Shown one piece after another: positions 1-64,000 of a DNA stretch of 64,000 bases; positions within the stretch are counted from its first letter, which is position 1; every line of letters begins with the position of its first letter. The DNA is taken from contig CAIWCC010000117.1 of the NCBI GenBank assembly GCA_903911085.1, forward strand, positions 62,001 to 126,000, in the 5' to 3' direction. This stretch comes from an uncultured Bacteroidales bacterium (GTDB taxonomy: Bacteria > Bacteroidota > Bacteroidia > Bacteroidales > Paludibacteraceae). The notes beneath the pieces were generated by a model. The model ran no database searches, was not told the DNA's origin, and saw only the letters and a list, made by a program, of their open reading frames with translations. Both the position numbers and the translations under genes were made by a program.

Positions 1-1932
1 CTATACATTGTAGTTGGATTGTACCAAGCAATTCCAACTCAACCAGGCCCATTAACAAGAGAAGGGTATGGAGTACCAGCAGGAGAGGTGATTTCTTCCA
101 CTCAAAACTCAAATCCTTCTTATGGTGATTTGAACCGCATGGGATATGTAAATACTGATAGAGCAAACTTGAACTCAACTTTGGCATTTGATTTTGACCT
201 TGGTTGGATGATTAAGGGGTTAAGTTCCAAAGTTATGGGATCTTTCGACTCAAAATCTACTGCAGTAATTGATGGTAACAAATCATTTTTGATTTATAAT
301 TATGCAATAACTCAAACAACAGATGCTACAAGTGGATTAATAACCGATAAATTAACTTTAACTCCACGCGGCACACCAACATTTTTTCCTATAACACTTT
401 CAAAATCTGCCTCATTTCAATATGCAGTGAATTTGCAATGGGCAATTAACTATGCCCGTACTTTTGGCAAACACCAAGTAACAGGAATGATTTTGACACA
501 ACGTGATAATAGTGAAGTGGCTTCAGGTACAAGTGATTTGCTGTTGCCATACAACGTTTTAGGTGTCGCGAGTCGTGCTACTTATGGCTATGATAATCGC
601 TATTTGTTAGAAGTCAATGGTGGTTATAATGGTTCAGAACAATTTGCACCGGGCACTACTCGTTTTGGATTTTTTCCAGCCGCATCTATTGGTTGGGTAC
701 TTTCCAATGAGGCGTTTATGAAAAATCAAAATGTAATTACTAACCTTAAAGTTCGTGCTTCGTATGGTAAAGTTGGTAATGATAAATTAGGTAGTGATCG
801 CTTTCTTTATTTAGACAATGTTTCGGTAGTAACTGGTGGATTATCTTCTAGTTTAGGTTCTGGAAAATATGTAAACGAAGATCTTTTTGGTAATCCACTC
901 ATTTCATGGGAAACTGCCTATAAGCAAAATTATGGAGTTGAACTTTCTATAATGAAAGATTTGGCCTTTACAGGCGATGTGTTTTTTGAAAAAAGAGATA
1001 ATATATTAATTACTCGTGGAACAATACCAGCAATTCAAGGTATTCCTTTAGGGGTGTTGCCCAAACAAAATTTAGGACAAGTAAACAACAAAGGTTTTGA
1101 GTTAGAATTAACTTATACGAAAATTGTAAATAAAGATTTTTCATTTATTGTTCGTGGAAATTACAATTATAACGAGAATAAAGTTATAAATTTTGATGAG
1201 GCACCAAACGATCCATCTTTTCCATACGCATATTCACGTACAGGTTATTCGTTAAGTCAAAACTGGGGATATGAAATTGATTGGAATTCTCCAGGAAAAG
1301 GTTATTATACTTCGGCCGAGGAAATTACAAACTCAGGACTGACTTACGAAGGAATTCAGCCACAAGCCGGAGATTTTGTATATAAGGATATTAATGACGA
1401 CAAAGTTATCAATACAAAAGATTATACACCAATTAAATATGGTAATATACCACGTATTACTTATGGTGCTAACTTTTCGTTAACTTACAAAGGATTCGAT
1501 ATATCAGCTATGTTGCAAGGAACAGCACAATTCTCGAATTACTATTCGAGTTGGGGAGTTTTTGAAACTCCTGGTGGTGAGGGTAATTACTATGATTATC
1601 ATGTGAATGCATGGACCAAAGAATTGTATGATGCAGGGGAAAAAATTACTTACCCACGTTTATCTACAGCTGGTTCAAGTAGTTTAGCACAAAATTCTTT
1701 CTTTATTATGGATAAATCATATTTAAGATTGAAAAATGCTGAAATCGGTTATAATCTGCCTCGAAATGTGGTTAAAAAGTTTGGAGCTCAGAAAGTTAGA
1801 TTATATGTGAACGGTCAGAATATTTTTGCTTGGGATAATTTGCCAACTAAGAATTTCGACCCAGAACAAGCGGCTGCTACTTCAGTTCCAATTCTAAGGG
1901 TATTTAATTTTGGAGCTAATATTGTATTCTAA
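1..1932 (+). CDS. SusC-like TonB-dependent outer-membrane transporter (partial, 5' end outside window)
   Basis: The reading frame is open from the first base, so the gene starts before the window; the plug domain and first barrel strands are missing. The roughly 640 visible residues are a typical SusC barrel, with the repeated aromatic strands and the conserved C-terminal NGQNIF and final aromatic strand ending in F. A loop with the pattern DINDDKVINTKD resembles the EF-hand-like calcium loop common in SusC proteins. It is a clear paralog of the complete SusC at 3824-6889; both share SGLTYEG, a GDF-YKD segment and the calcium-loop context. A SusD-like gene follows after 14 bases, as expected for an outer-membrane importer of oligosaccharides powered by TonB. 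The substrate is inferred only from the neighbouring rhamnosidases and uronic-acid enzymes. Confidence 0.93.
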   Translation, partial: LYIVVGLYQAIPTQPGPLTREGYGVPAGEVISSTQNSNPSYGDLNRMGYVNTDRANLNSTLAFDFDLGWMIKGLSSKVMGSFDSKSTAVIDGNKSFLIYNYAITQTTDATSGLITDKLTLTPRGTPTFFPITLSKSASFQYAVNLQWAINYARTFGKHQVTGMILTQRDNSEVASGTSDLLLPYNVLGVASRATYGYDNRYLLEVNGGYNGSEQFAPGTTRFGFFPAASIGWVLSNEAFMKNQNVITNLKVRASYGKVGNDKLGSDRFLYLDNVSVVTGGLSSSLGSGKYVNEDLFGNPLISWETAYKQNYGVELSIMKDLAFTGDVFFEKRDNILITRGTIPAIQGIPLGVLPKQNLGQVNNKGFELELTYTKIVNKDFSFIVRGNYNYNENKVINFDEAPNDPSFPYAYSRTGYSLSQNWGYEIDWNSPGKGYYTSAEEITNSGLTYEGIQPQAGDFVYKDINDDKVINTKDYTPIKYGNIPRITYGANFSLTYKGFDISAMLQGTAQFSNYYSSWGVFETPGGEGNYYDYHVNAWTKELYDAGEKITYPRLSTAGSSSLAQNSFFIMDKSYLRLKNAEIGYNLPRNVVKKFGAQKVRLYVNGQNIFAWDNLPTKNFDPEQAAATSVPILRVFNFGANIVF

Positions 1933-1946
1933 TAAATTTGAAAAAA

Positions 1947-3785
1947 ATGAAAAACAAGATATTAATTTTATTATCAATAGTAATAGTAGGATTTTCGTCG
2001 TGCCAAGATGTATTGAATATTGCACCAGATGGACGTAAAACTATTGACGAAATATTTACAGATGATGCTACTACAGCAGCTTATCTAAATACGTGTTATT
2101 TGAATTTTCCAAAGCTAGGTCTTAGAAACTATTTCAACACTAATTATCGTATCGCATTTTCGGATGATGCATGGGCTGGATATCTTCAAATTATGCCAGT
2201 TTATAAAGGAAGTATGACCTCAGCTTATAATGTGAATGAAAATGATGCAGGTGTAGCTGGTTGGGATAATGCTCTTGGTTTCTGGAATATACATTGGCGT
2301 AATATCCGTAGTTGTAATTTGTTTCTAAGTAAAATTGGGACTGCCAAAGTAAACTTAGAATCGGATAGAAAACGTTGGACTGCCGAAGCAAAAGCTTTGC
2401 GTGCTTTTTATAATTTCGATTTGGTTAAACGTTATGGTCCAATGCCAATTATTACTTCGCCAGGTGGTTTGGATTTTGATGCAAAATCACTTAAACGCGA
2501 AACTTTTAAGGCTTGTATTGACAATGTGATTAAAGATTGTGACGAAGCAATTGCTACCGATGAATTTCCTTGGAGAATAACTGCAGCAAGCGAAAAGTAC
2601 CGTTTTACAAAAGGTATAGCAGAAGCTATAAGATCCGAAGCCATACTCTTTGCTGCAAGTGACTTGTGGAATGATAACAATAATTATTGGCCAGAAGCAG
2701 AAAAAGTGACAAAAAATGCTTTAGATACATTATTATCAAATGGATACGAACTTTACTCAGTGCTCAGAGATGCCGCTAAGTTTCAATCGGCCTATCAAGA
2801 ATACTTTTGTTCTGTAGCTGATGTAAGTTCAACACCGGTTGATAAGGAAACAATATTGGCTTCGTCCGATGCCAATGGAAGTTGGTACAATTTGAGTGGT
2901 CTTACATTAATGACTCCGAATCAATCTGGTTTAAATCCATCTCAAGAACTAGTTGATGCTTATGGTATGAAGGCTTCCGGCAAGCCAATTCTTAAGTTAG
3001 AAAAGCCTTATAATGACGAAAAACATCTTGATCCAAATTACCTTGCTGGCTCTGGATACGATCCGTTAAATCCTTATGTTGGGCGTGATCCACGTTTTTA
3101 CGCTACAATTTATTATAATGGTGCAAAACGCTATAATAGAAGTAAAGTGTTAACTACTGTTGAGACTTTTAAAGGTGGAAACTGTGAAATTGATCCATCA
3201 GACATAAGAAAATCAGGTACAGGTTATTATTCAAAAAAATATGACCACCCTGAATCCGCTAGTCCAAATATTATTAACACCACTTATCGAATATTCCGTT
3301 TAGCCGAACTGTATCTCAATTATGCTGAAGCAGCCAATGAAAACGGACATTTGACAGAAGCAATTGCGGCCGTAAATGAAATAAGAAAGAGAGCCACTAT
3401 GCCTCTTATTGATGCAGCTAATATAAAAGATAAAGCGGAGGCACGCTTAATAATACGAAACGAACGAAGAGTGGAACTTGCCTATGAAGAAAACCGCTAT
3501 TTTGATAATCGCAGATATGTTAAGCCAAATGGAGATTTGAGTGCAACCGATAAGTATGTTACAGGAATGTGGATTGAACGAAAAGGAACATCGCCAAGTT
3601 ATACTTACGAATACAGAAGGTGCGTAGTTGGTGATACCTATAGTGCAGCAACTAATACTTGGACCAATACTGGGTTGGCAAGAGCTTGTTATACCAATAA
3701 GTATTTAAGGTGGCCAATTGAATTGAATGAGGCTAAGCGTTTGTATGGTGCTACTGGTTTTCTATGGCAAAATGCGGGCTGGTAA
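1947..3785 (+). CDS. SusD/RagB-like surface glycan-binding lipoprotein
   Basis: A 612-residue protein with a lipoprotein signal peptide (GFSSC, then QD), a SusD family N-terminal region (about residues 20-220) and the typical C-terminal half containing RLAELYLNYAEAANENG and the RNERRVELAYEENRYFD motif. SusD proteins sit on the cell surface as the lid of the SusC transporter and bind oligosaccharides. A TTG in frame at 1938 would add three residues, but the ATG at 1947 gives a normal lipoprotein signal, so I chose it. It lies 14 bases after the partial SusC and forms a pair with it. It is paralogous to the SusD at 6905, but divergent, so the two pairs may recognise different parts of the same glycan. 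Confidence 0.95.
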   Translation: MKNKILILLSIVIVGFSSCQDVLNIAPDGRKTIDEIFTDDATTAAYLNTCYLNFPKLGLRNYFNTNYRIAFSDDAWAGYLQIMPVYKGSMTSAYNVNENDAGVAGWDNALGFWNIHWRNIRSCNLFLSKIGTAKVNLESDRKRWTAEAKALRAFYNFDLVKRYGPMPIITSPGGLDFDAKSLKRETFKACIDNVIKDCDEAIATDEFPWRITAASEKYRFTKGIAEAIRSEAILFAASDLWNDNNNYWPEAEKVTKNALDTLLSNGYELYSVLRDAAKFQSAYQEYFCSVADVSSTPVDKETILASSDANGSWYNLSGLTLMTPNQSGLNPSQELVDAYGMKASGKPILKLEKPYNDEKHLDPNYLAGSGYDPLNPYVGRDPRFYATIYYNGAKRYNRSKVLTTVETFKGGNCEIDPSDIRKSGTGYYSKKYDHPESASPNIINTTYRIFRLAELYLNYAEAANENGHLTEAIAAVNEIRKRATMPLIDAANIKDKAEARLIIRNERRVELAYEENRYFDNRRYVKPNGDLSATDKYVTGMWIERKGTSPSYTYEYRRCVVGDTYSAATNTWTNTGLARACYTNKYLRWPIELNEAKRLYGATGFLWQNAGW

Positions 3786-3793
3786 ATAAGTTG

Positions 3794-3801
3794 TAACTTT
3801 G
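3794..3801 (+). promoter_or_regulatory. Candidate Bacteroidota -7 box (TAACTTTG) before second SusC
   Basis: TAACTTTG fits the TAnnTTTG -7 consensus of Bacteroidota and lies 22 bases before the SusC start codon, in the short gap after the first SusD. No convincing -33 TTTG element is seen, and the region is AT-rich, so a chance match is possible. Confidence 0.35.
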
Positions 3802-3823
3802 AAAATTTAATAAAAAAAATAAT

Positions 3824-6800
3824 ATGAGAAAAAAACATATCATATCAATAAAAATTGTGCTTTTTTGTATTTCGGTTTTGTTAATTGCAACAAACCCCGT
3901 GAATGCTCAAGCAAAAAAAGGCAAGTTGTTTTTGACTGGGAAAGTTACCGATATCTTTGGTAAATCTTTGGTTGGGGCTCAAGTCAGATTAGAAAACACT
4001 GAACAAATAGCTGTTACTAATATGAATGGTAAATTTGAGTTAAATGTTTATGACCCCAAAGCTGTATTGGAGATTTCGTGCACTGGTTTTGGTACAAAAA
4101 AAATAATCAAAGGTGATAAAATGGTTGTTGATGTTGTATTAAATTATGATGCATCATTAAAAGACCAACAAATTTCCACAGTTTACGATAAACGTGAATC
4201 TTATTCAGTAACTTCTTCGGTTGTAACTATCTCGGGTGAAGAACTTAATAAAACACCATTTATGAATTTGGCAGCTGCATTGGCTGGCAGATTGCCAGGG
4301 TTAGTGGTGAGACAGTCAACAGCTGAACCAGGAGCAGAAACTTTTTCGTTAAATATTAGGGGACTTGGTACTAGCAATGGTCGTTCTCCATTGGTTTTAA
4401 TTGACGGCGTTCCGTCGGGTAATTTACAATCAATTAACCCACGCGATGTTGCATCTGTAACTGTATTTAGAGACGGAGCATCAAATGCTTTGTATGGAAT
4501 GCAAGCAGGTAATGGAACAATTTCTATTATAACAAAAAGTGGAGATTATGGTAAACCACGAATTAAAATTTCGATGGATCAATCTTATCGTCAACCATTG
4601 AATACACCAGATATGGTTAGCTCTTACGAATATGCGAAACAAAGAAACCAAGCCTATAAAAACGATGGTTATGGCGATTTTTATGCTTATTCTGAGTCAA
4701 AAGTTGATGGCTACAAAGCTGGTGATACAATTGGATTTTTTCCTAACAATAATTGGTACAAATACTTTATGGAGCCAATGGTGAAATCACAACGTTATAA
4801 TTTTTCGGCTACAGGTGGATTTGATGGATTAAAATATTATACTAGTGTTGGTTATTCTAATGTTGGAAGTCCGTATAAAACTGATGGTGGTACTCCTCAA
4901 TCTAATGATCGTATTGATTTTAGAACAAATGTTGATGTAAAGTTAAATAAATATATCAGCACTTCGATGAAGATTTCTGGACTGTTAAATAGAAAAAATA
5001 GTTCAATTGTTAGTGCTGCAGATATATTATCTTCGGTTTTTAATATGCCCCCAACCATTTATGGACCATTAACCCCGAATGATAAAGTTGTAGCTACTCC
5101 ACAAACAAGCAGTCCAACTTATGGTAGTATAAATAGAAGTGGATTCCTGCAACAAACTACAACCAAGATGAATACCATTTTAGGATTGGATGTTGATTTA
5201 TCATTTATTACCAAAGGACTTTCTGCTCAAGCATCTGCAATGTTCGATGCAAGTGCTTACAGCAATGTAAATGGAACGACTACTTATGAAAAATGGATAC
5301 GTAATGATGCCAGACAGGATTCGTTGATTTTTATAAAACAAGGTACTGATATCAAAACTCCATTGTCTCTTACAAAAGGTGTATCTACAAGCTATATGTC
5401 AAATTCAAATGCATTATTGCGTTATGACCAAAAGTTTAATTTACATTCAGTAGGTGCAATCGCTTTTGTGAGGTATCAGCATGAAAATCATGCCGACTTA
5501 AATATTAACGGTATTTTGCCATATCAAAGATTAACTTATGGTGGTCGTTTTAATTACGGTTATTCAAATTTAATTTTTGCCGATTTAGCTGCTAGCTACG
5601 AAGGTTCTGAGCAATTTGCCCCTGAAAATAGATTTGGTCTTTTCCTTTCAGCATCGTTGGCTTGGGTAGTGTCAAATCATGAATTTTTGAAAGACAATGA
5701 AATACTAACATTTTTAAAATTACGTGCTTCACATGCAATTGTTGGTAATGACCAATTTGGCTCTGAGCGTTTTTTGTATCGCGACAATATTAGCAGAACT
5801 GGAACTGGTTTCATTGCTGGTTTAGGTGCTCCAATTGAAGAATTGCAAGCAGGTAATCGTATGTTGACATGGGAGAAAAGTAAAAAGTCAAACCTTGGTA
5901 TTGAATTAGGATTTTGGAATCAGTTGACTCTTGGATTTGATGTATTTAACGAGGATAGATCAGATATTTTGGTAACATTAAATTCTGTTCCAATGAGTCA
6001 AGGGGTACCAAATGCAAATTTACCTATGGCAAACAAAGGCCTTGTAAATAACAAAGGTTTTGAGGTTCAATTGGGCTACAGTAAAACTTTCTCAAAAGAC
6101 TTCAGTGTGAACTTACAAACTTATATGGACTATAACATTAATACTGTGTTGGAAAGTGATGAAGTGTCATTAGGTACAGATTATGCATATCAATATCGGT
6201 CGTTGGGCTATAGTATGGGTCAAAATTTTGGATACGAGATTGATAAATCGAATGGGAGTGGTTACTTTAACAGTGCAACTGAAATTGCCAGTTCAGGCTT
6301 AACATACGAAGGTAGCGCACCTCGTCCAGGTGATTTTATTTATAAAGATTTGAATGGTGATAAAATTATCAACGTAAAAGATATGGCACCTATGGGCTCA
6401 CCTACTGTTCCACGCATTTCTTGGGGAGCAAATTTGAATGTGAGATGGAAAAATTTCGATGCTTCAGTTTTGATGCAAGGCTTAAGTCAGGTTTCTCAGT
6501 TTAACAGTGGTTTGGGTTATTATGACTATGTAAATAATGGTACATATTTTAATTTACATCGAAATGCATGGACTGCCGAAAGGTTTGCAAATGGACAAGA
6601 AATATCTGCTCCTGCTTTATCTGCATTAGCTAATAGTAGTAATAAAGCAAACGATTTTTATCTTGCTGACAAATCGTTTATAAGAATAAAAAATGTAGAA
6701 ATTGGATATCAAATTCCAACTGTATTGACCAATAAAATTAAAATGGAATCGGTACGCATTTATGTGAATGGCAATAATTTATTGACTTTTGATAACCAAA

Positions 6801-6889
6801 ACAACAAAGATGTTGATATTGAGATGGGTAGTTATACTACATTCCCAACCAATCGGACCTTGAATGTTGGATTAAATGTAACCTTTTAA
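3824..6889 (+). CDS. SusC-like TonB-dependent outer-membrane transporter
   Basis: A complete 1021-residue SusC. It has a signal peptide (about residues 1-28, ending NAQA), a carboxypeptidase-D-like regulatory domain (about 35-110), a TonB plug (about 125-240, with LAGRLPGLVVRQ, NIRGLGTSNGRSPLVLIDG and the conserved GxxxALYG...G-ISIITK region) and a 22-strand-type barrel to the C-terminus. A DLNGDKIINVKD loop near residue 845 looks like a calcium-binding EF-hand-like loop. It imports oligosaccharides across the outer membrane with its SusD partner 15 bases downstream. It is a paralog of the partial SusC at the window start, which indicates tandem duplication of a SusC/SusD pair followed by divergence. 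Confidence 0.97.
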   Translation: MRKKHIISIKIVLFCISVLLIATNPVNAQAKKGKLFLTGKVTDIFGKSLVGAQVRLENTEQIAVTNMNGKFELNVYDPKAVLEISCTGFGTKKIIKGDKMVVDVVLNYDASLKDQQISTVYDKRESYSVTSSVVTISGEELNKTPFMNLAAALAGRLPGLVVRQSTAEPGAETFSLNIRGLGTSNGRSPLVLIDGVPSGNLQSINPRDVASVTVFRDGASNALYGMQAGNGTISIITKSGDYGKPRIKISMDQSYRQPLNTPDMVSSYEYAKQRNQAYKNDGYGDFYAYSESKVDGYKAGDTIGFFPNNNWYKYFMEPMVKSQRYNFSATGGFDGLKYYTSVGYSNVGSPYKTDGGTPQSNDRIDFRTNVDVKLNKYISTSMKISGLLNRKNSSIVSAADILSSVFNMPPTIYGPLTPNDKVVATPQTSSPTYGSINRSGFLQQTTTKMNTILGLDVDLSFITKGLSAQASAMFDASAYSNVNGTTTYEKWIRNDARQDSLIFIKQGTDIKTPLSLTKGVSTSYMSNSNALLRYDQKFNLHSVGAIAFVRYQHENHADLNINGILPYQRLTYGGRFNYGYSNLIFADLAASYEGSEQFAPENRFGLFLSASLAWVVSNHEFLKDNEILTFLKLRASHAIVGNDQFGSERFLYRDNISRTGTGFIAGLGAPIEELQAGNRMLTWEKSKKSNLGIELGFWNQLTLGFDVFNEDRSDILVTLNSVPMSQGVPNANLPMANKGLVNNKGFEVQLGYSKTFSKDFSVNLQTYMDYNINTVLESDEVSLGTDYAYQYRSLGYSMGQNFGYEIDKSNGSGYFNSATEIASSGLTYEGSAPRPGDFIYKDLNGDKIINVKDMAPMGSPTVPRISWGANLNVRWKNFDASVLMQGLSQVSQFNSGLGYYDYVNNGTYFNLHRNAWTAERFANGQEISAPALSALANSSNKANDFYLADKSFIRIKNVEIGYQIPTVLTNKIKMESVRIYVNGNNLLTFDNQNNKDVDIEMGSYTTFPTNRTLNVGLNVTF

Positions 6890-6904
6890 ATTTAGAGAAA
6901 TAGT

Positions 6905-8674
6905 ATGAAAAAGAAAATAAATTTGATAAGTGTATTTTGCGCTGTATTGCTTTTTTCGGCTTGCCAAGATGTATTTAAAATGCCTACTGATGGGCGTTTA
7001 TCTTACGATGACGTTTTTTCAGACAACTCGCTAACAAGTGGCTATCTGAATAAATGTTATGCTTACATTCCATTGACAGGAATGAGCTACGATAGCAATA
7101 ATTTTTTAGCTGTTTATGGCGACGAAGCGCAAGATGCGGAAGATGTTCAAAATGGTCGTAGTGCAAATTTTTATAGTGGTATGTCTACCTCTTCTTCCAA
7201 TTTGGTAGAAAGTGGTTCTAATGGTTCTGCATACAATAATATGTACACTGGCATTCGAAAATGTAATGTGTTTATTGACAATATTGATAATGCTAAAAAC
7301 ATCAATATTGAAACTAACAGGAATAGATGGAAAGGGGAAGCTTATACTTTGAGGGCATTTTACTTTTGGTATTTAATAAAAAGAATGGGCCCACTTCCGA
7401 TAATTAGACACGAATTGCCTTTGGATTTTGATTACTCAACTCATACACGTCCTACGTTTTATGAGTGTGTGAAGTCTGTAATTCAAGACTGTGATAGTGC
7501 TTTGAAACAACCCGATTTTCCTTGGCGTACCAATCTTGAAAATGATAGAGGTTCTATGAATAAATCTGTGGCTGTGGCTATTAAATCACAAGCTATACTT
7601 TTTGCAGCAAGTCCACTTTGGAATGGTGGAAGTGACTACTGGGCAGAAGCTGCCTCAATTACAAAAATTGCGTTAGATAGTTTGTTGACAAAAAATTATG
7701 CTTTGTACAATCCTAAAGCAGCAAGTCCAACAGTTAAAGCGTATAGTGACTATCAACGTTTCTTCTTATTAAAACCTGAAGTACTAGATAATCCTGCAAA
7801 TGACAAAGAGACCATTTATTCTCAAAAGGCACAAATTGGTGCTGTTTGGCAACAACATGGTTTGCCTACTGTTACCGATGTATCGAAGGCAGGTGCTTGT
7901 CCATCACAAGAGTTAGTAGATGCATACGAAACGTTAAATGGAATGCCTGTTCTTAATCCAGCTCAACCATACTTAGATGCCGATCATCTTCAGCCGAATT
8001 ATAATACGGCAAATACTCAGTACAATAAGTTGAAACCTTATGAAAATAGGGATCCACGTCTTTTCTCAACGATTTATTGTAATGGTGTGAATTTAAACTT
8101 AACCACTAACACTTTACCTGTTTGGACTTATGTAGGTGGTACGGCTGGTATTTCAAGAACCGATCGTAAGTTCACACGAACTGGATATTATTTGAGAAAA
8201 TTTGCTGATTATACTTCTACTAAAACTGCAAATAAAGATGGATACTGGCGTTATTTCCGTTTAGCCGAAATGTATTTGAATTATGCCGAGGCTGAATTTC
8301 ATGCAAATGGTGTTACAACCAATGCTGTGAATGCATTGAACCAGACTCGTTTACGTGCTGGTTTACCTGCACTTCCTGCAACGATTTCGGCTGTAGAATT
8401 TGAACAACGTTTGCGTAACGAACGTCGTATCGAATTTGCTTTCGAAGAACAACGCTATTTTGATGTTCGTCGTTGGAAGGTTCAAGCCGAAAATGAAGCC
8501 ATTATTACAGGTATGAACATTAAGGCAGTAAGTCCGAACGTGTTTAGCTACGAACGTATTGTTGTAAGCAGACGCAATGTTACTGATCCAAAATATTTAA
8601 TTTGGCCAATTCCATACGCAGAACAACTTAAATATAAGCAAGTTGGGGTTGATTATCAAAACCCAGGTTGGTGA
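6905..8674 (+). CDS. SusD/RagB-like surface glycan-binding lipoprotein
   Basis: A 589-residue SusD homolog: lipoprotein signal with LLFSAC followed by QDVFKMPTDG, the TLRAFYFWYLIKRMGPLPI helix-turn segment typical of the family, and the C-terminal RLAEMYLNYAEAEFHANG and RNERRIEFAFEEQRYFD motifs, ending in PGW like its paralog at 1947. It should pair with the SusC 15 bases upstream as the surface lid of the importer. The second SusC/SusD pair is followed by a 155-base gap with a long inverted repeat, so this may be the end of the transport sub-operon. Confidence 0.96.
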   Translation: MKKKINLISVFCAVLLFSACQDVFKMPTDGRLSYDDVFSDNSLTSGYLNKCYAYIPLTGMSYDSNNFLAVYGDEAQDAEDVQNGRSANFYSGMSTSSSNLVESGSNGSAYNNMYTGIRKCNVFIDNIDNAKNINIETNRNRWKGEAYTLRAFYFWYLIKRMGPLPIIRHELPLDFDYSTHTRPTFYECVKSVIQDCDSALKQPDFPWRTNLENDRGSMNKSVAVAIKSQAILFAASPLWNGGSDYWAEAASITKIALDSLLTKNYALYNPKAASPTVKAYSDYQRFFLLKPEVLDNPANDKETIYSQKAQIGAVWQQHGLPTVTDVSKAGACPSQELVDAYETLNGMPVLNPAQPYLDADHLQPNYNTANTQYNKLKPYENRDPRLFSTIYCNGVNLNLTTNTLPVWTYVGGTAGISRTDRKFTRTGYYLRKFADYTSTKTANKDGYWRYFRLAEMYLNYAEAEFHANGVTTNAVNALNQTRLRAGLPALPATISAVEFEQRLRNERRIEFAFEEQRYFDVRRWKVQAENEAIITGMNIKAVSPNVFSYERIVVSRRNVTDPKYLIWPIPYAEQLKYKQVGVDYQNPGW

Positions 8675-8694
8675 TTTTTTTTTTCTAGCGTAAT

Positions 8695-8779
8695 AGTTGT
8701 CATATTTTCAATAATGAATGTTGTATTTGTAATTTATTCTTTACTTCTATAACAGTTATTTATTGAAAATATGACTACT
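8695..8779 (+). repeat. 20-bp inverted repeat with 45-base spacer and T-run (terminator or operator)
   Basis: The arms at 8695-8714 (core GTCATATTTTCAATAA) and 8760-8779 are reverse complements with one mismatch. A run of seven T follows at 8781-8787. This could be an intrinsic terminator with an unusually large loop after SusD. Alternatively, since the right arm lies just upstream of the candidate -7 box at 8797, it could be an operator. Confidence 0.5.
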
Positions 8780-8796
8780 GTTTTTTTAGAATTCAA

Positions 8797-8804
8797 TATT
8801 TTTG
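8797..8804 (+). promoter_or_regulatory. Candidate -7 box (TATTTTTG) before lipoprotein gene
   Basis: TATTTTTG fits TAnnTTTG and lies 25 bases before the ATG at 8830, directly downstream of the inverted repeat. No good -33 TTTG is seen, and the AT-rich context makes this a weak call. Confidence 0.35.
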
Positions 8805-8829
8805 ACAATTTAATTCACAAATATCATAA

Positions 8830-10110
8830 ATGATGAAATCCAATTTCGCTAATAATTGTGGTGGTTTTGCCAAACAAGATTATAAACAATCAAAATCGGT
8901 TGTTTCATTAGTAGTTTTTGTAGTTTTTTTGTTTAGTGGTTGCAAATCAGATGAACCAATAGTATCTGATACAGGAATTCCACCTGTAATAACCATTGAA
9001 GCATATAATTCACAACCAGTATATGCAGGTGGAGTCTGGTCATTGAAAGATGAGAAAGGAATGGACGATCTAGCGAATCCTGCAAATTCCGACAGTTTTC
9101 GGGCAAAAGGTGGTCGTTTGTATATTCATGAATTAGGCTGGGATTACACATCAAAAGCCAACCAAGCTATTATTGCTGGACTATTTCCAAATTCACCAAT
9201 GTGGGAATCATCTTATTCTGAGACATCTGGGGTTGGACATATAATGAGTATACTCAGAGGTCGCCTTGTTACATACTGGAAAAAGGCCGATTATCTTACT
9301 GTGAATTTTCTTTCCGATAAATCTACAGCTCAAATGCAAGAAGTGCGTGACTCAACTAATGATTTTGTTGGAAAGGTTGCTCCCATTTTTTCGCCAAATT
9401 CAGGCGCTTGGAATGGTGCACCTTGGAATAGTACAAAGTGGGACCAAACCAGAGTCAATATTAAAATTGGTGGCGCTTTGGCTACCGATTCTCCTCCTTA
9501 TTTTTATTTGTCTCAGCCCGAGGGGTATAAAGCATTTATTGCCGACGAGATTAAATGGTGTAAGGCAAATAATATCGACATGATTGCTATAATACATCCG
9601 GGTACAAGTGTCGATTTCAATGAAGATTTTAGAAAATACCGTGCCGATTTAAAAGCAAGAGGTGCTGTGCCAGATATTTGGGCAGTGGAATGTTATTATG
9701 GAGGTCCTGGAGGTTTGCACCCAATTGGAAGTGAAGAAACTGCGAATGATTTGATGTACACAGCTTTGAAAAATACTGATTTTACTTTGTCAGGAAAAAA
9801 GAATTTTAGTTTTACCAATTCGTTAGTTGTTGACCCACTTATTTCTGCCGAGTTTCAAGGTGTTTCAAATATTGTAATCGGTATCAGCGGTGTTGATTCC
9901 GTTTCGGTGAATAAAGTTTCTAAAATTGAACTGTATATTGAAGATCAGCTTGTAAAAACTAAATTGCAAGCACCTTTTGAATGGAACAAGAACGGTGAGG
10001 ATGCTTTATTGAGTCATTTAGCAATTGGTAAATATAAATTAAAATTTGTTTCTACAGATGCTTTGGGTTTGGTGAAAACGTACACAATTAAAATTCAAAT
10101 TTCAAAATAA
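8830..10110 (+). CDS. Surface lipoprotein of unrecognised family with C-terminal Ig-like domain
   Basis: I do not recognise the family. The 426-residue product has a late lipoprotein signal (hydrophobic stretch ending LFSGC, cysteine at about residue 38) and an acidic run KSDEP right after the cysteine, which resembles the surface-export signals of Bacteroidota lipoproteins. The central region (about 55-325) alternates hydrophobic strands with segments such as IKWCKANNIDMIAIIHPG and PDIWAVECYYGG, compatible with a TIM-barrel-type glycosidase or glycan-binding fold. The last about 95 residues look like a bacterial Ig-like/cadherin-type beta-sandwich (IELYIEDQLVKT...). Placed directly after SusC/SusD, it occupies the usual position of a SusE/F-type surface glycan-binding protein or endo-acting surface enzyme. 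Two adjacent ATG codons (8830, 8833) make the start ambiguous by one residue. Confidence 0.8.
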   Translation: MMKSNFANNCGGFAKQDYKQSKSVVSLVVFVVFLFSGCKSDEPIVSDTGIPPVITIEAYNSQPVYAGGVWSLKDEKGMDDLANPANSDSFRAKGGRLYIHELGWDYTSKANQAIIAGLFPNSPMWESSYSETSGVGHIMSILRGRLVTYWKKADYLTVNFLSDKSTAQMQEVRDSTNDFVGKVAPIFSPNSGAWNGAPWNSTKWDQTRVNIKIGGALATDSPPYFYLSQPEGYKAFIADEIKWCKANNIDMIAIIHPGTSVDFNEDFRKYRADLKARGAVPDIWAVECYYGGPGGLHPIGSEETANDLMYTALKNTDFTLSGKKNFSFTNSLVVDPLISAEFQGVSNIVIGISGVDSVSVNKVSKIELYIEDQLVKTKLQAPFEWNKNGEDALLSHLAIGKYKLKFVSTDALGLVKTYTIKIQISK

Positions 10111-10148
10111 AAAATAATCATTACTTTAAAATTATCCACGTCACTAAT

Positions 10149-12023
10149 ATGAAAAGTGAAAATTGCAAAACGAACAAACTAATTATTCAATTCATTGGTT
10201 GCTTATTCGTTCTTAGTATTTTAAATATTTCGACAGTTATTGCTGAAAAACCTCAATATGGTGCGTATCCTGCATCGCTACAACCGTCGAAGGTGTCGAA
10301 ACTGATAGTAACAGTTGCAGAAAAATATCGTACAGGCAACTTTGAACTTACCCCAACTTCAAAAGAATTGTTGAAAAAGGCAATGATTGACGTTAGCTTT
10401 GTTACAAAGAATGATAGTTATGTTGAAATTTCAAAAGCTATTGAAGCTAAAGAAGTTACAAAATCAGATACTGTTTTTTCCAAAGTGCAAAATGCTCAAC
10501 TGGAATTGTTTCGAACCATCTCAGGTTTACCTGCAAAAGATGGTAAAACGGTTTTAAATAAGGCTGTTTCAAATTCAATTGTTCAAAATTTCAAAGGACA
10601 ATTAGACCAAGCAGATCATTCTGGACTTTTAAAACAAATTTTGGAGCAAATTAAAGAAAAAAAACTCACCGATAATATAACCAATGGGTTATTTCTTTAC
10701 AATGCAACATGGGGAATTAACCAACCTGTAGGAATGATGTGGCTCGATGTGTATCGAGTTCCAGTTATGCGGTTGTACATTGCTTTGTCGGCTTGCATTG
10801 ATAAAAAAGGTAATTTAAAAAATAAGAAAAGCAGCGTTTTAGACGATGCCGCATTTCTGTTGGCTGCCTGTCAGGTTCACAAATTAAGCACTGATATGTC
10901 GCAACCAATGCTTTTTGTTTCTACTCCACAATACAGCAAAGACATTAATACACAAAAAAAACTACTTGCTGCTATGCCTATGCCGGACAAAGAAGCAACC
11001 ATTGCTTTAATGCGCAAAACAGCTGAAGCTCAACTGAAAAATACATTTAAAGGAAGTGCCGGAGATGCAAAAGATGCTGATCGTTCGTGGTATCGTGGTT
11101 CGTTTTTTACAGGAATAATGTCAGCTTGGCGTGCAACGGGTGATGATTGGTATTTAACACAGGCTGAGGCATTGGCTGCAAAAACAAAATGTGAACCCGG
11201 ACCAAATGCCATGCACGACGCAAATGACTTGAATATTTCTCAAATTTATCTGGAATTATTTGAAGCTGGCAAAGCAGGTCAATACAAACCAACTCAGCTT
11301 ATTCTTGATAGTTTGATTAAAAATTATAACCCTAAAAAAGTTGAATGGTCGTGGTGCGATGCACTTTTTATGGCACCACCAACTTGGGCACGTATGGGAA
11401 AAATTACTGGCGACAAAAAATACTTTGAACACATGGATAAACTTTGGTGGCAAACCAGTGATTTGATTTACGATAAAGAAGCTTCACTTTTTCAGCGTGA
11501 TTTAACGTACACGGTTCAAGAAGATGGTTTCCAGATAAAAGAACGCAATGGTCAGAAAATATATTGGGGACGTGGAAATGGCTGGGTTATGGGTGCTTTG
11601 CCTCGCGTACTGGAGTATTTGCCGGCTGATTTTGTAACTCGTCCAAAATACGAAGCCATGTTTAAGTCAATATGTAAAAAACTGCTGTCAATTCAAGGAA
11701 AAGATGGACTTTGGCGTTCGAGTTTGCTAGATACAAAATCATATCCAATGGGCGAAACAAGCTCAACAACCTTTTATTGCTATGCCTTTGCTTGGGGGAT
11801 TAATCATGGTTTGTTGGATAATAAAACATATAAACCAGCTGCTTTTAAAGCATGGAAAGCACTATCAGCACTCGTAAATCCTGAAACTGGAAGGTTGGAA
11901 TATGTTCAGTTGCCTGCAGATAGCCCGCGTTCACCAGTATTCAAAAATTGCAATGTAGAGTACGCCACTGGAGCATATCTTTTAGGCGGAGCTGAAATCC
12001 TTAAACTAATGAATAATAAATAG
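10149..12023 (+). CDS. GH105-type unsaturated uronyl hydrolase with N-terminal extension
   Basis: The C-terminal about 380 residues match GH105 (YteR/YesR family), which hydrates and removes the unsaturated uronic acid left at the non-reducing end by polysaccharide lyases. Seen here: MHDANDLNISQIYLELFEAG, WSWCDALFMAPPTWARMG with Asp404 at the position of the family's catalytic aspartate, IYWGRGNGWVMGALPRVL, and GETSSTTFYCYAFAWGIN. A signal peptide (cleavage near IA-EK, residue 31) sends it to the periplasm. At 624 residues it is about 250 longer than a bare GH105; residues about 35-230 are a mainly helical region I cannot assign. The enzyme implies that a lyase acts on this glycan, and the heparinase-like lyase at 43105 or the BNR_4 proteins next door are candidates. 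Confidence 0.88.
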   Translation: MKSENCKTNKLIIQFIGCLFVLSILNISTVIAEKPQYGAYPASLQPSKVSKLIVTVAEKYRTGNFELTPTSKELLKKAMIDVSFVTKNDSYVEISKAIEAKEVTKSDTVFSKVQNAQLELFRTISGLPAKDGKTVLNKAVSNSIVQNFKGQLDQADHSGLLKQILEQIKEKKLTDNITNGLFLYNATWGINQPVGMMWLDVYRVPVMRLYIALSACIDKKGNLKNKKSSVLDDAAFLLAACQVHKLSTDMSQPMLFVSTPQYSKDINTQKKLLAAMPMPDKEATIALMRKTAEAQLKNTFKGSAGDAKDADRSWYRGSFFTGIMSAWRATGDDWYLTQAEALAAKTKCEPGPNAMHDANDLNISQIYLELFEAGKAGQYKPTQLILDSLIKNYNPKKVEWSWCDALFMAPPTWARMGKITGDKKYFEHMDKLWWQTSDLIYDKEASLFQRDLTYTVQEDGFQIKERNGQKIYWGRGNGWVMGALPRVLEYLPADFVTRPKYEAMFKSICKKLLSIQGKDGLWRSSLLDTKSYPMGETSSTTFYCYAFAWGINHGLLDNKTYKPAAFKAWKALSALVNPETGRLEYVQLPADSPRSPVFKNCNVEYATGAYLLGGAEILKLMNNK

Positions 12024-12036
12024 ATAAAAGACTAAT

Positions 12037-13533
12037 ATGTTACAACAATCCAAAACAACAGAAATAAATATTTTTATATTGGCAATTTTTCTCATGTTCA
12101 ATTCCGTGAGTATAGGTCAAAACAATAAGATAGTGAATAATATATCGCAGCTTTCGAAAATGCATTCCAATGTTTTTCAACTGTCTGACGATGATAGAAC
12201 AGGTGCGTGGTGCTGGTTTCAGGATCAACGTGCTATCATTGATAATAGTAACCCGAAAAAACCAGTATTACTTACTGGTGTAGTTACTTATGGCGATAAA
12301 GATTCTGATCAAAGAGGTGACATTGATATGTATTGGGCTAGATTAAGTACAGATTTAAAGAAGCCAATGATTGAAAAGGGACGGTTCAAACTTGATAGCA
12401 AACTTCAAATGGACGACCATGCTTCACCAGCATTTATGATTAGACCAGATGGCAAGTATATGGTAACATGGTCGATGCACGGAAATGATAAATATATCCG
12501 CACCAGAATTTCTAAAACTCCAGGAGACCCCACAATTTGGACTGAAACAGTAAAATCGGATGCGCCAAGAGGTGGAATAACATATACCAACCCTTATTTT
12601 CTTTCGGAAGCAAATGAAGGTAAAGGGCAAATATTCAATGGAATACGCTCACGAGGTTTCGATTCTAATTATTTAGTATCTAATGATTTAGGCGAGAATT
12701 GGATTTATGCAGGTCGTGTGCTCGATGCCGAAGATCCTTGGCCAAACAATGGCGATGGTGGTCGTGCATACGTGAAATATGCAGGTGATGGGAAATCGAA
12801 AGTGCATTTATTTTCGACCGATGACCACCCGCGCGTAAACTTTAATAAAGAACGAACTGCACCAGGTCCTTATCTAAACTCAATTTATTATGCCTATATC
12901 CAAAATGGAAAGTTATACAAAGGAGATGGAACTGTTATTGATGATAATTTGCTTGATGATAAAGCTGTTCCGCCAACACAAATGACATTGCTATTGAAAG
13001 ACAGCACATTGATGGGAAAAGATGCTATGCGAAGAGGTTGGGTTAATGACATTAAAATTGCTCCAGATAATAATCCATTTGGAATTATTCAATTCCGGGC
13101 AAATGACAATCCGTTAGATCATCGCTATTTTTATGTGCGATTAAAAGATGGAAAATGGAATGTGAATTTCTTGGCTTATGCTGGCGATAATATTGGCGAA
13201 GCGGTTGAAGCTGATTACACCGGTTTGGCATCGGTTGATGCAGCAAATCCAGATGTGGTTTTTATTTCAACAAGCTGTAATCCAGTTACTGGTAAACCGC
13301 TGATTAGTAAAGAAACAGGCAAACAACAGAATGAAATTTATATGGGTAAAACTGCCGATTTGGGTAAAAGCTGGACATGGGTGGCATTGACTAAGGATTC
13401 TAAGTGCGATAACCTAAGACCAGTTGTACCAACATGGACAAAGGGCAAAAGTTTAGTACTCTGGTTGAAAGGTGAATATCCCAATTTCCGTGAGTTCTAC
13501 ACAAAAATTGTAGGACAGGTTATTCAGCATTGA
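12037..13533 (+). CDS. BNR_4-type beta-propeller protein, copy 1 (PL24/PL25/GH145-like superfamily)
   Basis: A 498-residue secreted protein (signal peptide ending SIGQ, about residue 28) of the BNR repeat family PF15892. The diagnostic start GAWCWFQDQRAI is present, followed by repeated propeller blades (DHASPAFMIRPDGKYMVTWS, AYVKYAGDGKSKVHLFSTDD, NPFGIIQFRANDNPLDHRYF). Known relatives with this seven-bladed fold include ulvan lyases and the GH145 rhamnosidases that act on rhamnose-glucuronic acid linkages, which fits the rhamnosidase-rich setting, but I cannot tell lyase from hydrolase by eye. It starts 13 bases after the GH105 gene. A near-duplicate follows at 13612 with the same length and, by eye, well over 80% identity, and a third decayed copy leaves a remnant at 21827-21910. 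Confidence 0.85.
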   Translation: MLQQSKTTEINIFILAIFLMFNSVSIGQNNKIVNNISQLSKMHSNVFQLSDDDRTGAWCWFQDQRAIIDNSNPKKPVLLTGVVTYGDKDSDQRGDIDMYWARLSTDLKKPMIEKGRFKLDSKLQMDDHASPAFMIRPDGKYMVTWSMHGNDKYIRTRISKTPGDPTIWTETVKSDAPRGGITYTNPYFLSEANEGKGQIFNGIRSRGFDSNYLVSNDLGENWIYAGRVLDAEDPWPNNGDGGRAYVKYAGDGKSKVHLFSTDDHPRVNFNKERTAPGPYLNSIYYAYIQNGKLYKGDGTVIDDNLLDDKAVPPTQMTLLLKDSTLMGKDAMRRGWVNDIKIAPDNNPFGIIQFRANDNPLDHRYFYVRLKDGKWNVNFLAYAGDNIGEAVEADYTGLASVDAANPDVVFISTSCNPVTGKPLISKETGKQQNEIYMGKTADLGKSWTWVALTKDSKCDNLRPVVPTWTKGKSLVLWLKGEYPNFREFYTKIVGQVIQH

Positions 13534-13611
13534 TGGTTAATGCTATGATTTAAAATTAAATAGAGATAGAAAATAATAAGAGTTTAACCAAAATATAAAT
13601 ATTATGATATT

Positions 13612-15108
13612 ATGAAACAACAATCAAAAACTTTATATAAAATTATTTTTGTTTTGTCAGTTTCTTTGTTGTTTAATTGCCTGAGTATTGGTCAAAACAA
13701 TAAGATAGTGAAGAATATATCACAACTATCGAGAAAGCATTCTCAGATATTTCAACTGTCTGATAATGATAGACCAGGAGCTTGGTGTTGGTTTCAGGAT
13801 CAGCGAGCAATTATTGACAATCGAAATCCGAACAAGCCAATTCTGCTCACAGGCGTTGTAACTTATGGCGATGCTTCGAGCGATAAACGTGGTGATATTG
13901 ATATGTATTGGGCTAAAATAAATCCAATGTCATTAAATCCAATTTCTGAAAAAGGAAGATTCAAGCTAGATAGCAAGCTCCAAATGGATGATCATGCTGC
14001 ACCAGCATTTATGGTTCGACCTGATGGTAAGTATTTAGTAACTTGGTCGATGCACGGAAATGATAAATATATCCGCACTAGAATTTCTAAAAATTCTGGC
14101 GACCCAACAACTTGGACAGAAACCGTAAAATCAGATGCACCAAGAGGTGGAATTACATATACAAATCCCTATTTCCTTTCAGAAGCAAATGAAGGCAAAG
14201 GTCAAATATTTAACGGAATACGTTCACGTGGATTCGATTCTAATTATTTAGTTTCGAATGATTTTGGTGAAACATGGAATTATGCAGGTCGCGTGCTCGA
14301 TGCTGAAGACCCTTGGCCAAAAGATGGAGATGGTGGACGTGCGTATGTAAAATATGCCGGTGATGGAAAATCGAAAGTGCATTTATTTTCTACAGATGAC
14401 CATCCAATAGTCAATTTCAATAAGGAGCGAAATGCTCCAGGTCCATATCTAAACTCAATTTATTATGCATATATCCAAAATGGAAAATTGTACAAAGATG
14501 ATGGAACTGTAATTGACGATAATTTACTTGATGACAAAGCCGTACCGCCAACAAAAATGACTTTGTTATTGAAAGATAGTACATTCTATGGAAAAGATGT
14601 CATGCGTAGAGGATGGGTTGATGATATTAAAGTAGCGCCCGATAACAATCCTTTTGGCATTATTCAATTTAGGGCAAATGACAATCCTTTGGATCACCGC
14701 TATTTTTATGTACGACTGAAAAATGGTAAATGGAATGTGAATTTTTTAGCTTATGCTGGCGATTTTATCAGTGAAGTAGAGCAACCCGATTACACTGGCT
14801 TGGCAGCAGTTGACGCAGCAAACCCCGATGTGGTTTTTATTTCTACAAGTTGTAATCCTGTGACAGGTAAACCTCTGATTAGCAATGCTACAAAAAAACA
14901 ACAGAATGAAATATATATGGGTAAAACCAATGATTTAGGTAAAACATGGACTTGGGCAGCATTGACTAAAGATTCAAAATGCGATAACCTGAGACCTATA
15001 GTGCCAACATGGACCAAAGGAAAGAGCTTAGTGCTATGGATGAAAGGTGAATATCCAAATTATAGAGAGTATTATACCAAAATCGTAGGGCAAGTTATTG
15101 AGTATTAA
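13612..15108 (+). CDS. BNR_4-type beta-propeller protein, copy 2
   Basis: Tandem duplicate of the preceding gene with identical length (498 residues) and the same GAWCWFQDQRAI opening, propeller blades and C-terminus (YYTKIVGQVIEY). Differences concentrate in the signal peptide, in the blade around residues 100-115 and in a short segment near residue 385 (AGDFISEVEQ versus AGDNIGEAVE), so the copies may have diverged in substrate contacts. Predicted periplasmic or secreted; function as for copy 1 (carbohydrate lyase or hydrolase acting next to uronic acid or rhamnose, unproven). Its stop codon is followed immediately by an aldo/keto reductase pseudogene; the same BNR_4-reductase junction recurs at 21900. 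Confidence 0.85.
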   Translation: MKQQSKTLYKIIFVLSVSLLFNCLSIGQNNKIVKNISQLSRKHSQIFQLSDNDRPGAWCWFQDQRAIIDNRNPNKPILLTGVVTYGDASSDKRGDIDMYWAKINPMSLNPISEKGRFKLDSKLQMDDHAAPAFMVRPDGKYLVTWSMHGNDKYIRTRISKNSGDPTTWTETVKSDAPRGGITYTNPYFLSEANEGKGQIFNGIRSRGFDSNYLVSNDFGETWNYAGRVLDAEDPWPKDGDGGRAYVKYAGDGKSKVHLFSTDDHPIVNFNKERNAPGPYLNSIYYAYIQNGKLYKDDGTVIDDNLLDDKAVPPTKMTLLLKDSTFYGKDVMRRGWVDDIKVAPDNNPFGIIQFRANDNPLDHRYFYVRLKNGKWNVNFLAYAGDFISEVEQPDYTGLAAVDAANPDVVFISTSCNPVTGKPLISNATKKQQNEIYMGKTNDLGKTWTWAALTKDSKCDNLRPIVPTWTKGKSLVLWMKGEYPNYREYYTKIVGQVIEY

Positions 15109-15112
15109 GATT

Positions 15113-15650
15113 AGAAAAACAAAAATTCAAACTTAGGGCAAACTATTCAAGAGTAAGCAATATTGTTTTAGTAACCACGTATTTGGTATCAAAAATAAAC
15201 TTGGAAGTATCGTTTGATATTCTCGATAAGTATTACTACTACGGTGGAATTTATTTGGATTCTGCCAACATATATGCCAGTTGGTTTCCACGATGTAGGT
15301 TGTTGAAAGTAAAGAGATTATTGAGGAACGAGTTATTTATTTATTCTAAAGTAGTTTTTCCTTACGGCAATACTCCCTACTCCCCCAACAAGGAATTAAT
15401 CATCTAGGAGTAATAAAAGAGCCTGCAACGAATAAAAGTCGAAACTATCGACTTTTATTATGTTCTATTTTAATGCGCTTACACCCATTGAAAATTTTTT
15501 CAATATCAAATGCTGGGTATTATTCTCTTTGCTGGAGCAAGCAGTATTTATGCTTGCAATTGTCCGAAGCAAATATTATTACAAACCAACAAAATTGGGA
15601 ATGATTTTGCTGTTTACAACAGTGTCGTCAAATCTCCAACCAATTAAATG
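15113..15650 (+). pseudogene. Decayed aldo/keto reductase (paralog of 21915-22880)
   Basis: This stretch aligns base by base with the start of the intact aldo/keto reductase gene at 21915, including the shared AACTTAGGGCAAAC, TCAAAAATAAAC and GGAAGTATCGTTTGATATTC segments. The start ATG has become TAG, the frame is broken by small insertions and deletions, and parts survive only in different frames: EVSFDILD at 15204 onwards, then NELFIYSKVVFPYGN, then the part matching the reductase around its active-site histidine (near 15437-15470), then the region matching GASNMFGWQLYE and further to CAACCAATT near 15645. Similarity fades after about 15650; a weak continuation to about 15760 is possible. 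The two short open frames here (15183-15407 and 15460-15651) are fragments of this pseudogene, not genes. Confidence 0.85.
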
Positions 15651-15862
15651 AAAATTTCCTAGCATTAAAAATCAAACTTTCATTAGATAAATTGCAAAGG
15701 TTGGTTCAAATCATGTCGGAACCGAATAGATACTTTAATTGTCTTGCATTCTTTGTCCCATAAGTGTTATTTGAATCTTAGAGGTGAATCTTAATTCTTT
15801 GTTTTTGTGCATAATACGTAATATTAGTTCTGGAAATCAAATCAAATTTAATTCATAAAAAA

Positions 15863-17038
15863 ATGACAAGTAGAGAACGAATGCATTTAGCATTAAACCA
15901 CCAGGAGCCTGATAGGGTACCGTACGATTTGGCAGGTACAACGGTTACAGGAATTTGTAAAGGCGCATTTTTAAATGCAATGAAAGAACGAGGTCTGAGT
16001 ACCGAATTCGATTCAGCTGAATGTGACCCAATTTCACAAATTGTTACTCCTATTGAAGAAACATTAGTAGCATTAAAATCGGATACCCGACGTATTGGTG
16101 CTCGCCGAATATTGGATTATGAGAAAATTCGCAACTTCGATGAAAATGGTACTGCAATTTTGACCGACCTTTATGATTGTGAATGGCGAATGTCTACTCA
16201 TGAGTTGTATTATAGTCAGGCAACTTACCCGTTGAAAAAATATGATAGCATTACCGAAGGACTAGAACATTGGAAAGTGCCAACTTGGGGTGCAGAACAA
16301 ATTGCAAAAATGGAAGCAGATATTGCTCCATTGGCGAAACAAATTGGTGATTTCTGTGGAATTGCTGACAGAAATTGTGCAGGACTTACAGAAATGAGCA
16401 CTCGTATTCGAGGTCATGAAGCATGGTATATGGATGTTTACATGGATCCTGATGGTGTGAATGCTTTAGCGCAGCAATTTATTGAACATAAAAAGGAGTA
16501 TTGGGCTTCATTGTTTTCGTGGATTAAACGTAATAATTTGGCTGATAAAATTCTGGTTGCTTCTGAATGTGATGATTTAGGAACTCAGGCATCTACATTG
16601 ATTGACCCCAATGATTTGAGAGCCTATATCATTCCTAAATTTAAAGAGCTCTTTGGATTTATTAAACAAGAAATGCCAGACATTAAAACTTTTATGCATA
16701 GTTGTGGCTCAATCCGTCCTATTATTCCCGATTTAATTGATGCAGGTTTGGATATTCTTAATCCGGTACAATTTACGGCTACCGATATGGAACTTAGTGG
16801 ATTAAAAAGAGATTTTGGAAAAGACTTGACATTCTGGGGCGGTGGAATTGATACACAAAGTACCTTGTGCAAAGGTACACCTAGTCAAGTGAAAGATGAG
16901 GTAAAACGAATTTTGGATATAATGGCTCCGGGAGGTGGATTTGTGTTTGCACCAGTTCACAATATTCAGGACGATGTGTCTGCTGCTAACTTTTGGGCTA
17001 TGTGGGATGCTGTTATGGAATATGGTAAATACTACTAA
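15863..17038 (+). CDS. URO-D-like family protein (possible zinc/corrinoid-type methyltransferase relative)
   Basis: A 391-residue cytoplasmic protein of the uroporphyrinogen decarboxylase superfamily, with the usual start (SRERMHLALNHQEPDRVPYD) and end (APVHNIQDDVSAANFWAMWD). It has HSCG at residues 279-282, like the His-x-Cys zinc motif of MtaA/CmuA-type corrinoid methyltransferases, and FWGGGIDTQ. It is unlikely to be HemE: the location in a PUL and next to a sugar-type MFS transporter (5 bases downstream) point to sugar metabolism. A role in processing a methylated or otherwise modified sugar is only a hypothesis. No corrinoid-binding or activation partner is visible in the window. Confidence 0.82.
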   Translation: MTSRERMHLALNHQEPDRVPYDLAGTTVTGICKGAFLNAMKERGLSTEFDSAECDPISQIVTPIEETLVALKSDTRRIGARRILDYEKIRNFDENGTAILTDLYDCEWRMSTHELYYSQATYPLKKYDSITEGLEHWKVPTWGAEQIAKMEADIAPLAKQIGDFCGIADRNCAGLTEMSTRIRGHEAWYMDVYMDPDGVNALAQQFIEHKKEYWASLFSWIKRNNLADKILVASECDDLGTQASTLIDPNDLRAYIIPKFKELFGFIKQEMPDIKTFMHSCGSIRPIIPDLIDAGLDILNPVQFTATDMELSGLKRDFGKDLTFWGGGIDTQSTLCKGTPSQVKDEVKRILDIMAPGGGFVFAPVHNIQDDVSAANFWAMWDAVMEYGKYY

Positions 17039-17043
17039 TAATA

Positions 17044-18360
17044 ATGAGTGTATTTGACAAAGTGAATGAGAAAATTGGCAATTACAGATGGTTTATTTGT
17101 GGATTGTTATTTTTTGCTACTACCCTGAATTATTTAGATCGGACCATTATTGGTTTGCTAAAAGATCAGTTGACTGTTGAATTTCAGTGGACAGAAACTG
17201 ACTATAGCAATTTGGTTATATACTTTCAAGTAGCCTATGCTTTAGGGCTTTTCGGGGTTGGAACTCTTATTGATCGTTACGGTACAAAATTAGGATATGC
17301 ATTGTCGGTATCTTTATGGAGTATAGCAACTGTACTACATGGATTTGCTACAGGTACAGTTGGCTTTACTGCAGCAAGAACTCTTTTAGGTTTAAGCGAA
17401 TCGGGCAACTTCCCCGCGGCAAATAAAACTGTAGCCGAGTGGTTTCCGCCTAAAGAAAGGGCTTTTGCTACCGGTTTATACAATTCAGGTTCGAACATTG
17501 GTGCTATTATTGCTCCTGTTTTAGTGCCCTGGCTAGTAATTAATTGGGGATGGCAATATGCCTTTTATGTTACAGGTGCCCTTGGCGTTGTTTGGTTGGT
17601 GTTATGGATGCTAATTTATGAAAAACCTCAAGATAAAAAGAGACTCTCAAAATCGGAGCTCGAATACATAAACAGCAATCTTGATACGGTTATTCCAATT
17701 GAAAAACAAGAAAAAATTAAGTGGGCAAAGCTACTCGGTTACAAACAAACATGGGCTTTTATTGCCGGCAAATTTTTCACCGACCCCGTGTGGTGGTTCT
17801 TTTTGTTTTGGTTGCCTTCATTTCTTAAGTCAGAATATGGGCTAACAGGAATGCAATTATCACTTCCACTAATTGTAGTATATACCGTTTCGTCTTTTGG
17901 AAGTATTTTGGGAGGTTGGTTGCCTAAATTACTTATCGACAATGGGATGGCTGTTGGAGTGGCACGTAAGCGGTCGATGCTAATTTATGCCATATTGCCC
18001 TTAAGTGTATTGTTGGCTCAATATGCTGGTTCTATTAATATGTGGTTCTCAATTGCTATTATTAGTATTGCATGTGCAGCGCACTGTGCTTGGTCGGCCA
18101 ATATATTTGCCTCTGTATCTGATATGTTTCCTAAACGAGCCGTTGCATCAGTAACTGGTATAGGTGGAATGGCTGGTTCACTGGGCGGAATTTTAATTGC
18201 AAAGTTAGCAGGTATGTTATTCGACCACTACAAATTGCTTGGAAATATTGGTGATGGGTATGCAATTATGTTTGTTGTATGTGCCGTTGCTTACCTCATA
18301 GCGTGGACAATAATTCATTTGTTGGTCGGAAACTTTCGAAAAGTTACAGATATAAATTGA
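17044..18360 (+). CDS. MFS sugar-acid transporter (ACS/ExuT-like)
   Basis: A 438-residue inner-membrane protein with about 12 hydrophobic segments, the ACS-family signature LNYLDRTIIGLLKDQL in the first helix and the loop LIDRYGTKLGYALS between helices 2 and 3. Related proteins of the anion:cation symporter family (ExuT, galactonate transporters) take up hexuronates and aldonates by proton symport. In this PUL it probably brings uronic acid or rhamnose-derived sugars released in the periplasm into the cytoplasm. It begins 5 bases after the URO-D-like gene, so the two are surely cotranscribed and probably act on the same compound. Confidence 0.9.
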   Translation: MSVFDKVNEKIGNYRWFICGLLFFATTLNYLDRTIIGLLKDQLTVEFQWTETDYSNLVIYFQVAYALGLFGVGTLIDRYGTKLGYALSVSLWSIATVLHGFATGTVGFTAARTLLGLSESGNFPAANKTVAEWFPPKERAFATGLYNSGSNIGAIIAPVLVPWLVINWGWQYAFYVTGALGVVWLVLWMLIYEKPQDKKRLSKSELEYINSNLDTVIPIEKQEKIKWAKLLGYKQTWAFIAGKFFTDPVWWFFLFWLPSFLKSEYGLTGMQLSLPLIVVYTVSSFGSILGGWLPKLLIDNGMAVGVARKRSMLIYAILPLSVLLAQYAGSINMWFSIAIISIACAAHCAWSANIFASVSDMFPKRAVASVTGIGGMAGSLGGILIAKLAGMLFDHYKLLGNIGDGYAIMFVVCAVAYLIAWTIIHLLVGNFRKVTDIN

Positions 18361-18431
18361 TTTTGAATCAATAACACTCTAACAATGAAAATTAATTACC
18401 GTTATTAATTCAATAACAACTTAAATTAATC

Positions 18432-21239
18432 ATGAAACTCAAGTACATCTGCTTAAAAATTTCAATACAATTTCTATTTGTCTTTAGTGCTGTTATTTAC
18501 GCTCAACAGCCAAAAACCCAAATACATAATCTCAAAGTGGAAGCACAAGCCGGTTGGTTAGTAAGCGATGCATCAATGCCACGTTTATCGTGGGAAATAA
18601 ATTCATCTTCTGCTCAAAATAAACTTGCTGGTTATGAAGTAATTATCTCCAAACAAAAATCAGATGCTAAAAATGGAATTGGAAGTGTATGGAAATCGAA
18701 TGTCTTAGTAGTTAATAAGGGTGCTTGGACACTTTTTGATGCAACTCATTTGGCCTCGCGTACCGAAGCGTGGTGGAGGGTGCGTCCTGTTTTTATAGAC
18801 AAAAGTGTGGGTAAATGGAGCGAAATTGGAGCTTTTGAAGTAGGATTAAAAAACGAAAGCGACTGGAAAGGTAAATGGATAGGAATGAAACCGGAAGATC
18901 GAAAGCATTCGGCTCCTCTTTTCTCCAAACAGTTTGATGTTAATAAGTCAATTTTGAAAGCACGACTTTATGTTTGTGGTTTAGGTTACCACGAAAGTTG
19001 GCTCAATGGTTCAAAACTAGGAAATGAAGTGTTGCAACCTGCTCAAACCGACTATGATATCCGAAATTTCTACGTAGCACACGATATTACAACGCAGCTT
19101 AAAATAGGTAAGAATGCAATAGGATTTTGGGTCGGCGACGGTTTCTTTAATCAGGATAAAGTATGGGGTCCCAAAGGGTTAAGTTATGGTGAACCTCGTG
19201 TAATTGCACAATTGGAAATTACCTACAAAGATGGAAGCAGCTCAATTATTACAACAGATGAATCGTGGAAGTGTAATGTTAGTGCTATCAATGAGTCTAA
19301 TATTTATGCTGGTGAAATTTTCGATGCTAGACTTTATAACTCAAATTGGGCAACAAAAAATGTGAATCTTTCAAATTGGAAGGATGTTGTTATTTTGCCA
19401 AACCCAGGCAAAGTGTTAGTAGCGCAAGAATTGCAACCTTGTCGAAAAACAGCAAAAATTGATGCAATCAAATTAACTAAATTAAAGTCTGATACTTGTA
19501 TTTTCGACTTCGGACAAAACATGGTAGGTTGGACAAAATTGAAAGTAAATGCAACTGCTGGAACTGAGATAAAGATTCGTTTTGCAGAATCACTTTTACC
19601 CAATGGAGAATTGAGTTTTGGGTCGAGTGGAGTTGTAGCTACAAATGTCATTCAAACCGACATTTATACTTGCAAGGGTGGCGGCGAGGAAATTTGGGAG
19701 CCACGTTTTACTTATCACGGATTTAGGTTTGCCGAACTTAGCATTTTAAAAGGATTGTTAATTCAAAAAGTACCAACGATTGATATGTTGGAAGGTGAAG
19801 TGATTCATACTGACATGGAAGTTATAGGTGATTTTTCCTGTTCAGACTCAATTTTAAATAAAGCATTCAAATGGGCACATTGGACTCAAATTGGTGGTGT
19901 TCTTGGTGTTCCTACAGATTGTCCAATTCGTGAAAGATGTGGCTGGACGGGCGACGCACATAATATAGTACCCTATACTTTGTATCGTTTTAATGCTGCC
20001 ACTATGTGGAAAAAATATACGCGCGACATTGTTACTTCCGCTCAGGTTTCAAAACCGATGGCTAAGTTCAATAAAAGTATGCGCGATAGGGTAAAAGCTA
20101 TAAAAGCCGTAGGAATTCCAACAATGGTTGCTCCCGGAAAGCGATTTATAGGTGAAGCAACACCCGATTGGGGCTCCGCTTTGCCATTTATTCCTTGGGA
20201 TGTTTACGTTCGTACGGGTGATATCTTCTTATTATCGGAAAATTATCTTAGCATTAAATTATGGGCTGAACATTTACAGGGATTATCTTTAGATGGGATT
20301 GTTTCTTCTGGATTGGGTGATTGGTGTAAGCCTTTACTGGATAATCCAGCCAATGGTCCAGGCTCGCACAGGTTTTGTGAAGTAACCCCCATGCTCTCTA
20401 CAGCCTGTTATTATAGGAGTGTGAGAATTGCAGCTGATGCAGCCAAATTACTACATAAGGAAACAGAATACTTACATTTTGATTCCTTAGCAAATACAAT
20501 TAGAATTGCATTCACTAAAGCTTTCTACAGCGAAAACCGAATCATGATTCCAGATCAAACCATCAATGCTATCGCTATTGCTTGGAATGTTTTGGATTCA
20601 GAATTACATCCTCAGGTTGCAAGAGTATTAGCCAAACAGGTAGAGGATGCAGGTTTCCATTTTATGACTGGGGTTTTCGGAATGCCATCCTTGTGGCCCA
20701 CACTTTGCAAGTTTGGATACCAGAATATTGCTTGGAAAGCACTTCATGTCGAATCAGCACCAAGCTTAATGTACAATAACAAACGCGAGGCCACAACTTT
20801 CTGGGAAGTATGGCCTTTGGAAAAAGATGAAAATGTGGAATATAAATCATCCATGAGTCATCCGTTTCATAATGGATTTGTCGCCTGGTTTTTTGAAGGT
20901 TTGGCCGGTATTTCACCTGATGCGAAATATCCCGGTTACAGCAAGATTCATTTGGAGCCTCAACTGTTGGATGGATTGGATTGGGTAAAGTGCCGTTTCA
21001 AATCGCCCATGGGAATGATTGAAAGTTCATGGAAACGTACTGACAATAAATTAGTTTGGACAGTAGAAATACCAAATGGAGCAATCTCAGAATTACGCGT
21101 TCCGGGAAGAATTACCAAAATTGTTGGAGCTCCTATCGATATAGTTTCAAATGCCTCATCAGTTACTGATTTTATGGGAAATGCACAAAGGATTTTACTT
21201 GAATCAGGAAAATACGAGATAAATTCAACTATCAAATAA
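18432..21239 (+). CDS. GH78 alpha-L-rhamnosidase (full multidomain form)
   Basis: A 935-residue secreted enzyme (signal peptide ending YAQQ, about residue 25) with the full GH78 layout: N-terminal beta-sandwich (about 30-140), rhamnosidase N domain (about 150-325), CBM67-like sandwich (about 330-445), (alpha/alpha)6 catalytic barrel (about 455-810) and C-terminal beta domain. The catalytic-site segment DCPIRERCGWTGD gives Asp496, Glu501 and Asp508, matching the positions of D567/E572/D579 of the Bacillus RhaB structure, and TTFWEVWP supplies Glu792 as the likely general base. It removes terminal alpha-L-rhamnose by inversion. It lies 71 bases after the MFS gene. Confidence 0.95.
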   Translation: MKLKYICLKISIQFLFVFSAVIYAQQPKTQIHNLKVEAQAGWLVSDASMPRLSWEINSSSAQNKLAGYEVIISKQKSDAKNGIGSVWKSNVLVVNKGAWTLFDATHLASRTEAWWRVRPVFIDKSVGKWSEIGAFEVGLKNESDWKGKWIGMKPEDRKHSAPLFSKQFDVNKSILKARLYVCGLGYHESWLNGSKLGNEVLQPAQTDYDIRNFYVAHDITTQLKIGKNAIGFWVGDGFFNQDKVWGPKGLSYGEPRVIAQLEITYKDGSSSIITTDESWKCNVSAINESNIYAGEIFDARLYNSNWATKNVNLSNWKDVVILPNPGKVLVAQELQPCRKTAKIDAIKLTKLKSDTCIFDFGQNMVGWTKLKVNATAGTEIKIRFAESLLPNGELSFGSSGVVATNVIQTDIYTCKGGGEEIWEPRFTYHGFRFAELSILKGLLIQKVPTIDMLEGEVIHTDMEVIGDFSCSDSILNKAFKWAHWTQIGGVLGVPTDCPIRERCGWTGDAHNIVPYTLYRFNAATMWKKYTRDIVTSAQVSKPMAKFNKSMRDRVKAIKAVGIPTMVAPGKRFIGEATPDWGSALPFIPWDVYVRTGDIFLLSENYLSIKLWAEHLQGLSLDGIVSSGLGDWCKPLLDNPANGPGSHRFCEVTPMLSTACYYRSVRIAADAAKLLHKETEYLHFDSLANTIRIAFTKAFYSENRIMIPDQTINAIAIAWNVLDSELHPQVARVLAKQVEDAGFHFMTGVFGMPSLWPTLCKFGYQNIAWKALHVESAPSLMYNNKREATTFWEVWPLEKDENVEYKSSMSHPFHNGFVAWFFEGLAGISPDAKYPGYSKIHLEPQLLDGLDWVKCRFKSPMGMIESSWKRTDNKLVWTVEIPNGAISELRVPGRITKIVGAPIDIVSNASSVTDFMGNAQRILLESGKYEINSTIK

Positions 21240-21826
21240 AACAGCAATTCACCTTAGGTGATATATAAAATTTGTAACCATTAAATTTGAATAGGATAAA
21301 ACTTAGACCGTTTTACTTTGTGTTGCAGTTTTAATAGTATTGCCAACAAAATGAATTCAAATGGTTTAATTGTAGTGGCATCACGGATTATAAAAACGAA
21401 AAAAAAATAGCAGACATATAAACATATAACTGAGTTTTTCTCTTACATGTGTTATTTGATAAAATGACATCGAAAATTGCTAATAGTAATATAGTCCAAT
21501 TTATTCAGAATAAAATAACATGAAATTGGGTGTGGTCAATCCTATTTTTGTAGATATTTTGAAAACTATACAACCCTGATTACAGCAAAAGAGTGCACCA
21601 ATATAATAGATGATAACTACTTTTTTTTACTAATGAATTGTTCAATATGGATCATGACTACAGTTTATTTATATAGATAAACTAAGGTAAACCAATTAGT
21701 TGTGATGTTATTTGTGTGTTTATCAGCATTTATTGTTGAATAATTTGATATTGATAATATTAAGACTTTGAACCAATAATTCAAAGAGTATTATTTTCTT
21801 AATTTCAATTTTATTTAATAATTACT
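21240..21826. other. Gene-poor AT-rich gap
   Basis: No reading frame with coding character, RNA gene or clear hairpin was found. A TATTTTTG box at 21543-21550 fits the -7 consensus but is about 370 bases from the next gene and may be chance. The right edge merges into the BNR_4 remnant at 21827, so the gap is probably what remains of a deleted gene copy. Confidence 0.6.
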
Positions 21827-21910
21827 GATGTGGTTTCATTTCAACAAGTTGTAATTCGCTTGTAGGTAAACTATTACACCAAAATTATGGGGCAAGTTAT
21901 TGAGAATTAA
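21827..21910 (+). pseudogene. Remnant of a third BNR_4 gene (3' end)
   Basis: Positions 21827-21860 align with 14827-14864 of BNR_4 copy 2 (GATGTGGTTT, then ATTTC-ACAAGTTGTAAT, then GGTAAAC), with a 2-base deletion and a few substitutions. Positions 21871-21910 then match the last codons of the same gene and read YYTKIMGQVIEN followed by TAA. About 200 bases between these two blocks have been deleted. The remnant stop lies four bases before the ATG of the aldo/keto reductase, which reproduces the junction at 15108. Confidence 0.85.
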
Positions 21911-21914
21911 TAAT

Positions 21915-22880
21915 ATGAAAATTGGAAATTCGAACTTAGGGCAAACAAACCAAAGAGTTAGCAGTATTGCTTTAGGTACCATGTATTTTGGGTCAAAAAT
22001 AAACACGGAAGTATCGTTTGATATTCTCGACGAATATTACAATTACGGTGGAACTTTTTTGGATTCTGCCAACAAATACGCAAGTTGGATTCCAGGATGT
22101 AAAGGTGGTGAAAGTGAGGAAATTATTGGTGGTTGGATTAAGCAAAAAAATAATAGGAACGAGTTATTTATTTCGTCTAAAGTAGGTTTTGCATATGGCA
22201 ATATTCCCTGCTCATTGAAGAAAGAAATAATTATTTCGGAATGCGAAAGAAGTTTGAAGCGAATGCAAGTTGAAACTATTGACCTGTATTTTGCTCATAC
22301 TTATGATGTTGATACTCCGGTTGAAGAATCTATGGAGGCATTTTACCAACTTAAAAATGATGGTAAAATTCGTTTTGCTGGTGCAAGCAATATGTTTGGT
22401 TGGCAATTGTACGAATCCAATCAGGCTTCAAATCAACAGGGTTGGGAAGGCTTCAGTTGTTTACAACAACGGTATAGTTACTTGCAACCAACACTTGATG
22501 CCGATTTTGGAACCCAAATTCTGCTTACGCGCGAGATTATTCAACTTTGTAAATCAAAGAATATAAGTATTATGGCCTATTCGCCTTTGTTATCAGGATT
22601 TTATTCGGATGTGTCAAAAACAATTTCGCCTTTTTACGAAAGCAAAAGCTCGGAAGTTAAACTTAAAGCGATACAATCAATTGCAAGAGAACTTAATGTT
22701 TCGGCTAATGCTGTGGTTTTAGCTTGGATGTTGCAAAGTTCACCGATGGTTATACCTGTTGTTGCCGCTAGTTCTGTTAGTCAGTTTCGCAATAATATGC
22801 AGGTTTTAGATATTCAATTGTCTGACAGCCAAAAAGATTTGCTGAATCAGTCAATCGAAAAACCAATGACTTACTCATGA
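21915..22880 (+). CDS. Aldo/keto reductase
   Basis: A 321-residue cytoplasmic NAD(P)H-dependent oxidoreductase of the aldo/keto reductase family. The catalytic tetrad is visible as Asp50 and Tyr55 (FLDSANKYASW), Lys89 (ISSKVGF) and His128 (YFAHTYD), with GKIRFAGASN and the C-terminal cofactor-binding region IPVVAASSVSQFRNN. I start at ATG 21915; an upstream in-frame TTG at 21900 lies inside the BNR_4 remnant. Similar reductases in sugar clusters act on sugar aldehydes or ketoses, so a role downstream of rhamnose or uronate breakdown is plausible. A decayed copy sits at 15113-15650. Confidence 0.9.
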   Translation: MKIGNSNLGQTNQRVSSIALGTMYFGSKINTEVSFDILDEYYNYGGTFLDSANKYASWIPGCKGGESEEIIGGWIKQKNNRNELFISSKVGFAYGNIPCSLKKEIIISECERSLKRMQVETIDLYFAHTYDVDTPVEESMEAFYQLKNDGKIRFAGASNMFGWQLYESNQASNQQGWEGFSCLQQRYSYLQPTLDADFGTQILLTREIIQLCKSKNISIMAYSPLLSGFYSDVSKTISPFYESKSSEVKLKAIQSIARELNVSANAVVLAWMLQSSPMVIPVVAASSVSQFRNNMQVLDIQLSDSQKDLLNQSIEKPMTYS

Positions 22881-22946
22881 TAACACATGAATTCAAAATA
22901 TGCCATTTTTTGTTATTTTAATATATAAATTATCGTTTCTAAATTA

Positions 22947-25193
22947 ATGAAAAATCACATTTTCAAAATATTTTGCTTACTGTTTTTGAGCGTCAACATA
23001 ATAGCTCAGAATACTTTCTACGACGGATTTCTGAAACCTTCAAACGAATTCAGACCTGTTCCGTTTTGGCACTTGAACGGTAAATTGACGCAAGTCGAAA
23101 TCCGTAAGCAACTTATTGCTACACAAAAAAGTGGATTTGGTGGAGTAACGGTTCTTCCTGTAACTGGTGGTCCTCAGCACCCTACAAAAATTCCTTGTCC
23201 GGGAATGAGTCCTAAATTTTTAACCGATGAGTATTTTGAGCGTTATCTTGATATATTGAACATTTCGGATAGTTTGGGAATGCAGGTTATTCTGTACGAT
23301 GACATTGACTTTCCGAGCGGAATGGCTGGTGGAAAAATGAAGAAACTTTATCCTAATGATACCCGGAAGTTGATTAATAAACTTGATACAGTGGTTAATG
23401 GACCGCTTAACCTTAGTGTAGATTGCCCTTCAGGTAAATTTATGGGCGCTGTGGCATTAAACACCAATACAAATTTGAGAACGGCTATCGATAAGTTTTG
23501 TACTGGAAACATTTTGCAATGGAATGTACCAAAAGGAAGTTGGAAAATATCTATTTTTACTTGTTCTACTTTTGATGATAAAGTGGTTGATTATATGGAC
23601 ATGGAGGCTGTATCCAACTATATGCCGCTGACTTTTGGACAATATGAAAAGCATTTTAAACCGTTTTTTGGTAAAACAATTAAACAAGTCTTTTTCGATG
23701 ATGTAGGCTATGTAACCAAAGAGCGCGGTTGGACTAATTCGATGAATGAGTCATTCAAAAAGAAATACAAAAAAAATCCATCTCTTTATTATCGAGCCTT
23801 ATGGGAAGATATTGGTTCCGAAAGTGCAGCTGCTAGAATTGCATTTTTTGATATGCGTGCTGAATTATTGTCGAATGGTTACCCCAAAATGGTAGCCGAT
23901 TGGGCAACTAAATTCGGCATGAAATCATCTGGTCACCCGCCAGGCAACTATAAAGTTCAGCCTACGGATATGAGCTTCGATATTTTCAAATTTTATAAGT
24001 ATTCTCAGATACCTACTTTAGATAACATCTTTTATAGAGGGCATGGTCGCGAGGGATTTAAACTTGTAAGTTCGGCTGCCGATATGTATGATCGTCCGGT
24101 AGTAGCTGCCGAGGTTTATGGAGCTTTCTTCGAAGATAAATTTGACACAACTGTTTTATACAAAGCAGCTATGGACTTGTTTGTCAGAGGTGTAAATTTT
24201 CTGATACCTCATGGCATGTGGTACGATTATCGCCCAGAAGCTGTTCGTATTCCGCCTTTAATTTCGGCATATAGCACTAAAGTAGGAGCGGAGCTCCCCG
24301 CTTATAATGATTTTGCAGCTCGATGTAGCTATATGTTACAGGGCGGAAAGCGTGTTTCGGATATTGCAGTTTTTTATCCTATCACTTCATTACAAGGACA
24401 TTTCACGTTCAATTCGGGCAGGGAACGTGGCAAAAATGTGCCAGCAGGAACTGATTATATTGAGATTGGGAATATGCTGACACAATATATGCATTGCGAT
24501 TTTACATTTTTACATCCAGAATTTTGGGTAAGCCAACAGTGTAAATTGACGAACGATAAGATTGAACTTCAGAACAAGGATAACAGTCAAACATACAAAT
24601 TGTTAATCCTTCCAGGTGGGAAAGTAATATCGTTGGCGGCATTAAAAAAAATAAAATCGTATTATGATAATGGTGGAAAAATAATAGCCACATCGGTACT
24701 GCCATCGCAATCGGCTGAATTTGGAAAAGATGCTGAGGTGGTTCGTATTGTGAAACAGTTGTTTGCCATTGACCCAACTCAGCCATTGAAAGAAAAGACG
24801 TATAACATTAAGGGTAATGCAAATGGTGGAAAACTGGTTTTTGTACCGAAGCCTACTGCTTCTATTCTATCTGATATAATGGCAAAAATGGATGTCTCTG
24901 CGGATGTGTGTTTTGATACCAATTTTGAAAAATACAGCGATAATGGTGAAATTTCATACATTCATAAAATTAAGAATGGAAAGAATATCTACTTTTTTGT
25001 AAATTCTACAAATAGCAATTATACTAGTAAAATCAACCTGAGAGGCAAACTAGATGTAGAATGTTGGAATCCACAAACTGGCGAGAAATTAGCTATTTCA
25101 AATATTACCTATAATACGATTAATAAACAAGATTATACCCAATTTAAACTCGAAATGCCCGCTACATCGTCGGTATTTATTGTTGAAAAATAA
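22947..25193 (+). CDS. Divergent, short GH106-like glycosidase
   Basis: A 748-residue secreted protein (signal peptide ending IIAQ, about residue 20). The opening RPVPFWHLNGKLTQVEIRKQ and the following VILYDDIDFPSG resemble the start of GH106 rhamnosidase barrels. Acidic residues at the expected places are Asp251/Asp252 (VFFDDVGY) and Glu389 (VVAAEVYGAFF, compared with KVSAESF in the full GH106 downstream). It lacks the C-terminal jelly-roll domain with the GNLTSMAKIKVNGK-type motif found in the GH106 proteins at 25215 and 49156, and is about 300 residues shorter. It may have a different sugar or linkage specificity, or may be a binding-only protein. It lies 21 bases before the full GH106 gene. 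Confidence 0.72.
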   Translation: MKNHIFKIFCLLFLSVNIIAQNTFYDGFLKPSNEFRPVPFWHLNGKLTQVEIRKQLIATQKSGFGGVTVLPVTGGPQHPTKIPCPGMSPKFLTDEYFERYLDILNISDSLGMQVILYDDIDFPSGMAGGKMKKLYPNDTRKLINKLDTVVNGPLNLSVDCPSGKFMGAVALNTNTNLRTAIDKFCTGNILQWNVPKGSWKISIFTCSTFDDKVVDYMDMEAVSNYMPLTFGQYEKHFKPFFGKTIKQVFFDDVGYVTKERGWTNSMNESFKKKYKKNPSLYYRALWEDIGSESAAARIAFFDMRAELLSNGYPKMVADWATKFGMKSSGHPPGNYKVQPTDMSFDIFKFYKYSQIPTLDNIFYRGHGREGFKLVSSAADMYDRPVVAAEVYGAFFEDKFDTTVLYKAAMDLFVRGVNFLIPHGMWYDYRPEAVRIPPLISAYSTKVGAELPAYNDFAARCSYMLQGGKRVSDIAVFYPITSLQGHFTFNSGRERGKNVPAGTDYIEIGNMLTQYMHCDFTFLHPEFWVSQQCKLTNDKIELQNKDNSQTYKLLILPGGKVISLAALKKIKSYYDNGGKIIATSVLPSQSAEFGKDAEVVRIVKQLFAIDPTQPLKEKTYNIKGNANGGKLVFVPKPTASILSDIMAKMDVSADVCFDTNFEKYSDNGEISYIHKIKNGKNIYFFVNSTNSNYTSKINLRGKLDVECWNPQTGEKLAISNITYNTINKQDYTQFKLEMPATSSVFIVEK

Positions 25194-25214
25194 AATAAAA
25201 CAAATAATAGAAAC

Positions 25215-28200
25215 ATGAAAAAACACGTTGAATTTAGATTATTGCTTCCCTTATTATTACTTTTTGTATTCACAGTTGTTAGTGTTAAAGCTGTGACTAA
25301 TCCAAAAACTTTTGCACAAATTGAATCGGGGTTTAAAAACTTGCCTGATAGCCTGAAAACAAGCGTTTATTGGTATTGGATGTCTGATAATATTTCGAAA
25401 GATGGCGTTATCAAAGACCTCGAAGCCATGAAGCGTGTGGGTATTAACCGTGCTTTTATCGGGAATATTGGTGGACAAAATGTACCTTATGGAAAAGTGA
25501 AGATTTTCACAAACGAATGGTGGGATATAATTCATACCGCTCTCAAAAAAGCGACTGAACTAAATATAGAAATTGGAATTTTTAATAGTCCAGGTTGGAG
25601 TCAGAGTGGAGGTCCATGGGTTAAAAAGGAACAATCAATGCGCTATCTCAACTCATCTGAAATTGAAGTGACTGGTCCTAAAATGTTTAGGGGTAAAATT
25701 CAAACTCCCAATGCCGACTTTCAACCAGTGAACGTATTGGCTTATAAATTGCCGGTTAAAACAGAAAAGTTATATAGACTTTTAAATCCCAAAATAAGCT
25801 CACAACCGAATATTGATAGTATTGCATTTATTTGCGATGGTAATAATAAGACCCAAATATCTATTCAATCAAAAAAGCAACTTACGGTTGACTTTGAAAC
25901 ATCAAAAATTGCAACAGTTCGCAGTGTTTTGATACAGACTTCGGATAAGAGAACAAAGGCTATGGGCGAAATTTATGCAAAGCAAGGCGTTGAGTTTAAG
26001 TTGATAAAATCGTTTGAAATAAATCGTACCAATTTTAGTATAAATGTAGGTTTTGACCCTTATGCACCCATTGTAATTTCAATACCAGAAACAAACTCAA
26101 CAAATTTTAGATTGGTGATAAAAGATGTTGTTGCTGCTGGTGGAATAGCGGAAGTAGAACTTTCTGCTACCCCAATAATGGAACGTTACCCCGAGAAATC
26201 ATTGGCTAAAATGTTTCAAACTCCACTTCCTTATTGGAAAGATTATTTATGGGACGCTCAGCCCGAGGTGACTGATAAAAACTTAGTTATTGATCCCAAA
26301 ACGGTTATTGATATTTCTAAATTCAAATCCGCCGATGGTACCATAAACTGGAAAGTTCCTGCTGGTCGATGGAAAATTGTTCAAACAGGAATGACTTCAA
26401 CTGGTGCTACCAATGGTCCTGCATCGCCTGAAGCAACTGGATTGGAAACTGATAAAATGAGTAAAAAACATATCGAAGCACATTTCGATGCATACTTAGG
26501 CGAAATTCTTCGTCGCATACCCGCAGCCGACCGCAAAACATGGAAAGTGGTGGTTGAAGATAGCTATGAAACTGGAGGACAAAACTGGACTGATGGTTTA
26601 CTGACCGAATTTACAACCAAATATGGATATAGTCCTGTACCTTATTTACCTATTATCAAAGGAAATGTGGTTGGTAGCCGTGATAAATCGGATCGTTTCC
26701 TTTGGGATTTACGCCGTATGGTAGCCGACAAGGTTTCTTACGATTATGTGGCTGGATTGCGTGAAGTTAGTCATAAAAATGGGCTTACAACTTGGTTGGA
26801 AAACTATGGTCACTGGGGTTTTCCGGGTGAGTTTTTACAATATGGCGGTCAGTCCGACGAAATTGGTGGTGAGTTCTGGAGCGAAGGTTCGTTGGGCGAT
26901 ATTGAAAACCGTGCAGCATCATCGTGCGCACATATTTATGGAAAAACCAAGGTTTCGGCCGAATCTTTTACTTGTGGAGGAAAAGCATTTTCGCGCCATC
27001 CAGCCAACATGAAACCTCGTGGCGACCGCTTTTTTACCGAAGGAATAAACAATACACTTTTGCATTTATTTATCCAACAACCCGATGAGCGTGAACCAGG
27101 AATAAATGCACCTTTTGGCAATGAATTTAACCGCCACAATACTTGGTTCGAATACATGGATTTATTTACCCAATACCTAAAACGAACCAATTTTATGCTT
27201 CAACAAGGTAATTATGTGGCAGATGTGGCTTACTTTATTGGTGAAGATGCTCCAAAAATGACAGGTATTTGTGACCCAGCATTACCAAAAGGTTATTCGT
27301 TCGATTATATTAATGCGGAGGTTATTCAAACTCGCTTAAGTGTAAAAAACGGGAAACTTGTGTTGCCCGATGGCATGACTTACAGCGTGTTGGTTTTGCC
27401 AAAACTTGAAACAATGCGTCCCGAATTGTTGTCTAAAATTAAAAGTTTGGTTGAAGCAGGTGCGGTGGTTTTAGGTCCAGCACCTAAATATTCACCAAGT
27501 ATGCAAAATTTCCCCTTGGCTGACAAACAAGTACAAGAAATGGCTAAAAGGCTTTGGGGAAATGTGGATGGTGTGAACGTAAAATCGGCAAGAGTTGGAA
27601 AAGGAATGATTCTTTCGGGCATGGAAATGCAGGAAGCACTTGATTTAGTAGGCATTGTGCCCGACTTTAAAGTTGCAAAAGAAGATACAACATTGTTTAT
27701 ACATCGCACTACTGGTGATGCGGAAATCTATTTTATTTCTAATCAGACGAATAAAACCATAACCATTCGCCCAGAATTCAGAGTTACAAGTAAAAGTCCA
27801 CAACTATGGAGTTCGGTGTATGCCACAATGCGTAATTTACCAGCTTTTCACTTCAATGAAAAATCAACTACTGTTCCATTAAAACTGGAAGCATATGAAA
27901 GTCAGTTTATTGTGTTTAATAAAAATGCATCTCAATCATCAAGTTTAGATCTTTCAGCAAATTTCCCTGAAGGTAAATTATTGGCAGATTTGAGTGAAAA
28001 TTGGAATGTAAGTTTCGATAATGCTAAACGTGGACCGAAAAACCCAGTTGAATTTAAAACGCTTTCCGATTGGACTATTTCTGCCAATGACAGTATAAAA
28101 TATTATTCAGGAACAGCTATTTACAATAAGAATTTAAAGTTGGATAAGCTAACTACGGGTAAATCCATCTTTTTAAATCTTGGAAACCTTACTTCCATGG

Positions 28201-28460
28201 CCAAAATTAAAGTGAATGGAAAAGAAATGGGTGGCGTTTGGACAGCTCCATGGCAGATTGAGATTGGTTCGGTATTAAAAGCCGGTGACAATTCAATTGA
28301 AATTTCTGTGGTAAATAACTGGATGAACCGCTTAATCGGCGATTTGAAAATTCCTGTAGAACAACGTCCAACATGGACTATAACAATGCCGTACAAAGCC
28401 GATAATCCCTTACAAGCATCAGGTTTATTTGGACCAGTTAAAGTGTTGGAATTTAATTGA
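25215..28460 (+). CDS. GH106 alpha-L-rhamnosidase
   Basis: A 1081-residue secreted protein with the GH106 opening VYWYWMSDNISKDGVIKDLE, IGIFNSPGWSQSGGPWV, and the two acidic sites Glu448 (VVVEDSYETGGQNW) and Glu583 (KVSAESFTCGG), which correspond to the catalytic glutamates known from the Bacteroides BT0986 structure. The C-terminal part (about 930-1080) is the GH106 beta-sandwich ending in NNWMNRLIGDLKIP. GH106 enzymes release alpha-L-rhamnose by inversion with calcium dependence. It is one of three GH106-type genes in this locus, each presumably tuned to a different rhamnose linkage. Confidence 0.93.
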   Translation: MKKHVEFRLLLPLLLLFVFTVVSVKAVTNPKTFAQIESGFKNLPDSLKTSVYWYWMSDNISKDGVIKDLEAMKRVGINRAFIGNIGGQNVPYGKVKIFTNEWWDIIHTALKKATELNIEIGIFNSPGWSQSGGPWVKKEQSMRYLNSSEIEVTGPKMFRGKIQTPNADFQPVNVLAYKLPVKTEKLYRLLNPKISSQPNIDSIAFICDGNNKTQISIQSKKQLTVDFETSKIATVRSVLIQTSDKRTKAMGEIYAKQGVEFKLIKSFEINRTNFSINVGFDPYAPIVISIPETNSTNFRLVIKDVVAAGGIAEVELSATPIMERYPEKSLAKMFQTPLPYWKDYLWDAQPEVTDKNLVIDPKTVIDISKFKSADGTINWKVPAGRWKIVQTGMTSTGATNGPASPEATGLETDKMSKKHIEAHFDAYLGEILRRIPAADRKTWKVVVEDSYETGGQNWTDGLLTEFTTKYGYSPVPYLPIIKGNVVGSRDKSDRFLWDLRRMVADKVSYDYVAGLREVSHKNGLTTWLENYGHWGFPGEFLQYGGQSDEIGGEFWSEGSLGDIENRAASSCAHIYGKTKVSAESFTCGGKAFSRHPANMKPRGDRFFTEGINNTLLHLFIQQPDEREPGINAPFGNEFNRHNTWFEYMDLFTQYLKRTNFMLQQGNYVADVAYFIGEDAPKMTGICDPALPKGYSFDYINAEVIQTRLSVKNGKLVLPDGMTYSVLVLPKLETMRPELLSKIKSLVEAGAVVLGPAPKYSPSMQNFPLADKQVQEMAKRLWGNVDGVNVKSARVGKGMILSGMEMQEALDLVGIVPDFKVAKEDTTLFIHRTTGDAEIYFISNQTNKTITIRPEFRVTSKSPQLWSSVYATMRNLPAFHFNEKSTTVPLKLEAYESQFIVFNKNASQSSSLDLSANFPEGKLLADLSENWNVSFDNAKRGPKNPVEFKTLSDWTISANDSIKYYSGTAIYNKNLKLDKLTTGKSIFLNLGNLTSMAKIKVNGKEMGGVWTAPWQIEIGSVLKAGDNSIEISVVNNWMNRLIGDLKIPVEQRPTWTITMPYKADNPLQASGLFGPVKVLEFN

Positions 28461-28485
28461 TTTGTCATTGTTTAATAATTAAAAT

Positions 28486-29829
28486 ATGAAACGAATAACA
28501 TTCTTCATGCTTTTGCTGATTGTCAGTAAAGTTACAACGGCACAAAATCCTATTTGTCCGCCGGGATTAAACATAGCCGACCCAACCACCCGTGTTTGGA
28601 AAGATGGAAAGTTGTATGTGTATGGTTCTCGCGATGAAAGTCCAAAGTATTACTGCTCCTACGACCATTGGGTGCTGTCCACTTCGGATTTAATTCATTG
28701 GGAATATACGCCTAATGCATTTGCATCAAAAGGACCAAACGATAAAATTCCGTTTAACGACAGACTGCTTTTTGCACCGGATTGCATGTATAAAAATGGA
28801 ACATACTATTTGTATTATTGCCAAAGTGGCGACAATGAAGGAGTTGCAACAAGCAAATCTCCTTTAGGTCCATTTGAAAATGCCAAAGAGATTTATTTGA
28901 AAAAGAAAAATCAAATTGATCCAGCTGTTTTTATTGATGATGACGGACAAGCTTATTATATCTGGGGACAATTTCAAGCTAAAATTGCAAAGTTAAAACC
29001 CAATATGACCGAAATTGATACTACCAGCATTGTGGATAATTTGGTGACTGAAAAGGAGCATTATTTTCACGAGGGCAGCTATATGGTGAAACGAAATGGT
29101 ATTTATTACTTTGTGTATGCTCATATGGGTCGTAAAGGAATGCCTACCTGCATTGGATATTCAACTTCAAAATCGCCATTTGGTCCATTTAAATATGGTG
29201 GAGTTATTGTGGATAATGATGGTTGTGACCCGCAAAACTGGAATAATCACGGTTCGATTGTGGAATTCAAAGGCAAATGGTATGTGTTTTATCATCGTAC
29301 TACCAACGGAGTAATTTGTCAACGCAAGGCTTGCATTGAACCGATTACTTTTAATGCTGATGGAAGTATAAACGAAGTGGAAATGACCTCCCAAGGTGCT
29401 GGTAAGCCGCTAGATGCTTTTTCAAAAATTGAAGCCGAACGTGCTTGTTTGCTTTTTGGACACATTCGGATTGAAAAACAAAGCTTAGACAGCTTAAACC
29501 CTGTAAATCCTGCAAACAATGATATGTTGGCACAAATTGAAAACAAAGACTGGGCGGCTTATAAATATATTGAATTTGGCGATGGTGCAAAAACTTTTAG
29601 CGTGAAAGTGGCGCCAGGAAGCAAAGCAGGTAAAATTGAACTGCTTGTTGACAATAGTTGGACAGGAGCTTTAGGAAGCATAAAAGTTCCAGCAGGTGGA
29701 GATTTGAAAACATGGCAAACGCTTAGTTGTAATATTAAGCCGCTGTCTGGCAAACATGCAATTTGGCTTCGCTTTAGTGGCGACGGCGAGGAGATGTTTA
29801 ATGTAGATAATTTTTATTTTGAAAAATAG
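28486..29829 (+). CDS. GH43-family five-bladed propeller glycosidase with C-terminal CBM6
   Basis: A 447-residue secreted protein (signal peptide ending TTAQ). The GH43 catalytic triad is visible: Asp32 (NIADPTTRVWKDGK) as base, Asp145 (QIDPAVFIDDDG) as pKa modulator and Glu196 (HYFHEGSYMVKRNG) as acid. The C-terminal about 130 residues, including DWAAYKYIEFGDGAKTFSVKV, look like a CBM6-type carbohydrate-binding module. GH43 enzymes mostly remove alpha-L-arabinose, beta-xylose or beta-galactose side chains; the specificity here is not predictable by eye. The next gene starts 31 bases downstream. Confidence 0.9.
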   Translation: MKRITFFMLLLIVSKVTTAQNPICPPGLNIADPTTRVWKDGKLYVYGSRDESPKYYCSYDHWVLSTSDLIHWEYTPNAFASKGPNDKIPFNDRLLFAPDCMYKNGTYYLYYCQSGDNEGVATSKSPLGPFENAKEIYLKKKNQIDPAVFIDDDGQAYYIWGQFQAKIAKLKPNMTEIDTTSIVDNLVTEKEHYFHEGSYMVKRNGIYYFVYAHMGRKGMPTCIGYSTSKSPFGPFKYGGVIVDNDGCDPQNWNNHGSIVEFKGKWYVFYHRTTNGVICQRKACIEPITFNADGSINEVEMTSQGAGKPLDAFSKIEAERACLLFGHIRIEKQSLDSLNPVNPANNDMLAQIENKDWAAYKYIEFGDGAKTFSVKVAPGSKAGKIELLVDNSWTGALGSIKVPAGGDLKTWQTLSCNIKPLSGKHAIWLRFSGDGEEMFNVDNFYFEK

Positions 29830-29860
29830 ATCGTTTAATTATACTAAAAATAAAACACAA

Positions 29861-31627
29861 ATGAATTCTAAACTAAAAAATTTAACCCTTGCGTTTGTAT
29901 TAATTTGTCTGAGTTTACAAACTTTTAATGCTCAGGAAATTAAAACTTTAGCAGCAACCGATACGAAAGAGCGAACTACACAGTTGGTTCGAAAATTTCT
30001 GACACCAACCCGAATCGTTTGGATGTCTGATAACTCTGGTAAAAGTGTACAAAATGCCGAAGTATTGTTGAAACCTGGAACAGGACAGTCAGTCCTAAAC
30101 AAGGATAAAGGCTTTCAACTCAAAAGTTCAGCAACAGAATTGCCTATGATTGTTCTTGATTTTGGCAAAGAAATTCAAGGTGGCTTAGAAATTATTACAA
30201 CTATTAATAATGAAAAGAAAATGCCTCGCCTGCGCATTCGCTTTGGTGAATCGGTAAGTGAAACCATGAGCAATGTTGGTGAAAACGGAGCAACCAATGA
30301 ACATGCCATGCGCGATATGATTGTTCAATTACCTTGGTTGGGCCGTATGGAAATTGGCAATTCTGGCTTCCGTTTTGTAAGTATTCAACTGATTGATACT
30401 GATTCAAAAATTGAGTTGAAAGAACTAAGTGCCATTTCGTCAAAACGTGAGCTAACATATCAAGGTTCATTCAAATGTAATGACGAACGATTGAATCAGA
30501 TTTGGATGACCGGTGCTTATACAGTTCATTTGAATATGCAGGATTATTTATGGGATGGTATAAAACGCGACCGATTGGTTTGGGTAGGCGATTTACATCC
30601 CGAAGTAATGACCGTAAATTCTGTATTTGGTTACAATGAGGTAGTACCTAAAAGTTTGGATTTGATTCGCGATTTAACACCACTTCCTGCATGGATGAAC
30701 GGATTGGGGTCGTATAGTATGTGGTGGATTATTATTCATAAAGATTGGTATAAATATCAGGGAAATCTGGACTATCTAAAACAACAGAAAACATATATGT
30801 TTAAATTGCTGAGATTATTAGCTACTAAAATTGATGATTCTGGCAAGGAAAAACTGGAAGGCGGACGATTTTTGGATTGGCCATCGAGCGAAAACCCCAA
30901 AGCCATTCATGCCGGATTGCAATCGATGATGGTTATGACCTTTCAGGCTGGTGAAGAATTAAGTGCTGTTTTGGGTGATAAATCTATGGTAGCTTTCTGT
31001 GATTCGACTGTTTTGAAACTAAAAAAACATGTGCCTGAAGCAAATAATTCTAAGCAAGCCGCATCGTTATTGGCTTTATCGGGACTTGTGCCTGCTGAGC
31101 AATCCAATTCCGAGGTTTTGGCAAAAGATGGCGTTCACAATATGTCCACTTTTTATGGTTATTACATGCTTAAAGCGCGCGCACAAGCCGGAGATTTTCA
31201 AGGTGCACTGGATAATATACGTGAATATTGGGGTGGAATGCTCGATTTAGGAGCTACTACTTTCTGGGAAGATTTCGATATAAACTGGTTGAAAAATGCC
31301 AACCGGATTGATGAACCAATTTCAGCTGGTAAAGTGGATGTTCATGCGGCTTATGGGGGCTATTGTTACAAAGGTTTCCGACATAGTTTTTGTCACGGAT
31401 GGGCGTCTGGCCCAACTTCCTGGTTGAGCGAAAATGTGTTGGGGGTAAAAGTGATTGAAGCTGGTTGTAAAGTGGTGAAAATTGAACCGCATTTGGGCGA
31501 TTTAAAGTGGGTGGAAGGTAGTTTCCCAACACCTTATGGTAACATAAAAATCAGACACGATAAAAGACCTGATGGAACAGTAAATTCAACGATTTCTGCA
31601 CCAAAAGGAGTTAAAATTATCAAATAG
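29861..31627 (+). CDS. GH78-like rhamnosidase, compact form
   Basis: A 588-residue secreted protein (signal peptide ending FNAQ). It has only one N-terminal beta domain (about 60-205, with LDFGKEIQGGLEI and RIRFGESVSE) and the (alpha/alpha)6 barrel. The active-site segment DGIKRDRLVWVGD gives Asp232, Asp237 and Asp244 in the same spacing as D-E-D of GH78, but the acid position is Asp237 instead of Glu. TTFWEDFD supplies Glu470 as base. I start at ATG 29861; an in-frame TTG at 29819 overlaps the GH43 gene and gives no signal peptide. Probably an alpha-L-rhamnosidase of a GH78 side branch, cotranscribed with its neighbours. Confidence 0.85.
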   Translation: MNSKLKNLTLAFVLICLSLQTFNAQEIKTLAATDTKERTTQLVRKFLTPTRIVWMSDNSGKSVQNAEVLLKPGTGQSVLNKDKGFQLKSSATELPMIVLDFGKEIQGGLEIITTINNEKKMPRLRIRFGESVSETMSNVGENGATNEHAMRDMIVQLPWLGRMEIGNSGFRFVSIQLIDTDSKIELKELSAISSKRELTYQGSFKCNDERLNQIWMTGAYTVHLNMQDYLWDGIKRDRLVWVGDLHPEVMTVNSVFGYNEVVPKSLDLIRDLTPLPAWMNGLGSYSMWWIIIHKDWYKYQGNLDYLKQQKTYMFKLLRLLATKIDDSGKEKLEGGRFLDWPSSENPKAIHAGLQSMMVMTFQAGEELSAVLGDKSMVAFCDSTVLKLKKHVPEANNSKQAASLLALSGLVPAEQSNSEVLAKDGVHNMSTFYGYYMLKARAQAGDFQGALDNIREYWGGMLDLGATTFWEDFDINWLKNANRIDEPISAGKVDVHAAYGGYCYKGFRHSFCHGWASGPTSWLSENVLGVKVIEAGCKVVKIEPHLGDLKWVEGSFPTPYGNIKIRHDKRPDGTVNSTISAPKGVKIIK

Positions 31628-31643
31628 AATGTCACTAAAATAA

Positions 31644-33389
31644 ATGAAAAATTCGCTTTTAATTGCCTCATTGCTTGTAAGTTATTTATTAGCTGCGCAA
31701 AATACGCCACCATTCCCCATTGAAAATTCCAATTGGGTGGCTACCGATGCACTTGGGCGTGTATTGCCAAACTACAAACAAACGGGAGCTACAAAAAGCG
31801 AAAAATGGGTGGGGCTTTTTTATTATATCTGGCATGGCTATCATGGTCCTCAAGATACCATTTACGACATTACAAAAATGATTGCAAAGAATCCCGTGAA
31901 TCCTGAATATGGTCCACATCGTCTGTTTCATTACTGGGGTGAGCCAGAAGCTGGATATTATCGTTCGGATGATCCTTGGGTAATTCGCCGCAACATTGCC
32001 ATGATGGCTGCCGCTGGAGTTGATTTTGTTTATTTTGATGTTACAAATGCATTCATTTATTTGCCTACGCTTGAAAAATACTGCGATATTTCCCTCGAAA
32101 TGAGGAAGAAAGGAATTAATGCGCCTTATATTTCATTTGCAACAAACGCAAAAAGTGGTGAAACCATAAATCAGCTTTACAATGAATTCTATTCAAAAAA
32201 AGAATATAAAGATTTGTGGTTTTACTGGGAAGGCAAACCGCTGGTTTTAGGTCAGATTGCCGATTCTGTATTAAAATCAGAAGCAAAAAACTTTTTCAAT
32301 ATTAAATACAGTTGGGCATGGACTGATGCAAAAAACAAACCAAATCATTGGCAATGGATTGACAATTATCCACAGGATTTTGGTTGGAGTACGCCTAATG
32401 TCCCTGACCAAATACCTGTAGCTGTGGCATCGCATCCCATTTCCAATATTGGCAATAGCTATTCGAATGGCAATGAACCTGAACACAACATTTATAAACT
32501 GACACCATTTACTGGTCAAGGACTTCATTTTGCAGAACAATGGAAAAGGGCGCTTGAAGTGCAGCCCAAAATTGTGATGATTACCCAGTTTAACGAATGG
32601 ATAGCACAGCGGTTTATTAACGGACTTGACCATAAACCTAAATTTTTGGGACAGGCGGCCGAAGAAGGCAGTACCTATTTTGTAGATGCCTATAATCAGG
32701 AATTTAACCGCGATATTGAACCCATGAAAGGTGGTCACACAGATAATATGTATTATCAAATGGTGAATTACATCCGTCTTTTCAAAGGTATGAAGGAGCC
32801 TGAAAATGCATTGACGGCGAAAATCAATATTGATGGAAAGTTTACTGATTGGCAGAACGTTAAGTCTGAATATATTGATTATGAAGGTGATATAGCACAT
32901 CGAAACTTTGCCAGTGCTAATAAGAAAATACAATATGTCAACAACACTGGAAGAAATGATATTGTCGCGTGTAAAGTAATCTATGACAGGAAGTTCGTTT
33001 ATTTTTATGCAAAAACCGTACGAACGCTTACTTCTTGCTCTGATAGAAATTGGATGATGTTATATTTGAATACAGATACCTTAAAATCAACTGGTTGGGA
33101 AGGTTATGAACTGCTTGTGAATAATAGTCCAAAAAGTTTCACCGAATCGAATATCAAGAAGTTTGTAAATGGAAATTGGTCTGAAATTGAGAAACTTAGA
33201 TATTGCTATTTTAAAAATGAATTAGAAATTGCTGTTCCAATAAAATATTTCAAAGTAAATAATTGTGAGTTGAACTTTTCTTTTCACTGGACTGATAATA
33301 ATCAAAAGCTATTGGATATAAACGAGTTTTTCGTCAATGGTGAATCAGCTCCCGATAGGCGTTTCGATTATTTTTTCACAAACCAATAA
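31644..33389 (+). CDS. GH71/GH99-like barrel protein with C-terminal carbohydrate-binding-like domain
   Basis: A 581-residue secreted protein (signal peptide ending LLAAQ). The N-terminal about 360 residues resemble GH71/GH99/WbsX-like TIM barrels: VGLFYYIWHGYHG at the first strand, AAAGVDFVYFDVTNA, and IVMITQFNEWIAQRF near the last strands. The C-terminal part from about residue 390 (KINIDGKFTDWQNVKSEYID...) has the look of a CBM9/DOMON-like sandwich that often binds sugars. An endo-acting or exo-acting glycosidase is likely; the substrate is unknown. It lies 16 bases after the GH78-like gene. Confidence 0.72.
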   Translation: MKNSLLIASLLVSYLLAAQNTPPFPIENSNWVATDALGRVLPNYKQTGATKSEKWVGLFYYIWHGYHGPQDTIYDITKMIAKNPVNPEYGPHRLFHYWGEPEAGYYRSDDPWVIRRNIAMMAAAGVDFVYFDVTNAFIYLPTLEKYCDISLEMRKKGINAPYISFATNAKSGETINQLYNEFYSKKEYKDLWFYWEGKPLVLGQIADSVLKSEAKNFFNIKYSWAWTDAKNKPNHWQWIDNYPQDFGWSTPNVPDQIPVAVASHPISNIGNSYSNGNEPEHNIYKLTPFTGQGLHFAEQWKRALEVQPKIVMITQFNEWIAQRFINGLDHKPKFLGQAAEEGSTYFVDAYNQEFNRDIEPMKGGHTDNMYYQMVNYIRLFKGMKEPENALTAKINIDGKFTDWQNVKSEYIDYEGDIAHRNFASANKKIQYVNNTGRNDIVACKVIYDRKFVYFYAKTVRTLTSCSDRNWMMLYLNTDTLKSTGWEGYELLVNNSPKSFTESNIKKFVNGNWSEIEKLRYCYFKNELEIAVPIKYFKVNNCELNFSFHWTDNNQKLLDINEFFVNGESAPDRRFDYFFTNQ

Positions 33390-33431
33390 TTTTACAAATA
33401 ACAATTTTTAAAACCATATAAAAATCACAAA

Positions 33432-35090
33432 ATGAAGCAATCATATTTATATCTTTTGCTAATCACTTGTTGTTTATTTACTTTTCAGTATAGTAAATCA
33501 ATTAATAATACAGAAATACTGCATGTTACAAATGCTTTGCCCGAAAGAGAAGTAAAAGTATATATTGGAATTTCAAATGGCTGGCACAGCACTGACAGCA
33601 CTCAAAATTACAGCAAATGGGATTATGTTCGTCGGAATGCCACCGGACTATATACCAACTTTATAGAAATGTGGAAATGTTTTTATCAGAATAAGGTGAA
33701 TACGCAAACTAGTTGCAACGATATGCGTAAAGCTTTTGTTAAAGGTGGTTGCTTTTTTGAAACAAGCATGGAAACAAAATTAAATACGGGAGTTAATGGA
33801 TTTAATAATGATTCAAGTGATAGACGATCACTCGATTTTCTTACACGCGCCAATTTTGATGTACAATATACTAGCTTAAATTATGGAATAAGTGCCGACC
33901 GAGTAAGTTTGCTACGGACTTATAAAGGAAATCGAAAATGTTTTTATTTGGCAGCACCGTGGCGATATGGTGGCGATATTTTCAGCGATAAAGCTGCTGC
34001 AAATGCAACTGTTCGTGCCGATATATTAACCACTGATGGTTTTGAAACAGATGGTCCATTAGGATATTGGTCTAATAATCAGGCGGGAATGCGCGAGGGA
34101 AGTTATTCGCTGGTTAAATATGCTAATTATTTCAATGTTGAATCGTCTATCATGCTTGCACCTTATGATGCAGGTATTGTAGGTTATAGCTCCTTGACTG
34201 ACTTTCTAACAGTTTCAAAACAATGTGTTTTGGGACACGAAGATAACAATGCTGCACCTGATATTTGGACAATTTGGACTTATGGTAATGATGTTGCGCT
34301 TCCAAATTTTCCTGAATCTATTGTAAATGCAGATGGTGAAGTAGAAGCTGCAAATACAAAAATGGGTGTAGCATATTGGTTATTGAAACATTTAAACAAT
34401 TTTCCCAAAGTTGACGTAAAAGCAAATTCATTGGTTGGAAATGGTGCGAATTTAAAAATTATCAATGATTCTGTTTCTGAGATTGAAATGAGTAAAGATG
34501 GTCAATGCACTTTACCAATTGTTATCTCCAACGACAATCAACCCCAAATAGAAATCTCACCTTTACTATCTGCTATTATTGACAACAATGGTGTAGATTG
34601 GAATATAAATTTCCTTTTGTCCGGCAAAATAGTTACACTGAATATGTTAGTACGTGGTGGAATAAATTGTATCAATGATTTGCGACTCTCAAAAGGAGTA
34701 AAACTCGATCTTGCTTTGCAGATATCACCCAAAAGTACGGTTCTAAACCCAAATCCGGTTGTTGTGAACTTGCAATGCATGAGTAATGTTTCAAATACGA
34801 AAAATAAAAAAACAGCTTATAAAGTGACCGTGAAGCTAAAATCCGCCACAGCCATTAATGATTTAAAATCGAGTCAGTTTAGTGTGTTTCCTAATCCGTC
34901 AAACGGCATTGTAACAATTCAATCAAATAATAATACGTTTAATTTGGATATTTATAATACCTCAGGAAATCAAGTTTATAGTGTACGAAATGCAAATACA
35001 GGCACTTCAATATCTTCAAAGGAGTTGGGTGGAAAAGGAGCTTATTTTTTTAAAGTAAACAATGAGGTAAAGAAAGTATTTATATTGTAA
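33432..35090 (+). CDS. Secreted T9SS cargo protein of unrecognised family (paralog family member 1)
   Basis: I do not recognise the family. The 552-residue product has a signal peptide (about residues 1-24, no lipobox) and a T9SS C-terminal sorting domain (about 480-552, FSVFPNPSNG... then GGKGAYFFKVN). The core (about 40-330) is shared with the two following genes: REVKVYIGISNGWHS, NYSKWDYVRRNATGLYTNF, RKAFVKGGCFFETSMET, SSDRRSLDFLTRANFDVQYTSL, TTDGFETDGPLGYW, MREGSY and LGHEDNNAAPDIWTIWTYG. The conserved Asp and Glu in the last motifs could be catalytic. A second beta-rich region (about 335-475) includes PIVISNDNQPQIEI. The context suggests a new type of secreted glycosidase or glycan-binding protein of the rhamnose PUL. 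Clear paralogs at 35159 and 36608 are lipoproteins. Confidence 0.8.
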   Translation: MKQSYLYLLLITCCLFTFQYSKSINNTEILHVTNALPEREVKVYIGISNGWHSTDSTQNYSKWDYVRRNATGLYTNFIEMWKCFYQNKVNTQTSCNDMRKAFVKGGCFFETSMETKLNTGVNGFNNDSSDRRSLDFLTRANFDVQYTSLNYGISADRVSLLRTYKGNRKCFYLAAPWRYGGDIFSDKAAANATVRADILTTDGFETDGPLGYWSNNQAGMREGSYSLVKYANYFNVESSIMLAPYDAGIVGYSSLTDFLTVSKQCVLGHEDNNAAPDIWTIWTYGNDVALPNFPESIVNADGEVEAANTKMGVAYWLLKHLNNFPKVDVKANSLVGNGANLKIINDSVSEIEMSKDGQCTLPIVISNDNQPQIEISPLLSAIIDNNGVDWNINFLLSGKIVTLNMLVRGGINCINDLRLSKGVKLDLALQISPKSTVLNPNPVVVNLQCMSNVSNTKNKKTAYKVTVKLKSATAINDLKSSQFSVFPNPSNGIVTIQSNNNTFNLDIYNTSGNQVYSVRNANTGTSISSKELGGKGAYFFKVNNEVKKVFIL

Positions 35091-35158
35091 TTACCTCAGT
35101 ATTTTAAATCGTTGTAATTATTTTTACTTTAGAAATTCATACATAACCAATAAATAAT

Positions 35159-36598
35159 ATGATAAAATCATTAATCTATAATACGTTATCAGTAGCTTTA
35201 TTTCTAGTATTTTTTTGCTTAATACAAGGTTGTAAAACTGCTAGCGAGCCAAATCCAGAGCCACCTATTGTAAATAAAACAGTAACAGTTTTGCCCGATA
35301 AAGAAGTAAAAGTTTATTTTGGAGCTTCGGGTAATTGGGCAGAACAGGAAAATCCACTCAACTACAGCAATTGGAGCTATGTTCGTGAAAATGCCGATGG
35401 CTATTATGCAAACTTTATTTCGATGTGGGTTTGCTTTTATCAAAACAAAGGAAAAGCGCCATTACAAAGTTGCATCGATATGCGAAAAGCATTTGTAAAA
35501 GGAGGTTGTTTTTTTGAAACAAGTATGGAAACATCAGTTAATACTGGTGCAAATGGTTTCAATAACGATTCTACCGATCGTAGAAGCTTAGGTTTATTGA
35601 CTAGTGGTGGATTTAAGGTAGATTATACTAGTTTAAATTATGGAGTAAATGCCGATCGTGTTACTCTACTTAAAACATACAAAGGAAACAGAAAGTGTCT
35701 TTGCTTGTCTGCACCTTGGAATTATGGTGGGAATCTTATTAGTGATGTTGTAACAGGGAATAAACAGCAACGTACTAATATTTTGACTACTGATGGTATG
35801 CAAACAGATGGACCCTTGGGTTTTTGGTTTGTTAATAACAAAGGTATGCGAGAAGGTAGTTATTCATGTGTAAAATATGTGTGGAAATACAATCTTGAAG
35901 CTGCAATAATGTTAGCACCTTTCTCTGCCGATGTGGTTGGGTATAATGCTGCAACAGATTTTTTGACAATATCAAAACAATGTGTGTTTGGGCACGAAGA
36001 CAACAATGCTGCACCTGAAATTTGGACAATATGGACTTATGGAAGCCCCGCAGAACTAACTTTATTGCCCGAGTCTGCTGTTAATGACCAAGGCGAAGTA
36101 TATGCACTTAATACGAAAACGGGCGTAGCTTATTGGCTTTTAAAACATTTAAAAACATTCCCCAAAATTAGCTGCAAGGAAACCGGAAAAGTAAACAACG
36201 ATGTAACAGTAACTCTTACAAACGACTCAGTCGTAGATGTGAAATTGACAAAAAATGTTCAATACTTATTGCCTATCACAATATCAAATGATAATCAACC
36301 CCAAATTGAAATTACACCCGTGATAAGAGCAGTATTGAATGAAGCCGCAAATGACTGGATTATAAGCTTCTGGGTTGGAACAAAAGATGTTACCGATAAG
36401 GTTATTTACAATGGTGGTTTAAATTGTATTGATGCATATAGACTTACCAAAAACAATAGAATGACGCTTACAATGCAAATTAAATCGCGCTCAACTGTTG
36501 AAAGTCCTGCTCCATTAACTATAAATTTGCAGTCGATGGCAAATATATCAAACACCAAGAATAAACAGAGTTTTAAAATGACCATCAATCCCTTATAA
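35159..36598 (+). CDS. Lipoprotein of unrecognised family (paralog family member 2)
   Basis: A 479-residue paralog of the gene before it, but with a lipoprotein signal (hydrophobic stretch, then LIQGC with Cys25), a Pro/Glu-rich linker (EPNPEPPI), and no T9SS domain. The core motifs are all present: NYSNWSYVRENADGYYANF, RKAFVKGGCFFETSMET, TDRRSLGLLTSGGFKVDYTS, TTDGMQTDGPLGFWF, MREGSYSCVKYVW and FGHEDNNAAPEIWTIWTYG. The C-terminal beta region (about 340-479) contains PITISNDNQPQIEIT. It is very close to member 3 at 36608 over the whole length. Predicted to be anchored in the outer membrane, probably facing out or in the periplasm. Function unknown; enzyme activity is inferred only from the PUL setting and the conserved acidic residues. 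Confidence 0.8.
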   Translation: MIKSLIYNTLSVALFLVFFCLIQGCKTASEPNPEPPIVNKTVTVLPDKEVKVYFGASGNWAEQENPLNYSNWSYVRENADGYYANFISMWVCFYQNKGKAPLQSCIDMRKAFVKGGCFFETSMETSVNTGANGFNNDSTDRRSLGLLTSGGFKVDYTSLNYGVNADRVTLLKTYKGNRKCLCLSAPWNYGGNLISDVVTGNKQQRTNILTTDGMQTDGPLGFWFVNNKGMREGSYSCVKYVWKYNLEAAIMLAPFSADVVGYNAATDFLTISKQCVFGHEDNNAAPEIWTIWTYGSPAELTLLPESAVNDQGEVYALNTKTGVAYWLLKHLKTFPKISCKETGKVNNDVTVTLTNDSVVDVKLTKNVQYLLPITISNDNQPQIEITPVIRAVLNEAANDWIISFWVGTKDVTDKVIYNGGLNCIDAYRLTKNNRMTLTMQIKSRSTVESPAPLTINLQSMANISNTKNKQSFKMTINPL

Positions 36599-36607
36599 TT
36601 AAATAAT

Positions 36608-38047
36608 ATGAAAAAATCAATAATTTACAACACCTTATCAATTGCAATACTTCTAGCTTTTTTTGTTACAACACAAGGTTGTAAAACTGCTAACGAACCA
36701 AATCCAGAGCCACCAATTGTAAATAAAGTAGTAACGGTTTTGCCCGATAAGGAAGTAAAAGTATATTTTGGAGCTGAGCACAACTGGCACGAACAAGACG
36801 ATCCTCTCAATTATAGTAAATGGAGTTATGTGCGTGAAAATGCTGATGGTTATTATGCTAATTTTATTTCTATGTGGATAATGTTTTATCAAGATAAAAC
36901 AGCGCTACCACCGGTGAGTTGCAGCGATATGCGAAAAGCATTCAAAAAAGGAGGAGTTTTTTTCGAAACTAGTCTGGAAACTTCCGTTAACTCTGGTGCC
37001 AATGGTTTTAATAATGATTCAACCGACCGAAGAAGTTTAATATTATTGACAAATGCTGGATTTAAAGTAGATTATACCAGCCTCAATTATGGTGTAACTG
37101 CCGATAGAGTTACTTTGCTTCGAACATACAAAGGAACCAGAAAGTGCCTTTGCTTGTCTGCACCGTGGAAGTATGGCGGAAATATTATTAGCGATGCTGC
37201 TACAGCTAATAAACAGCAACGAATCAATATATTAACCACAGATGGTATGCAAACGGATGGACCTCTTGGATTTTGGTTTAACAATGGCGGTGGTATGCGT
37301 GAAGGCAGTTATTCATGTGTAAAATATGTATGGAAATACAAACTTGAAGCCGCTGTGATGCTGGCACCTTTTAAAGCATCAATTCCGGGTTATGAAGCAG
37401 AAAACGATTTTTTGAATGTTTCCAAACAATGCGTTTTAGGTCATGAGGATAACAATGCTGCACCCGAAATATGGACAATATGGACATACCAAAGTCCTGC
37501 AGGTTTGGCTCTTTTTCCAGAATCGGCTGTTAATGCAGATGGTGAAGTGTATGCTCCTAATACGAAAGCGGGTGTAGCTTATTGGTTGTTAAAACACTTG
37601 AAAAATTTCCCGAAATTAACCTGTAATGAAACAGGTAAAGTAAATAATGATGTAACAGTAACGCTTACAAATGACTCTGTTGTTGATGTTAAATTGACCA
37701 AAGACGTTCAATACTCAATGCCTATAACAATATCAAACGATAATCAACCCCAAATTGAAATTACCCCTGTGATAAGGGCTATCTTAAATGAAGCCGCAAA
37801 TGACTGGATTATAAGCTTCTGGGTTGGCACAAAAGATGTTACCGATAAGGTTATTTATAATGGTGGTTTAAATTGTATTGATACTTATAGACTTACCAAA
37901 ACCAATAGATTGACACTTAAAATGCTGATTAAGTCACGTTCAACCGTTGCAAGTCCTGCTCCATTAACTATCAATTTGCAGTCGATGTCAAATATATCAA
38001 ATACAAAGAATAAACAGAATTTTAAAATTACTGTTAATCCCTTGTAA
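36608..38047 (+). CDS. Lipoprotein of unrecognised family (paralog family member 3)
   Basis: A 479-residue tandem duplicate of member 2, 9 bases downstream of it, with a lipobox-like TTQGC (Cys25; the Thr at -3 is not the usual Leu/Val/Ile, but Bacteroidota lipoboxes are relaxed) and the same EPNPEPPI linker. Core motifs: NYSKWSYVRENADGYYANF, RKAFKKGGVFFETSLET, TDRRSLILLTNAGFKVDYTS, TTDGMQTDGPLGFWFNN and LGHEDNNAAPEIWTIWTYQ. Members 2 and 3 differ most around residues 55-110 and 225-250, possibly surface loops. A stretch near the 3' end is almost identical at DNA level (see findings). No recognised family; no function is claimed. Confidence 0.8.
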   Translation: MKKSIIYNTLSIAILLAFFVTTQGCKTANEPNPEPPIVNKVVTVLPDKEVKVYFGAEHNWHEQDDPLNYSKWSYVRENADGYYANFISMWIMFYQDKTALPPVSCSDMRKAFKKGGVFFETSLETSVNSGANGFNNDSTDRRSLILLTNAGFKVDYTSLNYGVTADRVTLLRTYKGTRKCLCLSAPWKYGGNIISDAATANKQQRINILTTDGMQTDGPLGFWFNNGGGMREGSYSCVKYVWKYKLEAAVMLAPFKASIPGYEAENDFLNVSKQCVLGHEDNNAAPEIWTIWTYQSPAGLALFPESAVNADGEVYAPNTKAGVAYWLLKHLKNFPKLTCNETGKVNNDVTVTLTNDSVVDVKLTKDVQYSMPITISNDNQPQIEITPVIRAILNEAANDWIISFWVGTKDVTDKVIYNGGLNCIDTYRLTKTNRLTLKMLIKSRSTVASPAPLTINLQSMSNISNTKNKQNFKITVNPL

Positions 38048-38063
38048 TCAATAAATCAAGTAT

Positions 38064-40004
38064 ATGAAACGTTCAAAAATACCTTTTTGCTTTATAATTC
38101 TTTTTATTTTTGGTTCAATATCAGGGATTAAAAGTCAATTGAATTTTGCTCCAACAAAAATAAGCTATCCCGCAAAAATTACGTGGGGAACGTTTATGTA
38201 TTCAGAGCAGCTTTTCGACAGACCCGAACGTTGGGCTTATGTGCGAAAACATATCGACTCGTATCTAATGCACCAACAGTATTGGCTTCCTGCCAACTAC
38301 TTGGTGTATTGCCCTGGCCCAATAGCCGGCAAAAACAGGTATGCCGAATTTGCAGCTATTATTGGGAATAAACCGGTAGTATTAGAAAATGCCGTTTATT
38401 TTCATGCTTGGGGAGTGCCTACTGCCATTGATGAAGATGTTGCCAATCAATGGGTTAACAATATTATGACTTCGCAGGTTAATCCACTGCGAAAAGCAGG
38501 GATAAACTTGACAGATGTTAACATTGATATGGGTCCAAAATCTGGTTTAACTGGTACTGCACTTCGTCATCCCGATTGGAAAGAGGCCGATTTAGTTGCA
38601 TTATATGGCAATGGTACAGCGGGTGGCTATACTGGCACAAAACCTGTTGGTAATGGTTTTTGGAAATCATTTGTTGAAAAACTAAAGCTACAAGCGCCTC
38701 AAGTGAAGGCTAATATTGTTGCTTCACCAGTATATTTTAATTGGATTGAACCGGGTAAAACGCCTTATACAAGTTCAATGGCCAATCATTTGAAATTTGA
38801 TTCTATCGTAGATTATTCAAAAAACACAGTTAAGATTAATGGAAAGAATGTAATTTTTAACTTTGATGGTTATCAGTGGTTTACAAGTCATTTTGTAGGC
38901 GTGTCGCCAACTATCTCAACTTCTTTCGTTTCGGATGCACCTTATTTATATTGGAATTGGGGAAATTTCACTGTACGTGATGCTTTCCGAAATATTATAA
39001 AAGGGTACGAAGCATGGTTGCATGCCAACAACCGTCAACATCATCTTATTGTTACCGGTGCAGCTGCAGTAGATCCACTTTCCGGACAAGCGGATGCGGC
39101 TTATTGCAGTGCATCTCAAATAGATAGGGACAAACTCGACAAGGGTTATTACGAATCGAGTATGAGTGGCATAAAATTGTATCAAAAACTGGGTATTAGA
39201 GCCGATAATTATGTGGTGGAAAGTTGGTTGAAATATCCGTATGATGTGGCCGACGAAAGTAATCCATATTCGTTTGCCTCAGTTGGAAAAGATATAATAA
39301 AATATCTCAAAGGTCCGAATCTGAAACTTGACCTCAAAAGAGTGAATGGAACTGGCTTTCAGGGCGCAGGAGTTTACGACACGCTTGCCATACCGAATCA
39401 ACAGGTGTTTGCAGATGTATTACCAACTGTAGGTACTTCAAAAACTTATGAATTTGTTGTGGATAATACAAATAATTTTGAAGTGCTGCCAATGCTTAAA
39501 ATGCAGACCTTAAAAATGACTGGAGCAACAGTTACTGTTTTTTACAATAATATGGACATTACCAATGATATAATGTCTGTTAATGGTTTTACCTTTACTG
39601 ATGTTTTATCAACAACCACGTCTTCAAAAATTAAGGTAGTTGTTAATAATATTTCTAAATCATTGAACGATGAGGCTGGTTTATGCTTATGGCTATATTG
39701 GAATCCTCAAGATCCTTATGGTCACCGCGATGCTATGGCGATAACTTACAATAAAATCACTGATAATAAAAGTGTATTTCAAACATTCGGGTTCAGTATT
39801 TTTCCAAATCCTGCCACTAGTTTTATAACAATTCAAGCTGGCTCTGTTCCAACCGACTTGTATATTTATAATTCCTTAGGACAACAAATTCAGACATTTG
39901 CGGATGTAAAATCTGAGTTCACAATTCCAACTGCAAAATTTGGGGGTAAAGGAATTTATTTTATTCGAATGAAGTCAACTTTAAAAAAACTATTGATATT
40001 ATAA
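38064..40004 (+). CDS. Secreted T9SS cargo protein of unrecognised family
   Basis: I do not recognise this family. The 646-residue product has a signal peptide (ending IKSQ, about residue 25) and a T9SS sorting domain (about 574-646, FSIFPNPATSFITI... then GGKGIYFIRMK). Its N-terminal core (about 30-400) has alternating beta and helical segments such as AGINLTDVNIDMG, VKANIVASPVYFNW, NVIFNFDGYQWF and ADNYVVESWLKYP, consistent with a TIM barrel; the motif WAYVRKHIDSYLMHQQYW resembles the W-YVR-N-G-Y-NF motif of the three preceding paralogs, so a distant relationship is possible. A beta-rich region (about 410-565) precedes the sorting domain. The gene follows member 3 after 16 bases. Confidence 0.75.
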   Translation: MKRSKIPFCFIILFIFGSISGIKSQLNFAPTKISYPAKITWGTFMYSEQLFDRPERWAYVRKHIDSYLMHQQYWLPANYLVYCPGPIAGKNRYAEFAAIIGNKPVVLENAVYFHAWGVPTAIDEDVANQWVNNIMTSQVNPLRKAGINLTDVNIDMGPKSGLTGTALRHPDWKEADLVALYGNGTAGGYTGTKPVGNGFWKSFVEKLKLQAPQVKANIVASPVYFNWIEPGKTPYTSSMANHLKFDSIVDYSKNTVKINGKNVIFNFDGYQWFTSHFVGVSPTISTSFVSDAPYLYWNWGNFTVRDAFRNIIKGYEAWLHANNRQHHLIVTGAAAVDPLSGQADAAYCSASQIDRDKLDKGYYESSMSGIKLYQKLGIRADNYVVESWLKYPYDVADESNPYSFASVGKDIIKYLKGPNLKLDLKRVNGTGFQGAGVYDTLAIPNQQVFADVLPTVGTSKTYEFVVDNTNNFEVLPMLKMQTLKMTGATVTVFYNNMDITNDIMSVNGFTFTDVLSTTTSSKIKVVVNNISKSLNDEAGLCLWLYWNPQDPYGHRDAMAITYNKITDNKSVFQTFGFSIFPNPATSFITIQAGSVPTDLYIYNSLGQQIQTFADVKSEFTIPTAKFGGKGIYFIRMKSTLKKLLIL

Positions 40005-40115
40005 TTTGACGGTTGTTTAGAATGTGTATGTCAGAATCAATGTGGATAGCCTAAAGACTCAAAAAATTACGAATACGTTATTGTTGCCAAATGCTAATTT
40101 TAAAAACTATTTATT

Positions 40116-43067
40116 ATGTACAAGATAAAATACGGTAGGTTCAAAACACTTTGTCTGCTTTTCAGTGTGTTGGGTATATTGCCGGCAGTGGCAATACCAT
40201 CGTTCGATGGCGACAAACCTGTTCGTAAATTATCATATTCTTACATTCAAGATTTTAGCACATTTAATAGCAGTGACTTATTTGGTCAATGGAATCAAAT
40301 TGATGGCGGTGCAACCTCCAAATTTACTTCGGCAGATGCTGTAAATGGTTATCTGCAATTTCTTTGGTCAACAAAAAGAATTCTTTCTTCAAAAATTATT
40401 TACTCTACACCTTATAGTTTTTCTTCAAAAATTGGTTATGGCAGCACATCTAATAGGGGTGGCTTGGTTGTAAGATACCCGGCAACATTAGGCTCTTTCG
40501 AACCTGCTCAGGAGCCTTCTGATCCAGTTTCTAGGTTTAATGGTGCAGGTATTGCATTTTATCCTTCGGAGGATGGCACAGCAATGAATATTAAATTTTC
40601 AGGGACAATACCAGCTAAAACTACGCCGGCTACACCAACTCCAAATACAATTGTTTCATTACCAATTCCTGCTGGCAAGCCCAATATGAAGACTGGAACA
40701 CCTACAATAAATATTGAAGATTACGGAACCACAATTTATGTTTATTATGATTCAGCCCCAATAGCCAGAATTGAACTTGGTAGCGTTGTTGGTCTAAACT
40801 ACACTTCAGGAACAGTATATAATGCATCGTTAAATGTAGCTGGTACTTTTACAGATAAGATTGTTCCATTAACCGGATATATTTGTATAGCACAACGGGA
40901 TGCAGCTTTAAGATTGTTTAATGTGGCAATAAAAACCGTTAGAACCTTTGATGAGAATAAGCCTGTTACCACATATACATCTACATATAATCAAGCTTTT
41001 AGCACTTGGGATGGCGATGCATTATTCAATCAATGGAATCAATTCCTGCCCGAAGATACAAATAAATTTACCGCCGCGGATGTTGTCAATGGTTACTTGC
41101 AATTTGCCGGATCAACCAAAAGCATACTTTATTCTAAAATGTCTTTTTCATACCACTATACCTTTTCCGCTAAAATTGGATATGGCAGCGCGTCCAATAA
41201 TGGTGGTTTAGTTGTAAGATTATCCGATTTAATTAAACCCGATGAAGCCAAAAATTCATCGGCTGTCGGTTCCGGATTTAATAGGGCTGGTATAGCATTT
41301 TATCCGTCGACAGATGGTACATCGATGAATATCAAGTTTTCAGATACAATAACTATTCCTGTAACTAAATCTACAGTAATATCAGTGCCCATTCCTGCCG
41401 GCAAACCTAATATGTTAACCGGAACACCTACTATTAAAATTGAGGATTTCGGAAATTTAATTTTTGTCTATTACGATACTGCTCCCATAGCTAGAATTGA
41501 ACTTGGAGGCGCAGTAGGCAAAAGCTACACTTCAGGTGTTGTCTTTGATGCATCATTTAATCTTGCAGGAACTTTTTCTCAAAGAAATGTTCCTTTCAAT
41601 GGTAGAGTTTGTATTTCGCAAGGGGATGCCTCGCTTAGGTTATTCAGTGTTTCTATTGCGAAAAAAGAATTACCCAAGGTTTATGTAACCCAAATTTGGG
41701 ACGATGCCATTTTAAACGATTTAAGGTTAATGGATATAATAAGAAAATACAAAGCGAAAGCCACTTTTGCTGTTGATGCAGGAAATCTGACTGGCGAACG
41801 ACAACCCAACACATGGGTAGTATCGGGAGTTACTTACGGTAAAGTTTCGATTGATGATATCAAAAAAATATACTCTGAATTTGAAGTTGCCTGCCATGGA
41901 TTATCGCACAAAGCACTAACATCGTTAACGGGATCTGCTTTAACTTATGATATTGCTGAATCAAAAAGACTGTTGGAACTTTGGCTTAATCGTCCTGTAA
42001 AAGGTTTTGTTTATCCAGGTTGCCCTTACGACGCAGTTTCAAAAAATGCAGTAAAAAATGCAGGATTCACTTGGGCCAGAACTTGTGAGAGAACTCCTGA
42101 TTTTTGTTCCAATACTGATCCGTTTGTGTTCAGAACAACTGTAGCTTTCAATTCTAGTGACTTTTGGAAGGAGTTTGCCAGAATAAAAGCCACTGGTGGA
42201 GTTTTTACTTTTTGGGGACACGCTTTTTTTACTACCGAAGCTCAATGGGCTGATATTGAAGCAAAAATTGCTCAGCTATCACAAGATCCAGCTGTGGTTT
42301 GGATGAATACTTCCGATATTTTTGATCAATTTCAAGGGAATTGCCAATCTTCTACAATTAAAATTGGAAATGGTAATGGGTTAAAACGAAGTCTTTGGAA
42401 AGCAAATCCTACAGGCGAAGTGTGGTTTAATGATTCTATTTGTTCATCAATTGAGCCTCAAATTAATGAATCTTGGGGTGATTTTTCTCCTGGCTGTTCT
42501 ATTTCCAACGATTTCTGGAATGCCCGTTATACTGGCGAAATAGAATCATTGTATTCCGAAAATTATACATTTTATTTGACGGCAAAAAATTTGGGTAAAG
42601 TTTGGATAAACAATCAATTGGTAATAGATGGTTGGGGGCTAAATTCAGATGCAACATTAACGGGCACAATTGCCCTCACTGCTGGCAAAAAAGTGCCGAT
42701 AAAAGTTGATTTTGCACATAAAACAGGCAATGCATTCCTGAAACTTGAATGGGAAAGTGCTTCACAGCGGAAAGAAGTTGTGCCACAATCTCAATTATAT
42801 TATTCTGTTCCCACGTCTATACAAACTTTGGGTATGAAGCAAGTTGCTATTTTTCCAAATCCGGCTAAAAATCAAATTCACATAGAATCTAATCAGGCTG
42901 GTGTGGATAATATTAGAATAAATGACTTGCAAGGTAGAATTGTATATTGCAGCAATGAGCAGTTTATGGGAGCAAAAACAATTGATTTGAGTTTAGCTAA
43001 AGGTGTCTATTTTGTAAAACTTACTGGTAGCACGCCATTTAAAACTCAAAAGTTGATTATAGAGTGA
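40116..43067 (+). CDS. Multidomain T9SS polysaccharide deacetylase with duplicated N-terminal domain and PA14
   Basis: A 983-residue secreted protein. After the signal peptide there are two tandem copies of an about 230-residue beta-rich module (about 40-276 and 288-522; each contains LF-QWNQ, F--AD-VNGYLQF, KIGYG-S-N-GGLVVR, AGKPNM-TGTPTI and PIARIELG), probably glycan-binding jelly rolls. A polysaccharide deacetylase domain follows (about 523-725) with the metal triad Asp530, His594 and His598 (WDDAI, CHGLSHK) and FVYPGCPYDA. Then comes a PA14-like domain (about 750-896) and a T9SS sorting domain (about 905-983, AIFPNPAKNQIHIES). It likely removes N-acetyl or O-acetyl groups from the polysaccharide at the cell surface. 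Confidence 0.85.
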   Translation: MYKIKYGRFKTLCLLFSVLGILPAVAIPSFDGDKPVRKLSYSYIQDFSTFNSSDLFGQWNQIDGGATSKFTSADAVNGYLQFLWSTKRILSSKIIYSTPYSFSSKIGYGSTSNRGGLVVRYPATLGSFEPAQEPSDPVSRFNGAGIAFYPSEDGTAMNIKFSGTIPAKTTPATPTPNTIVSLPIPAGKPNMKTGTPTINIEDYGTTIYVYYDSAPIARIELGSVVGLNYTSGTVYNASLNVAGTFTDKIVPLTGYICIAQRDAALRLFNVAIKTVRTFDENKPVTTYTSTYNQAFSTWDGDALFNQWNQFLPEDTNKFTAADVVNGYLQFAGSTKSILYSKMSFSYHYTFSAKIGYGSASNNGGLVVRLSDLIKPDEAKNSSAVGSGFNRAGIAFYPSTDGTSMNIKFSDTITIPVTKSTVISVPIPAGKPNMLTGTPTIKIEDFGNLIFVYYDTAPIARIELGGAVGKSYTSGVVFDASFNLAGTFSQRNVPFNGRVCISQGDASLRLFSVSIAKKELPKVYVTQIWDDAILNDLRLMDIIRKYKAKATFAVDAGNLTGERQPNTWVVSGVTYGKVSIDDIKKIYSEFEVACHGLSHKALTSLTGSALTYDIAESKRLLELWLNRPVKGFVYPGCPYDAVSKNAVKNAGFTWARTCERTPDFCSNTDPFVFRTTVAFNSSDFWKEFARIKATGGVFTFWGHAFFTTEAQWADIEAKIAQLSQDPAVVWMNTSDIFDQFQGNCQSSTIKIGNGNGLKRSLWKANPTGEVWFNDSICSSIEPQINESWGDFSPGCSISNDFWNARYTGEIESLYSENYTFYLTAKNLGKVWINNQLVIDGWGLNSDATLTGTIALTAGKKVPIKVDFAHKTGNAFLKLEWESASQRKEVVPQSQLYYSVPTSIQTLGMKQVAIFPNPAKNQIHIESNQAGVDNIRINDLQGRIVYCSNEQFMGAKTIDLSLAKGVYFVKLTGSTPFKTQKLIIE

Positions 43068-43104
43068 ATCAATCGGGATTATTTCTTTTTATTTTAAATG
43101 ACAC

Positions 43105-45171
43105 ATGATGACTAATTTAAAAATTTTCTTCATAGCAATCAATTTGTTTATCTTGTTGATAAATAATTCAGTAGCAAGCGAAACGAGCTATCCAAATCAT
43201 CCTTTTCTGCTGTTGAATCAGTCGGAAATAAATACATTGCGCAGCGAGATTTCAACCCCAGGTTGGAAAGCCGATTTATATAAAAATCCAACTCGCGATT
43301 TTACAATGCTACCTACCGGCATTGGAATTCGAAGTAATGCAGAACTATGGTTAAAGCGCGACATTTCAATTCCAGCTCGTAGCGGTCATTATCATGATTT
43401 CTTTTGTGAAGATGGAACACGATTGGAAATTCCTGCGGGACAAGTATTTGTCTCAGGTCCTTATCGTTGCCCCGCTTGTGGCAAAACCTATTCAGGCGAA
43501 AAATATGAGGCTGCCTATCGTCGTTTCATTCATGCTGATTTAGATGTGGCAGCACTCGATTTGGCACTTGTTTCAGTATTGGAAAACAGGCCTGAATATG
43601 CCGCAAAATCTGCTGAAATATTATTGAAATATGCCGAGGCATATCCCGGTCCGCATACTGATATAACCACCGGTGGCATTATTTATCAAACGCTCGACGA
43701 GTCGATGTGGGTAATTCCGTTGGCACAATCGTACGACCTTATTTACAATACACTTGCTAGCAACCAACGTACAAAAATTGAAACATTCCTTCGTACCGTT
43801 GCTTCAGGTATTCAAAAGTGTGGAGCTGGTGGTAATTGGGGCTCATGGCACTTGTCGGCAGTTGGTAGTATTGGATATGCCATTGGTGATAAGGACTTTG
43901 TAGAATGGGCAACAACAAATTTCAAAAAGCAAATCAAAAGCGATTTGGGCGACGATGGACTTTGGCCGGAATCTGTTCAAACCTATCATTTCTTTCCATT
44001 GCAGGCATTTTTATTTTTTGCCGAAACCTCCATGCGAGCAGGAGTTCCACTTTATAACTGGGAAGGAAAGCCTGGCAAATCATTGATGAAAATGTTTACA
44101 GCACCGTTGGATTATATGTATCCCAACTTCAGATTACCAGCTATTAATGATGGTTGGTTCGATTCATTTATTCCTGCCGATTTGTACGAATTAGCCGCCT
44201 ATCGTGATAAAAACCAGCAGTTTCAGTATGTGCTTGCAAATGGATATAAAACTTCTTTGGTAAAAATAGATGAATCTGGTATAAAGAGCAATTTTACGAA
44301 GCGTGATGGATTGTATGCCTTTTTGTTTGGAAAAAATGCAGATAATCAGCCAACAATTATAAAACCCGAATCAATCAATTTTCCTGTTTTGGGTTATTTT
44401 ATGTCTAAATCGAAAAATGAAAATATGATGACGTTCGATTATGGAAAATATATGGGTCATGGTCAGTTCGACAAAATGGGAATCACGCTTTTTGCGAACA
44501 ATAAATTGTGGATGGCTGATTATGGAACACCCGGTTATGGATCTAAGATTTTGGAGTGGTACAAATCATCTTTTGCTCACAACGTGGTGGTAGTTGACGG
44601 TAAACAACAAGCCAAAACCAAAGAAAATTCCATTGAAATTTGCAGTTCAACTCCCGAATATGAAATGGTTCGTTCTAAAACAACTCAAGCATACAAAGGC
44701 GTTGAATATCAAAGAACTATTATTCAAAAAAATGACTATTTCGTTGTTGTCGATGATTTAAAAAGCGATTCGGCTCATGTGTATGATTTTTATTTGCACA
44801 GCGAAGGAAAGCTTGAACTAAAAGGCAAATTAGGTGATAGTACTTCGTATTTGCTTCCCAGCAAATGGCTTAATAAAGCAGCCATGCGATTGCCTCAAAA
44901 GCAAATTAATGGTCAATGGGCTGAAAAATCCGAAGGCATTGCAATATGGATGAGTGGAAGCACACCTTTGACCGCACTCTCTACAAAATGCCCTGCAGAA
45001 ACTGGTAATCGAAAAATTGATTTATTAATTGCCAGACAGAGCGGTACTTCATCTAGATTTATAACGGTTCTTTATCCGTTTAAAGCAAAAGAAAAACTTA
45101 ATATAAAACTTAAAAATGGAATTCTTAATGTAAAAAGTGGCACTGTTAACGACAAGATAATTTTGCCTTAA
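43105..45171 (+). CDS. Heparinase II/III-type polysaccharide lyase
   Basis: A 688-residue secreted protein (signal peptide ending SVAS). The N-terminal (alpha/alpha) toroid (about 50-380) includes a CPACGKTYSGE zinc-ribbon-like pair and GGNWGSWHLSAVGSIGYAIGD. The C-terminal heparinase II/III beta-sandwich (about 390-688) contains MGHGQFDKMGITLFANNKLW and YKSSFAHNVVVVDGKQQ. Such lyases cleave next to uronic acids by beta-elimination, leaving unsaturated ends that the GH105-type enzyme at 10149 can remove. The overall length and the CPAC motif resemble the alginate/heparin lyase superfamily, but I cannot assign a PL family. Two adjacent ATGs (43105, 43108) leave the start uncertain by one residue. 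Confidence 0.83.
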   Translation: MMTNLKIFFIAINLFILLINNSVASETSYPNHPFLLLNQSEINTLRSEISTPGWKADLYKNPTRDFTMLPTGIGIRSNAELWLKRDISIPARSGHYHDFFCEDGTRLEIPAGQVFVSGPYRCPACGKTYSGEKYEAAYRRFIHADLDVAALDLALVSVLENRPEYAAKSAEILLKYAEAYPGPHTDITTGGIIYQTLDESMWVIPLAQSYDLIYNTLASNQRTKIETFLRTVASGIQKCGAGGNWGSWHLSAVGSIGYAIGDKDFVEWATTNFKKQIKSDLGDDGLWPESVQTYHFFPLQAFLFFAETSMRAGVPLYNWEGKPGKSLMKMFTAPLDYMYPNFRLPAINDGWFDSFIPADLYELAAYRDKNQQFQYVLANGYKTSLVKIDESGIKSNFTKRDGLYAFLFGKNADNQPTIIKPESINFPVLGYFMSKSKNENMMTFDYGKYMGHGQFDKMGITLFANNKLWMADYGTPGYGSKILEWYKSSFAHNVVVVDGKQQAKTKENSIEICSSTPEYEMVRSKTTQAYKGVEYQRTIIQKNDYFVVVDDLKSDSAHVYDFYLHSEGKLELKGKLGDSTSYLLPSKWLNKAAMRLPQKQINGQWAEKSEGIAIWMSGSTPLTALSTKCPAETGNRKIDLLIARQSGTSSRFITVLYPFKAKEKLNIKLKNGILNVKSGTVNDKIILP

Positions 45172-45239
45172 TGTATAGCTAATGAAAAAGATAATTCCAT
45201 ACATCCTACAAATAAATATAATCGTAAATAATAAATATC

Positions 45240-47417
45240 ATGAATAAATTACTAAGTATCATCTTAATTTTTATAGCTTTTTTTAGTCAATCCATTCAAT
45301 CTCAATCGGGAGGTATTTATGCTAATTTCGACAACATAGATTGTGCATTTTCGGTTCAGAATGCTGCAATTTTCCAAAAAGTAGCCAATCCCAATATCTC
45401 CGGCATTAATACAAGTGCCAATGTAGGTGCGTATACCAGTACGCCCACATCAACTGCCGATGGTATTAGTAATACAACAGTTTTTACAAAAATGGATCTT
45501 TCTACAATGAAGTCATTTAAAATGAAAGTATTATCTCCTAGAATTGGAAATATAACTTTTAGATTACAAAATTCCACAACTCCTACTGTGGACTTTGTAA
45601 TGGCTTATGCTACCAACACCAAAGTGGGGGAATGGGAAGATATTTACTTTGATTTCCCAACCGCCAAAACAAATTTGTATGACCAAATTTTGCTTCTTTT
45701 TGATAATTATGACAACACACACGCTTCAGAAAATTGGTATTTCGATGATATTATATTAACCTCAATACAACCTGTTTCAAAAGTGTCGGTGCCTAATGTG
45801 TTTAGTAACAACATGGTACTTCAACAAGATATGATGGTGTCGATTTGGGGTTGGGCGGCTGCTAATGATAATGTGGTTATTACTGGAAGCTGGGGCGAAA
45901 CTGTTACAGTCAAAGCCGGTTCAGATAATAAATGGACTGCAAAAATACAAACACCAAAAGCCATACCCGGACAATCTCCAGCCTATACGCTTTCGCTTAA
46001 AGGAACCAATAATACTCTTGTTCTTAGCAATATCTTAATTGGCGATGTGTGGTTGTGCACAGGTCAATCTAATATGCAATTACAACTGAAAGCTACAACA
46101 GGTGCTTCAGCAGAGGCAGCAGCGGCAAATTATCCTAATATCAGACTATTACCTATTCTAGCAAATCCAATTGCAACACCTCAAACCAATGTAGATGGGT
46201 CTTGGCGTGAGTGCAATCCCACAAATGCATGGCCATTTTCTGCAGTTGCCTATTATTTTGGTCGCGAAGTTTTTAAAAATACAAATATCCCTATTGGGTT
46301 AATCTCTGCACCGCTTGGAGCTTCAAAAGCTGAAAGCTATACCAAACGCGAAACATTAATTGCCGATCCTACGTTGAAAACAACTTATGTCAATCCTTAT
46401 GATGCTAATCCCACTGGTTCGCCGTATAATGTTCATCAAAATATACCCGGTTGGATGTTCAATAGTAATATCGCACCCATACTTACTTTTGGTATTAAGG
46501 GTAATATCTGGTATCAGGGTGAAAGTAACGTGGATAAACCTACAACGCATACAAAATTAACAGAAGTAATGATTAAAGATTGGCGAACTTTGTGGGGAAT
46601 TGGCGATTTTCCATTTTATATTGTTCAGTTACCAGATTATTCCGATACACGTTGGACTGTTTTTCGTGATATTCAAACAAATGTGTTGACAATTCCTAAT
46701 ACAGGTATGGCTGTAACTTTGGATACGGGTGAATCGACAAATCTACATCCAGTTCAAAAAGAATTGGTTGGTAAAAGACTAGCATTATGGGCGTTGGCTA
46801 AAACTTATGGAAAAAGTATTACCTATTCAGGTCCAATGTTTAAATCAAAAGAGATTCAGGGCAACAAAATCATTATTTCATATCATCCCACATCTATTGG
46901 AACAGGTTTAAAATTGAAAGATGGAACTGTGCCAAGAGAGTTTAAAATTGCTGGTGCTGATGGTGTTTTTTATAATGGCATGGCAACAATTGTAGGCAAT
47001 ACAGTACAGGTTACATCACCTATGGTTGCCAATCCAGTATCGGTAACTTACGCTTACAATAATGCTCCACTTCCAAATTTAATTAACAAGGAAGGACTTC
47101 CTGCTGCACCATTCAATACACTTACTTGGAATAATGCCGTAAATTTAACTGGCTTAGTGTCAGGTATAGATGATGTAAATGTGGACGATAATACTTTCTC
47201 TATAAGTGTATTGAAGGATAAATTGATTCTTTACAGTTCCTACAATATTCAATCTGCTGATATTTATGATGTTTCGGGTAAAATCATTTTGAAAAATCGT
47301 TTTGCAAATGAAAATAATGCCGAAATAAATACGAAAGGTTTGCATGATGGTATTTATATTGTGAAAGTGAAAACAACTGAAGGCCTAGAAATAATAAGGA
47401 AATTCATTCAAAACTAA
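45240..47417 (+). CDS. Sialate O-acetylesterase-type SGNH esterase with N-terminal binding domain and T9SS-like tail
   Basis: A 725-residue secreted protein. Residues about 22-178 form a beta-rich, probably carbohydrate-binding domain (GGIYANFDNIDCAFSV... ENWYFDDIIL). The esterase part starts with VFSNNMVLQQDM, the usual opening of sialate-O-acetylesterase-like proteins, has the SGNH block I motif CTGQSNM with Ser277, WYQGESNV, and NLHPVQKELVGKRLALWAL holding the catalytic His. The last about 70 residues (DIYDVSGKIILKNRF... GIYIVKVKTTEG) look like a T9SS sorting domain. It probably removes O-acetyl groups so that the glycosidases can act. Confidence 0.87.
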   Translation: MNKLLSIILIFIAFFSQSIQSQSGGIYANFDNIDCAFSVQNAAIFQKVANPNISGINTSANVGAYTSTPTSTADGISNTTVFTKMDLSTMKSFKMKVLSPRIGNITFRLQNSTTPTVDFVMAYATNTKVGEWEDIYFDFPTAKTNLYDQILLLFDNYDNTHASENWYFDDIILTSIQPVSKVSVPNVFSNNMVLQQDMMVSIWGWAAANDNVVITGSWGETVTVKAGSDNKWTAKIQTPKAIPGQSPAYTLSLKGTNNTLVLSNILIGDVWLCTGQSNMQLQLKATTGASAEAAAANYPNIRLLPILANPIATPQTNVDGSWRECNPTNAWPFSAVAYYFGREVFKNTNIPIGLISAPLGASKAESYTKRETLIADPTLKTTYVNPYDANPTGSPYNVHQNIPGWMFNSNIAPILTFGIKGNIWYQGESNVDKPTTHTKLTEVMIKDWRTLWGIGDFPFYIVQLPDYSDTRWTVFRDIQTNVLTIPNTGMAVTLDTGESTNLHPVQKELVGKRLALWALAKTYGKSITYSGPMFKSKEIQGNKIIISYHPTSIGTGLKLKDGTVPREFKIAGADGVFYNGMATIVGNTVQVTSPMVANPVSVTYAYNNAPLPNLINKEGLPAAPFNTLTWNNAVNLTGLVSGIDDVNVDDNTFSISVLKDKLILYSSYNIQSADIYDVSGKIILKNRFANENNAEINTKGLHDGIYIVKVKTTEGLEIIRKFIQN

Positions 47418-47461
47418 ACGATTTTAGCTCAATTACCTAATTTGTAATTATATACAAGATA

Positions 47462-48256
47462 ATGAAAAAAACAAATTTTACAAGAGTTGGCTGTATATTG
47501 TTCACATTTATTTTGTGTTCAAACATTGGCTACAGTCGCATACTCAAAAAACCTATACCCGACAAACTGGTAGTATTCACCTTTGATGATGCCACTGCAA
47601 GTCATTATTCTGTGGTTGCTCCACTACTAAAAAAATATGGCTTTGGTGCTACATTTTATGTTTGTGAGTTTCAGCCAAATTTTAAAGATACTACCAAATA
47701 TATGAATTGGCGACAAATAAGCGAATTGAATAAAATGGGTTTTGAGGTTGCCAATCATGCACTTACCCACAAGGCCGTCAACAAACTCACTAAAGAAAAA
47801 TTTATTGCTGAACTTAAATGTATTGACAAAAAATGTGATTCTGTACATATCCCCATATCCAAAAACTTTGCATATCCGGGTTATGCTCGCGATAGCAGTG
47901 TTGTTCAAACATTAATTGAACAAGGATATCAGTTTGCCCGCATTGGTAATAATCGTGTCTACGATCCGTTGGTCGATCATCCCTTATTAACTCCAAGCTG
48001 GTGTATGGGTAATAAAAACAAAGAACAAATTTTAGCTGCGTACAACGAAGCAAAAAACGGAAAAGTTGTTGTATTAACCATTCATGGCGTTCCAGATATC
48101 GAGCATCCTGGAGTTAGTACTACCCCTGCTTTGTTTGAAGAACATTTAAAATATTTGTCTGATAATCATTTTAAAGTGATTTCAATTAAGGAATTGGGTA
48201 AATATATAAATGTAAAAGAGGCCGCAAAAACAATTAAACCTGTTATTGGAAAATGA
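47462..48256 (+). CDS. CE4-type polysaccharide deacetylase
   Basis: A 264-residue protein with a signal peptide (ending GYSR, about residue 26) and a polysaccharide deacetylase (NodB-type) domain: FTFDDA with Asp42/Asp43, metal ligands His99 and His103 in NHALTHK, and FAYPGYARDS. It should remove acetyl groups from the glycan in the periplasm. The next gene overlaps its stop by four bases (ATGA), so the two are translationally coupled. The larger deacetylase at 40116 has the same metal triad, so this locus encodes two. Confidence 0.88.
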   Translation: MKKTNFTRVGCILFTFILCSNIGYSRILKKPIPDKLVVFTFDDATASHYSVVAPLLKKYGFGATFYVCEFQPNFKDTTKYMNWRQISELNKMGFEVANHALTHKAVNKLTKEKFIAELKCIDKKCDSVHIPISKNFAYPGYARDSSVVQTLIEQGYQFARIGNNRVYDPLVDHPLLTPSWCMGNKNKEQILAAYNEAKNGKVVVLTIHGVPDIEHPGVSTTPALFEEHLKYLSDNHFKVISIKELGKYINVKEAAKTIKPVIGK

Positions 48257-49113
48257 TACAGAATATGAGATTGAAATTAGTGTTGATTTTTGCCTTATCA
48301 TTAGGCACTTTATGTTATTCTCAAACCAATGATACTATCTACTTATGGCAGGGCTCTGTTCCAGGTGAGAAAAATCCCAAACACAAACCTGTGGTTACAG
48401 CCAACAAAAGTGGCAATGTAACAAGATTAACAAATGTTACCGATCCATTATTTGTTGTTTTTAAACCTAAGGCAACCAAGAATAATGGATGCGGAATTAT
48501 TGTGTGTCCGGGTGGTGGTTACTCCATTTTAGCCATCGATAAAGAAGGTTACGAAGTGGCCAAATGGCTTAATAAACTTGGATATACAGCTTTTGTGTTG
48601 CAATATCGGGTGCCAAACAATCAAACAGGAGCTTTGAGCGACATTCAGCGAGCAATGCGAATTATTAGAAGCAAAGCTGATAGTTGGAAATTAAATGCAA
48701 CCAAACTTGGAGTTATCGGCTTTTCGGCCGGTGGCAGTTTATCTGCATTGGCAAGTACCCGTTTTGAAGTTGATGCTTACTCCAAAATGGACAGCACCGA
48801 TACCGTTTCATGTCGCCCCGATTTTGCCTTACTTATTTATCCAGCTTTTCTTGATAAAGGTGAAAACAGAAGTCTCACGCCTGAATTGACTGTGAGTAAA
48901 AATACACCTCCAATGTTTATTTTTAGTGCTGCCGATGATGGATATGCTAATAGTGCACTTGTGATGACAACTGCACTTCGCGATGCAAAAGTTCCAGTTG
49001 AATTACATATATTGCCTTATGGTGGTCATGGATATGGATTACGCAAAGGAAATGTTGCTGCCGAAACTTGGCCAAAATATGCCGAAATTTGGTTGAAGAA
49101 TTTATCTAAATAG
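48253..49113 (+). CDS. Alpha/beta-hydrolase acetyl-esterase (AXE/LipO-like)
   Basis: A 286-residue secreted alpha/beta hydrolase of the acetylxylan-esterase/esterase-lipase type: oxyanion region VCPGGGYSILA, nucleophile GFSAGG (Ser158), the acidic residue in SAADDGYA and the final His in YGGHGYG. The ATG at 48253 overlaps the stop of the deacetylase gene; a second ATG at 48265 gives a tighter signal peptide (RLKLVLIFALSLGTLCYSQ) and is also possible. It likely removes O-acetyl groups, complementing the SGNH esterase at 45240. Confidence 0.87.
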   Translation: MIQNMRLKLVLIFALSLGTLCYSQTNDTIYLWQGSVPGEKNPKHKPVVTANKSGNVTRLTNVTDPLFVVFKPKATKNNGCGIIVCPGGGYSILAIDKEGYEVAKWLNKLGYTAFVLQYRVPNNQTGALSDIQRAMRIIRSKADSWKLNATKLGVIGFSAGGSLSALASTRFEVDAYSKMDSTDTVSCRPDFALLIYPAFLDKGENRSLTPELTVSKNTPPMFIFSAADDGYANSALVMTTALRDAKVPVELHILPYGGHGYGLRKGNVAAETWPKYAEIWLKNLSK

Positions 49114-49155
49114 AAATAATTGAAAAACAATAAACAAAAACTATAACAGAAAATC

Positions 49156-52100
49156 ATGATTAAAACATTTTTTATTTCAACTTTTGTGTTTTTTAGTCTG
49201 ACTTTAGTTGCTCAGAGTCAACAAAATTTATTTACAAACCGAAAAGTAAGCAACATTCAACTCGAAGCTGGTTTTAAAACTCCCACGCAAGAGTCTCGTT
49301 TACGTTGTTATTGGTGGTGGCTCAACAGTATGGCTACAAAAGAATCGATTACACGCGATATGGAAGAAATGAAAGCCAAAGGGTATGGTGGTGCTTCATT
49401 AGTTGATGCTGGCAGTTCAAGTTACAGTATTGCACTTAAAAATGCTCCTGGTCCTGTTTTTATGAGTCGGGAATGGATGGAATTGTACAAACATGCTGTT
49501 CGTGAAGCCGATAGATTTGGAATAGAATTAAGTGTAAATGTGCAAAGTGGCTGGAATCCCGGAGCACCTTCTATTACGCCCGAATACGCACTCAAAAAAG
49601 TGGTGTGGTCTGAGGTAAATGTAACTGGAGGTCAGGTGCTAAATCTTGATTTAGCTCTGCCAAAAAACCAATTAATGTACGAAGATATTCTGGTACAAGC
49701 CATTCCTAATAAACCGTCACAGAAGAATGAAATTAAAAATTGGGCAAAGAAATCTTTTACTGACAAAATTGGGTCAATGGGAATATATCCATTACACTAT
49801 TTATTGCGAACTGATTTTGAAAATAAGCCTAACGATGTAGTTATCAAAAAGAACGAAATAATTGATGTGACAAGTTTTTTCAAAAATGGAAAATTGACAT
49901 GGAATGCGCCAGCTGGAGAATGGACAATTATTCGTTATGGCTACACTTGTACGGGTGTACGCACTTCTACAACAAGCGATGGTTGGAGTGGACTTTCGTT
50001 AGACCATTTAAGCGTCGAAGCTTTTGATTTATTTAGTAAAACGGTTATCCTTCCGCTCATAAAAACGGCTCAGGAAGTTGGAAGTAGTGTTAAATTCCTG
50101 CAAACTGATAGTTGGGAAATGGGCGTTGCAAACTGGACGAAAAAGCTCCCTGCTGAATTTAGAAAATACCGTGGATATGATATTGCCAATTTTATGCCTG
50201 TTTTAGCAGGACGAATTGTTGACAGCCGAAACGAATCGAATCGTTTTTTACATGATTTCAGAAAAACAGTTGGCGATTGTGTTGCCGAAAACCACTACCG
50301 CCAATTTTATAATGTTGCTCACAAATATGGCATGGGCATTCACCCCGAATCTGGTGGTCCACACTCAGCGCCTGTCGATGGACTTCGGGTAATGGCTATC
50401 AGCGATTTTCCACAAGGTGAATTTTGGGCAACTGCCAATACGCATCGGGTAAAAGATGAAGCACGCCTTTCGGTGAAGCAAAGTGCCTGTGTGGCTCACA
50501 CCAACGGAAAACGATTTGTGGCTGCCGAAGGACCTACAAGCATTGGACCGCAATGGGAACGTGCACCTATGGACTTGAAAGCCAATATAGACCGTGTGTT
50601 TTGTTCTGGTGTAAATCGAATTGTTTGGCATACTTTTTCATCGTCGCCAAAAGAGTTTGGATTGCCCGGAAACGAATACTTTGCGGGAACTCACCTCAAT
50701 CCAAATGTTACTTGGTGGAAGCAATCCGTAGATTTTATCAGCTATTTAAATCGGTCGAGTTATATGCTTCAACAAGGCTTATATGTTGCCGATGTATTGT
50801 ATTATTACGGCGACGATGTTCCTAATTTTGTGTTTATGAAGGAAGAAGTACCAGAATTAAATTTTGGATACGACTGGGATAAGTGTTCCAAAGAAGTTAT
50901 TCTCAATCGGTTGTCGTTTGATGGCAATAAAATTGTGTTGCCCGATGGAATGAGTTATCGAATACTTATGCTGCCAAACGAAAAGTCTATTGATTTAAAC
51001 GTATTGCGCAAAATAGAAAAACTTGTAAAAGCAGGAATGACTTTGGTTGGTCCTCGTCCTTCGGAAACTACGGGATTTAGCAACTATCCAAACGAAGATG
51101 CAGCGTTGAAAATCATTGCAGATAAACTTTGGGGCAAGATAGATGGCAAAACAATTGTTGAAAACAGTTATGGAAAAGGTCATGTTGTTTGGGGTAAAGA
51201 TGTTAATGATGTGTTGGCTAACTTAAATGTCAAACCTGATTTCCAGTTCAAAGGAACTCACACAAACGCTCGCTTGGATTATATTCACCGAAGTACCGAA
51301 AATCAAGAAATATATTTTATCAGCAATCGTTTTGGTCAAATGCAATTCAACGATTTTCAGTACCGATACTTATCCACATTACCTGACAGGTACGAGCAAG
51401 TGGAATGTAGTTTTAGGGTTACAAATAAAGTACCTGAATTTTGGAACCCAATAACAGGTGAAATTCAAGAAATTGTAAACTATCGGATTGAAAACGGACT
51501 AACCATTATTCCGTTACTTTTTGAACCGGAGGGATCAAAGTTTATTGTGTTTAAAAATGCGCCAGAAGTGCCACATATTGTTGAAATTAAGAAAGATAAC
51601 CAGTCAATTTTTCCAAATTTCGATATGCAAACCAAAGCATTGGGCTATATTAATTTCAAAAAAAATAATGGAAAGGTTTCAGCAATAGTAAATCAACCAG
51701 GCGTTTATAATCTAGTTTGGTCGGATGGAAGGCGTGAAGAGATAAAATCATTGACAGAAAATACTGTTATTCCGCTTACCGGCGAATGGGAAATTTATTT
51801 TGATGCCAAATGGGGTGCTCCTGCAAATGCAAAAACTTCAGAGCTAAAATCGTGGACTGAATTTGACGATAATGGTATAAAATACTATTCTGGCACAGCT
51901 ACTTACCATAAATCTTTTGAGCTTTCCGACACCAATTTAAAAGAAAATATATTATTCTTGGATTTAGGAAATGTAAAAGAAATGGCTTCTATAAAAATAA
52001 ACGGTCATCAAATGCAGGTAATTTGGAGTGCACCATTTCTTTTCGATATTACCGATTATGTTATTGCGGGAATAAATAAGTTGGAAGTAGAAGTTGTAAA

Positions 52101-52272
52101 TCTTTGGGCAAACAGACTTATTGGTGATAGTAAATTGCCTGTCGAAAAACGACTTACCAAAACAAATGTTATAAAATTTGAAACTCCCGATTCAGAAAAG
52201 TTGTTGCGAGTGTCAGGCTTAGTTGGACCTGTAAATATTGTTACCCAAAAAGTGTTTAACTTGAAAAAATAA
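49156..52272 (+). CDS. GH106 alpha-L-rhamnosidase, second full-length copy
   Basis: A 1038-residue secreted GH106 (signal peptide ending LVAQS). Seen here: CYWWWLNSMATKESITRDME, LSVNVQSGWNPGAPS, the acidic site Asp318/Glu321 (LQTDSWEMGVANW), Glu458 (FVAAEGPTSIGPQ), and the GH106 C-terminal sandwich with DLGNVKEMASIKINGHQ and NLWANRLIGDSKLP. It is clearly related to the GH106 at 25215 but divergent, for example SWEMG in place of SYETGG at the first acidic site, which suggests a different rhamnose linkage or context. The GH2 gene starts 18 bases downstream. Confidence 0.92.
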   Translation: MIKTFFISTFVFFSLTLVAQSQQNLFTNRKVSNIQLEAGFKTPTQESRLRCYWWWLNSMATKESITRDMEEMKAKGYGGASLVDAGSSSYSIALKNAPGPVFMSREWMELYKHAVREADRFGIELSVNVQSGWNPGAPSITPEYALKKVVWSEVNVTGGQVLNLDLALPKNQLMYEDILVQAIPNKPSQKNEIKNWAKKSFTDKIGSMGIYPLHYLLRTDFENKPNDVVIKKNEIIDVTSFFKNGKLTWNAPAGEWTIIRYGYTCTGVRTSTTSDGWSGLSLDHLSVEAFDLFSKTVILPLIKTAQEVGSSVKFLQTDSWEMGVANWTKKLPAEFRKYRGYDIANFMPVLAGRIVDSRNESNRFLHDFRKTVGDCVAENHYRQFYNVAHKYGMGIHPESGGPHSAPVDGLRVMAISDFPQGEFWATANTHRVKDEARLSVKQSACVAHTNGKRFVAAEGPTSIGPQWERAPMDLKANIDRVFCSGVNRIVWHTFSSSPKEFGLPGNEYFAGTHLNPNVTWWKQSVDFISYLNRSSYMLQQGLYVADVLYYYGDDVPNFVFMKEEVPELNFGYDWDKCSKEVILNRLSFDGNKIVLPDGMSYRILMLPNEKSIDLNVLRKIEKLVKAGMTLVGPRPSETTGFSNYPNEDAALKIIADKLWGKIDGKTIVENSYGKGHVVWGKDVNDVLANLNVKPDFQFKGTHTNARLDYIHRSTENQEIYFISNRFGQMQFNDFQYRYLSTLPDRYEQVECSFRVTNKVPEFWNPITGEIQEIVNYRIENGLTIIPLLFEPEGSKFIVFKNAPEVPHIVEIKKDNQSIFPNFDMQTKALGYINFKKNNGKVSAIVNQPGVYNLVWSDGRREEIKSLTENTVIPLTGEWEIYFDAKWGAPANAKTSELKSWTEFDDNGIKYYSGTATYHKSFELSDTNLKENILFLDLGNVKEMASIKINGHQMQVIWSAPFLFDITDYVIAGINKLEVEVVNLWANRLIGDSKLPVEKRLTKTNVIKFETPDSEKLLRVSGLVGPVNIVTQKVFNLKK

Positions 52273-52290
52273 TTTAGTAAAATAATAAAT

Positions 52291-54072
52291 ATGAAAATCA
52301 ACAAAAAAACTAAAGTTCTTTTAATGTGTTTAGGTTTAAGCCTACTCGTTCCAGCGCAATCATTCATGACAAATCCCTATTCGCGCAAAAATTCCGAATT
52401 GCTTAATGGTAAATGGAATGCGCTTATCGACGTTTATTGTATGGGAGAATTAGCAGGAATTTTTAAAAATAAACAACAATCCACTACCACTAAGGCTGTT
52501 GAGTACACTTTTAATGATGGTCTGCGTTTGGATGTGCCAGGCGATTTTAACTCACAAATGCCCGAACTAAAGTATTATGAAGGGAATGTATGGTATCAAC
52601 GTAAAATAAATGTTACCAAAACAGATAACTGCAAGCAATTTATCTATTTTGCAGGTTCAAACTACATTACCAAAGCATGGCTCAATGGAGTAAGTATTGG
52701 ACAGCACGAAGGTGGATTCTTGCCATTCCAGTTCGATATAACCAAAATAGCCAAAGCTGGAGAAAATGATTTAGTGGTTATGACCAACAACAATCGTAAA
52801 GTTGATTTTATTCCAGCATTGAATTTCGACTGGTGGAACTATGGTGGCATTACCCGCGATGTTTTCCTGATTGAAACCCCCGATGTGTATATCAACGATT
52901 ACAAAGTACAACTCAAAAAAGGCTCTCAAAATATCATTGCAGGGTATGTGAAACTGGAAGGTGCCACAGCCGTTCAAAATGTGGAAGTTTTTATTGCGGA
53001 ACTTAAAATCCGCAAAAAGCTTACAACCGATAATACTGGTTTAGCAGCATTCGAAATTGCTACAAAACCTCAATTATGGGAACCTTCATCCCCAAAATTG
53101 TATGATGTAAAAATACTATCTGAGAAGGATACTATTTCTGAACAAATTGGTTTTAGAACTATCGAAACAAAAGGAAATAAAATCCTACTGAATGGAAAAC
53201 CCATCTTTATTAAAGGTGTGAGTTTTCACGAAGAAATTGCACAACGTATGGGACGTGCAAATTCGGATGCAGATGCTGCCATGATTTTGTCCGAAGCCAA
53301 GGCATTGGGTTGTAACTTTGTTCGTACAGCTCATTATTCTCAAAACGAACATACAGTGCGTATGGCTGAGAAAATGGGTTTGATGATTTGGGAAGAAATT
53401 CCGGTGTGGCAAGGCATTAAATTTACCGACGAAACCGTTATGGTGAAAGCGCAAAACATGCTCAAAGAAATGATCTTCAGGGATAAAAATCGTGCTGCTA
53501 TTATTGTATGGAGTATACAAAATGAAACTGTACCTTCGGCTGCTCGTGACAAAATGCTTGTCGGTTTGGCTAAAATGACTCACCAATTGGATAGTACACG
53601 ATTGATTGGTGGTGCTTTTGATAATGTAAAATACGATATTGGTACTAATACATTTTCGCTAAATGACAGCTTAATAAATTATGTGGATTTGGTAGGTATA
53701 AACAAATACATGGGTTGGTATGAGGCTTTTCGTGTTGATCCAAGCCAGATTAAATGGAATGTGGCTACTAGCAAACCGCTGATTATGTCAGAGTTTGGAG
53801 GTGAAGCGCAGTACGGACAGCATGGCAAAACCGATACGCCTTCATCATGGAGCGAAGAAAACCAGGAAAAGCTCTATCGTGATAACTTGACAATGTTCAA
53901 AAATATTTCCAATCTATGTGGTACAGTGCCATGGATATTGTTCGATTTTCGTTCGCCAAACCGCTGGAACAAACAAAATCAAGATGGCTGGAATAGAAAA
54001 GGACTTGTGTCCGACAAAGGACAACGTAAAAAAGCATGGTATGTAATGAAAGCTTATTACGATGGAAAATAG
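52291..54072 (+). CDS. GH2 glycosidase, predicted beta-glucuronidase
   Basis: A 593-residue secreted enzyme (signal peptide ending PAQS) with the three core GH2 domains: sugar-binding jelly roll (about 25-190), Ig-like (about 195-285) and TIM barrel (about 290-590). The acid/base is Glu412 (WSIQNET) and the nucleophile Glu501 (IMSEFGGEA). Near the C-terminus WNRKG places Asn568 and Lys570 in the N-x-K arrangement that contacts the uronate carboxylate in E. coli beta-glucuronidase (N566/K568). This supports beta-glucuronidase or galacturonidase activity over beta-galactosidase. It is the last gene of the PUL; the terminator follows at 54235. Confidence 0.88.
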   Translation: MKINKKTKVLLMCLGLSLLVPAQSFMTNPYSRKNSELLNGKWNALIDVYCMGELAGIFKNKQQSTTTKAVEYTFNDGLRLDVPGDFNSQMPELKYYEGNVWYQRKINVTKTDNCKQFIYFAGSNYITKAWLNGVSIGQHEGGFLPFQFDITKIAKAGENDLVVMTNNNRKVDFIPALNFDWWNYGGITRDVFLIETPDVYINDYKVQLKKGSQNIIAGYVKLEGATAVQNVEVFIAELKIRKKLTTDNTGLAAFEIATKPQLWEPSSPKLYDVKILSEKDTISEQIGFRTIETKGNKILLNGKPIFIKGVSFHEEIAQRMGRANSDADAAMILSEAKALGCNFVRTAHYSQNEHTVRMAEKMGLMIWEEIPVWQGIKFTDETVMVKAQNMLKEMIFRDKNRAAIIVWSIQNETVPSAARDKMLVGLAKMTHQLDSTRLIGGAFDNVKYDIGTNTFSLNDSLINYVDLVGINKYMGWYEAFRVDPSQIKWNVATSKPLIMSEFGGEAQYGQHGKTDTPSSWSEENQEKLYRDNLTMFKNISNLCGTVPWILFDFRSPNRWNKQNQDGWNRKGLVSDKGQRKKAWYVMKAYYDGK

Positions 54073-54234
54073 AAAGAGTTATTATTTTTATTCGAGAAAG
54101 CAATTCATATAAATAATGAATCAATCTTGTAAAATAAATATTAAAGATGCCTATTTGAATTTCCACATAAAAATGGACAACAATAAATATAGATTTTTTT
54201 ACTGTTGATACCCATTTTTATTATTTTTGATGGA

Positions 54235-54267
54235 AAGCCCTGCATGAGAATGTAGGGCTTTTTTTTT
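54235..54267 (+). terminator. Intrinsic terminator ending the PUL
   Basis: Ten-base stem AAGCCCTGCA / TGTAGGGCTT (54235-54244 and 54251-54260, one G-T pair), loop TGAGAA, followed by nine T to 54267. It is 160 bases after the GH2 stop and is the only strong hairpin in the gap. Confidence 0.88.
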
Positions 54268-54704
54268 AATTAGTTAATTGTAGTGAATGTGTTCGTCAAA
54301 AACCAGAATTGTTCTATGTTTAAACTTAATTGCCATTTGATTTTATGTCAATACCCTTAGATTCAAATTGTGGTATGTAGATTTCATTTTTTAAAATTTT
54401 GTTAATTTACGCATTGAGTTTTTTGAATGATTTAAAAAATTATAGTAAGAATGCACTTATTGTTAAATTACTTGCATAAAGTGTGTTTGTTTTACTATTT
54501 GATTAAGCAATAAAATTTTTATTTATACATATCTATATTGCTGAATGTTTAAAACGTGCCTCTTTTGGTGCGTTTTTCACTTATTAAAAGTTTATTAATG
54601 TAAATAAAACTAATAATTATATTAATTGTGACTCAAAACTACTTATTATGAAAAAAAAGCGAGTTAAAAAATGTTACAGATTAACTTAAGTGATAATTTT
54701 TATG
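54268..54704. other. AT-rich gap before the two-component system, with a second hairpin
   Basis: No gene seen. A hairpin at 54551-54576 (AAAACGTGCC, loop TCTTTT, GGTGCGTTTT; two G-T pairs) followed by T could be a second terminator, isolating the histidine kinase gene from the PUL. The rest has no recognisable signal. Confidence 0.55.
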
Positions 54705-54712
54705 TAAATTTG
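54705..54712 (+). promoter_or_regulatory. Candidate -7 box (TAAATTTG) of the rprXY-like operon
   Basis: TAAATTTG fits TAnnTTTG and ends 8 bases before the ATG at 54721. If used, the transcript would begin within a few bases of the start codon, which would make the mRNA leaderless or nearly so. No clear -33 element was found. Confidence 0.45.
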
Positions 54713-54720
54713 TCGCGATT

Positions 54721-56259
54721 ATGAAGAAGACAACTATTTGGATATTGATATTAACGATGCTGTTAACTTTTGTAGGGCTAATTGCGCTACAAGCTCGTTA
54801 TGTAAGAATCAATGCTGAAATGATTGAAAATCAGTTTAACGAAAAAGTTCAAACAAGTCTTTATCAAACTGTAAGTTTAGTTGAAGAAAACGAAGCGCTT
54901 GGGTATTTAGGGCAAACATTAGAAGCTGAAGAAAATATCTCTGATAAAAATAAACTTACAAGCCTCGATGTACAAAACGTTAAGCTGAAAAATAACATTG
55001 ATAGTATGGCTGGTGATTTAAAACCAACATCTGAGCAATTAAATCGCCCAACTATCAGATTGTCAACTCGGCATGGAAAAGCCACTATTGAGGAAACTTC
55101 AAGGTACTTGCAAGAAAAATTTCAACAAAATTTTTCGAGATCAAAAACAATTCTTGATCAAGCAGTCTTTAGATGGATAAAAGAAACTGATAACAAAGAA
55201 ATTACTGAGAGAGTTAATTTTGAAGAGTTGGATGGTATTCTCGAAAAAGTGTTGATTAATAACGGTGTGGATTTGCCATTTTTCTATTCGGTGGTCGACA
55301 AACAAGGAAAAGTATTGTATAAATGTCACAAGAGTATTCAACCAAGCTTTGAGAATTATTCAAATAACGTTTATAAACAAAAGCTTTTCCCTTTTGATGA
55401 GTCGAACAGAATTGCTTATTTGCAAGTGATTTTTCCCACAAAGCAAGATTTTATTTTAAACTCTATGGATTTAATCTTGCCATCTGTGGCTTTGGTTTCT
55501 CTTATTTTATGCATTTTTATTTTTGCAATTATTATCATTTTCAGGCAGAAGCAGCTTAATAACATGAAAAATGATTTTGTAAATAATATGACGCATGAAT
55601 TGAAAACGCCAATATCAACTATTTCATTGGCTTCACAGATGTTGCAAGACCCAGGTGTAGGAAAAACTCCTGAAACATTGAAACATATTTCAAATGTAAT
55701 ACGCGACGAAACGAAACGTTTGAGTTTACAGGTTGAAAAGGTATTGCAGATGTCGGTTTTTGAAAGAGAAAAATCAATTTTAAAGTTAAATGAAATTCAG
55801 ATTAATTCTCTTATTAAAGATATAATTGGGAATTTTTCCTTAAAGGTAACCAGTAAAGGAGGTCAAATAACTTCCAAACTTGGAGCAAAAAATGATCTTG
55901 CTCTTATTGATGAAGTGCATTTTACAAATGTGATTTTTAATTTAATGGACAATGCACTTAAATACGGCGACAAACCTCTATTGCTTACAATCGAAACTTG
56001 GAATGAGAAAGATAACTTACTCATTAGTATCGAGGACAACGGTATAGGGATAAATAAAGAGGACTTGAAAAGAATTTTTGAGAAATTCTATAGAGTTTCT
56101 ACTGGAAATCTACACAATGTGAAAGGATTCGGATTAGGTTTAGCTTATGTAAAAAAAATTGTAACCGAACATCGTGGAAGCATTAAAGTAGAGAGCGAAT
56201 TAAATATTGGAACAAAATTTATTATAACAATACCAACACTTAAAAATTACGAATTATGA
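54721..56259 (+). CDS. rprX: Sensor histidine kinase, RprX-like
   Basis: A 512-residue inner-membrane kinase: TM1 at about 5-23, a periplasmic region (about 25-248) and TM2 (about 250-272). Then come the HisKA domain with His292 in NNMTHELKTPIS and the HATPase domain with the N box NALKYG, DNGIGI and GFGLGLAY. The partner response regulator overlaps its stop by four bases. The domain order and the strong similarity of that regulator to RprY of Bacteroides support the RprX call; the name of the kinase rests mainly on this pairing. The signal sensed is unknown. It is separated from the PUL by a terminator, so it is probably a general regulator and not the PUL sensor. Confidence 0.85.
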   Translation: MKKTTIWILILTMLLTFVGLIALQARYVRINAEMIENQFNEKVQTSLYQTVSLVEENEALGYLGQTLEAEENISDKNKLTSLDVQNVKLKNNIDSMAGDLKPTSEQLNRPTIRLSTRHGKATIEETSRYLQEKFQQNFSRSKTILDQAVFRWIKETDNKEITERVNFEELDGILEKVLINNGVDLPFFYSVVDKQGKVLYKCHKSIQPSFENYSNNVYKQKLFPFDESNRIAYLQVIFPTKQDFILNSMDLILPSVALVSLILCIFIFAIIIIFRQKQLNNMKNDFVNNMTHELKTPISTISLASQMLQDPGVGKTPETLKHISNVIRDETKRLSLQVEKVLQMSVFEREKSILKLNEIQINSLIKDIIGNFSLKVTSKGGQITSKLGAKNDLALIDEVHFTNVIFNLMDNALKYGDKPLLLTIETWNEKDNLLISIEDNGIGINKEDLKRIFEKFYRVSTGNLHNVKGFGLGLAYVKKIVTEHRGSIKVESELNIGTKFIITIPTLKNYEL

Positions 56260-56963
56260 CAGACGAAAAAGTAAAAATCTTGTTGTGCGAAGATGATGAA
56301 AATCTTGGCATGCTTCTCAGAGAGTATTTAATTACTAAAGGTTATGATGCAGATTTACACCCTGATGGAGAAGCTGGTTACAAAGCTTTCTCTCGCAATA
56401 AATATGATTTATGCGTTCTTGATGTAATGATGCCTAAAAAAGATGGTTTTTCATTGGCAGCTGACATTCGTTCAATGAATACCGAAGTGCCTATCGTTTT
56501 CTTGACTGCTAAGTCGATGAAAGAAGATATTTTACAAGGATTCAAGTTGGGTGCTGACGATTATTTGTCAAAACCTTTCAGCATGGAAGAGTTATTGTAT
56601 CGCATAGAATCAATTTTGCGTCGCGTAAAAGGTAAACGTGCTAAAGACGTTGTGGTTTACAATCTAGGTGGTTTCACTTTTGATGCGCAAAAACAATTGT
56701 TGTCTTATGGTGGAGATGCAAAAAAATTAACTACTAAAGAATCTGAATTGTTGAATCTATTAGCTGCTAACGCAAATAATATTTTAGAACGTAATTTTGC
56801 CTTGAAAACTATTTGGGTAGACGATAATTACTTTAATGCTCGTAGCATGGACGTGTATATCACCAAATTACGCAAATTATTGAAGTCTGACGAGAATGTT
56901 GCAATTATCAACATTCATGGAAAAGGATATAAATTAATTACTCCAGTAGTGAAAGAAGAGTAG
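56256..56963 (+). CDS. rprY: OmpR-family response regulator, RprY-like
   Basis: A 235-residue regulator: receiver domain (about 7-122) with the acidic pair EDDE, phosphoacceptor Asp56 in LDVMMPKKDG, Thr in FLTAK and Lys in SKPFSMEEL. A winged-helix DNA-binding domain (about 140-232) ends in INIHGKGYKLI. The receiver segment LLCEDDENLGMLLREYL closely resembles RprY of Bacteroides as I remember it. Its start ATG overlaps the kinase stop (ATGA), so the two are translationally coupled. A strong hairpin terminator follows at 57005. Confidence 0.92.
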   Translation: MTDEKVKILLCEDDENLGMLLREYLITKGYDADLHPDGEAGYKAFSRNKYDLCVLDVMMPKKDGFSLAADIRSMNTEVPIVFLTAKSMKEDILQGFKLGADDYLSKPFSMEELLYRIESILRRVKGKRAKDVVVYNLGGFTFDAQKQLLSYGGDAKKLTTKESELLNLLAANANNILERNFALKTIWVDDNYFNARSMDVYITKLRKLLKSDENVAIINIHGKGYKLITPVVKEE

Positions 56964-57004
56964 AATTCCTAAATAATTTAACAACTTGCAAATCAAAATT
57001 AATT

Positions 57005-57031
57005 AAACCGCTCGTGAGAGCGGTTTTTTTT
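57005..57031 (+). terminator. Intrinsic terminator after rprY-like gene, possibly bidirectional
   Basis: Nine-base perfect stem AAACCGCTC / GAGCGGTTT (57005-57013 and 57018-57026), loop GTGA, then T to 57031. The A-rich left flank gives it weak potential to stop the convergent minus-strand phosphatase transcript, which ends at 57036. Confidence 0.9.
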
Positions 57032-57035
57032 GCGT

Positions 57036-57689
57036 CTACTGTAAGGCAATTGTTAGTATCTCAGATGCACTTTCAACCATGTATTTGGGAGAAAATGTCT
57101 CCATTTCAGCTCTTGGTCGAAATCCCCAAGTTACCCCACATGCATCTACTCCAGCATTTTGAGCTGTTTGCATATCCACACCCGAATCGCCAATATATAA
57201 TACTTCGTTATTTTCTACTTTGGCAATAGATAAAATGTCGTTTACGATTCTTGGGTTAGGTTTTGTTGGAATGCCCTCACGATGTCCAAAAACTGCAATA
57301 AATTCTATTTCGGGAAAATAATGTTGAATTAATTTCTGCGTTGCTGCGTGATATTTGTTGGATGCAACAGCTAATTTAAAACCTCGATTTTGCAATTCCT
57401 TGAGTAAATCACTAATTCCAGAATATGGACTGGTTAAATTAGTGTTGTTAGTTCCATAGTGATCAAGAAAAATTTGTCTTACTTTTAGTATATTATCTTC
57501 GGTCTTTTCGCCTTCGGGCAATACTCGCTCAAAAAGTTTATTAATTCCATTTCCAATATAAAATTTATAGTTATCGGTTTCGTGTGTTGCAAAACCACAC
57601 AAATTTAATGCATAGTTGGTGCTAACTGCCATATCGGCTATAGTATTCAGTAGAGTGCCATCGAGGTCAAAAATAAGAAGAGATTTCAT
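57036..57689 (-). CDS. gph: HAD-family phosphoglycolate phosphatase-like protein
   Basis: A 217-residue cytoplasmic HAD hydrolase. Motif I is FDLDGTLLNT (Asp8, Asp10), motif II AVASNK, motif III the Lys of PTKPNP, and motif IV YIGDSGVDMQTA. A helical cap (about 15-80) makes it a C1-type, Gph/PGP-like enzyme that dephosphorylates 2-phosphoglycolate or a similar small phosphoester. The gph name is by family resemblance; close HAD paralogs act on other substrates such as nucleotides or pyrophosphate. It lies 73 bases downstream of mutL on the same strand and may be cotranscribed with it. Confidence 0.83.
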   Translation of the reverse strand: MKSLLIFDLDGTLLNTIADMAVSTNYALNLCGFATHETDNYKFYIGNGINKLFERVLPEGEKTEDNILKVRQIFLDHYGTNNTNLTSPYSGISDLLKELQNRGFKLAVASNKYHAATQKLIQHYFPEIEFIAVFGHREGIPTKPNPRIVNDILSIAKVENNEVLYIGDSGVDMQTAQNAGVDACGVTWGFRPRAEMETFSPKYMVESASEILTIALQ

Positions 57690-57762
57690 TGTTTTTTATA
57701 ATCTTGTGCTGGAGTTTTTTACGTTATTATTAATCTATTCAGCCGAATGTTTAATAGTTTTT

Positions 57763-59616
57763 CTAAAATCTTTTTTCAATTTCATCACCAGTGAATATAG
57801 TCATTATTTTTTTTCCATCTGGTGTAGTGCTATGGTTTTTACATGCAAAAAGGCGGTCGATTAAATCATTCATCTCTTCATTGCTAAGTCGTTGACCGTT
57901 TTTGATGGCTGATGTTTCTGCCAATGAAATTGCTATTGACTCATGCATTTTTGTAGTCAGGTTTTCGGCTGTCGTTTTGGCTTTGTCCAACATAATTAAT
58001 AATAAATCAATGACGCTTCCAGTGCCTAACTGGTCGGGGATACCTTTTACACTATACTTATAATTACTCAAGGCTTCAAAATCAAAACCAACATAATGTA
58101 AATCGGGGAGCATTTGTTCAAATATTAATGCATCATCCGCACTTAATTCCAGAATTTCAGGAAAAAGAATTTGTTGAGAAAGTGCTTTCCTGTTTTCAAT
58201 TTGATTGATAAATAAATCGAAGAGAATGCGAATGTGCGCTCTGTGCTGATCTATCATTAGCATACCAGATTTTAAACTGGTAATAATATAGCGGTTTTTG
58301 AATTGATAATTTTCTGCACGGTATTCTATTGATTCTACAATTTGTGGTTGTGAGTTTTGTATAAACAGTTCTTGCTTAGGCAACTCTGTGTTTTCTTCAG
58401 TTGGTTTCCAGTGTGGCGCAGATTCGATTATTTTTTCTTTGTTTTCAAAGTCACCATACAGTTGTTCCCAGTCTAAATTTGGTCGTTTGTAAGCATTACT
58501 AACGAATGGATTGTAATTTGGATTGAAGTTTGTTTGTGGTGGCCGTACGTTTTCAACTTGCTTACCAATAGGCATTTCCAAAGCTCCTTCTTGATCGAAA
58601 TCTATTGATGGAACAATATTGAATTTTCCTAATGCCTCCTTAACTGTTGCTGAAAGTATTGACCATATAGCTTGTTCATTCTCAAATTTTATCTCAGTTT
58701 TGGTGGGATGAATATTTACATCAATTGTTTGTGGATCAACATCAAAGTAGATAAAGTAACTTGGACTCTCATTTGCCTGAATCATTTGATTGTAGGCTAA
58801 CTGCACAGCTTTTCTGAAATATGGGTGCATCATAAATCGTCCGTTCACAAAAAAATACTGAACGGCTGATTTTTGTGCGAACTCAGGTTTTCCAATATAT
58901 CCATAAATTTTCACCAAATTGGTTGTTGTTTCGATAGAAAGAAGTTGTTGTTGCCAACGGTTTTTTGAATTTTTACCAAAAATACCTTCTATTCTAATCT
59001 TATTATTGGATATTGGAAGATGGAAAATTTCTTCATCTCCGTCATAAAACGAAAATGCAACTGATGGATTCACTAAAGCTATTCTATAAAATTCAGTTAG
59101 AATATGACTTTTTTCAACATTATCGCTTTTTAAAAAACGCCGACGAGCAGGAACGTTAAAAAAAAGATTTTTTACAAAAAATGCAGTCCCTACATTACAT
59201 TGTACTGCTTCTTGTTTGAAAACTCGCGTGCCTGCAATTTCTACCATTACTCCCAATTCATCTTCTGCCCGGCGAGTACGCAATTCAACTTGCGCTACAG
59301 AGGCAATTGATGCCAATGCTTCTCCTCTGAAGCCCATTGTTTTAAGCGAAAATAAATCCACAGCCTCAGTTATTTTTGATGTTGCATGACGTTCGAAAGC
59401 CATGCGCGCGTCAGTTTCACTCATTCCTTTGCCGTTGTCGGTAACCTGAATCAATGTGCGACCTGCATCTTTTATTAGTATTTGAATAAAAGTGGCTCCT
59501 GCATCAATTGAATTTTCTACCAACTCTTTCAAGACTGAAGCAGGCCGCTGAATCACTTCACCGGCCGCTATCTGATTGGCTACCGAGTCGGGCAGCAAAT
59601 GAATTATATCACTCAT
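57763..59616 (-). CDS. mutL: DNA mismatch repair protein MutL
   Basis: A 617-residue GHKL ATPase that couples MutS mismatch recognition to downstream repair. The N-terminal ATPase is complete: NQIAAGEVIQRPASVLKELV (Glu34/Asn35 in LVENSIDAG), DNGKGM, ATSKI and GFRGEALASI. The transducer domain (about 215-335) and a linker (about 340-425) follow, then the C-terminal dimerisation domain (about 430-617). The endonuclease motifs of most non-enterobacterial MutL proteins are not present: DQHA-x2-E reads DQHRAHI (456-462, Glu replaced by Ile), and the CPHGRP zinc motif reads TPDGKK (598-603). So mismatch nicking by this protein itself is doubtful. Confidence 0.95.
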   Translation of the reverse strand: MSDIIHLLPDSVANQIAAGEVIQRPASVLKELVENSIDAGATFIQILIKDAGRTLIQVTDNGKGMSETDARMAFERHATSKITEAVDLFSLKTMGFRGEALASIASVAQVELRTRRAEDELGVMVEIAGTRVFKQEAVQCNVGTAFFVKNLFFNVPARRRFLKSDNVEKSHILTEFYRIALVNPSVAFSFYDGDEEIFHLPISNNKIRIEGIFGKNSKNRWQQQLLSIETTTNLVKIYGYIGKPEFAQKSAVQYFFVNGRFMMHPYFRKAVQLAYNQMIQANESPSYFIYFDVDPQTIDVNIHPTKTEIKFENEQAIWSILSATVKEALGKFNIVPSIDFDQEGALEMPIGKQVENVRPPQTNFNPNYNPFVSNAYKRPNLDWEQLYGDFENKEKIIESAPHWKPTEENTELPKQELFIQNSQPQIVESIEYRAENYQFKNRYIITSLKSGMLMIDQHRAHIRILFDLFINQIENRKALSQQILFPEILELSADDALIFEQMLPDLHYVGFDFEALSNYKYSVKGIPDQLGTGSVIDLLLIMLDKAKTTAENLTTKMHESIAISLAETSAIKNGQRLSNEEMNDLIDRLFACKNHSTTPDGKKIMTIFTGDEIEKRF

Positions 59617-59899
59617 GAATTTATTATTAGTTCAAAAAAACAATATTGAGTTATTGGTTTGATAATAAGCTAATTAATCTGTTGCTGAATGCAGTTAATA
59701 ATTTCATCGTAATGTTGGAGAATAGTATTTATTGTAAATTGCAATTTATTAGTTAATTAAAAAACTAATTACATATTTGTAGCCAACATATTTTTTATTT
59801 TCACTTTTTGTCACTTAATATTTCTGTCTATATTAATAAACAGATAATTGTAAGTGTCTGAAAAATAATGAAATCATGATTATTGTTGTTGACAATGAA

Positions 59900-60973
59900 T
59901 CAACTGTATTTTCCTTCGAATTTTATATTTACGTCATTTACGTATTGACGAATTTTTTGTTCTTCGTCTAATTTGCATATCAATAGTACATTGTCCGATT
60001 CAGCAACAATATAACCTTCCAAATCATGTATTACAGCTAACTTTTCTGGTGGTAAAGCAACAATATTTTTATTGCTTTCGTAAAAAACAGTTTTGCATTT
60101 GAGCGTAACATTTTCATTCTCGTCTTTCGGCGACATTTCATATAACGAACCCCAAGTGCCAAGGTCGGTCCATCCAAAATCGGAACAAAGTACATACACG
60201 TCCGAAGCTTTTTCCATTATTCCATAATCGATAGAAATATTTGGACATGATTGGTACATTTCGTCTATGAAAACCTGCTCTTTATCAGTGTTATACAAAT
60301 CTTTGCCTGCATTAAATTTTGTTGCAACTTCTGGCAATAAATCCGTAAATGCCTTATCTATTGTTTGTAAATTCCATAAGAAAATTCCAGAATTCCAGAA
60401 AAATTCACCTGTTTCGAAAAATACTTGAGCAAGTTCAGCATTAGGTTTTTCGGTAAATGTTTTTACTTTACGCAAGTTGGTATCACCTTCGCTAATTTGA
60501 ATATAACCATATCCAGTTTCGGGACGGCTAGGTTTAATTCCTAATGTCAAAAGGGAATTGTTTTTGTCAACAAAGTCGAGCCCAATTTTTATTGTTTCCA
60601 AAAAATCGGTTTCTTTCATTATTAAATGATCTGAAGGTGCCACAATAATATTGGCTTTTGTAGTCATTGATTTTATTCTGTTGACTGCATAAGCAATACA
60701 TGGTGCTGTATTTCTTCTGTTTGGTTCCAACAAAATTTGATCGGGTTTTATTTGTGGTAATTGTTCTAAAATCAAGTCTTTATAAATGAAATTGGATACA
60801 ATTAAAATGTTTTCTACAGGAACTAAATGATGAAGTCTATCGAAAGTAAGTTGCAATAATGAACGGCCAGTTCCAAAAAAATCTAGAAATTGTTTAGGTC
60901 GTTCGTTTCTGCTAAATGGCCAAAAACGGCTACCAACGCCACCTGCCATAATTATACAATAGTTGTTTTCCAT
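59900..60973 (-). CDS. manC: Mannose-1-phosphate guanylyltransferase
   Basis: A 357-residue nucleotidyltransferase with the signature IIMAGGVGSRFWPFSRNERPKQF (residues about 7-29, with the Gly-rich nucleotide loop and Lys), FTEKPN, the GEFFWNSGIFLW sugar-phosphate site and DFGWTDLGTWGSLYE. It makes GDP-mannose from mannose-1-phosphate and GTP for surface glycans and O-antigen precursors. It has only the GMP domain and lacks the C-terminal isomerase domain of bifunctional enzymes. It stands alone with gaps of about 280 bases on each side. Confidence 0.93.
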   Translation of the reverse strand: MENNYCIIMAGGVGSRFWPFSRNERPKQFLDFFGTGRSLLQLTFDRLHHLVPVENILIVSNFIYKDLILEQLPQIKPDQILLEPNRRNTAPCIAYAVNRIKSMTTKANIIVAPSDHLIMKETDFLETIKIGLDFVDKNNSLLTLGIKPSRPETGYGYIQISEGDTNLRKVKTFTEKPNAELAQVFFETGEFFWNSGIFLWNLQTIDKAFTDLLPEVATKFNAGKDLYNTDKEQVFIDEMYQSCPNISIDYGIMEKASDVYVLCSDFGWTDLGTWGSLYEMSPKDENENVTLKCKTVFYESNKNIVALPPEKLAVIHDLEGYIVAESDNVLLICKLDEEQKIRQYVNDVNIKFEGKYS

Positions 60974-61074
60974 GGTTCTTATTGTTTTGAGATTGTGAAA
61001 TTTGTTTGTGTTTTAAAAACTGTACTAAGATACAGTGTTTTTTGTTTTAAACCAAAATATAGAATAATACTTAA

Positions 61075-61082
61075 CAAAAATA
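61075..61082 (-). promoter_or_regulatory. Candidate -7 box for manC
   Basis: On the minus strand this reads TATTTTTG, fitting TAnnTTTG, about 100 bases before the manC start. The surroundings are AT-rich and no -33 element is clear, so the call is weak. Confidence 0.3.
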
Positions 61083-61248
61083 ATGACCAAAGTAAAATCA
61101 ATAAGAATAATATACATAAAAAATAGAGTACGATTTTTCATTACTTATTTGTATTGAAAAAACCTGTACTCTTAAAATTGTTTATGATTTATTTAATTGA
61201 AATTTAAATGGTTTGTTTTTCGAATATAGAACTTTTCTAATAAAAATA

Positions 61249-61674
61249 CTATGAATTTGCTTTTGCTTTAAAAGCTAAAGCGTACATTTTCATTTGTTTA
61301 ATCATTGCCAACAAACCATTAGATCGGGTGGGAGAGAGGTGTTCACGTAATCCAATTTTTTCGATAAAATAGAGTTCGGTGTTAATAATTTCGTCTGGTG
61401 TATGTCCCGAAAGCACTTGTATAAGTAGCGATACAATTCCTTTTACCAGTACAGCATCACTTTCACCACGGTAAGTAATTATGCCATTGTTCATTTCCGC
61501 ATTAAGCCACACTCTACTTTGGCAGCCTTCAATAATATTCTGAGGTGTTTTATCTTGGTCGGTAATTGGTTGAAGCGAATTGCCTAAGTCTATAAGCAAT
61601 GAATACTTATCCATCCAGTCGTCGAACATACTGAATTCTTCAATAATGCTGTCTTGTAATTCGTTGATTGTCAT
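61249..61674 (-). CDS. sufE: SufE-like sulfur acceptor
   Basis: A 141-residue cytoplasmic protein of the SufE family with the active-site IIEGCQSRVWL (Cys51), which accepts sulfur from the SufS cysteine persulfide and passes it to the Fe-S cluster scaffold. Length and fold match known SufE. The gene lies 137 bases downstream of sufS on the same strand. No sufBCD genes are in the window. Confidence 0.93.
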   Translation of the reverse strand: MTINELQDSIIEEFSMFDDWMDKYSLLIDLGNSLQPITDQDKTPQNIIEGCQSRVWLNAEMNNGIITYRGESDAVLVKGIVSLLIQVLSGHTPDEIINTELYFIEKIGLREHLSPTRSNGLLAMIKQMKMYALAFKAKANS

Positions 61675-61811
61675 ATTTGTATATATGTGTCCTAGCCTAC
61701 ATATAGGTTCGGGTAGTTAATGTTGATTCTTTTTAGAAACACTTAATTGTTAATACTTAAAAGTTTTTCAATGAATTATTATATGTTGTTACTAAATTAA
61801 TGCGTGTTTGG

Positions 61812-63035
61812 TTAACTGAGCATTTCTACAACTCTTTTTAATGCTTTAATAAATTCGTCAATTTCTTCTTTGGTATTATAAAAAGCAAAAGAGGCTCGTA
61901 CTGTACCGGCAATTCCAAGTGAGTCGATAAGTGGTTGTGCACAATGGTGACCTGTGCGTACAGCTATTCCTAGTTTGTCGAGCAACATTCCCACGTCGTA
62001 CGGGTGTATGTTGCCAACTAAAAATGAAATAACAGCACTTTTGTTTTTCGCTGTTCCAATAATACGCATACCTTCAATTTCCATTAGTCGCTGAGTGCCA
62101 TATATCAACAAATCATGTTCGTGAGCTGCAATTTTTTCGATTCCAATATCTTGTACGTAACGTAAAGCTTCGGCCAAAGCTGTTGAACCAATATAATCGG
62201 GTGTTCCGGCTTCAAATTTGAAAGGAAGCTCGTTATATGTAGTTTTCTTAAAAGTAACTGTCGAAATCATTTCGCCTCCGCCTTGGTAAGGTGGCATAGC
62301 GTTCAACCATTTTTCTTTGCCATAAAGGGCTCCAATTCCAGTAGGTCCATAAATTTTATGACCCGAAAAAACATAAAAATCTGCATCTAATTCCATTACA
62401 TTCACTGGAATATGTGGAACGGATTGTGCTCCATCTACTAAAACTGGGATATTTTGATTGTGCGCCAAAGTTATTATTTCGGCTACTGGATTGATTGTAC
62501 CCAATACATTAGAAACATGTCCTACCGATACAATGCGCGTACGACTATTTAGTAATTTTTTATATTCATCAATGTTTAATTCTCCAAATTCATTCATTGG
62601 AATCACCCGCAATGTAAGCCCTTTCCGCTCGCAAAGCATTTGCCAAGGCACTATGTTTGAGTGATGTTCCATTACAGAAACGATAATTTCATCGCCTTCG
62701 TGGCAAAATGCTTCACCAAATGAAGATGCCACTAAATTTATTGCTTCTGTAGTACCTCGTGTGAAAATTATTTCCTCACGTTTGCTAGCATGTAAAAATT
62801 CTGCTACAGTGGTTCGAGCTGCTTCGTGTGCTTCGGTGGCTTTTTGACTCAGAAAATGTACACCGCGGTGAATGTTTGCATTCAGGTGATAATAACCTTC
62901 TTCAATTTTTTCTACTACACAGCGAGGCTTTTGAGTGGTAGCTCCATTATCGAAGTAGATGAGGTCTTTGTTATAGATTTTTTCTTGTAAAATAGGAAAA
63001 TCAGCCCTTATATTTTGTAGTTCTTGTTCGTTCAT
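61812..63035 (-). CDS. sufS: Cysteine desulfurase SufS
   Basis: A 407-residue PLP enzyme (group II cysteine desulfurase). Seen: FDNGATTQKP, RGTTEAINLVASSFG, VMEHHSNIVPWQ, VDGAQSVPH, the PLP lysine Lys227 in SGHKIYGPTG and the catalytic Cys365 in RTGHHCAQP. It mobilises sulfur from cysteine as a persulfide for Fe-S cluster assembly, working with SufE encoded next to it. A candidate -7 box lies about 36 bases upstream. Confidence 0.95.
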   Translation of the reverse strand: MNEQELQNIRADFPILQEKIYNKDLIYFDNGATTQKPRCVVEKIEEGYYHLNANIHRGVHFLSQKATEAHEAARTTVAEFLHASKREEIIFTRGTTEAINLVASSFGEAFCHEGDEIIVSVMEHHSNIVPWQMLCERKGLTLRVIPMNEFGELNIDEYKKLLNSRTRIVSVGHVSNVLGTINPVAEIITLAHNQNIPVLVDGAQSVPHIPVNVMELDADFYVFSGHKIYGPTGIGALYGKEKWLNAMPPYQGGGEMISTVTFKKTTYNELPFKFEAGTPDYIGSTALAEALRYVQDIGIEKIAAHEHDLLIYGTQRLMEIEGMRIIGTAKNKSAVISFLVGNIHPYDVGMLLDKLGIAVRTGHHCAQPLIDSLGIAGTVRASFAFYNTKEEIDEFIKALKRVVEMLS

Positions 63036-63070
63036 ATCAAATAAACTGTTTGCTCGACTTTTTTGTTCTA

Positions 63071-63078
63071 CAAAAGTA
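63071..63078 (-). promoter_or_regulatory. Candidate -7 box (TACTTTTG) of sufS-sufE
   Basis: On the minus strand TACTTTTG fits TAnnTTTG, 36 bases before the sufS ATG, a normal leader length. A clear -33 element is not seen. Confidence 0.45.
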
Positions 63079-63160
63079 CGGAATATTTATAAAATTATAA
63101 GCCTATTGCTTATAGATTGATTAAAAAAATGATATAAACCAAGTTTGGTTGCGAATTAAA

Positions 63161-63196
63161 ATAAAAAAATAGTTCCAGTAAAAAAACTGGAACTAT
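63161..63196 (-). terminator. Intrinsic terminator of the outer-membrane protein gene
   Basis: Perfect nine-base stem (AGTTCCAGT / ACTGGAACT, 63171-63179 and 63186-63194, extended by two A-T pairs). On the minus strand it is followed by a run of seven T (complement of 63163-63169). It lies 46 bases downstream of the gene's stop. Confidence 0.85.
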
Positions 63197-63241
63197 AATT
63201 AAATTTTTAGATTAATATTCAGTGTGCGATAAACTGTTAAA

Positions 63242-63889
63242 TTAGTCGCCTTTTCTCAATTTCAACCCTACAGTAAGATTCAAGTTTGTAGGACTGCTAG
63301 AGAATTTAGATATTTGATTAGAAATTGACATTCCTGGTATAGAAGTATATCGAAGATCGGCAGTTATAAAACCGAAAACATCTAGTCCTAATCCCACTTG
63401 CCATGCCAAGTCTTTCATTTCTTTAGGTTTGTCTTTATCATCAAGTTCAAAAGCAAGTGCTGGACCACCCATTCCATGAAAACTGAAAAGACCAAGATCC
63501 AGAAATTTGACACCTAACATTAAAGGGATTTTTATGTAATTTGTGGCATTTATGGCAGGAGCAACTGCCTTGTAGCTTGAATAATAAATTTCAGGTTGAA
63601 TATAGAATGTACGTCCATATTGGCACATTATCCCAAATTGATAATTGCTGCTTAATTGTTTAGTCAGTTCATCTGTAGTTCTGGTAGTAGAAGTAATATC
63701 TAAACCAAATTTTGGACCAATCCAAAACATAGGTTTTTTTTCTTTCTTGGGTTTGGCTAATTCTTTTGCCCTTTCGCTAGCATTAATTGAATCTTGAACT
63801 TGACGTTGTCTGTCTTCATCAGATTGTTGTGCAAACATTGACAGTGAAAAACCGACAAACAATACTAAAAAAATCGATTTTGGTTTCAT
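63242..63889 (-). CDS. Small outer-membrane beta-barrel protein (PorT/OMP_b-brl family)
   Basis: A 215-residue protein with a signal peptide (ending MFAQQ, about residue 21), a short charged region (about 22-50, DEDRQRQVQDSINASERA) and about eight amphipathic strands from residue 53 (FWIGPKFGLDIT, FGIMCQYGRTFYIQPEIYY, LNLTVGLKLRKG at the end). This matches the small outer-membrane barrel family PF13568 common in Bacteroidota. Function is unknown; not part of a visible operon, as its own promoter and terminator flank it. Confidence 0.8.
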   Translation of the reverse strand: MKPKSIFLVLFVGFSLSMFAQQSDEDRQRQVQDSINASERAKELAKPKKEKKPMFWIGPKFGLDITSTTRTTDELTKQLSSNYQFGIMCQYGRTFYIQPEIYYSSYKAVAPAINATNYIKIPLMLGVKFLDLGLFSFHGMGGPALAFELDDKDKPKEMKDLAWQVGLGLDVFGFITADLRYTSIPGMSISNQISKFSSSPTNLNLTVGLKLRKGD

Positions 63890-63941
63890 GAGGTTATATA
63901 TTTAAAATTTAAAACTAATAATTTTTAAAACTGATAAATTA

Positions 63942-63949
63942 CAAACTTA
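63942..63949 (-). promoter_or_regulatory. Candidate -7 box (TAAGTTTG) of the outer-membrane protein gene
   Basis: On the minus strand TAAGTTTG fits TAnnTTTG about 53 bases before the ATG. About 15-20 bases further upstream lies TTGGTTG, which could serve as a -33 TTG element. Confidence 0.45.
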
Positions 63950-64000
63950 ATAATAAAAACTTATCAACCAACATTTCTGGTTTTTAATTAGTTAATCATA

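Follow-up and report, generated by a model that had tools for sequence, protein, structure and literature searches.

Polysaccharide utilisation loci contain many genes that still have no assigned role. The window (the whole stretch of DNA that was analysed, 64,000 nucleotides) raises the question of what such genes do with three neighbours located among rhamnosidase genes:

33432..35090, + strand: copy 1 (pA), 552 aa; family core, C-terminal beta domain and type IX secretion tail, with a secretion signal seen by eye
35159..36598, + strand: copy 2 (pB), 479 aa; lipoprotein-like N-terminus (by eye), family core and C-terminal beta domain
36608..38047, + strand: copy 3 (pC), 479 aa; layout as in copy 2

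The initial annotation had described these genes as adjacent paralogues, and this was borne out, as the three reading frames were found to be open, complete and co-directional, exactly at the positions given to them, with gaps of 68 and 9 bases in between. The shared core is about 430 residues long, and copy 3 is 83% and copy 1 57% identical to copy 2. With the Nei-Gojobori method dN was 0.11 and dS 0.87 between copies 2 and 3, and 0.37 and 1.93, respectively, between copies 2 and 1. The low dN relative to dS in all three copies indicates purifying selection on real genes and not on chance reading frames. Four of the long motifs reported as shared (RKAF-KGG-FFET, TTDG-TDGPLG-W, MREGSY and GHEDNNAAP-IWTIWTY) are indeed common to copies 1, 2 and 3, whereas only the latter two have YVREN and TDRRS in exact form, with YVRRN and SDRRS in copy 1. 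The tail of copy 1 matched the type IX secretion family Por_Secre_tail with 36.8 bits (cut-off 27). No such match was present in copies 2 and 3, in which a Cys follows a hydrophobic stretch at the N terminus. In residues 341-420 the dN between copies 2 and 3 was 0.022, far below the 0.10-0.18 of their barrels, and against copy 1 it was 0.55, above the 0.24-0.30 of the barrels; gene conversion is a possible origin of this part of copies 2 and 3, as judged from the substitution pattern.

The setting in a rhamnosidase locus was confirmed by the genes around the triplet:

3824-6889: TonB-dependent receptor
10149-12023: GH88
18432-21239 and 29819-31627: GH78-type rhamnosidases
22947-25193, 25215-28460 and 49156-52272: GH106
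28486-29829: GH43
43105-45171: PL17-like lyase
52291-54072: GH2

In addition, two SusD genes, SASA and BD-FAE type esterases and two deacetylases are encoded in the window. Together with the listed glycoside hydrolases and the lyase, these enzymes suggest that the locus acts on an acylated polysaccharide with rhamnose and uronic acid, a substrate deduced from the neighbouring genes only. A gene for a URO-D/MtaA-like methyltransferase (15863-17038) was observed inside the locus; it passes the Pfam URO-D cut-off, is far below the NCBIfam cut-offs and perhaps serves O-methylated sugars. Tandem BNR_4 propeller proteins, both of 498 aa, are encoded at 12037-13533 and 13612-15108, and the former had no PDB sequence match at E 0.001. 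The BNR_4 Pfam family includes ulvan-lyase-like propellers. The degradation island extends upstream beyond the window, where positions 22001-62000 of the same contig encode a PL8 lyase, another GH106 and several secreted proteins without an enzyme family.

Homology searches added two relatives to the triplet. One of them, L5, is the N-terminal module of a 1402-aa protein of the Bacteroidetes bacterium ADurb.Bin217 MAG (contig MWCJ01000018.1, G515:C18), and is followed by CBM6 and cadherin repeats. It aligns over the whole core with a pairwise E of 2e-20 (hhalign 97.7%). The other is encoded in the window, where it follows the genes for the TonB receptor and SusD directly:

8830..10110, + strand: P2, 426 aa; divergent relative of the family, lipoprotein-like by eye

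P2 matched the four-sequence profile with E 1.1e-5, limited to profile positions 153-250 of 434 (the part of strands 6-8), and with E 4.2e-7 in a small database. Its C-terminal Ig-like region matched Big_7 with 21.3 bits, below the cut-off of 24.1. When the own genome was searched with copy 2, with the four-sequence profile and with L5, the triplet and one weaker relative, P2, came up; P2 as the query gave there, beyond itself, no more than two weak matches, both N-terminal (E 0.026 and 0.066). In the order, 19 of 393 genomes had a match to P2 at E 0.01. Among the 21 loci outside the own genome one was the L5 gene in G515, and nine others were translated, of which six are about 430-aa proteins of one other family, presumably GH99-like, and three have an appearance that we take to be GH84-like. 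These nine were dropped as family members, the match being a local helix-strand segment. Beyond the triplet, the family is based on one outside sequence (L5) plus P2.

The triplet core had no convincing match in Pfam, NCBIfam or PHROGs, and searches of PDB sequences with copy 2 and the four-sequence profile gave short weak matches only. No glycoside hydrolase or lyase family of Pfam or NCBIfam was found above its curated cut-off for the three copies, the barrel of copy 2, P2 or L5, and their sub-threshold matches were to other kinds of family only. The earlier observation that the proteins match no known family was therefore upheld in Pfam, NCBIfam, PHROGs and PDB sequences, and the family is new relative to these resources. 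A description of it was not found in the literature searched, a scope outside which subscription journals and CAZy lie.

Two further genes flank the triplet:

31644..33389, + strand: GH99-like protein just before the triplet, 21.6 bits against the Pfam GH99 (PF16317) cut-off of 33
38064..40004, + strand: g4, 646 aa, just after the triplet; type IX tail with 32.1 bits (cut-off 27)

Both have homologues on the L5 contig. The two genes after L5 encode a GH5 module and then a GH99-like module, each before a tail similar to that of L5 (56% identity over 621 and 58% over 566 columns). The GH99-like gene of this contig (17635-21150 in the numbering of the stretch L024) is homologous to 31644-33389 (31% over 649 aligned columns, E 6e-86); no Pfam family matched its module directly at E 0.001, and its label rests on this homology to a protein that is itself sub-threshold for GH99 and had no PDB sequence match at E 0.1. 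The next gene (G515:C18 1444-3045) is a g4 homologue, 65% identical, which, from reading its tail by eye, is fused to CBM/cadherin-like repeats. The gene on the opposite flank of L5 encodes a hybrid two-component regulator; further out follows a protein that has F5/8 domains and matches a GH2 barrel below the threshold, and of which only the last approximately 150 residues are shared. The GH99-like, family and g4 genes are neighbours in two genomes, assigned by the genome search to different families of the same order. The same tails and the shared neighbours indicate that the unassigned module occupies the place of catalytic modules, and its position in a CBM6 protein makes an enzyme plausible.

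g4 may itself be a very distant member of the family, although this is not significant by sequence. The motifs SDAPYLY and VVES occur in it at comparable positions, its C-terminal domain is like that of the family, and with the four-sequence profile it ranked directly below the known members (8.6 bits, E 0.03; the best of 1000 shuffles of g4 and P2 reached 5.7 bits). With the five-sequence profile it was absent among the best 25 rows listed. Profile-profile comparison via its 65% identical homologue gave probabilities of 1.6%, 4.5% and 18.7% in three set-ups, the 1.6% set-up being the only one with a reversed control (0.1%). As a query, g4 gave six matches in the own genome beyond itself, all in the type IX tail region; it matched 2 of 60 genomes of the order, namely the own genome and one frame with stops at E 0.0028, and one of three chosen genomes, through the G515 homologue.

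The family is rare in the Bacteroidota genomes sampled. The whole-genome draws overlap and are samples, and all counts include the own genome. Copy 2 alone matched 2 of 395 genomes of the phylum at E 0.001, with only the own genome accepted, and the four-sequence profile matched 1 of 296 at the same threshold, again the own genome. In the order, 3 of 393 genomes were matched by the three-sequence profile at E 0.001, as were 3 of 393 by the four-sequence profile at E 0.01; the own genome and G515 were the only accepted positives. Among 61 genomes of the taxonomic family the four-sequence profile matched the own genome only (E 0.01), and two further genomes of the same genus were negative in this search. 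Matches in G372 (E 8e-4), G492 (E 4.4e-4) and G430 (E 0.0021) were dropped as chance. The reading frame of the first looks unrelated, and those of the other two belong to unrelated-looking proteins, presumably acyl-CoA dehydrogenase-like in G492 and short-chain dehydrogenase-like in G430. In the genome contig collection 0 of 95 pattern stretches were confirmed with the three-sequence profile and 1 of 60 with the four-sequence profile, this being the L5 contig. The viral contig collection gave no confirmed stretch with the three-sequence profile (0/119), the four-sequence profile (0/38), L5 alone (0/31), g4 (0/1) or P2 (0/1), and neither copy 2 nor g4 had a match among plasmids.

A TIM barrel, which the initial annotation had proposed to look for, was supported by a barrel-like model of L5; the Foldseek matches are weak, with TM-scores below 0.5. 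The AlphaFold model of the L5 core (pLDDT 58.6, pTM 0.64) resembles a (beta/alpha)8 barrel, the fold of TIM-barrel glycoside hydrolases. Its strand 5 is a two-residue bridge, and residues 104-121 and 132-162 have a pLDDT below 50. A model of copy 2 with three paralogues was discarded (pLDDT 36), and the barrel of the triplet is transferred from L5, which is about 25% identical. The Foldseek TM-scores, normalised to the model, were at most 0.49 among the best 50 rows, and only 3 of 1114 matches had E ≤0.001. The matches are mixed barrels that name no enzyme family; they include GH20, GH53 and GH18 entries and others that we take to be GH30 and GH5, and the alignments in the GH5 rows are poor (10 to 13 angstroms). 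In VIA, pyruvate kinase barrels were on top and many non-glycosidases ranked as high as glycosidases, so the fold does not indicate a hydrolase. With moderate confidence, the family core is predicted to be a divergent (beta/alpha)8 barrel with a small beta domain.

Conserved residues were placed by mapping the secondary structure of the L5 model onto the five-sequence alignment:

35510..35521, + strand: FFET of copy 2 (equivalents start at 33753 in copy 1 and 36959 in copy 3); Glu at the C-terminal end of strand 3, candidate active-site residue
35804..35815, + strand: TDGP of copy 2 (equivalents start at 34047 in copy 1 and 37253 in copy 3); Asp-x-Pro motif, candidate active-site Asp
36020..36034, + strand: IWTIW of copy 2 (equivalents start at 34263 in copy 1 and 37469 in copy 3); strand 8, second Trp in the column of the Glu of L5 and P2

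The strand-3 Glu (FFET in the triplet, VEGD in L5) is kept in four of the five sequences and is one column off in P2. Invariant in all five are the Asn after strand 4 (SLN in the triplet, FVN in L5), the Asp and Pro of Asp-x-Pro (TDGP, VDAP, TDSP) and the Tyr after strand 8. The Asp-x-Pro motif immediately precedes predicted strand 6, where the model borders on a region of low confidence, and its position relative to the cleft is therefore uncertain. After strand 8 a Glu is found in L5 (GVEIYG) and P2 (AVECYY), and a Trp in all three copies (TIWTYG), a difference that the initial annotation had missed. This replacement weakens the designation of the triplet as glycosidases and keeps binding or an altered activity possible. 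The acids of GHEDNN had been counted in favour of a glycosidase, which the alignment did not support: their counterpart in L5 is LEDND, located where helix 7 ends and in the loop that leads to strand 8, and P2 lacks them, so in the model they look structural and probably are, and we do not take them to be catalytic.

We consider it rather probable that the triplet belongs to a new TIM-barrel glycan-active family, in which it uses altered catalytic residues or serves in binding. Of the original suggestion of a glycosidase or a glycan-binding family, the glycan-related part agrees with the locus and with the catalytic-module position of L5, but the Trp in place of the strand-8 Glu weakens the case for a glycosidase in the triplet. 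The history is most likely that of an extracellular glycan-active barrel family, with the triplet as a derived, amplified branch. A bolder reading, slightly less likely than not, is a new carbohydrate-active (beta/alpha)8 family, very rare in the Bacteroidota genomes sampled, in which L5 and P2 would be ordinary enzymes, the active site of the triplet would have been rebuilt or abandoned upon the change from Glu to Trp, and all members would be directed at one rhamnose/uronate polysaccharide. In the main reading, copies 2 and 3 are probably lipid-anchored at the surface and copy 1 is exported by type IX secretion. In origin, and partly still in function, the family would be an extracellular glycan-cleaving module acting on the rhamnose/uronate polysaccharide of the locus; this cleavage would precede both SusC/D import and the final breakdown of the fragments by the GH78/GH106 rhamnosidases and GH88. 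At its C-terminal end the barrel would have a substrate cleft, containing in the triplet the strand-3 Glu, the Asn after strand 4, the Asp of Asp-x-Pro and the Tyr after strand 8; the additional Glu after strand 8 would be present in L5 and P2 only. Because this Glu is replaced by Trp in the triplet, either the pair of strand-3 Glu and Asp-x-Pro Asp would do the catalysis or the copies would have become glycan-binding barrels.

The latter possibility can be taken further. The triplet might descend from a TIM-barrel enzyme but have given up catalysis and bind glycans at the surface, with Trp in place of the lost strand-8 Glu and an aromatic-rich cleft that grips the polysaccharide, and L5 and P2 would still be enzymes. 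We regard this as somewhat unlikely. It agrees with the Trp found in 3/3 copies at the position of the Glu of L5 and P2, with the lipoprotein-like N-termini of copies 2 and 3 (by eye) and with the many aromatics among the invariant residues of the triplet. However, it presumes that the strand-8 Glu is catalytic in the relatives, and all three copies retain the strand-3 Glu, the strand-4 Asn and the Asp-x-Pro Asp, which binding would not require; two carboxylates could suffice for hydrolysis.

The fold matches leave the chemistry unfixed, and the PL17-like lyase, the SASA and BD-FAE type esterases and the two deacetylases in the window would suit extracellular non-hydrolase glycan-modifying enzymes (lyase, esterase or transglycosylase) on the same barrel, but the GH5 and GH99-like modules that follow L5 with the same tail favour hydrolases and make this improbable. 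More improbable still is a structural or spacer role of the core (SusE/F or DUF1735-like), with no site for glycans. In copy 2, a portion of the C-terminal domain matches PF08522/DUF1735 with 15.5 bits, below the cut-off of 25.9, and DUF1735 domains have been suggested to act as membrane-bound spacers of CAZymes (PMC11216935). This match was listed for one of the three copies, with none in copies 1 and 3, and covers part of the C-terminal domain, from which the barrel is separate; moreover, 89% of DUF1735 are N-termini according to the same paper (PMC11216935).

A TIM-barrel glycan-active family, with altered catalytic residues or a binding role in the triplet, is our preferred reading. Found in the catalytic position of a CBM-linked protein, the family is a good candidate for a new activity. 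The Glu-keeping L5 and P2 and the Glu-lacking triplet offer a direct test of barrel enzymes becoming binders or changing their mechanism, and an activity, if confirmed, would assist in finding out which glycan is the target of this rhamnosidase-rich locus.

Like the TIM-barrel glycoside hydrolases (GH20, GH53, GH18), the family has a predicted barrel, is exported, is CBM-linked in L5 and occurs in a polysaccharide utilisation locus; unlike them it has no sequence profile match, and its TM-scores are weak. Clan GH-A has its carboxylate pair on strands 4 and 7, whereas the candidate acids of the family are on strands 3 and 6, plus 8 in L5 and P2. A GH99-like gene is a conserved neighbour of the family on both contigs, but the triplet itself showed no similarity to GH99 (PF16317) in Pfam at E up to 1 or to GH99(-like) sequences by hhalign (probability 0.7%; family profile 0.1%). 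The C-terminal beta domain of copy 2 has a weak similarity to DUF1735/BT_3987-like_N (PF08522), but this is below the cut-off, C-terminal instead of N-terminal and seen in 1/3 copies. L5 differs from the triplet in its low identity, the Glu after strand 8, its single copy and its fusion to CBM6/cadherin repeats, but it shares with the triplet the whole-length core homology, Asp-x-Pro, the strand-3 Glu, the PES...WLLKH segment and the C-terminal beta domain, and homologues of the GH99-like and g4 genes are located near both.
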